In this document: positions 1-64,000 of the stretch, in pieces
Layout: the number at the start of each line of letters is the position of its first letter
How positions within the stretch are numbered: the stretch's first letter is position 1
Assembly: GCF_016907695.1 (NCBI RefSeq)
Contig: NZ_JAFBCK010000001.1
Coordinates: 6,994,001 to 7,058,000 of the forward strand
Length of the DNA stretch: 64,000 nucleotides
Origin: Actinokineospora baliensis
Lineage (GTDB): Bacteria; Actinomycetota; Actinomycetes; Mycobacteriales; Pseudonocardiaceae
Reading direction: 5' to 3'
Made by a program: the position numbers and the translations under genes
Notes under the pieces: model-generated
Databases searched by the model: none
Seen by the model: only the letters and a program-made list of their open reading frames with translations
What the model was told of the DNA's origin: nothing

Positions 1-357
1 GTCAAGATGATCAAGGGCATCAATCGCGAGCTCGGCGAGCCCGTCTCGCCCTCCTTCCTGCTGGAGGTCATGGCCCAGTCCCTGGTGAAGCCGCCGATCG
101 GGCGCTACCAGGACGAGGTCGTGCTGTTCCTGGCCACCGCCGCCGAACGCATCGGCGACGAGTGGCTCGACCCCGCCGGTCTCGGCGGTGACGTCAACGC
201 CGTCATGAACGCCACCCAGAAACTCGCCGCGGCCAACGCGCTCAACCAGGCCCGCGCCATCGCTGAGCGGGCGGTCGACCTCGAAGACGACGACCAAGAG
301 CACGCCGCGTACGACGAGTGGAAGAAGCTCTTCGGGAACCGGATGACCAAGCCGTGA
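1..357 (+). CDS. CBASS CD-NTase, C-terminal fragment (cut by window edge)
   Basis: The frame is open from base 1 and stops at 355-357, so only about the last 118 residues are visible. They look like the C-terminal helical half of a CBASS cGAS/DncV-like nucleotidyltransferase: a SFLLEVMAQ block shortly after the left edge, a DPAGLGGDV stretch and a terminal YDEWKKLFG helix. In CBASS this enzyme makes a cyclic nucleotide alarm upon phage infection. The catalytic GS and D.D residues lie outside the window, so activity cannot be judged. The next gene starts inside this stop codon (GTGA), the tight coupling expected for an enzyme and its effector. The call leans on that partner; alone, the fragment would be only a helical domain of uncertain family. 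Confidence 0.6.
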   Translation, partial: VKMIKGINRELGEPVSPSFLLEVMAQSLVKPPIGRYQDEVVLFLATAAERIGDEWLDPAGLGGDVNAVMNATQKLAAANALNQARAIAERAVDLEDDDQEHAAYDEWKKLFGNRMTKP

Positions 358-1322
358 ACCTCTCCACCAACCCCGCCGGTGTTCGCGGGATACCGCCTCG
401 GGCCATCCACGAACGGCAGCTCGACGAGGACATGCTGCTCCTGCAGCGCGCCGCGGCGGCAAGTCACCAACGTGGCCAGCTCTTCGAAGCCGTCCGCGTC
501 GACGCCGCCGTGGCGCTCGCCGCCGCTGGTGTCCTGATCACGTTGATCGGGCACGGCCGGACCGTGGTCTCGATCGTCGGCTTCTTCTGGTTCGTTGTCT
601 CCGCGTTCCTGCTCAAGGGCCTCGCCGGGAACACCGCCCGCCAAGGCGCCCTGCTCCAGGAGATGTTCGACACCGCCCTGTTCCACATGCCCTGGCGCGC
701 CACCGTCGCCGGCGATCCCATCCCCGAACCAGACGTCCGGCGCCTTGCCCGCCAACTCCCCCGAGGTGGCAAGAAGGACAAGCGCATCACCGACGGCTGG
801 TACGACCCCACTCACGACGTCTACCACCCCTACGATGTCTTCATCGCCCAGGAACAGAACCTCTCCTGGGACGCCCGTCTCCGCCGCCGCTACAGCCACC
901 TCATCGCCGCTGCCGCGTTCCTGTGGACCGCCATCGGGCTGGTTGTGGGTCTCGCGGTCGCGAACGCCACACTGCTCGACACCCTCCTCAGCTTCTTCGT
1001 CCCGTCCCTGGCTGCCTACCAGATCGCCTACGAGATCTGGTCCAGCCAACGCAAGGTGGCAGACGAACGCGAACGACTCGCCAAGGTCGTCAACACCGAA
1101 CTCAACAACGGACGCCCCGGCCCCGTGCCCGAGACCGAATGGCACCGCCTGCGCAACGTGGCCCGCGACGTCCAGGACGGCGTCCTCCGCACCCGCCTAG
1201 ACCCGGCCCGAGTACCCGAATGGTTCTACAAACGCTTCCGCAACGACGACGAACGCGACTTCGGCGACACCGCAGAAGGCCACCGCGTCCGCCTCGCCCA
1301 GGACCCAACCTCAACCACCTAG
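354..1322 (+). CDS. S-4TM family pore-forming effector of CBASS
   Basis: About 322 residues. Two hydrophobic hairpins are visible, at roughly residues 51-90 and 183-226, giving four membrane spans separated by a soluble loop, the layout of S-4TM putative pore-forming effectors. The C-terminal motif WFYKRFRNDDE is characteristic of the family. Together with the upstream CD-NTase this indicates a short two-gene CBASS in which a cyclic nucleotide opens a membrane pore and kills the infected cell (family knowledge). The chosen start is GTG at 354, overlapping the upstream stop by four bases; an in-frame ATG at 318 would add 12 residues and a longer overlap. No ubiquitin-like or HORMA accessory genes follow. 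A perfect hairpin begins right after the stop. Confidence 0.8.
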   Translation: MNLSTNPAGVRGIPPRAIHERQLDEDMLLLQRAAAASHQRGQLFEAVRVDAAVALAAAGVLITLIGHGRTVVSIVGFFWFVVSAFLLKGLAGNTARQGALLQEMFDTALFHMPWRATVAGDPIPEPDVRRLARQLPRGGKKDKRITDGWYDPTHDVYHPYDVFIAQEQNLSWDARLRRRYSHLIAAAAFLWTAIGLVVGLAVANATLLDTLLSFFVPSLAAYQIAYEIWSSQRKVADERERLAKVVNTELNNGRPGPVPETEWHRLRNVARDVQDGVLRTRLDPARVPEWFYKRFRNDDERDFGDTAEGHRVRLAQDPTSTT

Positions 1323-1358
1323 TTCGCTGGGCGGGATGCGCCAAACCCGCCCAGCGAA
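1323..1358 (+). terminator. Hairpin terminator after the CBASS operon
   Basis: A perfect 13-bp inverted repeat: left arm TTCGCTGGGCGGG at 1323-1335, right arm 1346-1358, ten-base loop. It starts one base after the effector stop. There is no U-tract, which is usual for high-GC actinomycete terminators. Confidence 0.75.
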
Positions 1359-1465
1359 CCCGCTTCAACCAAGCGGAGTCAGCTCGAACCGGCCCTCCAC
1401 CACCAGGCTGCCGGTATAAAACCGCTGGTCGGCCCTGTTCCCATCCTTTGGTACTCCCGCCCGAG
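1354..1465. repeat. Direct repeat DRa, left copy (pair with 5048-5160)
   Basis: About 110 bp beginning GCGAACCCGCTTCAAC and ending near TTTGGTACTCCCGCCCG. It matches 5048-5160 in the same orientation with roughly eight substitutions and a one-base indel. The pair brackets the methyltransferase gene, so that gene may have arrived as one unit, or DRa may be an old attachment or recombination scar. The start of the repeat overlaps the right arm of the preceding terminator. Confidence 0.75.
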
Positions 1466-1713
1466 GTCCGGCCCTCCCCAGACGATCTCGCGCAGGTTGG
1501 TGCCCTCCCCGAGGTCCGGCCCTCCCCAGACGATCTCGCGCAGGTTGGTGCCCTCCCCGAGGTCCGGCCCTCCCCAGACGATCTCGCGCAGGTTGGTGCC
1601 CTCCCCGAGGTCCGGCCCTCCCCAGACGATCTCGCGCAGGTTGGTGCCCTCCCCGAGGTCCGGCCCTCCCCAGACGATCTCGCGCAGGTTGGTGCCCTCC
1701 CCGAGGTCCGGCC
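1463..1713. repeat. 48-bp tandem repeat, five full copies plus 11 bp
   Basis: A 48-bp unit beginning GAGGTCCGGCCCTCCCC starts at 1463, 1511, 1559, 1607 and 1655, with a partial sixth copy from 1703. The five copies look identical, pointing to recent slippage or expansion. The unit length is a multiple of three, so several frames stay open across it, but no frame has a convincing start, ribosome site or extension; I treat it as non-coding. It abuts the left DRa repeat. Bases 1714-1908, down to the end of the methyltransferase gene, show nothing recognisable. Confidence 0.9.
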
Positions 1714-1908
1714 AGGGCGGCGGCACGTATCGAGGTCACCAACCGACAGGAGGCAATGCCGCCGCCACTGGCCTCCGAACAAGGCCCTCGATCTCCGACA
1801 GATGACGCGGCTTCTGCAGCTTACGAGCTGCACGTTCTCGCCCGGTCGTGTCGTACAACCGGCGGCGATGATCACCCGCAGGAGTAGCTCGTCGGTCGAT
1901 GTCACGTG

Positions 1909-4698
1909 TCAGTCGGCCGAGGCCGGCGTGGTCCAGCTCTTGAGGTCCTCGAACACCTCATCGCTCTCGAGTTCGTGCCCGCGGTCCAGGCTCTTCAGCA
2001 GAGCGGTCGTTCCCGTCAGCCGATCCGGGTAGTAGACCTCCGGAGTCAGGCAGGTCGGGCAGTCGCCCAGCACGCAGAAGGGCCACAGCGGAATCATCTC
2101 TCCCTGCCAGGTGGACAGGTACAGACGATCATCGGCGAGCGGTCGGTTGGTCTCGAACACCGCAGGTTCGAAGTCGGGGTGATCACCCATCAGCGCAAGG
2201 CCCGAGACCTCGTACTTGCCGGCGTTCGGAAGCCATCGGAGCTTGCTCGTGTGCACCAGTGACATCTTGGCGAGGACCGAGCTCCCGGTGAGCGCTCTGA
2301 AGGTCAGCTCCTCCAGTATCTCCAGACTGCGCTCGATCTCTGCGCGAGTACGGGGGCTGGCTCCGTGCCTGAGCTTGTCCCGCAGCGTCACGAGGGAGCT
2401 CAGGTCGGCCATCAAGCCTTTCCCTCCCTTCTTCGTCGCCGTCGCCTCGGCCAGGCCTGCCGCCTCGTCCCCGCTCCCCCGGGCGAACGTTCCCGTCGCC
2501 CTGATCACTCCTACCCAGTGCCCTAGCGAGACACCGCCCTGCCGCACTCCCGTCGCCCACGCCTGTACCTCTGCCAGGGCACCCCACCCGCGTTGCGCGG
2601 AAAGAGAAAGGGAGACGATGCCCAGAGAAAGGATCAAGGACTCGACGCACAGGAGAGCCGCCTCGTGCTTCTCCGCTGGCGACGAACTGTGCTTGAACCT
2701 GCGCACGGCACGGGCAATCGGGTACGGATAGGAATCCTGGAACAGCCGATACGGTTCACCCTGCCTGCGCAAGTTCTGCGCCACCAGCGAGCTGAGCTCG
2801 CCCGCCTGTTCCAGCCTGCTCCGACGCTCGCCGCTACCGCCCGGCTCAAAAATCGCCTTCTTCGAGCGCCGTAGATTGTCGTGGATCCTCGCGGCCTCGT
2901 CGACGCCTTCCGTCAGTCTGGTCACGGCGGCGCGAATCTCGGCGAAGGTGCCGTCACACGCCGGAACGAGGAGATCGGCCAGTCCCTTGGGGCGGATCCG
3001 CGGAATGACGTTGTAGCGAGGAAAGTTGCGTTCAGCCTGTGGGCTGGACAGGTAGGCCGCCAGATACTCGGCGGGCACCTCACCCTGAACAGGCCGTACG
3101 ACCAGCAACCCCTGACCCGCCTGCACTCCCTCATAATGACGCGGCAACACCGTCCAGTGACGAGCTGCGGCCAGATCACGCCCCACCACGTCGCCTTCGC
3201 GCAAGGTACTGCCGGAGTCGGCTTTCCGTGCAGTGACCGGGAGATCTTCGACGTCCGGCAGCGACACATCGAGCAGGGCAGGACGAAGTACCCGCTGCTC
3301 CTTACCCGCCCCGGCGGCGTCGACATCGTTGTCCGCTGACGAGGTCCGCACCTTCCCCGCGATCACCTCGGCGATGTCGCCGAGGCGCCACACACCGTCT
3401 CGAGCGAGCTTCTTCATCTCGTGCTCGTGCCGGTAGTGATGAGGCGTGAGCTCGTACCCGTTGAAGACGATGTCCGCCACTGATACGCAGAAGCTCTGAT
3501 CGGCCGGAGTTCTCTTGCGCTCCGAGCTGCCCCGCTTCTGCCACCTCGATATAACGTCGGCCAAGGTGGAGGCGTGGGCGCCGTCACGCAGCCTTTCCTC
3601 TCCGGTCATGTCGTAGAACCACACGAAGTCCGTGCGGCCCGTCTTTGTGAAAAGCAGCAGCGATGCTGACACCCCTGTGTACGGCTGGAAGATCCCCTTG
3701 GGCAAGCTCACCACGCCGTCCAGCTTGTGCTTCTCCACAAGTGTGCGCCGAATCTCCTGATGAGCCGAGGTGCTTCCGAAGAGCACTCCGTCCGGCACCA
3801 CGACTCCGGCGCGTCCACCCGGCTTCAACCAGCGCAGAATCGCTGCCAGATAGAGCAGTTCAATCCTCCTGGTTCCGGCATACGTTTTCAACTCGTCAGA
3901 GAGCCGGTCGTAGTCGTAGTGCCCACCGAAAGGTGGGTTGGCCAGGATCAATGAGTACTCGCCCAAGTCGTCGGCATCCCTGCTCAACGGGTCGACCGAC
4001 CGGAGATCCGGCCGCGCTACGCCGTGCAGGGCCAGGTTCATCTCCGCGATGGGTAGAAGTTCAGAATGCGCGCTGAATCCTCGGAGGACACCTTCGGGTG
4101 CCACTCCCACACCCGATCGTTCAACGAACTGTCTGGCGGCCAGCAAAAGCTCTCCTGTACCGCAAAAGGGGTCGCAGATGTCGTCAGCTCTGCCGGGTCT
4201 CGTTATTTGCACCAGCAGCTCGACGATGTCGCGTGGTGTTCGGAGGTCTCCCGAGCTCCCATCCATCTTGCCGAGCAGATGTTCGTAGACAGCGCCAGCG
4301 GTGCCCGCCTCACTGACGGCGATGTCGTTGACAAACTCGACTACCCTCATCAGCAAGCTTGGCGTAGTGATCGTGAACCGCACGCTTTTGAACTGACTGA
4401 AGTGATCCGGAAACCGATAACTGAGATCCCGCAGCCATGCGACAACGTCATCGCAAATGAGCGCGAGCATGCGCTGCGGGGCCTCGTTGGTGAGCTTCGA
4501 CCACCGTAGGCGCTCAGTCGCCCCTTGGTAGATCAAGGGCTGCGTCGAACCGTCGGTGCCTGGGTACAGCTCCTCTAGCCGGCGGAGGTGGACCAGATAG
4601 GTGATCTGCTCGATCACCTCCAGCGGGTTCGAGATGCCCGCTGCCCAGAACGAGCTCCATACCTGGTCGATCTTGCGCTTCATCTCAGCCGTGATCAC
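1909..4698 (-). CDS. N6-adenine DNA methyltransferase-specificity fusion with C-terminal HEPN-like/cysteine extension
   Basis: 929 residues on the minus strand. Residues 1-100 look like the HsdM N-terminal helical domain. The methyltransferase core follows with SAM motif I DPFCGTGELL (about 177-186) and catalytic NPPF (about 254-257), both intact. From about 430 the sequence resembles a single HsdS target-recognition domain (GDIAEVIAGK) ending in a charged helix near 620. The last 290 residues are unusual for type I M or S proteins: a helical region containing LRDKLRHG, reminiscent of HEPN-like domains, then a segment with a CPTC pair and a DRL..T..LLKSL block. No hsdR-like nuclease lies nearby, so either the gene modifies alone or the extension is the effector. 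GTG at 4698 is the longest start; ATG at 4683 is an alternative. Confidence 0.75.
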   Translation of the reverse strand: MITAEMKRKIDQVWSSFWAAGISNPLEVIEQITYLVHLRRLEELYPGTDGSTQPLIYQGATERLRWSKLTNEAPQRMLALICDDVVAWLRDLSYRFPDHFSQFKSVRFTITTPSLLMRVVEFVNDIAVSEAGTAGAVYEHLLGKMDGSSGDLRTPRDIVELLVQITRPGRADDICDPFCGTGELLLAARQFVERSGVGVAPEGVLRGFSAHSELLPIAEMNLALHGVARPDLRSVDPLSRDADDLGEYSLILANPPFGGHYDYDRLSDELKTYAGTRRIELLYLAAILRWLKPGGRAGVVVPDGVLFGSTSAHQEIRRTLVEKHKLDGVVSLPKGIFQPYTGVSASLLLFTKTGRTDFVWFYDMTGEERLRDGAHASTLADVISRWQKRGSSERKRTPADQSFCVSVADIVFNGYELTPHHYRHEHEMKKLARDGVWRLGDIAEVIAGKVRTSSADNDVDAAGAGKEQRVLRPALLDVSLPDVEDLPVTARKADSGSTLREGDVVGRDLAAARHWTVLPRHYEGVQAGQGLLVVRPVQGEVPAEYLAAYLSSPQAERNFPRYNVIPRIRPKGLADLLVPACDGTFAEIRAAVTRLTEGVDEAARIHDNLRRSKKAIFEPGGSGERRSRLEQAGELSSLVAQNLRRQGEPYRLFQDSYPYPIARAVRRFKHSSSPAEKHEAALLCVESLILSLGIVSLSLSAQRGWGALAEVQAWATGVRQGGVSLGHWVGVIRATGTFARGSGDEAAGLAEATATKKGGKGLMADLSSLVTLRDKLRHGASPRTRAEIERSLEILEELTFRALTGSSVLAKMSLVHTSKLRWLPNAGKYEVSGLALMGDHPDFEPAVFETNRPLADDRLYLSTWQGEMIPLWPFCVLGDCPTCLTPEVYYPDRLTGTTALLKSLDRGHELESDEVFEDLKSWTTPASAD

Positions 4699-5229
4699 CC
4701 GGTCAACGCTATCGCTCGCAGCGGACGGCTGACATCATTACGGACGAGTAGCCCGCTACGAGCCCCGCTTTCGGGGTTCGCGATCGCTGGCTCGACGCCG
4801 GTGGCGCTGTTGCCGCGAGGCGGCCGATCGCGCACCGCGGTCTGCTGCACCCGTACTGCCGCGCCAGGACGCTACTGACTCGCCGGTCCGGTGCTTTCGT
4901 GCGTCGTGGGCCGCCGAGTCCGCCGCAAAGCCCGCAGTTGCCGGGCCGGTGATCTCGCTGCGACGGCGGGCGGTGGCAGCGACGAGCGGTAAGGTCTACG
5001 GCTTCAGGCGACTGAGGCACAGTTCGCCGAGTCGGATCAGGGATTCCGCGAACCCGCTTCAACAAGCGGAATCAGCTCGAACCGGCTCTCGACCACTAGG
5101 CTGCCGGCGCAAAACCGCTGGTCGGCCCTGTTCCCATCCTTTGGTGCTCCCGCCCGGGAGTCGAACGCACACCGGAGCCGGAGCAGAACTGGAGAATTGT
5201 GCCTACTTGCATGGGCCCGTGGCGAGCTC
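4699..5229. other. Gene-free stretch with repeat scars
   Basis: The stretch from 4699 to 5675 holds no convincing gene. It contains the upstream region of the minus-strand methyltransferase, the right DRa copy and the first hairpin-bearing repeat. At about 5141-5160, read on the minus strand, a TTCGACTCCCGGG segment followed by GGGAGCACC resembles the end of a tRNA, but the matching 5' T-stem is absent. Confidence 0.6.
5048..5160. repeat. Direct repeat DRa, right copy
   Basis: Second copy of the repeat described at 1354-1465, same orientation. Here the right end reads GGTGCTCCCGCCCGGGAG, which on the minus strand looks like a tRNA acceptor end with CCA. That resemblance is weaker in the left copy, so this copy may be closer to an original attachment sequence. 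Confidence 0.7.
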
Positions 5230-5670
5230 TTCGGCCGCGCCCACCCAGTACGGCTCGACGCGGCCACGGAGCGCCAAAGCGCGCCTGCGACGAGCAAAGC
5301 GCATTCTTTTCACCAAAGCGCCTCATCGGACTGTCGTGCCGCACCCCTGCGTGGGGAGCATACCGGGGAGCAAATGGGGAGCAGAAATGCGCTCCAAACG
5401 GCGAAGAACTGCACTCAACGACTCGGACCGTACACGCGTTGACCTGCCAGAACGCATTCCGGCAGGTCAACGCGATATGCTGTACATAGTTCACACATAA
5501 GGGCTCTCTGAGTAGCGCTCAACGAACTGCAACGGTGTTCAACCGCAGGTCAACGGCATCGTACGACTGGCTCGGGACCCGTAGGTCGGTGAGTACTTAG
5601 TCGTCCCCACGGTCTCGACTACTGCGGCCAGCATCTCCACAAGCCGCAGCCACAAGCCAGCCATCCCACG
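5230..5670. repeat. Island repeat R1 with 14-bp-arm hairpin
   Basis: First of three related repeats (others near 10185-10500 and 13745-14010). The common part holds GGGGAGCAAATGGGGAGCAG, then a hairpin with arms CGCGTTGACCTGCC (5435-5448) and its complement (5461-5474), then a segment ending TAGTTCACAC near 5497. Bases 5230-5400 match the third copy and bases 5520-5670 match the second copy. The TTCACAC end equals the anticodon loop of the tRNA-Val fragment at 14004, so R1 reads as a decayed attachment site. Confidence 0.7.
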
Positions 5671-5675
5671 CGGGG

Positions 5676-8600
5676 TCAAGCAGCGCCTTTCGGCTCCCCT
5701 CGGGGAAGCCGCCGCGCCAGGAGGTCGAAGTTGCGGTTGCGGGACCACAGGTCCCGGTTGCCGATGACGTACAGCCGGTGCTTGGCCCGGCTCGCGGCCA
5801 CGTTGAGCAAGTTCGGCTTCTTCGACGCCCACGCACGGGCGCCCGTCTGCTGGGGCGCGGTGCCGAGAACAAGGATCACGATGTCGGCCTGTCTGCCCTG
5901 CGAGCGGTGGATGGTCCCGGCCACTAGACCCCCGTACCCGCAGGCGGCCGCCTCCACCCGCTTGGCTACATCCGCGAACGGCGCGATCACGAGGACCTCC
6001 GACATCGGGAACTCCAGCCCGGCCAGCACATCGAGGATGTGCTCGAGCTCCTTGCCCTCGGCGGGTACCCAGTGGCCCTGGGTGTCCCGCCCCACGACGT
6101 CGATCCACTTCGACGGCGGTAGCGTCGGGTACGCGGTGGCGAAACGCTTCGCGCCCGAACGGGCGGTGGCGTGCACCATCATGCCGTCGTAGGCGATGTC
6201 GTTGGCGATCCCGAACATCGGCTCCTGGCACCGGCGGTGCACCGCCAGCGGCGCGCCCACCCAGATGTTGCCGTCCTGCTCGGACAGTTCGGTGCCCAGC
6301 GGGGTGATCCGGTCGGCCAGTCGCTGCACCGAGGTCCGGCTGGTGAGCCACTGCTCGTCGACGGCGAACTCGCGCCGTATCGCCTGCTCGGCGCTGAAGG
6401 GCACGGTGGTGATCGGTTCGAGCTGCAGTGGATCGCCCACGACGACCGCGTTGCGCGTGCGCCACAGCGCGCCCACCGCGCCCTGCGGGGTCGCTTGGCC
6501 CGCCTCGTCGACCAGCAGCCAACCCAGCGCCTCGGCCCCCACCTGGCCGAACATCCGGCCGAGTGAGGCGAACGTCGTTGAGACCACCGGCACCACCAGG
6601 AACAGCGCCTGCCACGCCGCCAGCACGGCGGACGGGCCCGCCGTCTTCGGCACTTCGCCGGAGACGACGTCCATCGCGCCGTGCAGGGTCTGGCGCATCT
6701 TGTTCGCCGAACCGCGCAGAAACGCCTTGTGCAGCCGCAGTGCGGCCAGGAAGAGTTCGGTGCGGGTGGTGTTCCACGCCGGATCGGTCCACGGCGCGGT
6801 GAGTTCGCGGCGGCGCCGGTCGCCGAACCAGTCCTGCCCGGGGAAGTGGTCGCCGAGATCGGTGCGCGCCTGCGCCAGGGTGGACGCGATCAAGTCCAGT
6901 TCGTGTTCGGCCTGGCGCAGCGCGTCCCGTGCGGACTCCACGACGCGCTGCGCTTGGGCCTGCGCGTCCGACAGCCGCCGCAGCTCTTGGTGCGTGGCGG
7001 CAACGGCTTGTTCGGCCGTGAGCACCTCCGCGCTCAGGTACCGATCGCGCTCGCGCCATTCGCGCTGGGCCCTGCCCCACGTCATCAGCCACTGCAGGAA
7101 CCCGGGACGGAAGTCCTGGTGGCCGCGGTGGATGCCCCACCGTCTGGCCCGTTCGGCGTTCCAGTCCCGAGCTTCGCCATCCACCCTGGACTTGTGACTC
7201 AGGATGCCGGTCAACTGCCGATTCGCTTCGGTCAAGTCACCCACGCACTCGCGGACCCGTTGTTCGGCCGCGGGCTCCACGCGGAGAGCCTGGTAGGCCA
7301 GTTCCCGCTCGGCCTGGCCCGCCTCGGCCTGCTTCAGCGCTTGGCGGAACTCGGCGACCGCCGCGGGCCACTCACCGGGATCGCCCGCCTTGAGCAGGGC
7401 AAGCAGGCCCGCTCGCGAACTGAGCTGGTCCGCGGGCACGTTGTATTCGGCCCACCAGAACGCGTCGGCGAAGGCCGTGCGGTTTGCCTTCTTGCCCAGG
7501 CGCGCGGACAGCAACGCCCAGCCCGCGTCCCCGGTGTCCTGGCTGCCGCCGAGCAGCGAGGAGGCGATCCCTGGGAAGTAGTCGACCGAGGCTGCGGCGG
7601 CGCGCCAGTGGTCGTCGATCGCGTTCCGGGCAGGCATCTCGTTCGTGACGTTCTCCACCGCCGTGTTGTTCGCCGACGCCACAGCGACCTCGAACCCGGT
7701 GATCTGCGGCTTCAAGCGGTGCAGCACGCGGACGTACCTGCTGGTCTGCCATGTCTCCGTCTCACCGGTGAAGGCGTCGCCCGGGCGGCGGAGCTCGGCG
7801 AGGCCGCACGCGCGCCGCACCACCAGCGCGGCGACGATGTCGCGGAGCATGGTCGTTTTGCCCGTGCCGGGTGGTCCGTTGACGCCGAAGACCCCACCCG
7901 GGCCGTCCGCCAGCATAAGCGCGCGGTTGACGGCCAACTGCTGTCCCAGCGCCAGCGAGTGCTCCGGGTCCGCGGGCCACCGGCCCAGGGGAATCCTCGC
8001 CGGTGCCACGGCGTCCAGCACCACGTCGAGTTGTTCGCGCACATCCACCCGATCACCCGGGGCGAGGTCCGAGTCGGGCCGCAGGTAGTCCCGCAGGGCC
8101 GCACCCGCCTGACCCGCGCGCACCTGCTCGGCCACGGTGACCAGGTCCTCGGCGAGTGCACTGTTGATGAAGTCGAGCCCGTCGGTGCTCAGCGCCTTGC
8201 GCTCGGGCACGATCTGGCTCTCGATCCGGATCTCGCCGTGCGGCACCGACGTGCCCAGTCGCACCAAGTCCTCGACCACCAGCAAACAGCGGGCGAGCAG
8301 GTCCTCGTCGATGACCAGACCCGACTCGTGCTCACGCGGACCGCGGACGACCTCGTCGCCGTCCGCGACTCCGGGCGCCATCAGGTCCTCGAACAGCTCG
8401 TCGAACTTGTCGGCGGCGTCGTCGAACCCGCTGAGCCAGCCGGGCGCGTCCGGCCCCGGGTTGAGCAGCCTGCTCGTGGCCCACCCACACGCGCCCAACA
8501 CCTGCGAGTCCACTAGCGGGCGCCCGTCACCCCCGACGGCGAACACGGCCAGCGCGCTGTCTCCCGACGGGCGCTCGTCGTAGCTGTCCTCGTCCGGCTC

Positions 8601-9740
8601 GAAGACCGAGCGCACGACCTCGAACACCGGCTCCAGCCGGTGCACACCCAGGTACACCACGTGCCGCCAAGCCTGGCCGGGTTCCAGTCTCCGCCGGGCC
8701 AACTCGTGCCCCATCTCCCACGGCAACGGCTTCCCCGCGACGACCGCGGTGCGACGCTCGTCGCGGTTCGCCTTGCCCACCTTCTGGGGGCTGAACATCT
8801 CCACCGCGCGCCAGAACTCGATGACCTGCGCGCGGGCACCGTCGGCCCCCGGTTGAGCGGACACGGCGGCCGGTGCGCCCCGGGCACGTCGAACAGGGGT
8901 GCCAGCACCCGATCTGTTCGCGTCTTCGAGCACCTGGGCCAAGAGGCCCTCGCGGCGGCTGGCCGGTGACGGGGGCAGTGCGGGTGTCCTCGCCTGTCCC
9001 GCAGCCGTCGCGCCGGGGCGGACCAACGCGAGCCGCTCGGCGCTGTTCGTCGCGCGCCGCTGCGGGGTGGGCAGCCCGCTATCAGTCAGCGCCTTGTGGA
9101 CGTGCTGGTAGATCTCGTCCAACGTGAGCGGTTTGGCTTGGCCGAGCGCGTCGAGCAGTGCGGCGGTGAACGCCGTGTGCCGCGATCCCGTCGGGGCGAA
9201 CGACGGCTTGGTGGCGGAACTAGAGGCCAGGGTGTAGGTACCCTCGAGGCGCAGCTGACCCGGGACCAGGCTGCTGGGGCTCGCCATCGCCGCGATCGCC
9301 TGGCCCGAAAAACAGCAATCCAGGACGAGCACCCTGGCCCGGGCTCGGGCTTGGCCGAGCTCCAGCTTGATGCGCGACACCGGGATGCCGCTGTAGGCGA
9401 CGGTGTCCGGCTCGGTATCACCGAACGCGAGGTGCAAGTTGCCGCCGTCGTCGAGGACGCCGTGACCGGAGTAGTAGACCAACAGGAGATCCGTCGCCTC
9501 GGCGGCCACCCGGCGCAGCGTGCCGCCGACCGCAGTCCGCGACGTCGGTCTAGCCAGTCCCTCGACCGCGCAGTGCGCTGCGCTGAACACGCCCCTGGTC
9601 GGATCGGTCAGGGTGTCGCGCAGCGCCGAGAGGTTGTTCGACACAGCGGGAATGTCGGGCAGCTCGGGTGAGGTGTAGTCACCCGCGCCGATCAGCACCG
9701 CCCGGGACATACCACGGTCGGGAAACCACGCCCCGCTCAT
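5676..9740 (-). CDS. Caspase-like protease fused to SF1 helicase (defence protein)
   Basis: 1354 residues. The N-terminus is a peptidase C14 caspase-like domain with catalytic His in YYSGHG (about residue 93) and Cys in LDCCFSG (about residue 143). A linker and an uncharacterised middle region lead to an Upf1/Sen1-like SF1 helicase: Walker A GPPGTGKTT near 622, Walker B VDEAGQ near 1076, a long coiled insertion between them, and late motifs SQGRQAD near 1275 and NVAASRAKHRL after it. All key residues are present, so both parts look active. Fusions of caspase proteases to nucleic-acid ATPases are associated with abortive-infection-type bacterial immunity (family knowledge); the trigger and protease target are unknown. 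Start taken at 9740; an ATG at 9710 would begin just before MSRAVLIG, the first caspase strand, and is also credible. Confidence 0.85.
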   Translation of the reverse strand: MSGAWFPDRGMSRAVLIGAGDYTSPELPDIPAVSNNLSALRDTLTDPTRGVFSAAHCAVEGLARPTSRTAVGGTLRRVAAEATDLLLVYYSGHGVLDDGGNLHLAFGDTEPDTVAYSGIPVSRIKLELGQARARARVLVLDCCFSGQAIAAMASPSSLVPGQLRLEGTYTLASSSATKPSFAPTGSRHTAFTAALLDALGQAKPLTLDEIYQHVHKALTDSGLPTPQRRATNSAERLALVRPGATAAGQARTPALPPSPASRREGLLAQVLEDANRSGAGTPVRRARGAPAAVSAQPGADGARAQVIEFWRAVEMFSPQKVGKANRDERRTAVVAGKPLPWEMGHELARRRLEPGQAWRHVVYLGVHRLEPVFEVVRSVFEPDEDSYDERPSGDSALAVFAVGGDGRPLVDSQVLGACGWATSRLLNPGPDAPGWLSGFDDAADKFDELFEDLMAPGVADGDEVVRGPREHESGLVIDEDLLARCLLVVEDLVRLGTSVPHGEIRIESQIVPERKALSTDGLDFINSALAEDLVTVAEQVRAGQAGAALRDYLRPDSDLAPGDRVDVREQLDVVLDAVAPARIPLGRWPADPEHSLALGQQLAVNRALMLADGPGGVFGVNGPPGTGKTTMLRDIVAALVVRRACGLAELRRPGDAFTGETETWQTSRYVRVLHRLKPQITGFEVAVASANNTAVENVTNEMPARNAIDDHWRAAAASVDYFPGIASSLLGGSQDTGDAGWALLSARLGKKANRTAFADAFWWAEYNVPADQLSSRAGLLALLKAGDPGEWPAAVAEFRQALKQAEAGQAERELAYQALRVEPAAEQRVRECVGDLTEANRQLTGILSHKSRVDGEARDWNAERARRWGIHRGHQDFRPGFLQWLMTWGRAQREWRERDRYLSAEVLTAEQAVAATHQELRRLSDAQAQAQRVVESARDALRQAEHELDLIASTLAQARTDLGDHFPGQDWFGDRRRRELTAPWTDPAWNTTRTELFLAALRLHKAFLRGSANKMRQTLHGAMDVVSGEVPKTAGPSAVLAAWQALFLVVPVVSTTFASLGRMFGQVGAEALGWLLVDEAGQATPQGAVGALWRTRNAVVVGDPLQLEPITTVPFSAEQAIRREFAVDEQWLTSRTSVQRLADRITPLGTELSEQDGNIWVGAPLAVHRRCQEPMFGIANDIAYDGMMVHATARSGAKRFATAYPTLPPSKWIDVVGRDTQGHWVPAEGKELEHILDVLAGLEFPMSEVLVIAPFADVAKRVEAAACGYGGLVAGTIHRSQGRQADIVILVLGTAPQQTGARAWASKKPNLLNVAASRAKHRLYVIGNRDLWSRNRNFDLLARRLPRGEPKGAA

Positions 9741-10957
9741 CCGGCCAGGCGCCTGTAGTCGATCAATAGCACTCGGACACTATGCCGGCGGACAAGCGGC
9801 CACCGGGCACGAACGCGGCTGTAAGTCGTCGAACAGCCGAACCACGATCAACCAAGGCCCGGCCGTCGCACCCGGCCCCTGAGCCCGCCCCACAATCCAC
9901 AACCAGATCGCCTGACCAGGGAAACAGTCGCGCTTCCACTGGTCAACGAGCATTGACACGGCAGTAGTCGCGTTCCAGGCCATCTCTGCCCGTCACCGAG
10001 GACGACTGTCCCATCGACGGGCCACCGGCATCATCGCCTCCACTACCAACCGTCGGGTAGGCAGCGGACTGCTCCTGGAATCAACCACTTCGCCATCCGC
10101 GGCAGGGAGCAGAACAGTGAGCTTTTTCATCCTGTGGCGGCCCCGTAGTTGTCCACACTGCACGATCCCGTTGCAGCAGGATCCGCGATGGGGAGAACTG
10201 CGGGGAGCAAATGGGGAGCAGAAATGCCCGTCGAACGGCTCAAACTGCACTCGACACCCTGAATGCACTCGTGCTGACCTGCCAAAATCAGGTTGCGGCA
10301 GGTCAACACAATATACCGCATATAGTTCACAAATAAAGATTCTCCGAGCAGCAATTAACGACCCTCAACGACGTCCAACCGCGCGGGTCAACGGCATCGC
10401 GCGGCTGGCTCGGGAGCCATTGGTCGATGAGCACTTGGTCATCACCACGGTCTCGGCCGCCGCAGCCAGCACCCACCAGCCGCAGTAACCATCGACGCCC
10501 AGTCATAACCCCTTCCGAACACATTGAGGCCCAGCCGGAGCATCCCAACACACAGATCAGAGGCATCGGCTCGAGTTTTGAAATCCGCAGGAGAGTATTC
10601 TATGGACAAGTCGCCTACTCGCCACTCGACGGCACAAGTAGCCAACTGATTACATGTCGTAGTTGCCGTCGCAGCCACAAGCCTCCGACTACAGCTTCAT
10701 CGTCGACCACATCAGGACCACCTGGCATCCAAGGCAGAAGACGGCATCAGATCCTTGCTCTCGGCATCGCCACCACGATCCTCATCGACGCGGCGTCGTC
10801 GAGCGGGTACCACTGCCCGCTGATTCGGCCGACCAGACTACCGCTGCAGGCCGAGCAGGTGCCGGTTCCAAGCCTGCCGGTTGCTCAACCATCGGTCACG
10901 AGGTCATACGCGTGCTATTGGTTAAGAGAGCACGTACTGGCGTAGAGGGGTGGATGA
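9741..10957. other. Gene-free stretch around repeat R2
   Basis: About 1.2 kb between the divergent caspase-helicase and NB-ARC genes. The only structure I can support is repeat R2. Base composition is more A+T-rich than in the biosynthetic half, consistent with acquired DNA and with promoters for the two flanking genes, but no promoter boxes stand out. Confidence 0.5.
10185..10500. repeat. Island repeat R2
   Basis: Second copy of the R repeat. It keeps GGGGAGCAAATGGGGAGCAG, the hairpin (10271-10309, arms GTGCTGACCTGCC and GGCAGGTCAACAC with one mismatch) and TAGTTCACAAATAAAG. From about 10370 to 10500 it also shares with R1 the block containing GGTCAACGGCATCG and the GGCTGGCTCGGGA segment. 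It is the most diverged copy and separates the caspase-helicase module from the NB-ARC module. Confidence 0.65.
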
Positions 10958-13507
10958 TTGGGCACGGTGGAGGGCGAAGCCGGGAACGGCAGCGTGGTGA
11001 ACACGGTGTCCGGCCTGGTCAGTGGGCATGTGCTTCAGGCCGGATCCATTCATGGCGATGTCCACCTCAGCGCTTCAGCTGCTCGGGAGCCGGTGGGGTT
11101 GCCGTATCGGTTCGGGCCGGTGCCTACCCGAGTGAGGGGATTTCAGCAACGCATGATGGCCGCACCCGTGACTGGCGATGGCCTGGTGGGGGTAGTGACG
11201 GGGCTGGGCGGGGTGGGCAAGACCCAGCTGGCTGCGGACTACGCTCATCGCCTCTGGGACGGACAGCACGTACAGCTGTTGGTGTGGATCACGGCCACTT
11301 CCCGCGACGCCATCCTGGCCACGTATGCACGGCTGGCCGCAGAACTGACCGGCGTACACGGCGAAGACGCCGAGCAGGCGACTCGTCGGACGTTGGACTG
11401 GTTGAACAACACCGAGTACCGGTGGCTGGTGGTCTTCGATGACGTGCAAGCCCCAGCGGACCTTGCCGGTCTGTGGCCGCCACGCGCCACACGCGGGCAG
11501 GTGCTGGTCACCACCCGGCGCCGCGACGCTGCACTCACCCGGGTCGGCCCAGTAGCGGAGGTCGGGCTGTTCACCTCGGAAGAGTCCATCGCCTACCTGC
11601 GGACATTGCTCAACCACCGGGCGGATCTGGCCGAGGGCGGCGTCGAACTCGCCGAAGCGCTCGGGCATCTGCCGCTGGCGCTGTCCCAAGCCGCCGCCTA
11701 TCTCGCTGATCGAGACCTTACCTGCATCGAGTATCTGTGCAGGTTCCACGACCGGGCTCGTCGATTGGTCCAGGTTCTGCCCGATCCCGACGCTCTGCCC
11801 GACGAACACCAGAACACGATTGCCGCCACTTGGTCGCTATCGGTTGAGGCCGCCGACCAATTGCCCCCAGTCGGCTTGGCCGCGCCACTGCTGCGACTGT
11901 GCGCGCTACTGAACGGCAACGGCATTCCACTGTCAGTGCTCATGACCGACTCGGTTTTGACCCACCTCACCCAGGCCACCGGCCGCCACATCGATGGCGA
12001 ACAGACCCGCGATGGGTTGACCTGTCTGCATCGTCTCAATTTGATCACCTTCAACCCTGGCGCCCTGCATCTCGAGGTGCGGGTCCACGCTCTGGTTCAA
12101 CGCGCCACTCGCGACGACATCTCTGAAAAGGAGTTGACGCGCCTTGCTTACCTCACCGCCAGTGCATTGGCGGCCGCCTGGCCCGACATTGAACGAGACA
12201 CCGCCTTGGCCGCTTCCCTACGCGCCAACACTCTTGCTCTGCACACAAACACCGGCGAACTTCTCTGGAACCCCGAGGCACACTTAGTGCTGTTCAAAGC
12301 CGGAAACAGTCTCTGCGAAGCCGGACAACCCGCCGCCGCGCGGGACCACTTCGCCGATCTACTCAATACCGCCAACCATCTGCTGGGATCCAATCACCCT
12401 GATACCCTCGTCATCCGTCACAACCTCGCCCGATGTCTAGGGGAGACGGGGGACGCTGCTGGGGCTGCGGCGTTGTTGACCAAGCTCCACCCGCAGTATG
12501 TGCGAGCATTGGGTCCGGATCATCCCGAAACTCTCACCAATCGACACAGTCTGGCCTACTGGCGAGGAGAAGCTGGCGATGCCGCTGCGGCGAAGAACGC
12601 CTTTGCCGAGCTGGTCGAAGATTGCCTACGTGTGTACGGCTCCAATGATCCGCGTACCCTCACTGCCCGAGGCAATCTCGCGGGCTGGCAGGGTTTAGCA
12701 GGAGACGCAGTCCAGGCGGCCCAGGGGTTCGCCGAATTGCTCGAGGACTGCCTACGGGTGGTGGGGCCCGATCACCCCACCACCTTCACCATCCGCAACA
12801 GCCTCGCCTTCTGGCGAAATAAGTCGGGAAACGCCGCCGAAGGTGCAGCCGAAATCGCCGATTTGCTCGAAGACCAACAACGGGTATTGGGGCCCAACCA
12901 CCCCAGCACGCTCGCCACTCGCCACAACCTGGTCCATCTACGAGGACAGGTCGGAGACGCAACCGGAGCCGTAACCGCCTCGGCCAAGCTGCTTGACGAT
13001 TGTCTGCGAGCGCTCGGTCCTGAACATCCCGCCACCCTCATAACTCGCGACACCCACGCCTACTGGCAGGGACGGTCAGGAAACGTGCGGCAGGCTGCCG
13101 AAAATTACACGAAGTTGCTCGACGACTGCCTGAGAATACTGGGACCCGACCATCCCATCACCCATGCCACTCTGACCTCCCGAGGCGAGCTCGCCACGTG
13201 GCAAGGGGAGACGGGAGACGCTACCGGAGCCGCGGTAGCGTTCGCAGAGCTACTCGACGACTGCCTGCGGATACTAGGCCCTAGCCATCCCAACACCCTC
13301 ATCGCCCGAGGCAACCTCGCCGGATGGCAAGCGGAATCTGGAGACGCCGACGCAGCCACCAAGGCGTACGCCAAACTACTTGACGACTGCATCCAAATAC
13401 TGGGTCCCGATGACCCGGCCACCCTCGCTTCTCGCCGAAACCTCAAGTTTTGGCAGGAGCAAACCCTGGAGGAGTTCGAATCGGGAGAACAGATGCGCCT
13501 TTGGTAG
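10958..13507 (+). CDS. NB-ARC ATPase with TPR array and N-terminal amyloid-like motif
   Basis: 849 residues, TTG start at 10958 after a GAGAGGGGTGG ribosome site; GTG at 10967 is the nearest alternative. Residues about 10-37 form a short Gly/Val motif (VSGHVLQAGSIHGDVHL) of the RHIM/PP-like type proposed as bacterial amyloid signalling sequence. Next comes an NB-ARC STAND ATPase with P-loop GLGGVGKT (82-89) and Walker B WLVVFDDV. The C-terminal 400 residues are about nine 42-residue TPR units built on LGPDHPxTLxxRxxLAxWxGxxGD, the kinesin-light-chain type. Such proteins are intracellular sensors that oligomerise on ligand binding; the short motif suggests it nucleates a separate effector with a matching motif, which is not seen in this window. 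A TTA codon occurs near 12284. Confidence 0.8.
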   Translation: MGTVEGEAGNGSVVNTVSGLVSGHVLQAGSIHGDVHLSASAAREPVGLPYRFGPVPTRVRGFQQRMMAAPVTGDGLVGVVTGLGGVGKTQLAADYAHRLWDGQHVQLLVWITATSRDAILATYARLAAELTGVHGEDAEQATRRTLDWLNNTEYRWLVVFDDVQAPADLAGLWPPRATRGQVLVTTRRRDAALTRVGPVAEVGLFTSEESIAYLRTLLNHRADLAEGGVELAEALGHLPLALSQAAAYLADRDLTCIEYLCRFHDRARRLVQVLPDPDALPDEHQNTIAATWSLSVEAADQLPPVGLAAPLLRLCALLNGNGIPLSVLMTDSVLTHLTQATGRHIDGEQTRDGLTCLHRLNLITFNPGALHLEVRVHALVQRATRDDISEKELTRLAYLTASALAAAWPDIERDTALAASLRANTLALHTNTGELLWNPEAHLVLFKAGNSLCEAGQPAAARDHFADLLNTANHLLGSNHPDTLVIRHNLARCLGETGDAAGAAALLTKLHPQYVRALGPDHPETLTNRHSLAYWRGEAGDAAAAKNAFAELVEDCLRVYGSNDPRTLTARGNLAGWQGLAGDAVQAAQGFAELLEDCLRVVGPDHPTTFTIRNSLAFWRNKSGNAAEGAAEIADLLEDQQRVLGPNHPSTLATRHNLVHLRGQVGDATGAVTASAKLLDDCLRALGPEHPATLITRDTHAYWQGRSGNVRQAAENYTKLLDDCLRILGPDHPITHATLTSRGELATWQGETGDATGAAVAFAELLDDCLRILGPSHPNTLIARGNLAGWQAESGDADAATKAYAKLLDDCIQILGPDDPATLASRRNLKFWQEQTLEEFESGEQMRLW

Positions 13508-13744
13508 ACCCGCAGGGCTCCAGACTCTGCTCGATGCCTCTCGCCAGCCACGGACGGATGCAGATGGTTGCCGAAGCCTGCCATAACCAATAGCTGGTGA
13601 ATCAGATTCATGTTGTGCGATGATGGATCCACCGGATGCGACTTTGTGTCACCTTGAACACCGCGCCCATGCCCGGGCAACTCGGCTTCGACCTGGCTGT
13701 GGCGGGCCCGGCGTGGGCGCGGGGCGTGCCCTCTGCCGCGCTCT
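13508..13744. other. Intergenic sequence after the NB-ARC gene
   Basis: No gene or clear hairpin seen between the NB-ARC stop and repeat R3. Short open frames here lack ribosome sites. Confidence 0.5.
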
Positions 13745-14010
13745 GTCGGTACGGTATGACGCGACCACGGAGACCGGGCGAAGCGCAAAGGCGCGGGCCT
13801 GCGACGACCACGCTCATGCTTCTCACCAGAGCGCCCGATCGGACAGTTGCACCGCGCCCGTGCGTGGGGAGCACGTCGGGGAGCAAACGGGGAGCAGAAA
13901 TGCACTCCAGACGGCACTGAACCGCATTCAACGACTTGAATCATGCACGCGTTGACCTGCCGAAATCACATTCCGGCAGGTCAACGCGATATGCTGTACA
14001 TAGTTCACAC
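13745..14010. repeat. Island repeat R3 abutting tRNA-Val remnant
   Basis: Third copy of the R repeat and closest to R1: shared blocks include GCGTGGGGAGCA, GGGGAGCAAACGGGGAGCAG and the hairpin with arms CGCGTTGACCTGCC (13948-13961) and its complement (13975-13988). It ends in TAGTTCACAC, where TTCACAC is also the anticodon loop of the following tRNA fragment. This places the crossover of the integrated element within or just after that loop. Confidence 0.75.
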
Positions 14011-14045
14011 CGAAGGGGTCACTGGTTCGATCCCAGTATCGCCCA
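14004..14045 (+). tRNA. tRNA-Val(CAC) 3' half, attachment-site remnant
   Basis: Only the 3' half of a tRNA is present: anticodon loop TTCACAC (14004-14010, anticodon CAC), 3' anticodon stem CGAAG, variable loop GGGTC, perfect T-arm ACTGG/TTCGATC/CCAGT (14021-14037), acceptor strand ATCGCCC and discriminator A. No D-arm or 5' acceptor strand precedes it; R3 replaces them. Tyrosine integrases commonly use the anticodon loop to 3' end of a tRNA as attB, so this is read as the right junction of the island. The intact tRNA would lie left of the window. Confidence 0.8.
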
Positions 14046-14050
14046 CCCAG

Positions 14051-14090
14051 GTCAGAGGCCCATTCCGGTTCCCCGGGATGGGCCTCTGAC
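14051..14090 (+). terminator. Hairpin downstream of the tRNA-Val fragment
   Basis: An 18-bp stem (14051-14068 with 14073-14090, one G.U pair) and a TTCC loop, beginning GTCAGAGGCC. It sits five bases after the acceptor end and is probably the original tRNA terminator. Confidence 0.8.
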
Positions 14091-14092
14091 GT

Positions 14093-14816
14093 TGTGCACA
14101 GCGGTGAAGTACAGCAACTGGGTCAGCAGAAGTCCCTACCGAGCTTGTCCAGCGCGACTCGAACCATGAGCGCACCGAAACTGCGTCTGCACAGTCAAGT
14201 GGCATGTCGTGTGAGAGCGCCCAGGTCCAGGACATCGTTTCCAGGCGTTCGAAGTCAACCCATCCACTACCGACCAACGACAGAAGGAATCTGTCTCCCC
14301 GCAGTCACAGTCCCATGCACTCTACGGGTTCCGTCCGGCGTGGCGGCTGTTGCGCACCGTGATAGCGATCTTCTCTGTTTCCGAACCAGCCGAGTTCACG
14401 ATCTGTTGAATCTCCACTTTGCCTGTATCGATGGCGAACAAGGTCGCGAGCATACCGGCGCACGCGTGGATGACCCCGCGACAGCGCTACGACCAAACCG
14501 AACTCAGCCGCACAGAGCACGAGAATCGTTCCCCACGGCCCGACCGGCCACAGTTGCGACCACCATGGCAACACAGGCGGACACAGCAGCGGCCCGCGTC
14601 GGACCAGGCGCGAATGGGCGAGCATGCAGATCGCGGCCGACTTAATGTGACCCGCAGTGATGCCCACCGGCTGGCGAACTGCCGTAGCGCGAGCGCCTGG
14701 TCATCCACTTCGGAACGAGATCTTGATCGTCTACCCGGCGGGCGGGTTGTCAATGGTCGTACCAGAACTCGGGACGGTGGGGCTCGGTGGTGCGGGGTGG
14801 CGGGGTGGGACATAAA
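14093..14816. other. Gene-poor stretch with one doubtful minus-strand ORF
   Basis: About 720 bp between the island border and the MarR gene. The only frame worth mentioning is 14305-14667 on the minus strand (120 codons), which would encode one hydrophobic span (WGTILVLCAAEFGLVVAL) followed by a basic tail. It has no good ribosome site and weak codon bias, so it may be a decayed membrane protein gene. Nothing else is recognised. Confidence 0.35.
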
Positions 14817-14831
14817 GTAAAGGCACTTGAC
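14817..14831 (+). promoter_or_regulatory. Predicted MarR operator at the regulator's own promoter
   Basis: GTAAAG, three bases, CTTGAC: one mismatch from the perfect dyads at 15888-15912 and 15939-15953, with the same three-base spacer. It lies directly upstream of the MarR ribosome site, implying autorepression. Matched by eye. Confidence 0.6.
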
Positions 14832-14844
14832 CAGAGGAGAGGTG

Positions 14845-15297
14845 TTGGCCGCCGAGATTCCCGCCCTGTTGGCCATGGCGTTTCGCACCGTCATGGACGA
14901 GGTGCACGAGTTCCTTGCCGCGGAGGGGTTTGGTGATGTTCGGCCTGCGCATGGGTTCGTGTTCCAGTACCTCTCGCACCGTGCGGCGGGGGCGACGGCG
15001 GTTGAGCTGGGGGTGCACCTGGGGGTGACCAAGCAGGCGGCGGTCCAGTTGGTGGATGAACTCGAGGCGCGCGGCTACGTGGAGCGCAGGCCGCACCCGA
15101 GCGACCGTCGCAGCAGGATGGTGGTGTTGGCGCCGCGCGGGTGGGCTTGTGTGGCGAGCGTGGTGCGGCGCTGGAACGAGATCGAGGCGCGCTGGGTCGA
15201 CCTGATCGGAGCCGATCAGGTCGACCGCCTGCGCGCCGATCTCCAGCGGATCGTCACCGCGTCCGGTCAGGCGGTGGCGTTGCGCCCGGTGTGGTGA
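14845..15297 (+). CDS. MarR family transcriptional regulator
   Basis: About 150 residues with a winged helix-turn-helix: recognition region GVHLGVTKQAAVQLVDELEARGYVERR and wing HPSDRRSRMV, the classic MarR DPxDRR-type wing. Role: likely ligand- or redox-responsive repressor of the adjacent AhpD-like gene and the first PKS gene, because matching dyads lie between those divergent genes and also before this gene. The only cysteine is in GWACVASV, so simple two-cysteine redox sensing is unlikely. TTG at 14845 is chosen because AGGAG (14835-14839) is correctly spaced; the longer frame from TTG 14827 would start inside the predicted operator. The gene converges on the AhpD-like gene and overlaps its 3' end by 31 bases. 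Confidence 0.85.
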   Translation: MAAEIPALLAMAFRTVMDEVHEFLAAEGFGDVRPAHGFVFQYLSHRAAGATAVELGVHLGVTKQAAVQLVDELEARGYVERRPHPSDRRSRMVVLAPRGWACVASVVRRWNEIEARWVDLIGADQVDRLRADLQRIVTASGQAVALRPVW

Positions 15298-15839
15298 GGC
15301 TCCCAGCGGTGCGCCTCGAACGGGGCGTCGAGCGGGGCCTCGGTCAACCGGTTGGCGAACGTGGACAGCGTGTACGTACCGACACCGAGCACCACGTCCA
15401 GGGCGTTGCGCTGGTCGTAGCCCGCGGCGAAGAACGCCTCCAGGTCCTCTGTGGACACCCCGCCGTTGGTCGCGAGGACCGCGGTGGTGAACTGCCGCAG
15501 CGCCTCGAGCTTGGCGTCGGCGAGCGGCTTGCCCTCGCGCAGCGCCCCGATGACCTCCCCGTCGACCGCCTGGCGGGTCATCGTCGCCGAGTGCAGCGCC
15601 ACGCAGTAGTGGCACTCCACCCGGGTCGCGATCGCCATGATGACGACCTCGCGCTGCAGCGCGTCGAGCGACGACCGGTCGAACGCGGCCGTGTTGCCCA
15701 TGAACGTCGCCAACAGCTCCGGCGACTCCGCGATCCGCGCGACGGGCGAGGGGATGAACCCGAACTTCTTCCGCGCACCCTCGACCATGGGCTTGGAACC
15801 CTCGGGCGCGGTCTCGACCGTGTGACTGACGAACGACAT
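15267..15839 (-). CDS. AhpD-like / carboxymuconolactone decarboxylase family protein (paralogue 1)
   Basis: 190 residues, with the alkylhydroperoxidase AhpD-core pattern ECHYCVALHS: a CxxC pair plus downstream His on the second conserved helix. Members reduce peroxides or act on small cyclic lactones using the redox cysteines. The gene is transcribed away from PKS1 and shares with it an upstream region carrying two MarR-type dyads. A close paralogue (32270-32830) lies on the other side of the PKS genes. The start at 15839 follows a GGAGGAGG ribosome site on the minus strand. Whether it protects against oxidative stress caused by the product or acts on the polyketide itself cannot be told from sequence. 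Confidence 0.85.
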   Translation of the reverse strand: MSFVSHTVETAPEGSKPMVEGARKKFGFIPSPVARIAESPELLATFMGNTAAFDRSSLDALQREVVIMAIATRVECHYCVALHSATMTRQAVDGEVIGALREGKPLADAKLEALRQFTTAVLATNGGVSTEDLEAFFAAGYDQRNALDVVLGVGTYTLSTFANRLTEAPLDAPFEAHRWEPHHTGRNATA

Positions 15840-15887
15840 GCGGACCTCCTCCTAGTTGTCACCACGAAGGCTGCCGGCGCCCCCGGC

Positions 15888-15912
15888 AACTAGTCAAGTC
15901 GCTTGACTAGTT
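15888..15912. promoter_or_regulatory. Perfect dyad, predicted MarR operator O1
   Basis: Left arm AACTAGTCAAG (15888-15898), spacer TCG, right arm exactly complementary (15902-15912). It lies between the divergent AhpD-like gene and PKS1, 49 bases from the AhpD-like start codon, where a repressor could block that promoter. Confidence 0.75.
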
Positions 15913-15938
15913 GGCGCTCCACCGAACGGCCTAATGCA

Positions 15939-15953
15939 GTCAAGTGGCTTGAC
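15939..15953. promoter_or_regulatory. Second dyad, predicted MarR operator O2
   Basis: GTCAAG, spacer TGG, CTTGAC: the core of O1 with the same spacer length. The O1-O2 centre-to-centre distance is 46 bases. It is nearer to PKS1 and could control that promoter. Confidence 0.65.
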
Positions 15954-16220
15954 CGTTTTGGTCGGGGTGGGTAGCTTCGTCATCGAGCGCGACAACGGTG
16001 CGCCGTTGGGGTGGTGGGACACCCCGAATGGCCGTACCTCCGCGCGGAGTTGAGCAACCGGGGGAAGTTCTCATCTACGGATAGTCATCTTCGAGCTGAC
16101 CATGACGCGGTCCACGTCCCCGACATGGACGGTACGCACATCGCCGCGCGCCTGGGCGGGTTTCGCTCGTTCCTGCCGCGTCGCTGGTCGGTGCCCGCCT
16201 TCGATCACTGGGGAGTGAAT

Positions 16221-21056
<4,836 letters not shown>

Positions 21057-21057
21057 G

Positions 21058-32207
<11,150 letters not shown>

Positions 32208-32269
32208 CCGAGAACCCGCTTCGCCCGAGGTCAACCAGAGAACCCAGTCGTCCCAGGAGGACACACCCG

Positions 32270-32830
32270 ATGAGCCAGTTCGTCGCACACACCCCCGAGA
32301 CCGCCCCAGCGAGCTCGAAGCCCATGGTCGAGGGCTCGCTGAAGAAGTTCGGCTACGTCCCCGCACCGGTGGCCAACATGGCCACCTCGCCGGATCTGCT
32401 GGGCACCTTCATGGGCAACATCGGCGCCTTCGACAAGACCACGCTCACCGCCATGGAGCGCGAGGTCGTCATCATGGCGATGGCCACCCACGTCGAGTGC
32501 CACTACTGCGTCGCGATGCACTCCACCATGCTGGCCGGGCAGGACGTCGAGGCCGACGTCATCGACGCGCTGCGCGAGCGCGAGCCGCTGGCCGACGACA
32601 GGCTGGAGGCCATCCGCCGGTTCGCCATCGCCGTGATCACCAAGCACGGCGGCGTCGCCCCCGAGGAGCTCGCGGCGTTCCTCGACGCGGGCTACACCCG
32701 GCGCAACGCGCTGGAGGTCGTGCTGGGCATCGGCACCTACACCATGTCGACCTTCGCCAACCGGCTCACCGGCGCGAAGCTCGACGCCGCGTTCGAGAAC
32801 TACCGCTGGGAAGGGCACTCGGCGCACTAG
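32270..32830 (+). CDS. AhpD-like / carboxymuconolactone decarboxylase family protein (paralogue 2)
   Basis: 186 residues with ECHYCVAMHS, the same CxxC...H active site as paralogue 1 at 15267-15839, and close similarity along the whole length (for example KPMVEG, LLxTFMGN, EVVIMA, GTYTxSTFANRLT). It follows the PKS-NRPS gene by 62 bases with a strong AGGAGG ribosome site and ends in a hairpin, so it is probably the last cistron of the PKS operon. Two paralogues flanking one PKS set suggest either peroxide protection or a pathway step; heteromeric assembly is possible. Confidence 0.88.
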   Translation: MSQFVAHTPETAPASSKPMVEGSLKKFGYVPAPVANMATSPDLLGTFMGNIGAFDKTTLTAMEREVVIMAMATHVECHYCVAMHSTMLAGQDVEADVIDALREREPLADDRLEAIRRFAIAVITKHGGVAPEELAAFLDAGYTRRNALEVVLGIGTYTMSTFANRLTGAKLDAAFENYRWEGHSAH

Positions 32831-32839
32831 TTCGGTTCA

Positions 32840-32867
32840 CGGGCGGTCCCAGCACTGGGACCGCCCG
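32840..32867 (+). terminator. Hairpin terminator after the PKS operon
   Basis: A 12-bp perfect stem (32840-32851 with 32856-32867; arm core GGGCGGTCCCA) and GCAC loop, nine bases after the AhpD-like stop. Confidence 0.8.
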
Positions 32868-32902
32868 CTCACACAACAAAGTCCGCACCACGGGGGGAAC
32901 CC

Positions 32903-33877
32903 ATGAACAGCAACAGAATCCGCAAGATCCTCTTATCGGTGGCCCTGCTCGCCTCCGGCGCCACCGCGTGCACCGCGGCGGCCGCCCAGGACTCGGGGCA
33001 CGACGGCCACGGCAACAACGGCATCATCGTGGAGAACCGCGCGTCCCTGGGTGACGGCTACGTGCAGACCGTCTACTCGAAGTCGTCCAACGGCGCCCCG
33101 ACGATGATCGGCATCACCGTGGACGACGCGGCCGCCCGGTCGATGCCGACCCTGCCGCTGCACGACGGCAACACCTGCTTCGACAAGGACGCCAACGGCA
33201 CCGTCGACCCCGTGTCGGAGTGCAAGAGCGGGCACGAGCGGGTGCTGTGGTTCCCGAAGCTGCAGGGCCTGCCCTTCCAGTGGATGATGTTCAACTGGCA
33301 GCCCGGCGGGCACGGGCCGGAGCACGTGTTCGACAAGCCGCACTTCGACCTGCACTTCTTCATCCAGGACTACTACGCGCGCAACGCCATCCGCACCGGC
33401 CCGTGCGGCGCGGTGCTGATCAACTGCGTCGACAACGACAAGGCGCTGCGCCCGGTCCCGGACCCGTACAACCCGATCGGCTTCGGCGCCCCCGGCGCGG
33501 CGGGCCGGATGGGCAACCACATCGCCGACCTGAGCGCACCGGTGCTCAACGGCGGCCCGTTCACCCAGGCCTTCGTCTACGGCACCTACGACGCGCACAT
33601 CACCTTCTGGGAGACCGTCTTCGCCACCGACTGGCTCAAGACGACCAAGCCCGTGCGCGACTGCATCCCGCTGAAGTGGGCACCGCAGGTCGAGCAGAGC
33701 GGCTTCTACCCGCGCCGGTCCTGCGTGAGCTACCGCCAGCGCGAGCGCGACTACCTGATGACACTCGAGGACTTCGCCTACCGCACCGCACCCGCAGGCG
33801 CCGTGGCGCCCAAGTGGGAACAGAGCAGCACTGTTGCGCCCGGCGCCCCCGAGCACCACGGCCACGGCACCGGCTGA
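32903..33877 (+). CDS. Secreted protein of unknown function (DUF5602/TTHB210-like resemblance)
   Basis: 324 residues. N-terminal signal: basic MNSNRIRK, hydrophobic LLSVALLASG, then ATAC; the -3 residue is not Leu, so a lipobox is weak and the protein may be secreted or a lipoprotein. The mature part has paired cysteines and a His-rich block (WQPGGHGPEHVFDKPHFDLHFF) plus a His-rich tail, consistent with metal binding. Its layout recalls the DUF5602/TTHB210-like family, recognised from memory only. Codon 11 is TTA (32933), as in other cluster genes. It is followed closely by the MFS gene, so it may work with export or extracellular handling of the product. No enzymatic motif is recognised. Confidence 0.65.
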   Translation: MNSNRIRKILLSVALLASGATACTAAAAQDSGHDGHGNNGIIVENRASLGDGYVQTVYSKSSNGAPTMIGITVDDAAARSMPTLPLHDGNTCFDKDANGTVDPVSECKSGHERVLWFPKLQGLPFQWMMFNWQPGGHGPEHVFDKPHFDLHFFIQDYYARNAIRTGPCGAVLINCVDNDKALRPVPDPYNPIGFGAPGAAGRMGNHIADLSAPVLNGGPFTQAFVYGTYDAHITFWETVFATDWLKTTKPVRDCIPLKWAPQVEQSGFYPRRSCVSYRQRERDYLMTLEDFAYRTAPAGAVAPKWEQSSTVAPGAPEHHGHGTG

Positions 33878-33915
33878 CCGGACGCCCACACTGCCAACCC
33901 GACGAGAGGACAACA

Positions 33916-35127
33916 GTGACCGCTGATCAGACACCGGCCGCCGTGCAGCGCCGCGCGGTCGCGGGTCTGTTCGCGAGCCAGCTCGTCGGCGGGGTCGGGT
34001 TGGGCATCGGGATCGCGGTCGGTGTGCTGTTCGCGGCCCGGCTGGTCGGTCCGTCGCAGGCCGGGCTCGCGGGCAGCGCGATGGTGGTCGGCTCTGCCCT
34101 CCTGGCCCCGGTGGGGGCCGCGCTCATGCGGACCCGGGGCAGGCGGGTCGGGCTGGCCGCGGGCTACCTGGTCGGGGCGGTGGGCGCGGCGCTGCTCACC
34201 ACCACGGCCGCCACCGGCTGGGTGGCCCTGCTCTACCCCGCGATGTTCTGCTTCGGCGGCGCCACGACGTCCAACTTCCAAGCCCGCTTCGCCGCCACCG
34301 ACCTGGCGGACCGGGCAGGCCGTGGCCGCGCACTGTCCACAGTGGTGTGGGCGACCACCGTCGGCGCGGTGACGGGCCCAGCGATCTCAGCCGCGGTCGA
34401 CTCCCTGTTCCGGGGATGGCACGCCGCGGTGATGGTGGGCCCCTTCGTGCTCAGCGGCCTGACCTTCCTCACCGCCGCGCTCATCGTGCTGGTCGTCCTG
34501 CGCCCCGACCCCCTGTTGCTGGCCCGCGAACTGGGACTCGCGGGCGACCGCCCCGCGGTCGGCATCCGCGCGGCCCTGCGCACACTGCGAACGCGCCCAC
34601 CCGCCCGCCTCGGTCTGCTGGCGGTGGTGACCGGACACCTCGTCATGGTGTCGCTGATGTCAATGACCCCGGTCCACCTCGACCACGGCAGCCTGGGCGT
34701 GGTCGGCCTCGTCATGAGCACCCACCTCGCGGGCATGTTCGGCCTCTCCCCCCTCGTCGGCTGGCTGGGCGACCGCTTCGGCAGGCGTCCGCTGCTCGCC
34801 GCGGGCGCCGCGGGCCTGCTCGCCGCCTGCCTGCTCGCCGCGGCCGTCCCGCACGACCCCGCCCTGCTGACGGTCGCCCTGGGCCTGCTTGGCCTGTCCT
34901 GGAGCGCAACCCTCATCGGCGGCTCGACGCTGCTCACCGAGTCCCTCCCCGCGGAAGTCCGCCCGGCCGCACAAGGCCTCACCGACCTCCTGATGGGCCT
35001 CGCGGGCACCGCGGGCACCGCAGTGGCAGGCATCGTCCTGGCCCAGGCGGGCTACCCGGCCCTAGCCCTGTCCTGCGCCGCCGCGGTGGTCGTACTCACC
35101 ACGACCGCCATCGTCCACACCAGCTGA
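33916..35127 (+). CDS. MFS transporter
   Basis: 403 residues, about 12 hydrophobic spans, with the MFS loop signature GWLGDRFGRRPLLA between spans 8 and 9 region and a weaker RTRGRRVGLAAGY in the first half. GTG at 33916 is preferred: GAGAGGA precedes it by six bases and the first span begins about 15 residues later. The long open frame extends upstream through the secreted-protein gene in another frame and is not coding there. The position behind the PKS genes argues for product efflux. It converges on the thioesterase gene. Confidence 0.88.
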   Translation: MTADQTPAAVQRRAVAGLFASQLVGGVGLGIGIAVGVLFAARLVGPSQAGLAGSAMVVGSALLAPVGAALMRTRGRRVGLAAGYLVGAVGAALLTTTAATGWVALLYPAMFCFGGATTSNFQARFAATDLADRAGRGRALSTVVWATTVGAVTGPAISAAVDSLFRGWHAAVMVGPFVLSGLTFLTAALIVLVVLRPDPLLLARELGLAGDRPAVGIRAALRTLRTRPPARLGLLAVVTGHLVMVSLMSMTPVHLDHGSLGVVGLVMSTHLAGMFGLSPLVGWLGDRFGRRPLLAAGAAGLLAACLLAAAVPHDPALLTVALGLLGLSWSATLIGGSTLLTESLPAEVRPAAQGLTDLLMGLAGTAGTAVAGIVLAQAGYPALALSCAAAVVVLTTTAIVHTS

Positions 35128-35155
35128 GCCGGGGTTCACGGGCTCAGCCCGGCTC
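35126..35155. terminator. Bidirectional hairpin between convergent MFS and thioesterase genes
   Basis: Arms GAGCCGGG (35126-35133) and CCCGGCTC (35148-35155), with an alternative inner pairing TGAGCC/GGCTCA. It lies between two convergent stop codons. Confidence 0.6.
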
Positions 35156-35175
35156 TGGCGGTCCAGTCGGAACGG

Positions 35176-35928
35176 TCAGCGCGGGAAATGGGCGGCCAGC
35201 GCGCGCAGGGTCGCCTGCTCGTGCTCGGCCAGGTAGAAGTGGCCGCCGGGGAGGGATTGGGCGGTGAAGGTGCCCGCGGTGACCGCCGACCACGACAGGA
35301 GGTCGTTGTGGCTGACGTCCGGGTCGTCGGCGCCTCCTAGGGCCAGGAGCGAGGCTTGGACGGCGAGGGCCTGGGGACGCAGGTAGGTCTGGCTGAGCCG
35401 GTAGTCGGCGCGGATGGTGGGCAGCAGCAGCTCCACCAGGTCCGGAGCCTCCAGCAGCGGCGCGAAGGACCCGTTGACCCGCTTGACGTCGGCGAGCAGC
35501 TCGGCGTCGGGCAGGGTGTGCGCCTGGTGCGGATCCCGGTGGTGCGGGGCGATCGAGCCGGAGGCGACGAGCAGGTCCACCACCGGGCCGTGGCGGCGCT
35601 CCAGTTCCACGGTCAGCTCGTAGCCGACCGAGGCGCCCATGCTGTGCCCGAACACGACCAGCGGCTCACCCGCGTACGGGGCGAGGGCGTCGGCGATCGG
35701 GTTCACCAGGTCCTCGATGCGGGTGGCCGGTGGCTCGGCCAAGCGGTCCTGCCTGCCCGGGTACTGCACGGCCAGCACGGCGACGTCGTCGGGCAGTTCG
35801 GTGGGCCAGGTGCGGTAGGCGTGCGCGGTGCCGCCCGCGTGCGGCAGGCAGAGCAGGCGCAGCCGGGGGCGGGCCACGGTGTTGCACGGGCGCAGCCAGC
35901 GGGTCGCCGGGCTGGTGGTGGCGGGCAT
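35176..35928 (-). CDS. Type II thioesterase
   Basis: 250 residues of the GrsT/RifR type alpha/beta-hydrolase family: LCLPHAGGTAHAY near the start, nucleophile elbow GHSMGA, and catalytic His in GGHFYL near the end. Such enzymes clear misprimed or stalled acyl groups from PKS and NRPS carrier domains. Located next to the PKS-NRPS cluster on the opposite strand with its own upstream region (35929-36120), which is G-rich and shows no clear promoter. Length is typical for the family. Confidence 0.92.
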   Translation of the reverse strand: MPATTSPATRWLRPCNTVARPRLRLLCLPHAGGTAHAYRTWPTELPDDVAVLAVQYPGRQDRLAEPPATRIEDLVNPIADALAPYAGEPLVVFGHSMGASVGYELTVELERRHGPVVDLLVASGSIAPHHRDPHQAHTLPDAELLADVKRVNGSFAPLLEAPDLVELLLPTIRADYRLSQTYLRPQALAVQASLLALGGADDPDVSHNDLLSWSAVTAGTFTAQSLPGGHFYLAEHEQATLRALAAHFPR

Positions 35929-36123
35929 GGGATGTCCCCTTTCCGAGATCCGGCTCCAGTGGGCACCACCGGGCTACGCGACCGCTATATCCGTTCCACA
36001 GCAGACGATTGGGCCCGCGCCCGTCCTGGGTGGACGGGCGCGGGCCGGGGTGGGGGGTGACGGGACCCGGGGGCGGAGGAGCGGGGGGATCGCCCTCCAC
36101 CGGTCCCCGCCACCCCCTGGGCG

Positions 36124-36147
36124 GCCCGCCGCGGGGAAGCGGCGGGC
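36124..36147 (-). terminator. Hairpin terminator after the ABC transporter operon
   Basis: Perfect 9-bp stem GCCCGCCGC (36124-36132) with 36139-36147, loop GGGGAA, three bases beyond the permease stop on the minus strand. Confidence 0.7.
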
Positions 36148-36150
36148 GGG

Positions 36151-38532
36151 TCAGGCGCGGCGGGTCCGGATGGACCGCCAGGTCATCAGCACGCTGGCGG
36201 CCACGGCCAGCGCCAAGCAGGCGACGACCACGAACACCACGGTCGCCCAGTCCATCTGCAACGACACCGGGGTCGCGGTGGCCTCCGCGAGCCCCGAAGC
36301 CATGGCCGCCAACGGGGGGATGGTCACCAGCAGCCCCAGCAGGGTTCCGATGCCGACCACCACCGTCGTCTCCCAGGTCACCAACCGCAGCACCTGGCGG
36401 ACGGTGGCGCCAGCCGACTTGAGCACCCGGAAGTCCGGGCGCCTGGCCTGGGCGCTCATCGCGGTGGTGTTGGCGACCGCGATGCCGGTGTAGCCGACGG
36501 CGACCACGATCAGCACGATGGCGAACTGCAGCAGCAGCCGGTTCTCCTTCTCGTACTTGGCCAGCGCGTAGGTCTCCGCGTCGTGGATCCGGGCGCCCGG
36601 TCCGACCGAGGCCGGTGCCTGGGCCTGTTGGATGAAGATCGAGTCGGTCATCGCCGACCCGTCGTGCGCGCGGACCAGGGCGCGGGCCATCACGAAGTCG
36701 CCGCGGGCCGGGTCGTCCGGCTGGACCGAGGCGATGGTCAACGACTCGTCGCGACCGTCGACGAACCGGACGTCGACCCGCTGCCCGGCTTTCCAGTCGA
36801 ACTTCGCCGCCAGCGAGGTGGACACGACGGCGCCACCGCGGTCGGCGTACTTCGGGTCGGCGTTGCCCACCCCGTCGACCACGGTCCGGCCGTACCCGGG
36901 CCGGTCGAGGAAGATCCGGGTCGGCAGCGACGAGCGACCCACCCCGACCTGGCCGACAGCGGTGTCGGTGAGCCCGGGGGCGCCATCGGGCACCACAACC
37001 GACAGGCCGCGCAGCTTGGCGGTCTCCCCGGCCGGGTAAGCGCTCTGCATGGTGGTGACCATGCCGCTGAGCAGCACGGCGAACCCGACCGTGGCGATGA
37101 TCGGCGCCGCGGTGGACGCGGTGCGCCGGGCCGCGGTGATCAACTCGGCGCGCACCACCACCGGTCCGGCCCCCTTGGCCCGGCGCGCGGGCCAGGTGAC
37201 CAACCGCACCAGCGGCCCGATCACCACCGGCGCCAGCATCGCCGCCGCCACGGTCAGCACCATCGCGGTCGCCAGGGCCATGTTGACCCGGTCATCGGCC
37301 GAGGCGCCCGCGGTCAGCACCGACAGCAGCACCCCGACCCCGAGCGCGCCACCGCCGAAGAGCCAGCGGCCCCTGGTCATCGGCCGCTTCTCCACCTGCG
37401 AGTCGCGCAGCGCCTCCATCGGCACCACCTTCGCCGCGCGGTGGCTGGCCGCCCACGCGCCGAGCACCGCCACCGCCAGCCCGATCAGCACCGACACGGC
37501 CAGCGGCCAGAACGCCACCTCCACCACGAAGTCCGGTGTGGACACCCCGATGGCCAGCAGCAGCTCGCCCATCAGCGGCGCCAGCACCACCCCGAGGACC
37601 GCCCCGGCGACGGCACCGGCCGCGCCGACGAACACCGCCTCGCCCAGGATCATCCGGCGGATCTGGCGGGGCGCGGCGCCGATGGTGCGCAGCAGGCCGA
37701 TCTCCCTGCGGCGCTGGGCGGCGCCGAGCGCGAAGGTCGCGGCCACCACGAACACGGTCACGAACCCGCCGAGGATCGCCATGGCCGAGATCAGCTGGGT
37801 GCCCAGCCACCGGGTGTGCGAGATGTACTCCGGCTCGAGCACCGAACGCCCCGCACCGGTGACGACCTCACCCGAGGACCCCACCACCCCCTCGGCCGCG
37901 TCCCGCACGTCCGACGCGGAGGCACCCGGGCGCAGCAGCAGACCGATGGCGCGGACACCGGGCGAGATCGACCTGGCCTCGGCGTCGCTGAGGTAGAACC
38001 CCGGTCCGTTGACGGTGCCCACGACCCGCAGGTCACGCTGGCCGGTCGCGGTGAGCACCGGCAGAGTCGAACCGACCCGGGCGCCGAAGGCGTCGTCCAC
38101 GACGACCTCCCCCACCGCGGTGGGGGCCCGCCCGGAGGCCAGGCCGTAGGGCGCCAGCGACGCGCTGGACCAGCCGTGCCCGGCGCCCTCGGCGTTCGGG
38201 TCGGCGACGGGGTGCCCGTCCCGGACGGCTTGCAGGTAGAAGCCGCGGTCCTCGACCGCGGCCGACACCCCGTCGAGCGACCCGAGCCTGCCCGCGAGCT
38301 CGGCCGCGGCTTCGTCGCTCCACGGCATGCGGTCGCTGGTGGAACCGCTGAGGTTCACCGAGGCGCTGGCCACCGCCAGCACCGGCGTACCGCCGACCCG
38401 CGGCGGCACCTTCGGCGAGGACGAGATGAACACCAGCAGGGTGGTCGTGATCAGCGCGATCCCCAGGGCGATCGCGCTGAACGCGCCGAGGAAGCTCGAC
38501 CAGCGGTCCCTGACGTTGGCTGCGGCGAGCAT
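36151..38532 (-). CDS. ABC transporter permease, FtsX/MacB type
   Basis: 793 residues starting [11 protein letters not shown]. One N-terminal span (SAIALGIALITTTLLVF), a large extracellular domain, a three-span FtsX unit containing RRREIGLLRTIGA, a second extracellular domain and a second FtsX unit (TAMSAQARRPDFRVLKSAGA) near the C-terminus: the duplicated-FtsX layout of large actinobacterial export permeases. The open frame continues upstream through the ATPase gene in a shadow frame; the real start is fixed by the TGATG junction with the ATPase stop at 38532. Together with the ATPase it probably exports or detoxifies the cluster product. The divergent two-component genes are likely its regulators. 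Confidence 0.88.
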   Translation of the reverse strand: MLAAANVRDRWSSFLGAFSAIALGIALITTTLLVFISSSPKVPPRVGGTPVLAVASASVNLSGSTSDRMPWSDEAAAELAGRLGSLDGVSAAVEDRGFYLQAVRDGHPVADPNAEGAGHGWSSASLAPYGLASGRAPTAVGEVVVDDAFGARVGSTLPVLTATGQRDLRVVGTVNGPGFYLSDAEARSISPGVRAIGLLLRPGASASDVRDAAEGVVGSSGEVVTGAGRSVLEPEYISHTRWLGTQLISAMAILGGFVTVFVVAATFALGAAQRRREIGLLRTIGAAPRQIRRMILGEAVFVGAAGAVAGAVLGVVLAPLMGELLLAIGVSTPDFVVEVAFWPLAVSVLIGLAVAVLGAWAASHRAAKVVPMEALRDSQVEKRPMTRGRWLFGGGALGVGVLLSVLTAGASADDRVNMALATAMVLTVAAAMLAPVVIGPLVRLVTWPARRAKGAGPVVVRAELITAARRTASTAAPIIATVGFAVLLSGMVTTMQSAYPAGETAKLRGLSVVVPDGAPGLTDTAVGQVGVGRSSLPTRIFLDRPGYGRTVVDGVGNADPKYADRGGAVVSTSLAAKFDWKAGQRVDVRFVDGRDESLTIASVQPDDPARGDFVMARALVRAHDGSAMTDSIFIQQAQAPASVGPGARIHDAETYALAKYEKENRLLLQFAIVLIVVAVGYTGIAVANTTAMSAQARRPDFRVLKSAGATVRQVLRLVTWETTVVVGIGTLLGLLVTIPPLAAMASGLAEATATPVSLQMDWATVVFVVVACLALAVAASVLMTWRSIRTRRA

Positions 38533-39299
38533 CAGGACTCCAACCTGGCCATGTGACCCGCGATGGCCGCCGGGTGCGAGTTGCGGTGCTCCGGCGGCAG
38601 GACCAACTGGTCGGCGATCCGCCCGTCCTTGAGGAACACCACCCGGTCGGCGTAGGAGGCGGCCACCGGGTCGTGCGTCACCATGATCACCGTCTGGGCG
38701 TGCCGGTCGACGATGCCGCGCAGCAGCCGCAGCACCTCCCGCGAGGTCGTGGTGTCGAGCGCGCCCGTCGGCTCGTCGGCGAAGAGCACGTCCGGCCGGG
38801 TGATCAGCGCGCGGGCCAGCGCGACCCGCTGCTGCTGGCCGCCGGAGAGCTCGCCGGGCCGGTGGTGCACCCGGTCGGCCAGGCCGACCTCGGCCAGCGC
38901 GGCCAGCACGTCGGCGGGCGCGGCTCGCTTGCCCGCGAAGCGGACCGGCAGTTCGACGTTCTGCGCCGCGGTCAGCGACCCGACCAGGTTGAACGCCTGG
39001 AAGACGAACCCGATGTGGTCGCGGCGCAGCACGGTGCGGGCGGTCTCGTCGAGTGCACCGATGTCGGTGCCCGCGACGACGACCTTGCCCGAGGTGGGTT
39101 GGTCCAGACCGGCCGCGCACTGCAGCAGGGTGGACTTGCCGGATCCGGACGGACCCATGATGGCGGTGAAGGTCCCGCGCAGGAAGCCGATCGACACATC
39201 GTCCAGCGCCGTGACGGCGTGGTCGCCAGTACCGTAGACCTTCCGCGCGGACCAGAGCTGAACCGCTTCCACAGCGGTCGCTTTCGTAGTGGAGGTCAT
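38532..39299 (-). CDS. ABC transporter ATP-binding protein, MacB/LolD type
   Basis: 255 residues from ATG 39299. Walker [11 protein letters not shown]-loop VFQAFN, signature [15 protein letters not shown] and Walker [13 protein letters not shown] are complete. The sequence belongs to the MacB/LolD group that pairs with FtsX-fold permeases; the permease follows with a one-base overlap. ATG 39308 or the longer frame to 39371 are alternative starts, but homology begins shortly after MTSTTKA. The interval 39300-39385 is the divergent promoter region shared with the sensor kinase gene. Confidence 0.9.
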
Positions 39300-39385
39300 G
39301 GTGCACATTCCAGTGCGGCGAGGGGGGTCGGCGCACTGGCGCCAGCGCGAGTCATGAGCTAGTGCCTGCACTACCGCGGTGACCG

Positions 39386-40636
39386 GTGCCCATGCCCTAC
39401 GGTCGGACCGTGCTCCCCCGTACCGCCTGGCAGGCGATGGCTCAGAAGCCGCTGAGCTTCGTGACCTCGCCGTGGCCGTGGCGCGCCCTGCTGTACCTGG
39501 CCTCGGGGGTGGCCCTGGGGGCCGCGACGCTGGCGGTCATCGCCGTGCTGGCCACCACGGGGACGATGTTGCTGGTGGTGGGTGTGGGGGCCGTGGTGCT
39601 GTGCGCGACGGTGTTCTCCGGCATCTACGTCGCCCGGTTCGAGCGGTGGCGGCTGCGGCTGGTCGACCTGGACCCGGCGCCGGACCCGCACCAGTCCCCC
39701 GCCGCGCCCGGTCTGCGCGGCTGGTTCCAGACCAGGCTGCACGAACCGGTGACGTGGCGCGAGCTCGGCTACACCGCCGTGTCGATGATCGCGCTGTGGT
39801 GGCTGGACGCGGGCGTGCTGCTGTTCGCGCTCGGCGCTCCGGTGCTCACCGCGATGTCGCCGCTGGACGACCCGTCCGCGTGGCCGTGGGTCATCGTCGC
39901 GGTGGCGCTGGTGCCCTCCGCGCCCTACACGATCACCGCGTGGGCGGGCTGCCGGGCGGCGCTGACCCGCGCCATCCTCGCCCCCCGCGACAACGAGCTC
40001 GGCGACCAGCTCACCGAGATCACCCGGTCCAGGGCGCGGCTGGTCGACGCGTTCGAACTCGAGCGCGGCCGCATCGAACGCGACCTGCACGACGGCGCCC
40101 AGCAGCGGCTGGTCACGCTCAGCATGACGCTGGGCATGGCCCGCCTGGACCTCGAGCCGGGCTCCGCGGTCGACCGGCAGCTGGAACTGGCCCAGGAACA
40201 GGTGTCGCTGACCCTGGGCGAGCTGCGCGACCTCATCCGCGGCGTGCACCCGCAGGTCCTGGTGGACAGCGGCCTCACCGCGGCCGTCGAGGACATCGCC
40301 ACCCGCTTCGCCATCCCGGTCGAGGTCGACCTGCAGCTGCCGGTCCGGCTGCCGCGCGACGTGGAGCTGGCGGGCTACTTCCTGATCACCGAGGCGCTGG
40401 CCAACATCGCCAAGCACAGCCGGGCCACCCAGGCGGCCATCCGCGGCCGCCTGCTCACCGACCTGTTCGTGCTGGAGGTCAGGGACAACGGCGTCGGCGG
40501 CGCCGACTCCTCGGCGAGCACCGGTCTGACCGGCCTCGCCGACCGCGTCGCGGTGCTCAACGGCAGGCTGCGCGTGTCCAGTCCCCCCGGCGGGCCAACC
40601 CTGCTCCACGTGGAGATCCCATGTCGCTTCGCATAG
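39386..40636 (+). CDS. Two-component sensor histidine kinase, HisKA_3 family
   Basis: Up to 416 residues. Four hydrophobic segments in the first 190 residues form the sensor. The dimerisation helix holds the phospho-acceptor in ERDLHDGAQQRLV, and the NarL-type HATPase region has EALANIAKHS and DNGVGG. There is no extracellular sensor domain, a pattern common in kinases that sense membrane stress or a partner transporter. Divergent from the ABC exporter, suggesting it senses the transported compound. GTG 39386 is the longest start; ATG 39392 or ATG 39437 are possible. The 3' end overlaps the regulator gene by 16 bases. Confidence 0.88.
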   Translation: MPMPYGRTVLPRTAWQAMAQKPLSFVTSPWPWRALLYLASGVALGAATLAVIAVLATTGTMLLVVGVGAVVLCATVFSGIYVARFERWRLRLVDLDPAPDPHQSPAAPGLRGWFQTRLHEPVTWRELGYTAVSMIALWWLDAGVLLFALGAPVLTAMSPLDDPSAWPWVIVAVALVPSAPYTITAWAGCRAALTRAILAPRDNELGDQLTEITRSRARLVDAFELERGRIERDLHDGAQQRLVTLSMTLGMARLDLEPGSAVDRQLELAQEQVSLTLGELRDLIRGVHPQVLVDSGLTAAVEDIATRFAIPVEVDLQLPVRLPRDVELAGYFLITEALANIAKHSRATQAAIRGRLLTDLFVLEVRDNGVGGADSSASTGLTGLADRVAVLNGRLRVSSPPGGPTLLHVEIPCRFA

Positions 40637-41268
40637 TCGTCGCCGAGGACTCGCTGCTGATGCGCGACGGACTCGTCAACCTGCTCACCCGCTTCGGCCA
40701 CCGGGTGGTCGCCGAGGCCGCCGACGCCGACGAGCTGCTCGAGGTCGTCCGCGACGACGTCCCCGACCTGATCGTCACCGACGTCCGGATGCCCCCCGGC
40801 CGCGCCGACGACGGCCTGCGCGCCGCGGTCACCCTGCGCAGCACCCACCGCGGACTGCCCGTCCTGGTCCTGAGCCAGTACGTCGAGCAGTCCTACGCCG
40901 CCCGCCTCCTCGACTCCGACGGCGGCCACGCCGTCGGCTATTTGCTCAAAGACCGCATCGGCGCGGTAACGGATTTCGTGGCCGCCGCCGAAAAGGTGGC
41001 CACCGGCGGAACGGTCGTCGACCCGGAAGTCATCCGGCAGATGTTACAGCGCCGCCACGATCCACTCAGCCGAATAAGCGCGCGGGAGCGGGAAGTGCTC
41101 GCACTGATGGCGGAAGGCCGGTCCAACGCGGCCGTCGCCCGCGCTCTCACGGTCACAGAAGCCGCGGTGAACAAGCACGTCAGCAACATCTTCACCAAGC
41201 TGGACCTCCCCGTAGCCCCCGACGACCACCGCCGCGTACTCGCCGTTCTGACCTATTTGCGAGCCTGA
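40621..41268 (+). CDS. NarL/LuxR-family response regulator
   Basis: 215 residues. Receiver domain with acidic pair VVAEDS, phospho-acceptor in DLIVTDVRMPP, Thr/Ser switch LVLSQY and Lys in YLLKDR; C-terminal LuxR HTH LSAREREVLALMAEGRSN-like (here ISAREREV) with VNKHVSNIFTKL recognition helix. Cognate partner of the kinase upstream. One TTA codon (41044) lies in the linker, so expression may depend on the bldA tRNA. Start fixed at ATG 40621 overlapping the kinase gene; longer open frame upstream is a shadow. Confidence 0.92.
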   Translation: MSLRIVVAEDSLLMRDGLVNLLTRFGHRVVAEAADADELLEVVRDDVPDLIVTDVRMPPGRADDGLRAAVTLRSTHRGLPVLVLSQYVEQSYAARLLDSDGGHAVGYLLKDRIGAVTDFVAAAEKVATGGTVVDPEVIRQMLQRRHDPLSRISAREREVLALMAEGRSNAAVARALTVTEAAVNKHVSNIFTKLDLPVAPDDHRRVLAVLTYLRA

Positions 41269-41787
41269 GCGGCGCCGACCTTCGCCCGACGAGCGGTTCG
41301 ACGTCGTCACGGCCCCTGCGGGAATCCGATGCTGACAACCGAAGACCGCAGCTGGTGTCCCACTCGCCCCGTGATCGGTTCGGCGCGCGTCCCCGCCCCC
41401 ACCCGGGTGTGCGTCCGGATGAGACCATGATCATGGAATACCGTGGTGGCCGCGACCGGGGATTGGTTGGACAACACCCGCGCCGCACCCGGCGTGGCCG
41501 CTGTGGACGTCGAGTGTGGTCGGGTGACTCCGCTCAGTGTCCACCCGCGCCGTCCCGACGAGGGGTTGGGTGAGGCGTTTCCGTTCGCCCACCGCCCTTC
41601 CTGAGCTACGCGCGGGTACCTGCGGCTACCTCATGTTCGTGTGGACGGCGGGGGGCGGTCCGGGGGGTGGACGGGGGGCCATCGCTTGGGGTGAAACCAC
41701 AGTTGGGGTGGCGGGTGCTGGGTACAGTGCACCATCGAGCGCGGGTGGGTTGACTTCCCGGGCCGTCGGGGAGGGCGAAGGGGACGG
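41269..41787. other. Intergenic region upstream of the SARP gene
   Basis: About 520 bp without a gene. It contains a perfect 12-bp palindrome, CCATGATCATGG (41425-41436), which could be an operator. G-rich runs follow at 41640-41690. No promoter boxes are assigned. Confidence 0.4.
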
Positions 41788-44697
41788 ATGGAATCGGAGG
41801 GGCGGTCGCCGACGTTTCGGGTGCTGGGGCCGCTGGAGGCGCAGGTCGGGGAGTCGTTCCGGCTCTCGCCGGGGCGCCAGCAGATCGTGTTGACGATGCT
41901 GCTGCTCGAGGCCAACCGGGTGGTGGGCACCAACCGGCTGATCGAGGCCATCTGGGACGGGGCGCCGCCCGCCACCGCCAGGGTGCAGGTGCAGATCTGC
42001 GTGTCCGCGCTGCGCAACATCCTGCGCGAGTCCGGGTGGGCCGACGCGCTGGTGACCAGGGCGCCGGGGTACCTGCTGCGGGTCCCCGACGACGAGCTCG
42101 ACGCGCGGTTGTTCGCCAGGTTGACCGCTGACGCCGACGTGCTGGCCGCGCAGGGCAACCTCAAGGAGGCCACGCGGGTGCTGCGCGAGGCCATCGGGCT
42201 CTGGCGGGGTCCGGCGCTCGACGGCATCCACAGCAGGCTGGTGCGGGCGCGCGCCGCGCAGCTCGACGAGAGCCTGCTGCTGGCCAGGGAGACCTCGTTC
42301 GACCTGGCCTTCCGGGTTGGCGACCACCACACCACGATCGGCGACATCGCCGCGCTGCTGCAGGAACACCCGCTGCGGGAGCGGCTGCGCGGGCAGTACA
42401 TGCTGGCGCTCTACCGCTCCGGCAGGCGCGCGGAAGCGCTGGAGGCCTACCGGGTCGGCCGGGAGCTGATGATCGAGGAGCTCGGCATCGAGCCGGGCGC
42501 GGAGCTGCGCGAACTGGAATCGGCGATGCTCTCCGACGCCCACCAGCTGCTCACCCCGAGGTCCGCGGCGACCCGCGCCGAACCCGAGGTCACCCCCGTG
42601 CCCCGGCAGCTGCCCGCCGACATCGCCGACTTCACCGGGCACGCCGACCTGGTCGCCAGGGTGCGCTACCTGCTGGTCGGCCGCGACACCCGGCGCGCGG
42701 CGAAAGTGGTGGTGCTGACCGGGAAACCGGGTGTGGGCAAGAGCACGCTCGGCGTGCACGTGGCGCACGCGCTCGGCGAGACGGACTTCCCCGACGGGCA
42801 GCTGTACTGCCAGCTCGGCGGCACCGGGCCAGCCCCGGCCGACCCGGCCGACGTGCTCGGTCGGTTCCTGCGCGCGCTGGGGGTGCCGGTCGAGGGGATC
42901 CCGGAGACCCTCGGTGAGCGGGCCACCCTGTTCCGGCACCTGCTTGCCGACTCCCGGTCGCTGATCGTGCTCGACGACGCCGCGTCGGAGTCGCAGGTCC
43001 GGCACCTGCTGCCGGGCAGCGGCAACTGCGCGGTGGTGGTGACCAGCCGCGTGCGGCTCACCGGTCTGGCCGGTGCCAAGGTGCTCGAGGTCGACGTGCT
43101 CGCCCCCGCGCAGGCCGTGCGGATGCTCGTGCAGGTGGTCGGGCAGGAGCGGGTCGCGGCCGAACCCGCCGCCGCGGACGCGCTGGTGCGGTTGGTCGAC
43201 CGATTACCGTTGGCGCTGCGCATCATCTCGGCGCGGCTCGCGGCGCGGCCGACGCTGACCCTGTCGTGGATGCTGGAACGGCTCTCCGACGAACAGCGCA
43301 GGCTCGACGAGCTCTCGCACGGGGAGATGGTGGTGCGCGCCAGCGTCGCCCTCACCTACGACAGCCTCGACCCCCAGGCCCGCGAGCTGATGCGCCTGCT
43401 CGGTGCCCTGGCGGGCGCCACGTTCCCGGCCTGGGTGGCCGCCGCGCTGCTCGGCGTCGACCTCGACCGCGGCACCCAGTTGGTCGAGCACCTGGTCGAC
43501 ATGCAGATGATCGAGATCGCCCCGGGGGACGTGGCCTCCACGCCGCGCTACCGGTTCCACGGCCTGCTGCGGCTGTTCGCCAGGGAGCGGCTGGAGCAAG
43601 AGGGCGACGACGCGCACGCCGCGATCACCCGCGTGGTCGGCGGGTGGCTCGGGTTGGCCCGCGGCGCGCACACCTCGCTTTACGGGCGCGACAACAGCAC
43701 TGTGCTGCACGGTTCGGCCGAACGGTGGCCGCTGCCGCGCGACCTCGTCGACCGGTTGCTGGCGCGGCCGCTGTCGTGGCTGGAAGCAGAACGCGACTGC
43801 CTGTGCGGCGCGGTGGACATGGCCGTGGCCGCCGGGCTCGACGAACACGCCTGGGACCTCGCTGTGACCCTCGTCGCGCTGTTCGAGGCGCGGCTCTACC
43901 ACGACCACTGGGAACGGACCCACACCAAAGCCCTGGAAGCGGTCCGCGCCACGGGCAACCGGCGCGGCGAAGCGGCTCTGCTGTGCTCGCTGGGATCGAT
44001 GCACCTGAGCGGGCGCAAGCTCACCGAGGCGCTGTGGGTGCTGCGACCCGCACTGGCCACGTTCACCGAGCTGGACGAGGTGCACGGCATGGCCATCGCC
44101 CGGCGGAACCTGGCCCTGGTCAACCAGATGCGCGGCGAGGACGGCGCCGCGCGGCGCGGCTACGAGCGGGCCTGCGCCGAGTTCGCCACCGTCGGCGACG
44201 TCGTGGGTCAGGCGCACGTGTGGGTGCAGATCGCCGCACTCGACCTGGCCGCGGGCGACATCGGCCGCGCCGAGCAGCACCTGTTGCGCGCCTTGGCGTT
44301 GTGCCCACCGGAGGGCAGCAGGCGGGTGGAGAACCAGCTGCGGTTCCGACTCAGCGAACTGCTGATGCGCCAGGCCCGCCACCAGCACGCCGCGGAGCTG
44401 CTCAACGGGCTGCTCGACACCGTGCGGGTCAGCCGCGACCTGATGGGCCAGGTGCGGGTGCTGCACCGGCTGGGCACGGTGAACGCGGTGCTGGGCAAGC
44501 CGGAGACGGCGGCGCGGGTGCTGCGGGAGGCGCTGGACTTGGCGGCGCAGGCGGTGAACACGGTGCCGGTGGACGGGATCCGGTTGGAGTTGGCGGCGCA
44601 GTTGCGTGAGCTCGGGAGGCATGAGGAGGCGGCGCGGGTGGAGACCGAGGATTCGCAGCCTGGGCGGTTGACGATCGATCGGATCACGGCGGGCTGA
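41788..44697 (+). CDS. AfsR-type SARP activator with NB-ARC and TPR domains
   Basis: 969 residues with a GAAGGGG ribosome site. Residues about 8-95 are the OmpR-like winged helix of SARPs (FRVLGPLEAQVG, GRQQIVLTMLL, QVQICVSALRNIL); 100-245 the bacterial transcriptional activation domain; 270-560 an NB-ARC ATPase with P-loop GKPGVGKST and LIVLDDA; 600-960 TPR-like helices. Large SARPs of this plan activate antibiotic clusters in response to phosphorylation or ligand. It lies between the PKS block and the ThyX-ligase operon and is the best candidate activator of both. A TTA codon at 43204, within the NB-ARC region, predicts bldA control. Confidence 0.92.
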   Translation: MESEGRSPTFRVLGPLEAQVGESFRLSPGRQQIVLTMLLLEANRVVGTNRLIEAIWDGAPPATARVQVQICVSALRNILRESGWADALVTRAPGYLLRVPDDELDARLFARLTADADVLAAQGNLKEATRVLREAIGLWRGPALDGIHSRLVRARAAQLDESLLLARETSFDLAFRVGDHHTTIGDIAALLQEHPLRERLRGQYMLALYRSGRRAEALEAYRVGRELMIEELGIEPGAELRELESAMLSDAHQLLTPRSAATRAEPEVTPVPRQLPADIADFTGHADLVARVRYLLVGRDTRRAAKVVVLTGKPGVGKSTLGVHVAHALGETDFPDGQLYCQLGGTGPAPADPADVLGRFLRALGVPVEGIPETLGERATLFRHLLADSRSLIVLDDAASESQVRHLLPGSGNCAVVVTSRVRLTGLAGAKVLEVDVLAPAQAVRMLVQVVGQERVAAEPAAADALVRLVDRLPLALRIISARLAARPTLTLSWMLERLSDEQRRLDELSHGEMVVRASVALTYDSLDPQARELMRLLGALAGATFPAWVAAALLGVDLDRGTQLVEHLVDMQMIEIAPGDVASTPRYRFHGLLRLFARERLEQEGDDAHAAITRVVGGWLGLARGAHTSLYGRDNSTVLHGSAERWPLPRDLVDRLLARPLSWLEAERDCLCGAVDMAVAAGLDEHAWDLAVTLVALFEARLYHDHWERTHTKALEAVRATGNRRGEAALLCSLGSMHLSGRKLTEALWVLRPALATFTELDEVHGMAIARRNLALVNQMRGEDGAARRGYERACAEFATVGDVVGQAHVWVQIAALDLAAGDIGRAEQHLLRALALCPPEGSRRVENQLRFRLSELLMRQARHQHAAELLNGLLDTVRVSRDLMGQVRVLHRLGTVNAVLGKPETAARVLREALDLAAQAVNTVPVDGIRLELAAQLRELGRHEEAARVETEDSQPGRLTIDRITAG

Positions 44698-44760
44698 GGC
44701 GGGGTCGGCTCGTCGCCTGGCGGCGACCTCGCGACCCGATCCGCGATTTGAGTGAAGGCT

Positions 44761-44900
44761 CGATGTGGTGGACCTGTTTTGTGCGGGGCCCCTACGACAG
44801 CCGTGGCAGGACCGCAAAAGCCGGGGCCGAAGAGCATGGCCCTGCAGCGAGGCAAGGCTACGACTGACGTCCCCCCACGCAAAACAGGTCCACCTCATCG
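44761..44900. repeat. Inverted-repeat-bounded element, copy A (inverted)
   Basis: 140 bp bounded by 21-bp terminal inverted repeats (left CGATGTGGTGGACCTG at 44761, right 44880-44900, one mismatch). The interior is the reverse complement of copies B and C. No ORF; looks like a MITE or palindromic repetitive element. Confidence 0.75.
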
Positions 44901-45029
44901 AGCAGTTGGCACCAGCGACTTCCGGGAGCGGTGGTTGGGCTGGGTGGGTCGGCTCGGTGGGTTGGGCTGGCGGGGCTGACCCGGGGGCTGGGTTGGGTGG
45001 GCTGGCTCGGGGGGCTGGGTGCGGCGGCT

Positions 45030-45168
45030 CGATGGGGCGGACTTGTTTTGCGTAGGGTGGCGGCAGTCGTAGCGTTGTGCGCGGACAGGGCCATGCTTTT
45101 CGGCCCCAGCTTTGCGGTCCTGCCACGGCTGGTGCAGGGGCCCCGCGCAAAACAAGTTCGCCCCATCG
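45030..45168. repeat. Inverted-repeat-bounded element, copy B
   Basis: 139 bp. Left terminal repeat begins CGATGGGGCGGACTTG at 45030; right repeat ends CGCCCCATCG-type sequence at 45168, about 23 bp with one mismatch. Interior includes GACAGGGCCATGC and GGTCCTGCCACGG blocks shared with copy C. Confidence 0.78.
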
Positions 45169-45270
45169 AGCAGTTGGGGGCGGCGGCTTCCGGGAGCGAT
45201 GGCTGGGTTGGCGGGGCTGACTCGGGCGGCTGGGCTGGGCGGGCTGGCTCGGGGGCTGAGTGCGACGGCT

Positions 45271-45409
45271 CGATGGGGCGGACTTGTTTTGCGTGGGGGA
45301 GCGGCAGTCGTAGCGTTCTGCGCGGACAGGGCCATGCTCTTCGGCCCCAGCTTTGCGGTCCTGCCACGGGTAGCGCAGGGGCCCCGCGCAAAACAAGTTC
45401 GCCCCATCG
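45271..45409. repeat. Inverted-repeat-bounded element, copy C
   Basis: 139 bp, same orientation and nearly the same sequence as copy B. Three copies within 650 bp, one inverted, separated by repetitive GC tracts. Confidence 0.78.
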
Positions 45410-45827
45410 AGCATTAGAGGCAGCGGCCTCCGAGAGCAGCGGTGAGGCAGGCAGGGCCGGCCCGGGCGGCGGGGCTGGGCGGGCCGGCTCGGTGGGGTGG
45501 GTGGGCACCGGCGGCTTCTGGGGACGTGGGTGGAACTCATGACCGGGCTTCGCCACCGGGCGGTTGGTTGCCGACTGGGGTGTCTGGTGGCGGGGGCGGG
45601 AGGGTAGCGGACTCCCCACCTGGCGGGTGGGGAAATGGCGGGAAAGGGGGCCGCTGGCGCAGCGTGGTGCGCCGAAAGCGGTATTGGGGATTCCACTGTT
45701 CGCCATCTCGGGTGGTGATCGGATGACTGGGATTGTGGTACCCGGAACCCCTTCGCGATAAACACCGCGAGCTCGGTTCAGGTTTCCGGGGATTCACCCC
45801 GGCGAGGATTCCTCATGGTGGTGGTGA

Positions 45828-45860
45828 GCCCCACCGGGGACGGCAGGTCCCCGGTGGGGC
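45828..45860 (-). terminator. Strong hairpin directly after the small minus-strand gene
   Basis: Perfect 14-bp stem: GCCCCACCGGGGAC (45828-45841) with 45847-45860, five-base loop. It starts ten bases beyond the stop of the 32-codon ORF, marking an independent short transcript. Confidence 0.7.
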
Positions 45861-45870
45861 GGGCGAGCGC

Positions 45871-45969
45871 TCAGGTGCCCCACGGGGTGTCGGCCACCGC
45901 GACGGCGGCCGAAGCCCGTCCCGTCGCCAGCTCCGCGGACACGGTCGTCACGGTCTTGCGCCCCCACAT
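45871..45969 (-). CDS. Putative 32-residue peptide gene
   Basis: A minus-strand ORF of 32 codons, ATG 45969 to TGA 45871. The product begins MWGRKT, has an Ala/Val/Thr-rich middle and ends ADTPWGT. Upstream on the same strand GAGAGGAACAGG supplies a possible ribosome site, and a perfect 14-bp terminator hairpin follows the stop by ten bases. That arrangement, in an otherwise gene-free interval beside a biosynthetic operon, suggests a genuine small gene such as a peptide precursor, scaffold or regulator. No family is recognised. It has no Cys or Lys-rich core, so classic thiazole or lanthionine precursors are unlikely. Reality rests on context only. Confidence 0.4.
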   Translation of the reverse strand: MWGRKTVTTVSAELATGRASAAVAVADTPWGT

Positions 45970-46210
45970 GTTCAGTGCCTGTTCCTCTCACTGGGGATTG
46001 CCCCGGCGGCTCGGTACTCCCGCCGCTGTCGGTGATCACGGTACGGCCAGGTGATATCTCGACACTATTACCCGGGGCACCTACGGCGATGCCTCCGCGA
46101 TAACCGCGGAATAGCCCAACCGGGTTGACTTGGTTTCACCGGCCACCGAGCGCGCCCTATCGCCGGGCGACGAGGCCGGAAAGTGACTATCACACAAATT
46201 GGGGGTTTGG

Positions 46211-46489
46211 GTGATCTCTGTCGAGCAGTCCGAATCGACCGCGCTCGGCCTGCTGCGCGACGCGCGGCAGGCCGTGCTGGCGGGCGGGTCCGAGCAGGAG
46301 TGGCTGACCGCGACGGCGGTGCACCTCATCGAGTGCGCCATCGAGGCGGTCTCGCTGCTGCCGGAACCGGGCGTCGACGCCGCCAGGGCCGCCCTGGGCA
46401 GTGCCAGGGCCGCCGTCGTCACCGCCACCTACGCCGTGCAGGGCATCGACGGCGACATCCGCCACGCCTTGGCCGCCAGCCGCGGCTGA
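46211..46489 (+). CDS. Small protein of unknown function
   Basis: 92 residues from GTG 46211 (a TTG at 46199 is in frame, but GGGGG at 46201-46205 fits the GTG). The product is predicted all-helical, with repeated Ala-rich heptad-like segments (ALGLLRDARQAVLAGG, HLIECAIEAVSLLPE, ALGSARAAVVTATYAVQG) and one cysteine. No family recognised. It opens the ThyX operon, about 100 bases upstream of thyX-like, and may be a small accessory or regulatory protein. Confidence 0.6.
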   Translation: MISVEQSESTALGLLRDARQAVLAGGSEQEWLTATAVHLIECAIEAVSLLPEPGVDAARAALGSARAAVVTATYAVQGIDGDIRHALAASRG

Positions 46490-46591
46490 CCTCCCCCGCG
46501 GACCCACCCCGATCGACCGGATCGGCCACGACCTGTCGGCGCCAGGCGCCGGGTCAGGTGCGCTGTCCACAACCAGAATGGATCACCAGTC

Positions 46592-47353
46592 GTGACCAGC
46601 CAGCTCGTCCGTCCCGAGAACCCCGCCGTCGACGCCGCGATCCCCGAGATCGAACTCCGCAGCGAGATCACCGTGCAACTGGTCGACCACCAGGCCAGCG
46701 ACCTCGGCGTGGTGCGCGCGGCCAGGGTGTCCACGGTCGGCGAGATCGCCCAGACCGAGAACAAGACCGACGGCTACGTCGAGGGCCTGATCAAGTACCT
46801 GATGAAGGCCAGGCACGGCAGCCCGTTCGAGCACAACTACCTGACGTTCCTGGTGTCGGCGCCGATCTTCACCGTGCGGCACATGATGCGCCACCGCACC
46901 TGGTCGTTCAACGAGGAGAGCGCCCGCTACCGCGAGGTGCGCCCGGTGTTCTACGTGCCGGACGCCGACCGGCTGCTGCGCCAGAAGGGCAAGCCGGGCC
47001 ACTACCAGTACGTGCCCGGCGACGAGGGTGACCACGAGCGCCTGCTCGACATCGCCAAGTCCACCTACGGCGCCGCCTACGCCGGGTACCACGAGCTGAT
47101 CGAGCGCGGCGTGGCTCGCGAGGTCGCCCGCATGGTGCTGCCCAACGCCACCTACTCCTCGCTGTACGCGACCTGCAACGCCCGCTCGCTCATGCACTTC
47201 CTGAGCCTGCGCACCCACCGCGAGGACGCGGCCTACCCGTCGCACCCGCAGCACGAGATCGCCGTGGTCGCCGAGGCGATGGAGGCCCAGTGGCGGCAGC
47301 TGATGCCGATCACGCACGCCGCGTTCGAGAACTACGGGCGCGTGAGCCCCTGA
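46592..47353 (+). CDS. thyX: Flavin-dependent thymidylate synthase (ThyX-like)
   Basis: 253 residues, GTG start. The ThyX signature RHRTWSFNEESARY (RHRx7S with NExS) is intact, and SPFEHNYLTFLVSAPIF and YATCNARSLMHFL follow the Streptomyces-type ThyX pattern. ThyX transfers a methylene from CH2-THF to dUMP C5 with FAD and NADPH. Here it is the first enzyme of an operon with a LOG phosphoribohydrolase, two oxygenases and two ATP-grasp ligases, not with folate or dapA-type housekeeping genes. In polyoxin biosynthesis the ThyX relative PolB methylates UMP at C5, so a pathway role is plausible; a drug-resistant spare synthase is the alternative. The stop overlaps the LOG start by one base. Confidence 0.9.
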   Translation: MTSQLVRPENPAVDAAIPEIELRSEITVQLVDHQASDLGVVRAARVSTVGEIAQTENKTDGYVEGLIKYLMKARHGSPFEHNYLTFLVSAPIFTVRHMMRHRTWSFNEESARYREVRPVFYVPDADRLLRQKGKPGHYQYVPGDEGDHERLLDIAKSTYGAAYAGYHELIERGVAREVARMVLPNATYSSLYATCNARSLMHFLSLRTHREDAAYPSHPQHEIAVVAEAMEAQWRQLMPITHAAFENYGRVSP

Positions 47354-47946
47354 TGCGGGTCACGGTCTACGCGGGCTCGGCGCCGGGGGACTCCCCCGTC
47401 TTCGCCGACGAGGTCGGGCGCTTCGTCGCCGAGCTCGCCGGGCGGGGCACCGAGTTCGTCTACGGCGGCGGCAGCACCGGCCTGATGGGTGTGGTGGCCG
47501 ACCGCGCGCTCGCCGAGGGCGGCAAGGTCATCGGGGTCATCCCGCGCGAGCTGGTGGACGCCGAGATCGCCCACCCCGGGCTCTCCGAGCTGCACGTGGT
47601 GCCCACCATGCACGAGCGCAAGCAACTGCTGGCCGACCTCGGCGACGCGATCGTCGCGGTGCCCGGTGGGGTCGGCACGCTCGAGGAGCTCTTCGAGGTG
47701 TGGGCCGCGCTCATCCTGGGCCACCATGGCAAACCGCTGGTGCTGCTCAACATCGACGGGTACTGGGACCCGCTGGTCGAGGTGGTCACCCGGATGGCGC
47801 AGCGGGGTTTCCTGCGCGAAGCCGAGATCGGCTCACTGGTCTCGGTGACCGACGCGGCCGGGTTCGAGGCGGCGGTGCGCGACTGGGTCCCGCCGCCGCC
47901 GCGCTGGCAGGCCCCAGACCCCACAACCACAGCAGCAACGAGGTGA
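47353..47946 (+). CDS. LOG family nucleoside 5'-monophosphate phosphoribohydrolase
   Basis: 197 residues. Rossmann-like fold with VYAGSAPGD, GGGSTGLMG and the diagnostic PGGVGTLEE motif plus an upstream HERK, the LOG/TIGR00730 pattern. LOG enzymes split the N-glycosidic bond of nucleoside monophosphates, releasing base and ribose 5-phosphate. One-base overlap with the ThyX gene suggests it acts on the ThyX product or a relative, which would free a 5-substituted pyrimidine base. Substrate identity (cytokinin-type adenine versus pyrimidine nucleotide) cannot be read from motifs. Confidence 0.88.
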   Translation: MRVTVYAGSAPGDSPVFADEVGRFVAELAGRGTEFVYGGGSTGLMGVVADRALAEGGKVIGVIPRELVDAEIAHPGLSELHVVPTMHERKQLLADLGDAIVAVPGGVGTLEELFEVWAALILGHHGKPLVLLNIDGYWDPLVEVVTRMAQRGFLREAEIGSLVSVTDAAGFEAAVRDWVPPPPRWQAPDPTTTAATR

Positions 47947-47956
47947 GGATCCCCGG

Positions 47957-48997
47957 ATGACCATTTCCGAAGCAGGCACCCGGAAGTCGCCGGTCACGCT
48001 GATCGACGGCTACGTGCCGGTCATCGACCTGACCAGCGCCCGCGAGGGCGACGCAGCGGCGCGCACCCTGGTCGCCAAGACCCTGGGCCGGGTGTGCGAG
48101 ACCAGCGGCTTCCTGGCCATCGTCGGCCACGGCGTGCCGCAGGAGCGCATCGACGAGATGTACCGGGCGACCCGGGAGTTCTTCGCGCTGGCAGACGAGT
48201 ACAAGCTCGCGCTGGTCAGCACCCCGGACGACCCGCTGATGCGCGGGTTCGGCCGCCAGGGCAGCCTGGCCGCCTCCAACTCCGACGCCTCCGTCGAGCA
48301 GGAGCGCGACCTGCCGGACCTGTCGGAGACCTACACCTACAACCGGCTCGGCGAGCCGGACGGGCCGACCCTGCCCGAGGGCTCGCACCCGCTGCTCACC
48401 ACGCCGAACCTGTGGCCGGAGCTGCCCGGGTTCAAGGAGGCCTACCGGGCCTACTACGCGAGCATGGAAGACCTGGCCACCGAGCTGATGCGGCTGTTCG
48501 CGCTGGCACTGGACCTGCCGGAGAACTGGTTCGACGACAAGGTCGACGACCACATGACGAACCTGACCGCGAACTACTACCCGGCGCAGCTGGTGCCGCC
48601 CAAGCCCGGTCAGCTGCGCAAGGGCCAGCACAGCGACTGGGGCAGCCTCACCATCCTGTACCAGGACGACGCCCCCGGCGGCCTGCAGGTGCTCGACAAG
48701 GTGGGCGAGTGGGTCGACGTGCCCGCGATCGAGGGGTCGTTCGTGGTCAACATCGGCGACCTGATGGCGATCTGGACCAACGACCGCTGGGTGAGCACCG
48801 TCCACCGTGTGGTCAACCCGGCGCCGGAGCTCGCGGCCAAGGAGCGGTTCTCGGTACCGTTCTTCCACCAGCCGAACTACGGCGCGCTGATCGAGTGCAT
48901 CCCGACCTGCACCGCTCCCGGCAACCCTCCGCGCTACTCCCCGGTCTTCTCGGGGGAGTACATCATGGAGAAGTTCCGGCGCGCCTACGGCGAGTAA
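47957..48997 (+). CDS. Isopenicillin N synthase-like 2-oxoglutarate/Fe(II) oxygenase
   Basis: 346 residues. N-terminal DIOX_N pattern (VPVIDLTSA, GFLAIVGHGVP) and double-stranded beta-helix with Fe ligands H and D in QHSDWGSLT, distal His in STVHRVV and the 2OG-binding RFSVPFF. Thymine-7-hydroxylase belongs to this family, so with ThyX and LOG upstream one attractive reading is stepwise oxidation of a thymine-like methyl group. Other IPNS-family reactions (hydroxylation, desaturation, ring closure of a peptide) remain open. Start 47957 follows GAGGTGAGGA; the upstream gene ends ten bases before. Confidence 0.9.
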   Translation: MTISEAGTRKSPVTLIDGYVPVIDLTSAREGDAAARTLVAKTLGRVCETSGFLAIVGHGVPQERIDEMYRATREFFALADEYKLALVSTPDDPLMRGFGRQGSLAASNSDASVEQERDLPDLSETYTYNRLGEPDGPTLPEGSHPLLTTPNLWPELPGFKEAYRAYYASMEDLATELMRLFALALDLPENWFDDKVDDHMTNLTANYYPAQLVPPKPGQLRKGQHSDWGSLTILYQDDAPGGLQVLDKVGEWVDVPAIEGSFVVNIGDLMAIWTNDRWVSTVHRVVNPAPELAAKERFSVPFFHQPNYGALIECIPTCTAPGNPPRYSPVFSGEYIMEKFRRAYGE

Positions 48998-49036
48998 GCC
49001 GAACGGTCCGCACCCACACCCCCTGCAAGGACTCCC

Positions 49037-50326
49037 ATGTCTGACACCACCACCGCCGGCGCGCAGCGACCCCCTTCGCGCTGGGGCTTACCCGAGGTCA
49101 AGGGCCACACCCGGTTCCTCACCGCGGGCGCCATCGACAGCCTCGGCAGCGGCCTGCTGTTCGCCTTCCAGGTCGTGTACTTCGCCAGGACGACGTCGAT
49201 GTCGTTGCTGGAGGTCGGTTTCGCGCTGACCGTGGCCCAACTGCTGGCGATACCGGCGCCGACGTTGTTCGGCCCGCTGGTCGACCGGTTCGGTCCCCGG
49301 GCGGTGGCGGCGGCGGGCAACCTGGTCGCGGGCGGCGGTTTCGCCGCGTACCTGGTGGCCGAGGAGTTCTGGCACGTGGCGGTGCTGGGGTTGATCGTGC
49401 AGGTCGGCGTGAGCGCCTACTGGACCTCCTACGGCGCCCTGGTCGCCCTGGCGTCCACAGAGGACAACCGGACCCGCTGGTTCGGTCTGATGCAGGCACT
49501 GCGCAACGCCGGTGTCGGCCTCGGCGGCGCTGTGGCCGCCGCCGTGGTCGGCATCGGCGGGGTGGCCTGGATGCACTGGCTGCTCTTGGCCAACGCGGTG
49601 TCCTACCTGTTCGCCGCGTGGTTGCTGGTCAGCTGGCGCCCGGCTGGTGCGGACTCGGCGATCGCGAAGGCCACCGAGGACAGCGAACCCGACGGCGGGG
49701 CCGAACCGGAACCGGAGAAGGCAGGCGGTTACCGGGTTGTGCTGCGCGACCAGGCCTTCATGCGGCTGGTGGCGGTGAACTTCGTGTTCGTGCTCTCGGC
49801 GATGGTGCTCAGCGTGCTGCTGGCGATCTACATCATCGAGACGCTGGCTGGCATCGTCTGGCTGGCGGGCGTGCTGCTCACGGTGAACACCGTGCTGGTG
49901 GCGACCACGCAGACGGTGATCAGCGGCTGGGTGGAGAAGCACCGGTCGTCGCGGATGATCACCCTCGCCGCGCTGCTCAACGCGGGGGCGTTCGGGCTCT
50001 TCGCCGCCGCGGGCGTGGTGCCCGGCTGGGTGGTGGTCCCGGCGCTGGTCCTGGCGATCCTGGTCTACACCCTCGCCGAGATCATCCAGTCCCCCGCGGT
50101 GAGCACGCTGTCGATCGACCTGGCGCCGCCCGCGCTGCGCGGGCGCTACCTGGCGGTGTTCCAGATGCTGTCCTGGAACGTCGGCGGCGCGCTCGCCCCC
50201 GCGCTGTTCACCACATTGCTGTCGTGGGGCCGGATCTGGCCATGGACCGTCCTGATCGTGCTGAGCCTGCTGTCCACTCTGCTGGTGCGCCAGCCGCGCC
50301 GGGCCGCCGTCCCCGCCGCGGCGTGA
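49037..50326 (+). CDS. MFS transporter
   Basis: 429 residues with about 12 hydrophobic spans and a charged central loop (EDSEPDGGAEPEPEK). First-half loop GPLVDRFGPRAVAAAGN matches MFS motif A. Embedded in the ThyX-ligase operon, so likely exports the product and gives self-resistance. Codon 18 is TTA (49088). Ribosome site AAGGA precedes ATG 49037. Confidence 0.9.
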   Translation: MSDTTTAGAQRPPSRWGLPEVKGHTRFLTAGAIDSLGSGLLFAFQVVYFARTTSMSLLEVGFALTVAQLLAIPAPTLFGPLVDRFGPRAVAAAGNLVAGGGFAAYLVAEEFWHVAVLGLIVQVGVSAYWTSYGALVALASTEDNRTRWFGLMQALRNAGVGLGGAVAAAVVGIGGVAWMHWLLLANAVSYLFAAWLLVSWRPAGADSAIAKATEDSEPDGGAEPEPEKAGGYRVVLRDQAFMRLVAVNFVFVLSAMVLSVLLAIYIIETLAGIVWLAGVLLTVNTVLVATTQTVISGWVEKHRSSRMITLAALLNAGAFGLFAAAGVVPGWVVVPALVLAILVYTLAEIIQSPAVSTLSIDLAPPALRGRYLAVFQMLSWNVGGALAPALFTTLLSWGRIWPWTVLIVLSLLSTLLVRQPRRAAVPAAA

Positions 50327-50378
50327 GCGCCGCACCCTTCATCTCCCCGCTGAAATCCCATATACACAAGAGGTCACG

Positions 50379-51617
50379 ATGACGAAGCTGCTGTTGATCG
50401 AAGCGAACGGCAACGCCGGGGAGGACCTGCTCAGGGCCGCGCAGGCGCTCGGCGTGGTGACCCACGTCGCCACGCACGCCGACCTCTACGAGAAGTACCC
50501 GCAGAGCAGCCGGGACCTGATCGCGGGCACCGTGTTCACCGACTTCAGCGACCTGGAGCTGGCGCGCAAGGAACTGGTGGCCTACGGCCGCGAGGCGGGC
50601 GTCGACGGCGTCATCACCGGGTGGGAGTTCTTCTCCGGCCTGGCCACCCTGGTCGCCGCCGACCTGGGCCTGCCCTCGCACGACCCGGCGCTGGCCGACG
50701 CCGTGCGCAACAAGCGGGCCATGGCCGAGGCGTTCGACCAGGCGGGCGCCCCGGCGCCGCGCACGGTCAGCGGCCCCGACGCCGAGGTCCTCGCCGCGCG
50801 GATCGCCGAGGCGGGCCTGGAGTTCCCGCTGGTGGTCAAGCCCGCCGAGAACGCCGGGTCGATCGGGGTGTCCATCGTGCGCGAGGCCGCCGGGCTCGCG
50901 CAGGCGGTGACCTTCGCCCAGGGCTGGCCGTTCGAGTTCCCGCACGGCACCCCGCTGGACAACTCGGTGCTGGCCCAGGAGTACGTGGGCGGCGTGGAGT
51001 TCAGCGTCGAGTCGGCCGTGGTCGACGGCGTGGTGCGCCACATCGCGGTGACCCAGAAGTTCACCACCGACAACGACAGCCGCGCGGAGCTGGGTCACAC
51101 CGTGCCCGCGGAGCTGTCCTCGGCCGACCGCGCCACCCTGCTCGCGGGCGTCGAGGCGGGCCTGTCCGCCCTCGGGTTCCGCAACGGCATCGCGCACACC
51201 GAGATCAAGCTGGTCTCCCCGGGTGTCGCGAAGATCATCGAGATCGGTGCCCGCCCGCCCGGCGACCACATCATGAAGCTGGTGCGCCTGGCGACCGGCA
51301 TCAGCGAGGCCGCCGCCTACATCGACATCGCGGTGGGCCGGGCGCCCGCGCTCGAGCCGACCGAGCAGCGCGCGGCGGCGATCCGGTTCCTCACCCCGCC
51401 CACCGCCGGGGTGTTCCGCGGCGTGAGCGGGGTGCCCGACAGCGAGCACGTCGTGGAGGCCGAGGTGTACGCCGAGCCGGGCAAGGAGATCGGCGACCCG
51501 ACCGACAACGTGGCCAGGGTCGGCTACGTCATCGTCACCGCGGGCTCGACCACCGAGGTCAACGAGCTCGCCAACGACGTGGTCGGCGCGATCACCGTCG
51601 AGGTCGAGCGCCCGTGA
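50379..51617 (+). CDS. ATP-grasp ligase 1 (L-amino acid ligase type)
   Basis: 412 residues: pre-ATP-grasp Rossmann-like domain (KLLLIEANGNAGEDLL), nucleotide-binding segment FPLVVKPAENAGSIGV with Lys, and the metal-binding C-terminal motif EIGARPPGDHI typical of L-amino acid ligases such as BacD/DdaF relatives. It forms an amide between a carboxylate (via acyl phosphate) and an amine. Four-base overlap with the second ATP-grasp gene suggests sequential amide bonds. Substrates unknown. AGAGGT ribosome site lies upstream. Confidence 0.9.
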   Translation: MTKLLLIEANGNAGEDLLRAAQALGVVTHVATHADLYEKYPQSSRDLIAGTVFTDFSDLELARKELVAYGREAGVDGVITGWEFFSGLATLVAADLGLPSHDPALADAVRNKRAMAEAFDQAGAPAPRTVSGPDAEVLAARIAEAGLEFPLVVKPAENAGSIGVSIVREAAGLAQAVTFAQGWPFEFPHGTPLDNSVLAQEYVGGVEFSVESAVVDGVVRHIAVTQKFTTDNDSRAELGHTVPAELSSADRATLLAGVEAGLSALGFRNGIAHTEIKLVSPGVAKIIEIGARPPGDHIMKLVRLATGISEAAAYIDIAVGRAPALEPTEQRAAAIRFLTPPTAGVFRGVSGVPDSEHVVEAEVYAEPGKEIGDPTDNVARVGYVIVTAGSTTEVNELANDVVGAITVEVERP

Positions 51618-52912
51618 GGAAGATCGCGTTCTTACGATCCATCGAGATCCAGCAGACGGTCCCCTTCCTCGACGCGCTCGGTGTCGCGCTGCGTGAACGG
51701 GGCCTGGTCGGCAAGTTGTTCTACACCGACGGCGAGTGCGGCCCGGACGAGTTCCCCGGCGAGTCGGAGAAGATGCCCGCCGGGGTGTCGGTGGCCGAAA
51801 CCCTGCGCAGGATCAGGGAATGGGGCGCCGACGGCGTCGTCTCACTGTCCATCCCGGACGAAAACGCACTGCGCGACGCGCTGGTGTGCGAGCAGCTCGC
51901 GGCCGAGGGCATCCCGACGGTCATGCACAGCGCGGCGGCGACCGGGCTGATGGCCAACAAGTGGGAGACCAAGCTCAAGGTCGGCGCGCACGGACTGGAC
52001 ACACCGGACGGTGTGCTGGTCGACGGCGACCTGCTCAACTCCAGGACCCTGCCGGTGCCCGCCTACCGCGAGTACCTCATCGAGCGGGCGGGCGAGCTGG
52101 GCTACCCGCTGCTGAGCAAGCCGCTGTGGGACTGCCTGGGCAACGGGATCCGCTTCCTGGCCAACCCCGGCGACCTCGACGGCTACCTCGACCAGCCCTA
52201 CGACGGCAACGTCGTGCTGGAGCGGTGCCTGGCGGGCGAGCTGTGCTCGGTGGAGGTCGTGGGCGCCGCGGGCGACTACGTGGTGCAGCCGCTGCTGTGG
52301 AAGGGCCCCACCGGTGGGGCCCCGACCTTCGCCTTCACCACGGTCCGCTACACCGCGCCGCGCGCGGAGGCCGACGAGCGCTTCGAGCCGGTGGCCGAGC
52401 GGCTCAAGCGGTTGTGCGCGGCGCTGGAGGTCACCGGCTCGGTCGAGGTCGAGATGATCTACGTCGACGGCCGGTACGAGATCATCGAGATCAACCCCCG
52501 GGTGTCCGGCTCGACCTCGCTGTCGATCGCGGCCTCGGGGCTCAACACCTACGTGGCGCTGCTGGACATCCTGTTCGGACAGTGGGGGCAGCGCCGCGGC
52601 GCGACCGCAGGCTCGGCCCAGCGGATCGCGATGCAGTTCCCCACCACCCCGCTGAGCGCGGCGGCCGACGCCGACATCAGGGCCACCCTGGCGGTGGTGC
52701 GCTCGAGCAGCTTCACCATCGACGGCACCCGCTACGCCAACATGGTGATCACGTGCGAGTACGCCGACGTGGACGCGCTCGGCGCCCACCTCGACGAGCT
52801 CAACCGGCGGCACGGGTTCCTCACCCCGCAGGTGCGCGCCGCCGTCGACGACGTGCTCGCGGGCGTGCGCGCGCCGCGGGCGACCGCGGACCCGGCGCTG
52901 GCCCAGAGCTGA
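51614..52912 (+). CDS. ATP-grasp ligase 2
   Basis: 432 residues, GTG start overlapping the previous stop (GTGA). ATP-grasp features: YPLLSKPLWDCLGNG for nucleotide binding and EIIEINPRVSGSTSLS for Mg coordination. It is only distantly similar to ligase 1, resembling carbamoyl-phosphate-synthase-type ATP-grasp proteins; polyoxin and nikkomycin pathways use such an enzyme to join an amino acid to a nucleoside (family knowledge). Codon 7 is TTA (51632). Joint action with ligase 1 would give a small dipeptide-like conjugate. Confidence 0.88.
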   Translation: MRKIAFLRSIEIQQTVPFLDALGVALRERGLVGKLFYTDGECGPDEFPGESEKMPAGVSVAETLRRIREWGADGVVSLSIPDENALRDALVCEQLAAEGIPTVMHSAAATGLMANKWETKLKVGAHGLDTPDGVLVDGDLLNSRTLPVPAYREYLIERAGELGYPLLSKPLWDCLGNGIRFLANPGDLDGYLDQPYDGNVVLERCLAGELCSVEVVGAAGDYVVQPLLWKGPTGGAPTFAFTTVRYTAPRAEADERFEPVAERLKRLCAALEVTGSVEVEMIYVDGRYEIIEINPRVSGSTSLSIAASGLNTYVALLDILFGQWGQRRGATAGSAQRIAMQFPTTPLSAAADADIRATLAVVRSSSFTIDGTRYANMVITCEYADVDALGAHLDELNRRHGFLTPQVRAAVDDVLAGVRAPRATADPALAQS

Positions 52913-52956
52913 GCCCGTCCGGAGTTACCCACCCGAATCGCGAAAGGTCTACAACG

Positions 52957-53952
52957 GTGTCACTCGACAACCCACCCCCACCCGCCCTGGCCAAGGTCCC
53001 GCCCGCCGCCCGGCTCAAGCGCGACTACGACGCCGACCAGCTGCAGGAGGACCTGCGCGTCCTGAGCGAGCACCGGTGGAGCCTGCAGCGCAGCTACGCC
53101 GACGACGGCACCATCACCGAGGCCGAGATCGACTGGCGCTGCTTGTCGCTGCGCAGCGCCGCTGGCAACCTCGAGCGGACCGACCCGGGCGGCCCCGGCC
53201 TGGTCGAGCACGAGGACACCATCTGGCGGGACAAGGCCCCGTACTTCTCCCAGCTGCTCGCCGACATCCCCGCCGAGCTGCGCGCGGTGCGGCTGCTCTC
53301 GCTGGGCCCCGGCGCCAAGAGCTGGCTGCACAACGACACCAAGTACGGGCCCGCCTGGGGCAACGCCCGGCTGCACGTGCCGGTCACCACCTGCGACGGC
53401 GCCAAGCTGTTCATGGAGGGCACCCTGCACCAGTGGCAGCCGGGCGAGTTCTGGTTCGGTGACTTCTCCCGCATGCACCAGGTGGAGAACACCGACACCG
53501 TGCCCCGGGTGCACATGGTGATCGACGCGCTGGTGTCGGAGGAGCTGCTGGAGCTGTTCCCCGACGAGTACCTCGCCGACCTCGACCGCGACGACGTGCT
53601 CATCAACAAGAAGCGCGTGCCGCTGACCGAGGACCAGCTGGGCGCGCACGCGGTGGCGTTCCCGATCCCGGTGTCCTTCCCCAGCTGGGAAGAGGAGGAC
53701 GGCGAGTTCCTGCAGCCGCAGGAGCAGGCCGAGGCCACCATCACCGTCATCGACGGCGCGCTCGTGCTCAGCGTGGCGGGCAAGCCGACCGCGAAGCTCA
53801 TCCACACCGGCGAAGGCGAGTTCCGCTTCGCTGGCTGGACCGACGAGCGCACCATCACGGTCACCCGCTCCGGTGAGAACGCCACGGTGACGCTGCGAAC
53901 CCGCGTCGGCACCACGGTCCGCGAGCTCGACATCGCGGCCACCCCGCTCTAA
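52957..53952 (+). CDS. Aspartyl/asparaginyl beta-hydroxylase-like 2OG oxygenase
   Basis: 331 residues from GTG 52957 with GAAAGG upstream. The Asp_Arg_Hydrox cupin core shows the Fe-binding HND in WLHNDTKYG, RLHVPVT, and distal MHQVENTDTVPRVHMVID with His and 2OG-binding Arg. The C-terminal 90 residues form an extra beta-rich segment not needed for catalysis in other members. Probably hydroxylates an amino acid side chain before or after ligation. Last gene of the operon, followed 20 bases later by a strong terminator. Confidence 0.88.
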   Translation: MSLDNPPPPALAKVPPAARLKRDYDADQLQEDLRVLSEHRWSLQRSYADDGTITEAEIDWRCLSLRSAAGNLERTDPGGPGLVEHEDTIWRDKAPYFSQLLADIPAELRAVRLLSLGPGAKSWLHNDTKYGPAWGNARLHVPVTTCDGAKLFMEGTLHQWQPGEFWFGDFSRMHQVENTDTVPRVHMVIDALVSEELLELFPDEYLADLDRDDVLINKKRVPLTEDQLGAHAVAFPIPVSFPSWEEEDGEFLQPQEQAEATITVIDGALVLSVAGKPTAKLIHTGEGEFRFAGWTDERTITVTRSGENATVTLRTRVGTTVRELDIAATPL

Positions 53953-53971
53953 CCGGTCCGCCGGTAGGCCA

Positions 53972-54002
53972 CGAGGCGGGCTCCCACCGGGAGCCCGCCT
54001 CG
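53972..54002 (+). terminator. Strong hairpin terminating the ThyX-ligase operon
   Basis: Perfect 14-bp stem CGAGGCGGGCTCCC (53972-53985) with 53989-54002, three-base loop. Confidence 0.85.
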
Positions 54003-54049
54003 TCCGCATGCGCAGTGCGGGCTGGCCCGCCGCGACCGCTCCGCTCACC

Positions 54050-54800
54050 CCCCGGGGCCGCACCCCAACTGAAAGCGTTGCGCCTCAAGTGCTGTTCGCC
54101 GCCACCCCCGAGTGGCTCCAACTGGGGCCGCCTCGTCCACACGCGATGGGGTCGCCGCGCTGCGACCACACCGTTCCCCGGGCCGCACCCCAACTGGAAG
54201 CGCTACGCCACAGATGCCACTCACCCCTGGTACGGCCCCCATCGGGAACCCACCCCGCCGCGCCGCGCCGCAACCACACTGCCCACCCGGGATCGCGCCC
54301 CGACTCGAAGCACTGCGCGCAAAGTGCCACTCACCCCGGGAGGCTCCATCGGAAGCCTGCCTCGTCCGTGCGGTGACCGCACTGACCGCCCGGGCCGCAC
54401 CCAGTCCGGAAGCACTGCACCACAAGTGCCACTCACCCCCCCGAAGGGCTCCCATCGGGAACCCACCCCGCCGCGCCGCGACTGCACTGCTCCCCGAGCC
54501 GCACTCCGACTGGAAACGCTGCCCCGCAAGTGCTATTTGCCGCCGCCCCCGGGATTCTCCCATCGGGCTGGCCTTGTCCGCGCGCGGTGACCGACCCGCG
54601 CCGCGACCACACTGCTTCCCCAGGGCCGCGCCCCGACTGGAAGCGCGGCGCCACCGTGCCATTCGCCTCCACTCCCGGAGTTCCCATCGGGAGCCCACCT
54701 CGTCCGCATGAGATGCCCACCCCGCCGTGCTGCGGCCACGGTGTCGAAGTAGTGTTCACCTGTGGCCCGCGCCCCGTTGGGAAGCGTTGCGCCGCAAGCG
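54050..54800. repeat. Degenerate tandem array, about seven units of 100-140 bp
   Basis: Related cores of the form GGCCGCACCCCAACTGGAAG recur near 54055, 54180, 54289, 54392, 54496, 54622 and 54763; between them GTGCCACTCACCCC and TCCCATCGGGA-like blocks repeat. Spacing varies from about 103 to 141 bp and copies are diverged, so this is an old array. Open frames through it on both strands mirror the repeats and lack ribosome sites. I see no gene between 53953 and 54828. Confidence 0.7.
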
Positions 54801-54828
54801 TTTTCCACCGCCACCCGGGGAGGCTCCC

Positions 54829-55254
54829 ATGCTCCGCATGTCCGATGATGCCTGGCGCGCCTTCGCGCTGAGCGGCACCCGCACCGGGAAGCTGGCGGTC
54901 GTGCGCAAGGACGGGACCCCGCACGTCACGCCGATCTGGTTCTTGCTCGACGGGGACGACATCGTGTTCACGACCTGGTCGGACTCGGTGAAGTACCGGG
55001 CGCTGCGGCGCACAGGGCGTTTCAGCGTGTGCGTGGACGACCAGGAGCCGCCTTACTCCTATGTCAGCCTCACCGGGACGCCCGCGTTCATCGACGACCT
55101 CGCCGTCGTGCGCGAGTGGGCGACCCGCATCGGCGCGCGCTACATGGGTCAGGACCGCGCCGAGGAGTACGGCGCCCGCAACTCCGTGCCCGGCGAGTAC
55201 CTCGTGCGCGGCCGCGTCGAGTCGGTCGTCGCCTTCACCGGCATCGCCGACTGA
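54829..55254 (+). CDS. Pyridoxamine 5'-phosphate oxidase-fold F420/flavin-dependent protein
   Basis: 141 residues with the split-barrel pattern of PPOX-class actinobacterial proteins: GKLAVVRKDGTPHVTPIWFLLDGDDIVF, then KYRALRRTGRFSVCVDD and a C-terminal RGRVESVVAF strand. Such proteins bind F420 or FMN and reduce small molecules. ATG 54829 is chosen with GGAGG eight bases upstream; the open frame before it lies in the repeat array. It stands alone between the array and a 490-bp promoter region, so its link to the neighbouring pathway is unproven. Confidence 0.8.
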   Translation: MLRMSDDAWRAFALSGTRTGKLAVVRKDGTPHVTPIWFLLDGDDIVFTTWSDSVKYRALRRTGRFSVCVDDQEPPYSYVSLTGTPAFIDDLAVVREWATRIGARYMGQDRAEEYGARNSVPGEYLVRGRVESVVAFTGIAD

Positions 55255-55742
55255 CCCGCCACGAGCCACCCCTACCGACCCCTGAATCCGACAAGGATCG
55301 GACAACTATCCTTTTCGGCGCGATGTCGAACGAATAGGGACCTCCGTCGAGTCAGGGGCGAACTAACTTGAGAAGTCAGACCACAGCGGCGGGTGATCGT
55401 TGAATATTTCGATCGTCCACCTATTCGCTTGGCGCGGATATCCGCCATTGGAGTGGGTTTTCCCAGTACAGGTCAGGTAAGGGGCACTGATTGTTCCCCG
55501 CCGGACTCCGGATGACCTTGCCTGCCGCACTAACCTCTGGTTAAGTCCCTGATGGGAACAGTCCAAGGGGGTCCGTTGCGGAGCACTGCCCACTGAAGCC
55601 ACCACCGGGCGACCACGCGCTGACGCGGGTGGGACCGGTTTCTTATTCGACACATCCAACGCTGTCCAGGGGTTCGCCATGCCCGTTGTCGGGTGCCGAC
55701 ATCGGGGCGATTCCGGCTGCCCCGGTGCGGGAAAGGGGAATG
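55255..55742. other. Promoter-containing intergenic region before the carrier-ligase operon
   Basis: About 490 bp with noticeably lower G+C than its surroundings (for example 55330-55460), typical of a regulated promoter. TGTTCCCC (55489-55496) and GGGAACA (55553-55559) form a distant inverted pair. No gene is supported. Confidence 0.45.
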
Positions 55743-56009
55743 ATGATCGACCGGAATGACGTCCTCGGTGTGGTCAACGAGTGCATGAACATGCAGTCGG
55801 ACGTGGCGTTGGACTACGACACGCCGATCATGGTGGATTCGTTCGCGCTGGTGTGGTTGCGCCACCTGTTGGAGGAGCGGCACGGGCTGGTGGTGGAGCC
55901 CGGGCGCGACGACGTCCTGGACTTCACCTCGGCCAGGGCGATCCACGAGTACCTGGCCAGGACCCACCCGGACCTGGTCGCCGAAGCGGCGGGGAGCGGG
56001 CAGCGATGA
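55743..56009 (+). CDS. Stand-alone acyl/peptidyl carrier protein
   Basis: 88 residues, helical, with a carrier-protein phosphopantetheine site DSFALVWL at the start of helix II and the loop MVDS before it. ATG 55743 is used because AAAGGGG is well spaced; ATG 55740 is adjacent. It overlaps the amine oxidase gene by four bases and lies in the same run as an AMP-ligase, so it most likely carries an amino or aryl acyl group activated by that ligase and modified by the oxidase. The consensus Gly-x-Asp-Ser is weak (VDS), common among discrete carriers. Confidence 0.8.
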   Translation: MIDRNDVLGVVNECMNMQSDVALDYDTPIMVDSFALVWLRHLLEERHGLVVEPGRDDVLDFTSARAIHEYLARTHPDLVAEAAGSGQR

Positions 56010-57430
56010 GCGGGGTGGATGTCGTCGTCGCCGGGAACGGCGTGCTGGGGTTGTCCCTGGGGTTGGTGCTGGCCAGGCAGGGGCTCAAGGTCACGGTGCT
56101 GGGCGAACCGCACCGGCCGGGGGCGGCGTCGGTGGCGGCGGGGGCGATGCTCGGCGCGATCGGCGAGGTCACCGACGTCCTGCTCAGCAGCGAGCACGGC
56201 CGGTCCAAGCTGGAACTGGGCATCCGGGCGCTGGGCACCTGGGACGACTGGCTGGCCGGGCTGGCCGAGGACACCGGCGCCGAGGACGACGTGCTGGCCG
56301 CCGACGGGACGGTGGTGCTGCTCAACGGGGTCGGCGTGGCCTCGATCGACGACGCGAACTTCGCCGCGATCCGCCGGGCCGCCGCGGAGTACGACCAGCC
56401 CTGCCACGACATCGACGTCACCGAGGTGGAGTGGATCAACCCGGACAACGCGGGCAGGCCGTTCCGCGCGGTGCACCTGCCCGACGAGCACGCGGTCGAC
56501 TCGCACCGGCTGCTCCAGCGGCTGGAGCGGGCTTTCACGGCGCGAGGCGGGGTCCTGGCCGGGGAGTCGGCCGCCAGTCTCGAGTACACCGGCGGCGCGG
56601 TGACCGGGGTCGTGCTGACCTCGGGGACCCGGATCGAGGCCGGTCAGGTCGTGCTCGCGGCGGGCACCCGCACCCAGGACATCCTGGACACCGCGGGCGG
56701 CGCGGCGGGCCGGATCCCGCGGCTGGTGGCCGGTTTCGGCGTGTCGGCGCTGTTGGACACCGACGGCGCCGACGGGCCGCGGTCGGTGCTGCGCACCCCG
56801 AACCGGGCGTTCGCCTGCGGTCTGCACCTGGTGCCGCGCTCGGGCGGTCAGGTCTACGTGGGGGCCACGAACATCATCTCCCCCACCGTGGTGGACAAGC
56901 CGGTGGTCCGCGACCTGCACTTCCTGCTCGACTGCGCGACCAGGCAGCTGCACCGCGACCTGTGGACCTCGGGCATCCGCGCCGCGCAGGTCGGCAACCG
57001 GCCGGTCTCCCTCGACGGGTTCCCGCTGATCGGCCCGACCGAGCTCGACGGCCTGTGGCTGCTCACCGGCACCTACCGCGACGGCCTGCACCTGTCCCCG
57101 CTGCTGGCCCAAGAGGTGGCGGCGCTGATCACCGGCGGTGGGACCGGGGTGGACCTGACCGGTTTCCACCCGGTGCGCCAGGCCATCCAGCCGCACCCCA
57201 GGCACGAGGTGATCTCGACGGCGGTGGCCCACCTGCTGGCGACCGGCTACGAGTACGACTGGCACCTGCCGGTCGACTGGCCGCGCACGATCGAGCACAG
57301 CCTGCGCATCGAGTTCGCCAGGTTCGCCGACGAGATCCACCCGGGCAAGGTGCCGCCCGCGGAGATCCTGGCCGCGGCCAGGTACTCGCCGGTCCTGGTG
57401 AAGATGCTGCGCGAGCTCTACGCCGACTGA
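56006..57430 (+). CDS. FAD-dependent amine oxidase, ThiO/D-amino acid oxidase family
   Basis: 474 residues. FAD-binding VVVAGNGVLGLSLGLVLA at the N-terminus and the C-terminal GTYRDGLHLSPLLA block, equivalent to the GHYRNGILLAP motif of glycine oxidase ThiO. The family oxidises primary or secondary amines to imines. ATGA overlap with the carrier protein gene implies that a carrier-bound aminoacyl group may be the substrate. A C-terminal extension of about 100 residues (from HEVISTAVAHL) is longer than in ThiO. Part of a coupled operon with MFS and AMP-ligase. Confidence 0.85.
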   Translation: MSGVDVVVAGNGVLGLSLGLVLARQGLKVTVLGEPHRPGAASVAAGAMLGAIGEVTDVLLSSEHGRSKLELGIRALGTWDDWLAGLAEDTGAEDDVLAADGTVVLLNGVGVASIDDANFAAIRRAAAEYDQPCHDIDVTEVEWINPDNAGRPFRAVHLPDEHAVDSHRLLQRLERAFTARGGVLAGESAASLEYTGGAVTGVVLTSGTRIEAGQVVLAAGTRTQDILDTAGGAAGRIPRLVAGFGVSALLDTDGADGPRSVLRTPNRAFACGLHLVPRSGGQVYVGATNIISPTVVDKPVVRDLHFLLDCATRQLHRDLWTSGIRAAQVGNRPVSLDGFPLIGPTELDGLWLLTGTYRDGLHLSPLLAQEVAALITGGGTGVDLTGFHPVRQAIQPHPRHEVISTAVAHLLATGYEYDWHLPVDWPRTIEHSLRIEFARFADEIHPGKVPPAEILAAARYSPVLVKMLRELYAD

Positions 57431-57444
57431 GGAGGACCTGGGGC

Positions 57445-58659
57445 ATGCTCAGCCCGTACCGCCGCATCTTCGCCACACCCGGGGCGGTGGCGTTCACCGC
57501 CGCCGGGTTCGTGGCCCGGCTGCCGATGGCGATGTTCAGCGTCAGCACAGTGATCATGGTGGCCACCCGCTACGACTCGTTCGCCCTGGCGGGCGCGGTG
57601 TCGGCGGCCGGGCTCGTCGCGGTGGCGGTGGGCTCGCCGTTCATCGGCAGGCTGGTGGACCGGCTGGGGCAGGCGAAGGTCGCGTTGCCCGCGACGCTGA
57701 TCTCGGCGGCTTCGTCGACGGTCACGGTCATCTGCGCGTACCACACGGCTCCTGTGTGGACGGTCTTCGTGACCTACGTGATCTCCGCGGGTGTGCCGTT
57801 CGTGAGCGCGATGGCCAGGGCGCGGTGGGCGCACGTGCTCGCCGACGACCCGGACGGGCTGCACGTGGCGAACTCGTTCGAGCGGGTGGTGGACGAGGTG
57901 TGCCTGGTCGGCGGGCCGATCCTGGCGACACTGCTGTCCACACTGGTGTTCCCGGAGGCGGGTCTGCTGGTGGCCACCGCGCTGCTGGTCGTGGGGACGG
58001 TGTTGTTCGCCGCCCAGAAGCGCACCGAGCCGCCGATCGAGCCGCACACCGCCGGGGCGAAGCCGAAGTCCCCGGTGCGGGCGCCGGGGGTCCAGGTGGT
58101 CCTGGTGACCTTCCTGGCCATCGGGGTGATCCTGGGGTCGCTGGAAGTGGTGACCATCGGGTTCGCGGATTCGTTGGGGCACAAGAGCTCCGCCGGGTTC
58201 GTGCTCGCGCTGCTGGCCGCCGGGTCGGCGATCTCCGGGATCGTGTTCGGCCTGCTGCGCCCCCAGCGCGGCGCCGCGGTCCGCTACCTCACCGGGGTCG
58301 CGGTGCTTGGCCTGGCGATGGTGCCGCTGCTGTTCGTCGACAACCTCCTGCTGCTCGGTGCTTGGCTCGCGGTGGCCGGGGTCGTGGTGTCGCCGACGAT
58401 GGTGACCAGCATGACGCTGCTGCAGGAGGTCGTGCCCGCCAAGCAGATCAACGAGGGCGTGACGCTGACCGAGTCCGCGCTCATCGTCGGCATCTCGATC
58501 GGCGCAGCGAGCGGCGGCTGGGTGGTGCAGCACATCGGCGCCGCCGAGGGGTACCGGGTGCCGGTGGTCGCCGGGCTGGTCGCGTTCGCGGTGGCACTGG
58601 TGGGCGCCAGGAAGTTGTTGTCAGCCCCGGCTTTGCAGAGCACGGGAGGTACTCGGTGA
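57445..58659 (+). CDS. MFS transporter
   Basis: 404 residues, about 12 spans, MFS motif A GRLVDRLGQAKVALP. GGAGGACC precedes ATG 57445. Sits inside the carrier-ligase operon and shares a GTGA junction with the ligase gene, so it likely exports that pathway's product. It is the third MFS gene in the window, one per biosynthetic block. Confidence 0.88.
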   Translation: MLSPYRRIFATPGAVAFTAAGFVARLPMAMFSVSTVIMVATRYDSFALAGAVSAAGLVAVAVGSPFIGRLVDRLGQAKVALPATLISAASSTVTVICAYHTAPVWTVFVTYVISAGVPFVSAMARARWAHVLADDPDGLHVANSFERVVDEVCLVGGPILATLLSTLVFPEAGLLVATALLVVGTVLFAAQKRTEPPIEPHTAGAKPKSPVRAPGVQVVLVTFLAIGVILGSLEVVTIGFADSLGHKSSAGFVLALLAAGSAISGIVFGLLRPQRGAAVRYLTGVAVLGLAMVPLLFVDNLLLLGAWLAVAGVVVSPTMVTSMTLLQEVVPAKQINEGVTLTESALIVGISIGAASGGWVVQHIGAAEGYRVPVVAGLVAFAVALVGARKLLSAPALQSTGGTR

Positions 58660-60002
58660 ACTGGATCGACGAACTGCTCGACCGCGGCGCGGACACCGAC
58701 CCCTGGTTGGTCGCCGACGGCGCGGAAACCCGGTCCGACCTCCGTCGCGCCGTCGCCGCTCGGGCCGAATCCCTGCCGGACATCGCGCCGGGTTCGATCG
58801 TCGCGTTGCGGTTGCCGCCCGGTCCGGCCGCCCTGCACGCGCTGTTCGCCCTGTGGCGGCTCGACGCGCAGGTCGTGCTGGTCGACACCCGGCTCCCGGC
58901 GCCGGAGGTCGAGCGGCTCTACGGGCTGCACCCGCCGACCCACGAGCTCACGGAAGCCGGTCTGGACCACCTCGGCGCCGGGGCCGACCCGGGCGACATC
59001 CGGTTGGTGCAGTTCAGTTCCGGCTCGACGGGTCTGCCCAAGGTCATCGGGCGCACCGCAGCGGACCTGCACGCGGAGATCGAGCGGTACGCGGTGCTCG
59101 ACGGGATGCCCCGGCGCGGCGAACGGGTGCTGCTGCTCAACTCGCTGATCCACACCATGGGCCTGATCGGCGGAGTCCTGCACGGCCTGGCATCCGGCAC
59201 CGGACTGGTCCTACCGCTGGGAACCAGGGCGGCGGGGTGGGTCGAGCGGGCGGCCGAACACCGGGTCGCGGCGATCCTCGGTGTGCCACTGCACTTCGAA
59301 CTGCTGTCGCGAACGACCCCGCCGCCGCTGCCGGACCTGCGGTTGGCGGTCTCGGCCGGGGAAATGCTGCCGCCCGCGGTGAACTCGGCATTCGAAGCCA
59401 GGTTCGGTGTGCCGGTGAGCCCGGTCTACGGCACGACGGAAACCGGGATCCTCACGGCGGAACTGACGAAACCGTGCCCGCCGCCCGGGGTCGGGCGCCC
59501 GGTGGCCAACACCACGGTCCGGGTGACCAACGGCGAGCTCTACGTCCGCCTGGACCGGTCGCCGTACCTGCGCGCCGACGGGGTCGACCGGTTCGACGAC
59601 GGCTGGTTGCGCACCTTCGACCGGGCCGAGCTCGGCGAGGACGGCGCGACCATCAGCATCCTGGGCCGCGCCGACTCCGTGGTCACCGTGGCCGGGCTCA
59701 AGATCGACCTGATGGAGGTCGAGGCCGTGCTGCGCGCGCACCCCGGGGTGACCGAGGCCGTCGTCGTGCACAGCGGCGCGGCGGTCGAGGCCTACGTGGG
59801 CGCACCGGAGGAGGTCACCGCGGCGGATCTGCTGCGGTGGTGCCGGGAGCGGCTCAGCGACTTCAAGGTGCCGAAGCGGTTCGCGGTCGACCGGGCGGTC
59901 CCGCGCAACCCCACCGGCAAGCTCATCCGCAGCCACGAGCTGCTGCACGCCCACCGCGGAGAGGGGGACCCGCATGCGAACGCTGCTGATCGACAATTAT
60001 GA
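58656..60002 (+). CDS. AMP-dependent acyl/aminoacyl ligase
   Basis: 448 residues, GTG start overlapping the MFS stop, GGGAGG upstream. ANL superfamily: P-loop FSSGSTGLPK, A5 YGTTETG, A7-like DRAELGED, A8 hinge RADSVVTVAGLKIDL and A10 Lys in NPTGKLIRSHE are present, so adenylation competent. It is about 50-80 residues shorter at the N-terminus than typical members. Neighbouring free carrier protein suggests it loads that carrier. Specificity cannot be predicted safely; an amino acid (suggested by the amine oxidase) or aminobenzoate (suggested by the PabAB gene that overlaps it by 29 bases) are both possible. Confidence 0.87.
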   Translation: MNWIDELLDRGADTDPWLVADGAETRSDLRRAVAARAESLPDIAPGSIVALRLPPGPAALHALFALWRLDAQVVLVDTRLPAPEVERLYGLHPPTHELTEAGLDHLGAGADPGDIRLVQFSSGSTGLPKVIGRTAADLHAEIERYAVLDGMPRRGERVLLLNSLIHTMGLIGGVLHGLASGTGLVLPLGTRAAGWVERAAEHRVAAILGVPLHFELLSRTTPPPLPDLRLAVSAGEMLPPAVNSAFEARFGVPVSPVYGTTETGILTAELTKPCPPPGVGRPVANTTVRVTNGELYVRLDRSPYLRADGVDRFDDGWLRTFDRAELGEDGATISILGRADSVVTVAGLKIDLMEVEAVLRAHPGVTEAVVVHSGAAVEAYVGAPEEVTAADLLRWCRERLSDFKVPKRFAVDRAVPRNPTGKLIRSHELLHAHRGEGDPHANAADRQL

Positions 60003-62022
60003 CTCGTTCACCTACAACCTCGCGCACGACGTGGCCAGGGCAACCGGCAGCTGGCCGACGGTGGTCCGCAACGACGACCCGGACTGGCGCCCGGCCGAGT
60101 TGGACCGCTACGACCACGTGATCGTCTCGCCGGGACCCGGCACCCCGCAGCGGGAGGCCGACTTCGGGATCTGCGCCGAGGTCATCGCCACCGCCGACCT
60201 GCCGCTGCTGGGGGTGTGCCTGGGCCACCAGGGCATCGCGCACGTCTTCGGCGCCGCCGTCGTCCCCGCCCCGGTGCCGCGCCACGGCGAGGAGTCGCTG
60301 GTCCGGCACAGCGGCGACGAGCTGTTCGCCGACGTGCCGGAGTCGTTCCGGGCCATCAGGTACCACTCGCTGGCGGTCACCGGCCTGCCCGAGGAGCTGC
60401 TGCCGATCGCGTGGACCGACGACGGGGTGCTGATGGGGCTGCGGCACCGCGACCGCCCGTTCTGGGGCGTGCAGTTCCACCCGGAGTCCATCGGGACCCC
60501 GGACGGGGCGCGGATCATGCGCAACTTCCTCGCGGTGCCGCCGCGCCGGTCGCCGGTGTCAGTCACCGGCCCGGACCGGGTCGTGGTCCGCACGCTGAGC
60601 ACCCCGGTGACCGCGGAGCAGGTCTACGAGCGGTGTTTTGCCGGGTCCGAGCACGCGGCGTGGCTCGACAGCGGCACCAGGTCGGCGGGCGGATCAGCCG
60701 GACCGGACCGGTTCTCGTTCCTGGTCGACGCCAGCGGGCCCGCCGCGCGGGTGGCCACGGCGGACGTCAACCGGGGCACGGTCACCATCACGTCGGCCAC
60801 GGGCACCGAGACGGTCCACAGTGGATTCTTCGACTGGCTGGACCGGGATCTGGCCGCCCGCAGGACGATCGTGCCGCCGCTGCCGTTCGACTTCGCCCTC
60901 GGCTGGGTCGGCTACCTGGGCTACGAGCTCAAGGCCGAGACCGGCGGCGACGCCGTGCACCCCTCGCCGCACCCCGACGCGGCCATGATCTTCGCCGACC
61001 GGGCGGTCGCCGTCGACCACGAGACCGGTGAGCTGTACCTGTTGGCCCTGGCCACAGCGGGCGACACTGCCGAGGCCGACGCCTGGCTCGACGAGACCGA
61101 GCGCAGGCTCACCGAACCCGTCGCCCCCGCCAGGGACACCTCCGAGCCGATCGGCCCGCTGGAACTCCGCCACGACCGCGCGCGCTACCTCGACCTCATC
61201 GACGACTGCCTCCAGCAGATCACCGCGGGTGAGAGCTACGAGATCTGCCTGACCAACATGATCACCGCGACCGGCCGCCTCGACCCGTGGCCCGCCTACC
61301 GGGCGCTGCGCGAGCGCAACCCGGTGCCCTTCGGCGCTTTCCTGCGCCTGGGCGAGCTGTCGGTGCTCAGCTGCTCCCCCGAGCGGTTCCTGCGCGTCAG
61401 CCGGGACCGGCGGGTGGAGAGCAAGCCAATCAAGGGCACCAGGCCGCGCGGGCGCACACCGGAGGAGGACGAGCGGCTGCGGCTGGACCTGCGGCACAGC
61501 CCGAAGGACCGCGCCGAGAACCTGATGATCGTCGACCTGGTGCGCAACGACCTCGGCCGCTGCGCGCTGCCCGGCACGGTCACCGTCGACCCGATGTTCG
61601 CCGTGGAGACCTACACGACGGTGCACCAGCTGGTCAGCACCGTCAGCGCGCGGCTGCGGCCGGACGTCTCGGCGGTGCGGTGCGTGCGCTCGGCGTTCCC
61701 CGGCGGGTCGATGACCGGCGCGCCGAAGATCCGCACGATGCAGATCATCGACCGGCTGGAGCAGGGTCCGCGCGGGGTGTACTCGGGGGCCATCGGCTAC
61801 TTCTCGCTCAGCGGCGCGGCGGACTTCAGCATCGTCATCCGGACCGTGGTGGCCGCCGGGGACCGGGTGGAGTTCGGCGTGGGCGGGGCGATCATCGCGC
61901 TGTCGGACCCGGTGGTCGAGTTCGAGGAGACCGCGGTCAAGGCAGCCGTGCTGCTCGGGTTGACCGGGCAGCGCTTCCCCGAGCGCGACGCGGCCACCGA
62001 GCCCGCCAGGAGCACCCGATGA
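59974..62022 (+). CDS. pabAB: Fused aminodeoxychorismate synthase (PabA-PabB)
   Basis: 682 residues. Residues 1-190 are a class I glutamine amidotransferase with Cys in GVCLGHQG and His in FHPES; residues 210-670 are the chorismate-binding domain with PIKGTRPRG, whose Lys distinguishes PabB from anthranilate synthase (PIAGT), plus DLVRNDLGR and GGSMTGAPK. Amidotransferase-first order matches secondary-metabolite PabAB proteins such as those of candicidin and chloramphenicol clusters. Product: 4-amino-4-deoxychorismate, leading to p-aminobenzoate or p-aminophenylalanine. No ADC lyase or PapB/PapC homologue is seen before the window ends. Confidence 0.92.
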   Translation: MRTLLIDNYDSFTYNLAHDVARATGSWPTVVRNDDPDWRPAELDRYDHVIVSPGPGTPQREADFGICAEVIATADLPLLGVCLGHQGIAHVFGAAVVPAPVPRHGEESLVRHSGDELFADVPESFRAIRYHSLAVTGLPEELLPIAWTDDGVLMGLRHRDRPFWGVQFHPESIGTPDGARIMRNFLAVPPRRSPVSVTGPDRVVVRTLSTPVTAEQVYERCFAGSEHAAWLDSGTRSAGGSAGPDRFSFLVDASGPAARVATADVNRGTVTITSATGTETVHSGFFDWLDRDLAARRTIVPPLPFDFALGWVGYLGYELKAETGGDAVHPSPHPDAAMIFADRAVAVDHETGELYLLALATAGDTAEADAWLDETERRLTEPVAPARDTSEPIGPLELRHDRARYLDLIDDCLQQITAGESYEICLTNMITATGRLDPWPAYRALRERNPVPFGAFLRLGELSVLSCSPERFLRVSRDRRVESKPIKGTRPRGRTPEEDERLRLDLRHSPKDRAENLMIVDLVRNDLGRCALPGTVTVDPMFAVETYTTVHQLVSTVSARLRPDVSAVRCVRSAFPGGSMTGAPKIRTMQIIDRLEQGPRGVYSGAIGYFSLSGAADFSIVIRTVVAAGDRVEFGVGGAIIALSDPVVEFEETAVKAAVLLGLTGQRFPERDAATEPARSTR

Positions 62023-62681
62023 GCTACGACAGCGGCCTGCGGCTGCTGGCCGCCAACCGGTTGCGCCGCCCGGACACCTTCACCCTGCTCGGCGACACCT
62101 GGGACCTGCTGCCCGGCGTGTTCTCCCCGGTCTACGACGCCTCGACCCGGTTCTTCACCACCCACCTGCCCTACCCGCCAGGCGGCACGATGCTGGAGAT
62201 CGGCTGCGGCGCCGGGATCACCGCGGTCACCGCCGCCAGGGTGTGCGCCCACGTCACCGCGACCGACATCAGCGCCGCCGCGGTGGCCAACACCCGGCGC
62301 AACGCCGAGCGGCACGGCGTCGCCGACCGGCTCGACGCGCGGCGGGGCGACCTGTTCGACGCCCTCGACGACGACGCCCGCTTCGACCTCGTGTTCTGGA
62401 ACTCGCCGTTCATCGAGTCCCCCGCCGACCACGCGCCCGGGTCCGACCTGGACCTGGCCATCTTCGACCCCGGGTACACCGCGCACCGCCGGTTCCTCGA
62501 GCGGGCGCACCGGTTCACCGCGCCGGGCGGGCGGGTGCTGCTGGGCTTCGGCTCGCTGGGCAACCGGGCCCGGCTCGACGGGCTCGCCGCCGGGGCCGGG
62601 CTGACCGCCACCGGGTTCGCGGCCAGCCCGCCCGACCGCGACGTCACCTACCAGTTGCTCGAGCTGACCCCTCGTCCGTGA
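62019..62681 (+). CDS. Class I SAM-dependent methyltransferase, PrmC/HemK-like
   Basis: 220 residues, ATGA overlap with PabAB. Motif I MLEIGCGAGIT, acidic motif II TATDIS, and NSPF at the position of the NPPY/NPPF amino-methyltransferase motif. The NxPF form suggests N-methylation of an amide, amine or planar nitrogen rather than O-methylation, but the Ser in place of Pro is non-standard. Tight coupling to PabAB and to the sugar genes suggests tailoring of an amino group. True PrmC proteins have an extra N-terminal domain that is reduced here. Confidence 0.8.
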   Translation: MSYDSGLRLLAANRLRRPDTFTLLGDTWDLLPGVFSPVYDASTRFFTTHLPYPPGGTMLEIGCGAGITAVTAARVCAHVTATDISAAAVANTRRNAERHGVADRLDARRGDLFDALDDDARFDLVFWNSPFIESPADHAPGSDLDLAIFDPGYTAHRRFLERAHRFTAPGGRVLLGFGSLGNRARLDGLAAGAGLTATGFAASPPDRDVTYQLLELTPRP

Positions 62682-62695
62682 GAAATGAGGCTTTG

Positions 62696-63688
62696 ATGCG
62701 ACCACCCACCGTGCTGGTCACCGGCGGCCAGGGCTACCTGGGTTCGGTGCTGGCCCCGCTGCTGGCCAAACACGGCGCCGACGTCACCGTCGTCGACGAC
62801 GAGTCGATCACCCGCGAGCGCCAGGAGCGCCCCGGCATCACTTATATCACCGGCGACATCCGCGACCCCGGCGACTGGGCGTCGCGGCTGACCGGGATCG
62901 ACGCGGTCGTGCACCTGGCCGCGATCGTCGGCGACCCGGCCTGCGACCTCGCGGGCGACCTGGCCCGCGACACGAACTACCTGGGCACGATCCGGCTGGC
63001 CGAGGCGAGCAAGCGGGCCGGGGTCGGGCAGTTCGTGTTCGCCTCCACCTGCAGCACCTACGGCGCGGCGGGCGACGCGCCGGTCGGGGTGGACTCGCCG
63101 GTCGAGCCGCGCTCGCTCTACGCCGAGACCAAGGTGTTCGCCGAGCACTACCTGCTCAGCCACGCGGGCGACGGCCCGCGCCCGTCGATCCTGCGGTTCG
63201 CCACCCTGCACGGGTTGTCGCCGCGGATGCGGTTCGACCTGGCCGTGAACACGATGACCGCGCGGGCCGCGGCCGACGGCCGGTTCATGGTGCACGGGGG
63301 CGACCAGTGGCGGCCGTTCCTGCACGTGCGGGCCGCGGCCGAGGCGGTGCGCACGGTGCTGGGCGCCACCGCGCCGTCGCTGGTCTACAACTGCGGGAGC
63401 AACGCGGAGAACTACCGGATCGCCGCCCTGGGCGAGCTGATCAGCGCCGAGGTGCCCGACGCCGAGGTCGACGTGGTGGAGGCGGCCAGGGACCCGCGCA
63501 ACTACCGGGTGGACTTCGACCCGATCGAGAACGACCTCGGGTTCCGGCCGCGGCTGCGGGTGCTCGACTCGGTCCGCGACATCGCCGCGGCGGTGCGGTC
63601 CGGCCGCTACGCCGACCACGCCGACGCCCGCTACAACAACTACCTGCTCATGGTCGAGCGGACCGCGCGCCAGCCGGTGGCCCGATGA
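62696..63688 (+). CDS. NAD-dependent sugar epimerase/dehydratase
   Basis: 330 residues. Extended SDR: GGQGYLG NAD-binding glycine motif, HLAAIVGD, catalytic Ser/Thr in STCSTYG and YAETK (YxxxK). Acts on an NDP-sugar or similar C4 substrate. Followed with ATGA overlap by a DegT aminotransferase, so the pair may build an amino sugar. Start ATG 62696 follows AATGAGG. Confidence 0.87.
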   Translation: MRPPTVLVTGGQGYLGSVLAPLLAKHGADVTVVDDESITRERQERPGITYITGDIRDPGDWASRLTGIDAVVHLAAIVGDPACDLAGDLARDTNYLGTIRLAEASKRAGVGQFVFASTCSTYGAAGDAPVGVDSPVEPRSLYAETKVFAEHYLLSHAGDGPRPSILRFATLHGLSPRMRFDLAVNTMTARAAADGRFMVHGGDQWRPFLHVRAAAEAVRTVLGATAPSLVYNCGSNAENYRIAALGELISAEVPDAEVDVVEAARDPRNYRVDFDPIENDLGFRPRLRVLDSVRDIAAAVRSGRYADHADARYNNYLLMVERTARQPVAR

Positions 63689-64000
63689 GGCCCGCGGCGC
63701 TGGGCGGCCCGCCCGCGTTCGACGAGCCACTGCCGTTGATCAGGCCCGCCCTGCCCGCCGCGGACGACCTGCTGGCCGGGGTCGGTGCGGTGCTGGGCTC
63801 GGGGATGATCACCAACGGGGCCGAGGTGCGCCGGTTCGAGGGGTTGGCGGCCGAGTACCTGGGCGTGCCGAACGTGGTCGCGGTCAGCAACTGCACGACC
63901 GGGCTCATGCTGGTGCTGCGCTGCCTGGACCTGAGCGGGCCTGTTGTGGTGCCCAGCTTCACCTTCATCGCCAGTGGCCACGCCGTGCGGTGGAACGGGC
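63685..64000 (+). CDS. DegT/DnrJ/EryC1/StrS aminotransferase, N-terminal part (cut by window edge)
   Basis: First 105 codons only; the frame is open to the window end. The visible part shows LGSGMITNGAEVRRFE, the SNCTTGLMLVL loop that binds PLP phosphate, and VPSFTFIASGHAVRW, all typical of sugar aminotransferases of this family. The Asp and Schiff-base Lys lie beyond the edge. ATGA overlap with the epimerase gene supports a joint role in making an amino sugar or aminocyclitol. Confidence 0.87.
   Translation, partial: MRPAALGGPPAFDEPLPLIRPALPAADDLLAGVGAVLGSGMITNGAEVRRFEGLAAEYLGVPNVVAVSNCTTGLMLVLRCLDLSGPVVVPSFTFIASGHAVRWNG

Follow-up and report, generated by a model that had tools for sequence, protein, structure and literature searches.

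A candidate peptidyl-nucleobase biosynthetic cassette in Actinokineospora baliensis

The window analyzed here, a 64,000-nucleotide stretch of the Actinokineospora baliensis genome, contains a cassette which, as we hold with moderate confidence, makes a peptidyl nucleobase, i.e., a free C5-oxidized uracil joined to at least one amino acid. This reading is based on gene content, conservation, family and active-site signatures and the occurrence of unrelated genes in place of the base-making genes beside the same ligase pair, and from these we infer the substrates, the order of oxidation and hydrolysis, the bond formed and the product.

In the proposed pathway, a PolB-type ThyX would convert UMP to 5-methyl-UMP, and an Fe/2OG oxygenase would oxidize the methyl group so introduced, with 5-hydroxymethyl as the simplest outcome, on either the nucleotide or the free base. 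A LOG-family enzyme would hydrolyze the N-glycosidic bond, freeing the base from ribose 5-phosphate, and two ATP-grasp ligases, AG1 and AG2, would link amino acids, at the expense of ATP, both to the base and to one another through ester or amide bonds. An AspH-like enzyme may hydroxylate an amino acid in some lineages, while an MFS transporter would export the product and a SARP, where present, would regulate the pathway.

Gene content, extent and conservation

All seven genes of the compact operon described in an earlier note on this DNA were confirmed, head to tail on the + strand at 46592-53952. They encode the PolB-type ThyX, a predicted UMP C5-methylase (46592..47353; PF02511, TIGR02170); the LOG-family phosphoribohydrolase, predicted to release a C5-modified uracil (47353..47946; PF03641, TIGR00730); the oxygenase, of the thymine hydroxylase-like group and predicted to oxidize the 5-methyl (47957..48997; PF14226 and PF03171); the MFS transporter, a probable exporter (49037..50326; PF07690); AG1, which has an L-amino-acid ligase C-terminal domain (LAL_C2) (50379..51617; PF18603, PF13535); AG2 (51614..52912; PF02655); and AspH, an aspartyl/asparaginyl hydroxylase-like Fe/2OG enzyme (Asp_Arg_Hydrox) (52957..53952; PF05118). 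The ThyX stop is overlapped by the LOG start, and the AG1 end by the AG2 start.

The gene set delimited earlier is thus real, but its interval is too narrow for three relatives (L007, L008 and L018), which share the block 41788-55254 with the source genome. Within the fetched loci, DNA homology with these relatives spans about 41.7-55.26 kb and no further, and therefore their unit exceeds 46592-53952. It also holds a SARP-type regulator with BTAD, NB-ARC and TPR domains (Pfam), probably regulating the pathway (41788..44697, +), and, at its end, a PNPOx-like small protein (54829..55254, +; PF01243). SARP homologues 62-88% identical lie upstream of ThyX in all three relatives; the SARP in L011 is only 34% identical and on the opposite strand, and no homologue was found in the other 8 of 12 loci. 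The PNPOx-like gene occupies the same position in the three relatives and a different one in L010. A small ORF of 92 amino acids (46211..46489, +), with no Pfam family, was seen only in A. globicatena (79% in L007). A downstream operon (FAD oxidoreductase, MFS, AMP-ligase and PabAB) was rejected as part of the cassette, as it lies outside the block homologous in the three relatives.

Relatives of the ThyX were collected by scanning genome contigs with six peptide patterns, which yielded 12 loci representing only part of all relatives. LOG and the oxygenase were kept with ThyX in 8 of these 12, and the MFS gene and both ATP-grasps in seven of those eight. The grouping exceeds chance. Locus L010 carries ThyX-LOG-oxygenase with AMP-ligase and KAS III genes in place of the ATP-grasps. 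Three of the eight relatives have a Xan_ur_permease gene at the cluster, which was counted in favor of a free base. A plasmid search with ThyX returned eight records, each below 60% identity.

Predicted methylation, base release and oxidation

The best structure match of the cluster ThyX was PolB (4P5A; 349.8 bits, against 124.5 bits for the next ThyX), with 67.4% identity over 236 positions. In the alignment, it keeps Tyr99, Tyr124 and Tyr126 as well as loops 1 and 2 of the PolB-type UMP methylase. Residue 126 is Tyr in the window ThyX and in all eight relatives adjoining LOG, and Phe in all four loci without LOG, in a comparison which left out a third genome copy (L003) and in which the dapA-side copy aligned poorly. 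Tyr126 has been linked to UMP activity (PMC5003785). From this signature, the cluster ThyX is predicted to be a PolB-type UMP C5-methylase, in agreement with the pyrimidine nucleotide C5-methylation that had been proposed for it.

The source genome contains two other thyX genes besides the cluster copy, one of them adjoining a gene that we take to be dapA-like. The earlier note had regarded the lack of another thyX as the sign of a housekeeping copy; with two others found, that role was rejected. That this ThyX is a spare thymidylate synthase, for housekeeping or self-resistance, would be compatible with the fact that PolB methylates dUMP too (PMC5003785), but in view of these additional copies, the UMP-type Tyr126 and the linkage to LOG, we regard it as highly improbable.

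The LOG protein belongs to the phosphoribohydrolase family by its PGGxGT motif and family model score; PGGxGT and ERK motifs are present in the window copy and eight relatives. Against the NCBIfam cytokinin equivalog NF058542 it scored 131.9 bits, under the cut-off of 300. It is predicted to free a C5-modified uracil base. The free-base release envisaged earlier gains support from the presence of LOG beside ThyX in 8/8 Tyr126-type relatives and of a putative DNPH1-type N-hydrolase in its stead elsewhere.

In line with the earlier suggestion, the oxygenase is nearest to thymine-7-hydroxylase (T7H) among solved structures, its best match being a thymine dioxygenase (E 3.6e-47). The Fe and 2OG residues of T7H (H214, D216, H271, R286 and S288) are kept in 59/59 closest sequences, the window included, and the aromatic sandwich of Phe292 and Tyr217 (Phe or Trp allowed) corresponds to F303 and W228. 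The T7H substrate contacts Asn87, Glu122 and Arg190 are not kept, being Met95, Thr127 and Thr204 in the window oxygenase. This residue map covered the window and 117 of 120 oxygenases, three outside 290-400 amino acids being left out. In fungal T7H, loss of Asn87 or Glu122 spares thymine activity and cuts activity on 5hmU and 5fU, while Arg190 is critical for all substrates (PMC4787775). The absence of the first two would fit an oxygenase stopping at hydroxymethyl; as Arg190 is also absent, the residues do not prove pyrimidine oxidation. Nor was the earlier order, from thymine to oxidized thymine, borne out: the enzyme lacks the N1-side residues found in fungal T7H, and therefore oxidation may occur on the nucleotide. 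In a class sample, oxygenases 42-50% identical had no match to the window ThyX, LOG, MFS or ligases beside them in five fetched loci, from 4 of 11 other genomes.

This N1-side pocket, unlike that of T7H and lacking the critical Arg190, would also suit an oxygenase whose substrate is an amino acid or the completed peptide, leaving plain thymine as the base unit. We consider this very unlikely, since ThyX and LOG are accompanied by the oxygenase even in the absence of the ATP-grasps (L010) and the replacement set described below would give a hydroxymethyl pyrimidine.

The ligase pair and its alternative partners

The earlier assignment of two ligases held up. AG1 contains both LAL_C2 and ATP-grasp domains (PF18603, 67 bits; PF13535, 57.8 bits), with the L-amino acid ligase BL00235 as its best PDB match, and AG2 adjoins it in 13/13 AG2 loci examined. 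AG2 also has homologues in Rhizobium, Bradyrhizobium and Paenarthrobacter. The MFS gene is found in 7/8 ThyX-LOG-oxygenase relatives and in genome G201, and four further genomes have it next to AG1/AG2. The Asp/Asn-type hydroxylase that had been placed in the pathway is present, with H125, D127 and H174 invariant across five copies, and is continuous with AG2 in a single open frame in Saccharothrix L018; it is nevertheless accessory, since its absence from four of the eight relatives rules it out as a core enzyme.

In G201, MFS-AG1-AG2 occur in the same order, 43-47% identical to the window, downstream of an N-hydrolase and a ThyA-fold enzyme. The N-hydrolase is DNPH1-like (Rcl / 5-hydroxymethyl-dUMP N-hydrolase; 1.4-1.9e-27), and the ThyA-fold enzyme is closest to the CMP 5-hydroxymethylase MilA (112 bits; next 51.7). 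MilA-type enzymes specific for ribonucleotides have Lys133 and Ala176, with Asn (uracil) or Asp (cytosine) at position 186 (PMC5175136). In the G201 enzyme, Ala is in register with the catalytic Cys, Lys was placed by hand from its motif and Asn is one residue off register, so that it is probably of the ribonucleotide and uracil type and UMP-specific. Among the 47 of 121 homologues that could be parsed (74 could not), 42 were K/A/N and five R/S/N, i.e., deoxy-type.

The Apilactobacillus plasmid OX335326.1 carries the same set of hydroxymethylase-like and N-hydrolase-like genes beside ligase relatives, whose identity to AG2 and AG1 is only 27-31%. Across samples of 298 genomes from this order, only G201 had the hydroxymethylase, and a strong AG2 was found only there and in the source genome. 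Two other genomes, G613 and G524, have MilA-like enzymes with no ATP-grasp neighbors. Free 5-hydroxymethyluracil would thus be reached by two enzyme sets that are not related to each other.

No further oxidase was detected beside the alternative set, either among 11 scanned proteins of the G201 stretch (one ORF unscanned) or among the annotated names and scanned proteins of the plasmid, where a small cupin, other polyketide-set proteins and several unscanned ORFs remain. These neighborhoods bear on the earlier proposal that thymine is oxidized three times to give 5-carboxyuracil, which is then joined to amino acids in amide linkage through its carboxylate. Carboxylates are the usual activation target of ATP-grasp ligases, the window cluster encodes two Fe/2OG-type proteins, and fungal T7H performs all three oxidations (PMC4787775). 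Coupling of the acid has nevertheless become less likely, and we regard it as doubtful, given the missing oxidase and the absence of Asn87 and Glu122, needed mainly for the later oxidations. The alternative set, next to the same ligase pair, would go no further than hydroxymethyl, which makes the alcohol the simpler substrate for the ligases. Against our preferred explanation, a hydroxymethyl group has no amine or carboxylate, so that the ATP-grasp ligase would need to form an ester or act at another position.

In a third relative set (L077-L080; four genomes of one genus), the ligases and MFS have a HemN-like radical SAM gene as their neighbor, and the 19-20 kb fetched showed no base-making gene; therefore, the ligase pair is not confined to pyrimidines. 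Together with L010, where ThyX-LOG-oxygenase lacks the ATP-grasps, these loci would suit a ligase peptide without a base, the other three enzymes making a separate compound or detoxifying a pyrimidine. Since both halves are kept in 7/8 relatives and the same ligase pair adjoins two unrelated base-making sets, we judge this quite unlikely.

Counted against the peptidyl-nucleobase explanation were the Arg190 loss, L077-L080, L010, G613/G524, the five deoxy-type homologues and the low identity of the Apilactobacillus ligases.

Significance and comparison with known systems

No described pathway with this gene set was found in the literature searched, as the earlier note had anticipated. The occurrence of unrelated enzymes for the first steps beside the same ligases points to an undescribed natural product family. 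A broader reading, which we advance only tentatively, is a cross-phylum peptidyl-nucleobase family built on free 5-hydroxymethyluracil, present in actinomycetes as well as on a plasmid of a honeybee symbiont, with two unrelated routes feeding one ATP-grasp pair and transporter. The routes in that reading are PolB-type methylase, Fe/2OG oxygenase and LOG, or UMP hydroxymethylase and DNPH1-type hydrolase.

If this is true, the compound could be a Trojan horse for a base that is toxic once in DNA, and the class would stand between peptidyl nucleosides and free-base antimetabolites. Orphan PolB-type ThyX enzymes, such as the S. viridochromogenes PolB homologue SVIThyX2, would acquire a function, and the ligase pair would be recognizable for mining. 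Because the base-making enzymes are replaced convergently, the intermediate can be predicted ahead of chemistry and the pathway put to a direct test. An ecological angle comes from a related operon carried by a plasmid that has been suggested to aid bees in resisting disease.

The polyoxin pathway couples amino acids by an ATP-grasp ligase, and the cassette resembles it in this step and in its PolB-type UMP methylase. It differs in that a phosphoribohydrolase would remove the sugar, in its two ATP-grasps and in having the oxygenase within the cluster. None of the genes that we take to build the polyoxin-type nucleoside skeleton was seen among the scanned genes of 41788-55254, where LOG is found instead, and identity with a polyoxin cluster was rejected. 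As summarized in PMC5003785, citing Zhao 2010, co-expression of the polyoxin cluster with a T7H homologue gave the hydroxymethyl form.

The mildiomycin/bacimethrin pathway (MilA and MilB) likewise combines C5-hydroxymethylation of a pyrimidine ribonucleotide with subsequent N-glycosidic hydrolysis to a free base, and MilA relatives are present in G201 and Apilactobacillus. Unlike that pathway, the window uses ThyX, oxygenase and LOG, with an ATP-grasp pair attached, and the MilA relatives seem to have Asn, as for uracil, where a cytosine-type enzyme has Asp.

PtnC (8-azaguanine) and AgmA (angustmycin) are LOG-like enzymes that free the base from a nucleotide in antibiotic pathways, as proposed here, although their bases are purines; the term ATP-grasp is absent from the texts of the PtnC and AgmA papers. 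Finally, AG1 shares an L-amino-acid ligase C-terminal domain with bacilysin BacD and dapdiamide DdaF; these family matches are weak, far under the cut-offs (40.4 vs. 850 and 37.3 vs. 840), and, unlike in those systems, AG1 is accompanied here by its AG2 partner and a nucleobase module.

Extent and conservation of the cassette

The seven genes that the earlier note had placed between 46592 and 53952 were found at those positions. They share one strand and are separated by short gaps, except at two junctions where a start and a stop overlap. All seven gene families were confirmed with Pfam, namely ThyX (46592-47353), LOG (47353-47946), an oxygenase (47957-48997), an MFS transporter (49037-50326), the ATP-grasp proteins AG1 (LAL_C2; 50379-51617) and AG2 (51614-52912), and AspH (52957-53952). 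With NCBIfam, thyX and the LOG-type family TIGR00730 scored above cut-off, and zero matches were obtained for the oxygenase and AspH.

The A. baliensis genome consists of one contig of 7.68 Mb. DNA comparison with A. globicatena, A. bangkokensis and Saccharothrix sp. ALI-22-I revealed homology over approximately 41.7-55.26 kb, and none beyond this stretch within the fetched loci. In these three relatives, the first gene of the cassette is a SARP regulator (41788-44697; 62-88% identical) and the last is a PNPOx-like gene (54829-55254). A separate operon at 55740-62022, comprising a short ACP-like ORF without Pfam match, an FAD oxidoreductase, an MFS protein, an AMP-ligase and a PabAB-type chorismate enzyme, was rejected as a cassette member since it lies outside this homology; it looks like a different biosynthetic cluster.

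Two repetitive stretches were also observed. Copies of a dispersed repeat (core of approximately 146 nt; 252 matches reported genome-wide) are present at 44750-45500, where the intergenic stretch is around 850 bases longer than the corresponding gap in the A. globicatena locus (L007), and these repeats may therefore have been inserted within the cassette. Between AspH and the PNPOx-like gene (54000-54800) lies a degenerate tandem array with a unit spacing of about 100-127 nt. It matched nothing else in the genome (E <= 1e-3, with 40 of 78 candidates scored) and is missing in A. globicatena, where the corresponding gap is around 35 bases.

A scan of genome contigs for ThyX with six peptide patterns yielded 12 loci, the closest named ones being those of A. 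globicatena (94%) and A. bangkokensis (87%). LOG and the oxygenase were located at most 10 kb from ThyX in 8 of the 12 loci, and MFS, AG1 and AG2 were present as well in seven of these eight (two Actinokineospora, Saccharothrix, Kitasatospora and three Streptomyces). AspH accompanied four of the eight, the PNPOx-like gene was found in four of these relatives, and the SARP regulator, at 62% identity or more, in only three. The Kitasatospora locus kept the full set in a shuffled order, while in Saccharothrix AG2 and AspH form a single open frame of 765 aa. Three of the 12 loci (L009, L012 and L013) carry a Xan_ur_permease gene at the cluster. At the Streptomyces olivoverticillatus locus (L010; 4142-13100), ThyX, LOG and the oxygenase stand with KAS III-type, SDR, enoyl-CoA hydratase and AMP-ligase genes in place of the ATP-grasps, which makes it the same base module on another assembly line; a putative transporter ORF is also present there. 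The cassette is real and conserved. It is also rare, since the window oxygenase had no relative above 50% identity among the 393 other genomes of the class sample.

Two probable gene sets for the base

Compared with solved structures, the window ThyX matched 4P5A/4P5B with 349.8 bits, the next ThyX reaching 124.5 bits. These entries correspond to PolB, which methylates both UMP and dUMP, and whose UMP activity decreases by more than 60% in the Y126F variant and by 85% in Y99F (PMC5003785). The Tyr126 position is occupied by Tyr in the window ThyX and in all eight relatives carrying LOG, and by Phe in all four ThyX-scan loci without LOG (12 loci in total). The ThyX proteins of loci L014-L017, which share 56-59% identity with the window copy, have Phe at this position and no LOG was found with them; they constitute an intermediate branch. 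Two further ThyX copies are encoded in the A. baliensis genome. One of them adjoins putative dapA-like and RNase J-like genes, and the third thyX copy (G000 C1:2297140-2297712; L003, L070) lies amid putative prophage-like genes.

A search with AG2 across 298 genomes of the order (E <= 1e-3) gave 31 matches, strong only in the own genome and in one other, G201 (7e-95), the remaining ones being 1.6e-7 or weaker. Upstream of MFS-AG1-AG2, G201 encodes two further proteins. One is a DNPH1/Rcl-group nucleotide N-hydrolase; the other has a thymidylate synthase fold, and its top hits among solved structures were those of the CMP 5-hydroxymethylase MilA (112 bits; next, 51.7). Lys133 and Ala176 are the described ribonucleotide determinants, and position 186 is Asp for cytosine and Asn for uracil (PMC5175136). 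In G201, Apilactobacillus and five other homologues, the Ala is in register, the Lys was placed by motif, and a conserved Asn lies one residue off register. This arrangement was present in 42 of the 47 sequences parsed and a deoxy-type pattern in five (121 hydroxymethylase sequences, 74 unparsed). This residue pattern favours UMP as the probable substrate, short of proof.

At E <= 1e-40, the G201-type hydroxymethylase was restricted to G201 among the 298 genomes of the order, and occurred in 2 of the 394 genomes of the class, both devoid of the ligases. For six further AG2/hydroxymethylase homologue pairs, the longest contigs were identical in size (29,044; 4,512,352; 356,279; 115,399; 17,077; 15,628), which suggests that each pair is on one contig. 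In a Desulfobacteraceae MAG, a single protein (P0347) combines a DNPH1-type domain (PF05014) with a MilA-like domain (PF00303), a putative fusion of base release with hydroxymethylation.

Searching plasmids with AG2 (tblastn) matched 13 Apilactobacillus kunkeei plasmids. The operon of the one inspected (OX335326.1; L076 19854-26192) encodes ATP-grasp, AG1-like, AG2-like, DNPH1, ThyA-like and MFS proteins, the MilA-like ThyA homologue matching the G201 hydroxymethylase at 46%. This plasmid, from a honeybee symbiont, also bears a polyketide set that includes a small cupin and other proteins. The polyketide set and three ATP-grasp genes are described in PMC9648514, from whose main text the terms 'DNPH1', 'ThyA' and 'thymidylate synthase' are absent.

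The probable ligase substrate

ThyX and the oxygenase would together yield a 5-hydroxymethyl pyrimidine, and the single hydroxymethylase of the alternative set would yield the same product; the base would be released from the sugar phosphate by LOG in the former and by the DNPH1-type enzyme in the latter. The transporter, AG1 and AG2 are constant. Since the two sets converge beside these same three genes, free 5-hydroxymethyluracil would be the simplest common ligase substrate. The outline of a free-base pathway proposed in the earlier note holds, with LOG and the DNPH1-type enzyme replacing each other, but the carboxamide that it gave as end product is its weaker element: the last step, coupling of an acid to amino acids, would give way to use of 5-hydroxymethyluracil. 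Neither the 11 proteins scanned in the G201 stretch (one long ORF unscanned) nor the annotated names and scanned proteins of the Apilactobacillus plasmid (several ORFs unscanned, and the small cupin and other polyketide-set proteins also present) included an oxidase adjoining the second set. A chemically plausible ATP-grasp linkage would be an ester formed through the oxygen of the hydroxymethyl group, given that some of these enzymes make esters (D-Ala-D-Lac ligases, for example).

Within the class sample of 394 genomes, four other genomes, all of one genus (L077-L080), also contained relatives of AG2, together with AG1 and MFS. There, the ligases adjoin a divergent HemN-like radical SAM gene (HemN-type NCBIfam matches in the three scanned), and no base-making gene was found in the 19-20 kb fetched. 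This third architecture indicates that the ligase pair is also used in at least one further, unexplained chemistry.

Oxygenase pocket and known pathways

The best solved-structure match of the oxygenase was thymine dioxygenase, i.e., Neurospora thymine-7-hydroxylase (T7H). In the alignment, the oxygenase retains the T7H residues for metal, for 2OG and for stacking (PMC4787775). On the N1/O2 side, Asn87, Glu122 and Arg190 of T7H are replaced by Met95, Thr127 and Thr204. Loss of Asn87 or Glu122 in T7H affected mainly the later oxidations (PMC4787775), so that their replacement fits a stop at the hydroxymethyl stage; Arg190 was critical throughout (PMC4787775), and its replacement argues against a simple T7H. 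Met95, Thr127 and Thr204 were present in 59, 57 and 57, respectively, of the 59 closest sequences (window included), whereas these positions were variable among 59 more distant oxygenases; the pocket is thus specialised within the closest group. A substrate bearing a group on N1, e.g., a nucleotide, is possible.

Among the matches listed, in a literature set that includes few subscription papers, there was no description of the gene set or of a 5-hydroxymethyluracil peptide. Precedents for LOG are PtnC, in the case of 8-azaguanine (PMC7109123), and AgmA, in that of angustmycin (PMC8599513). In mildiomycin, modification comes first and hydrolysis second (PMC4081090), an order that oxidation on the nucleotide here would match.
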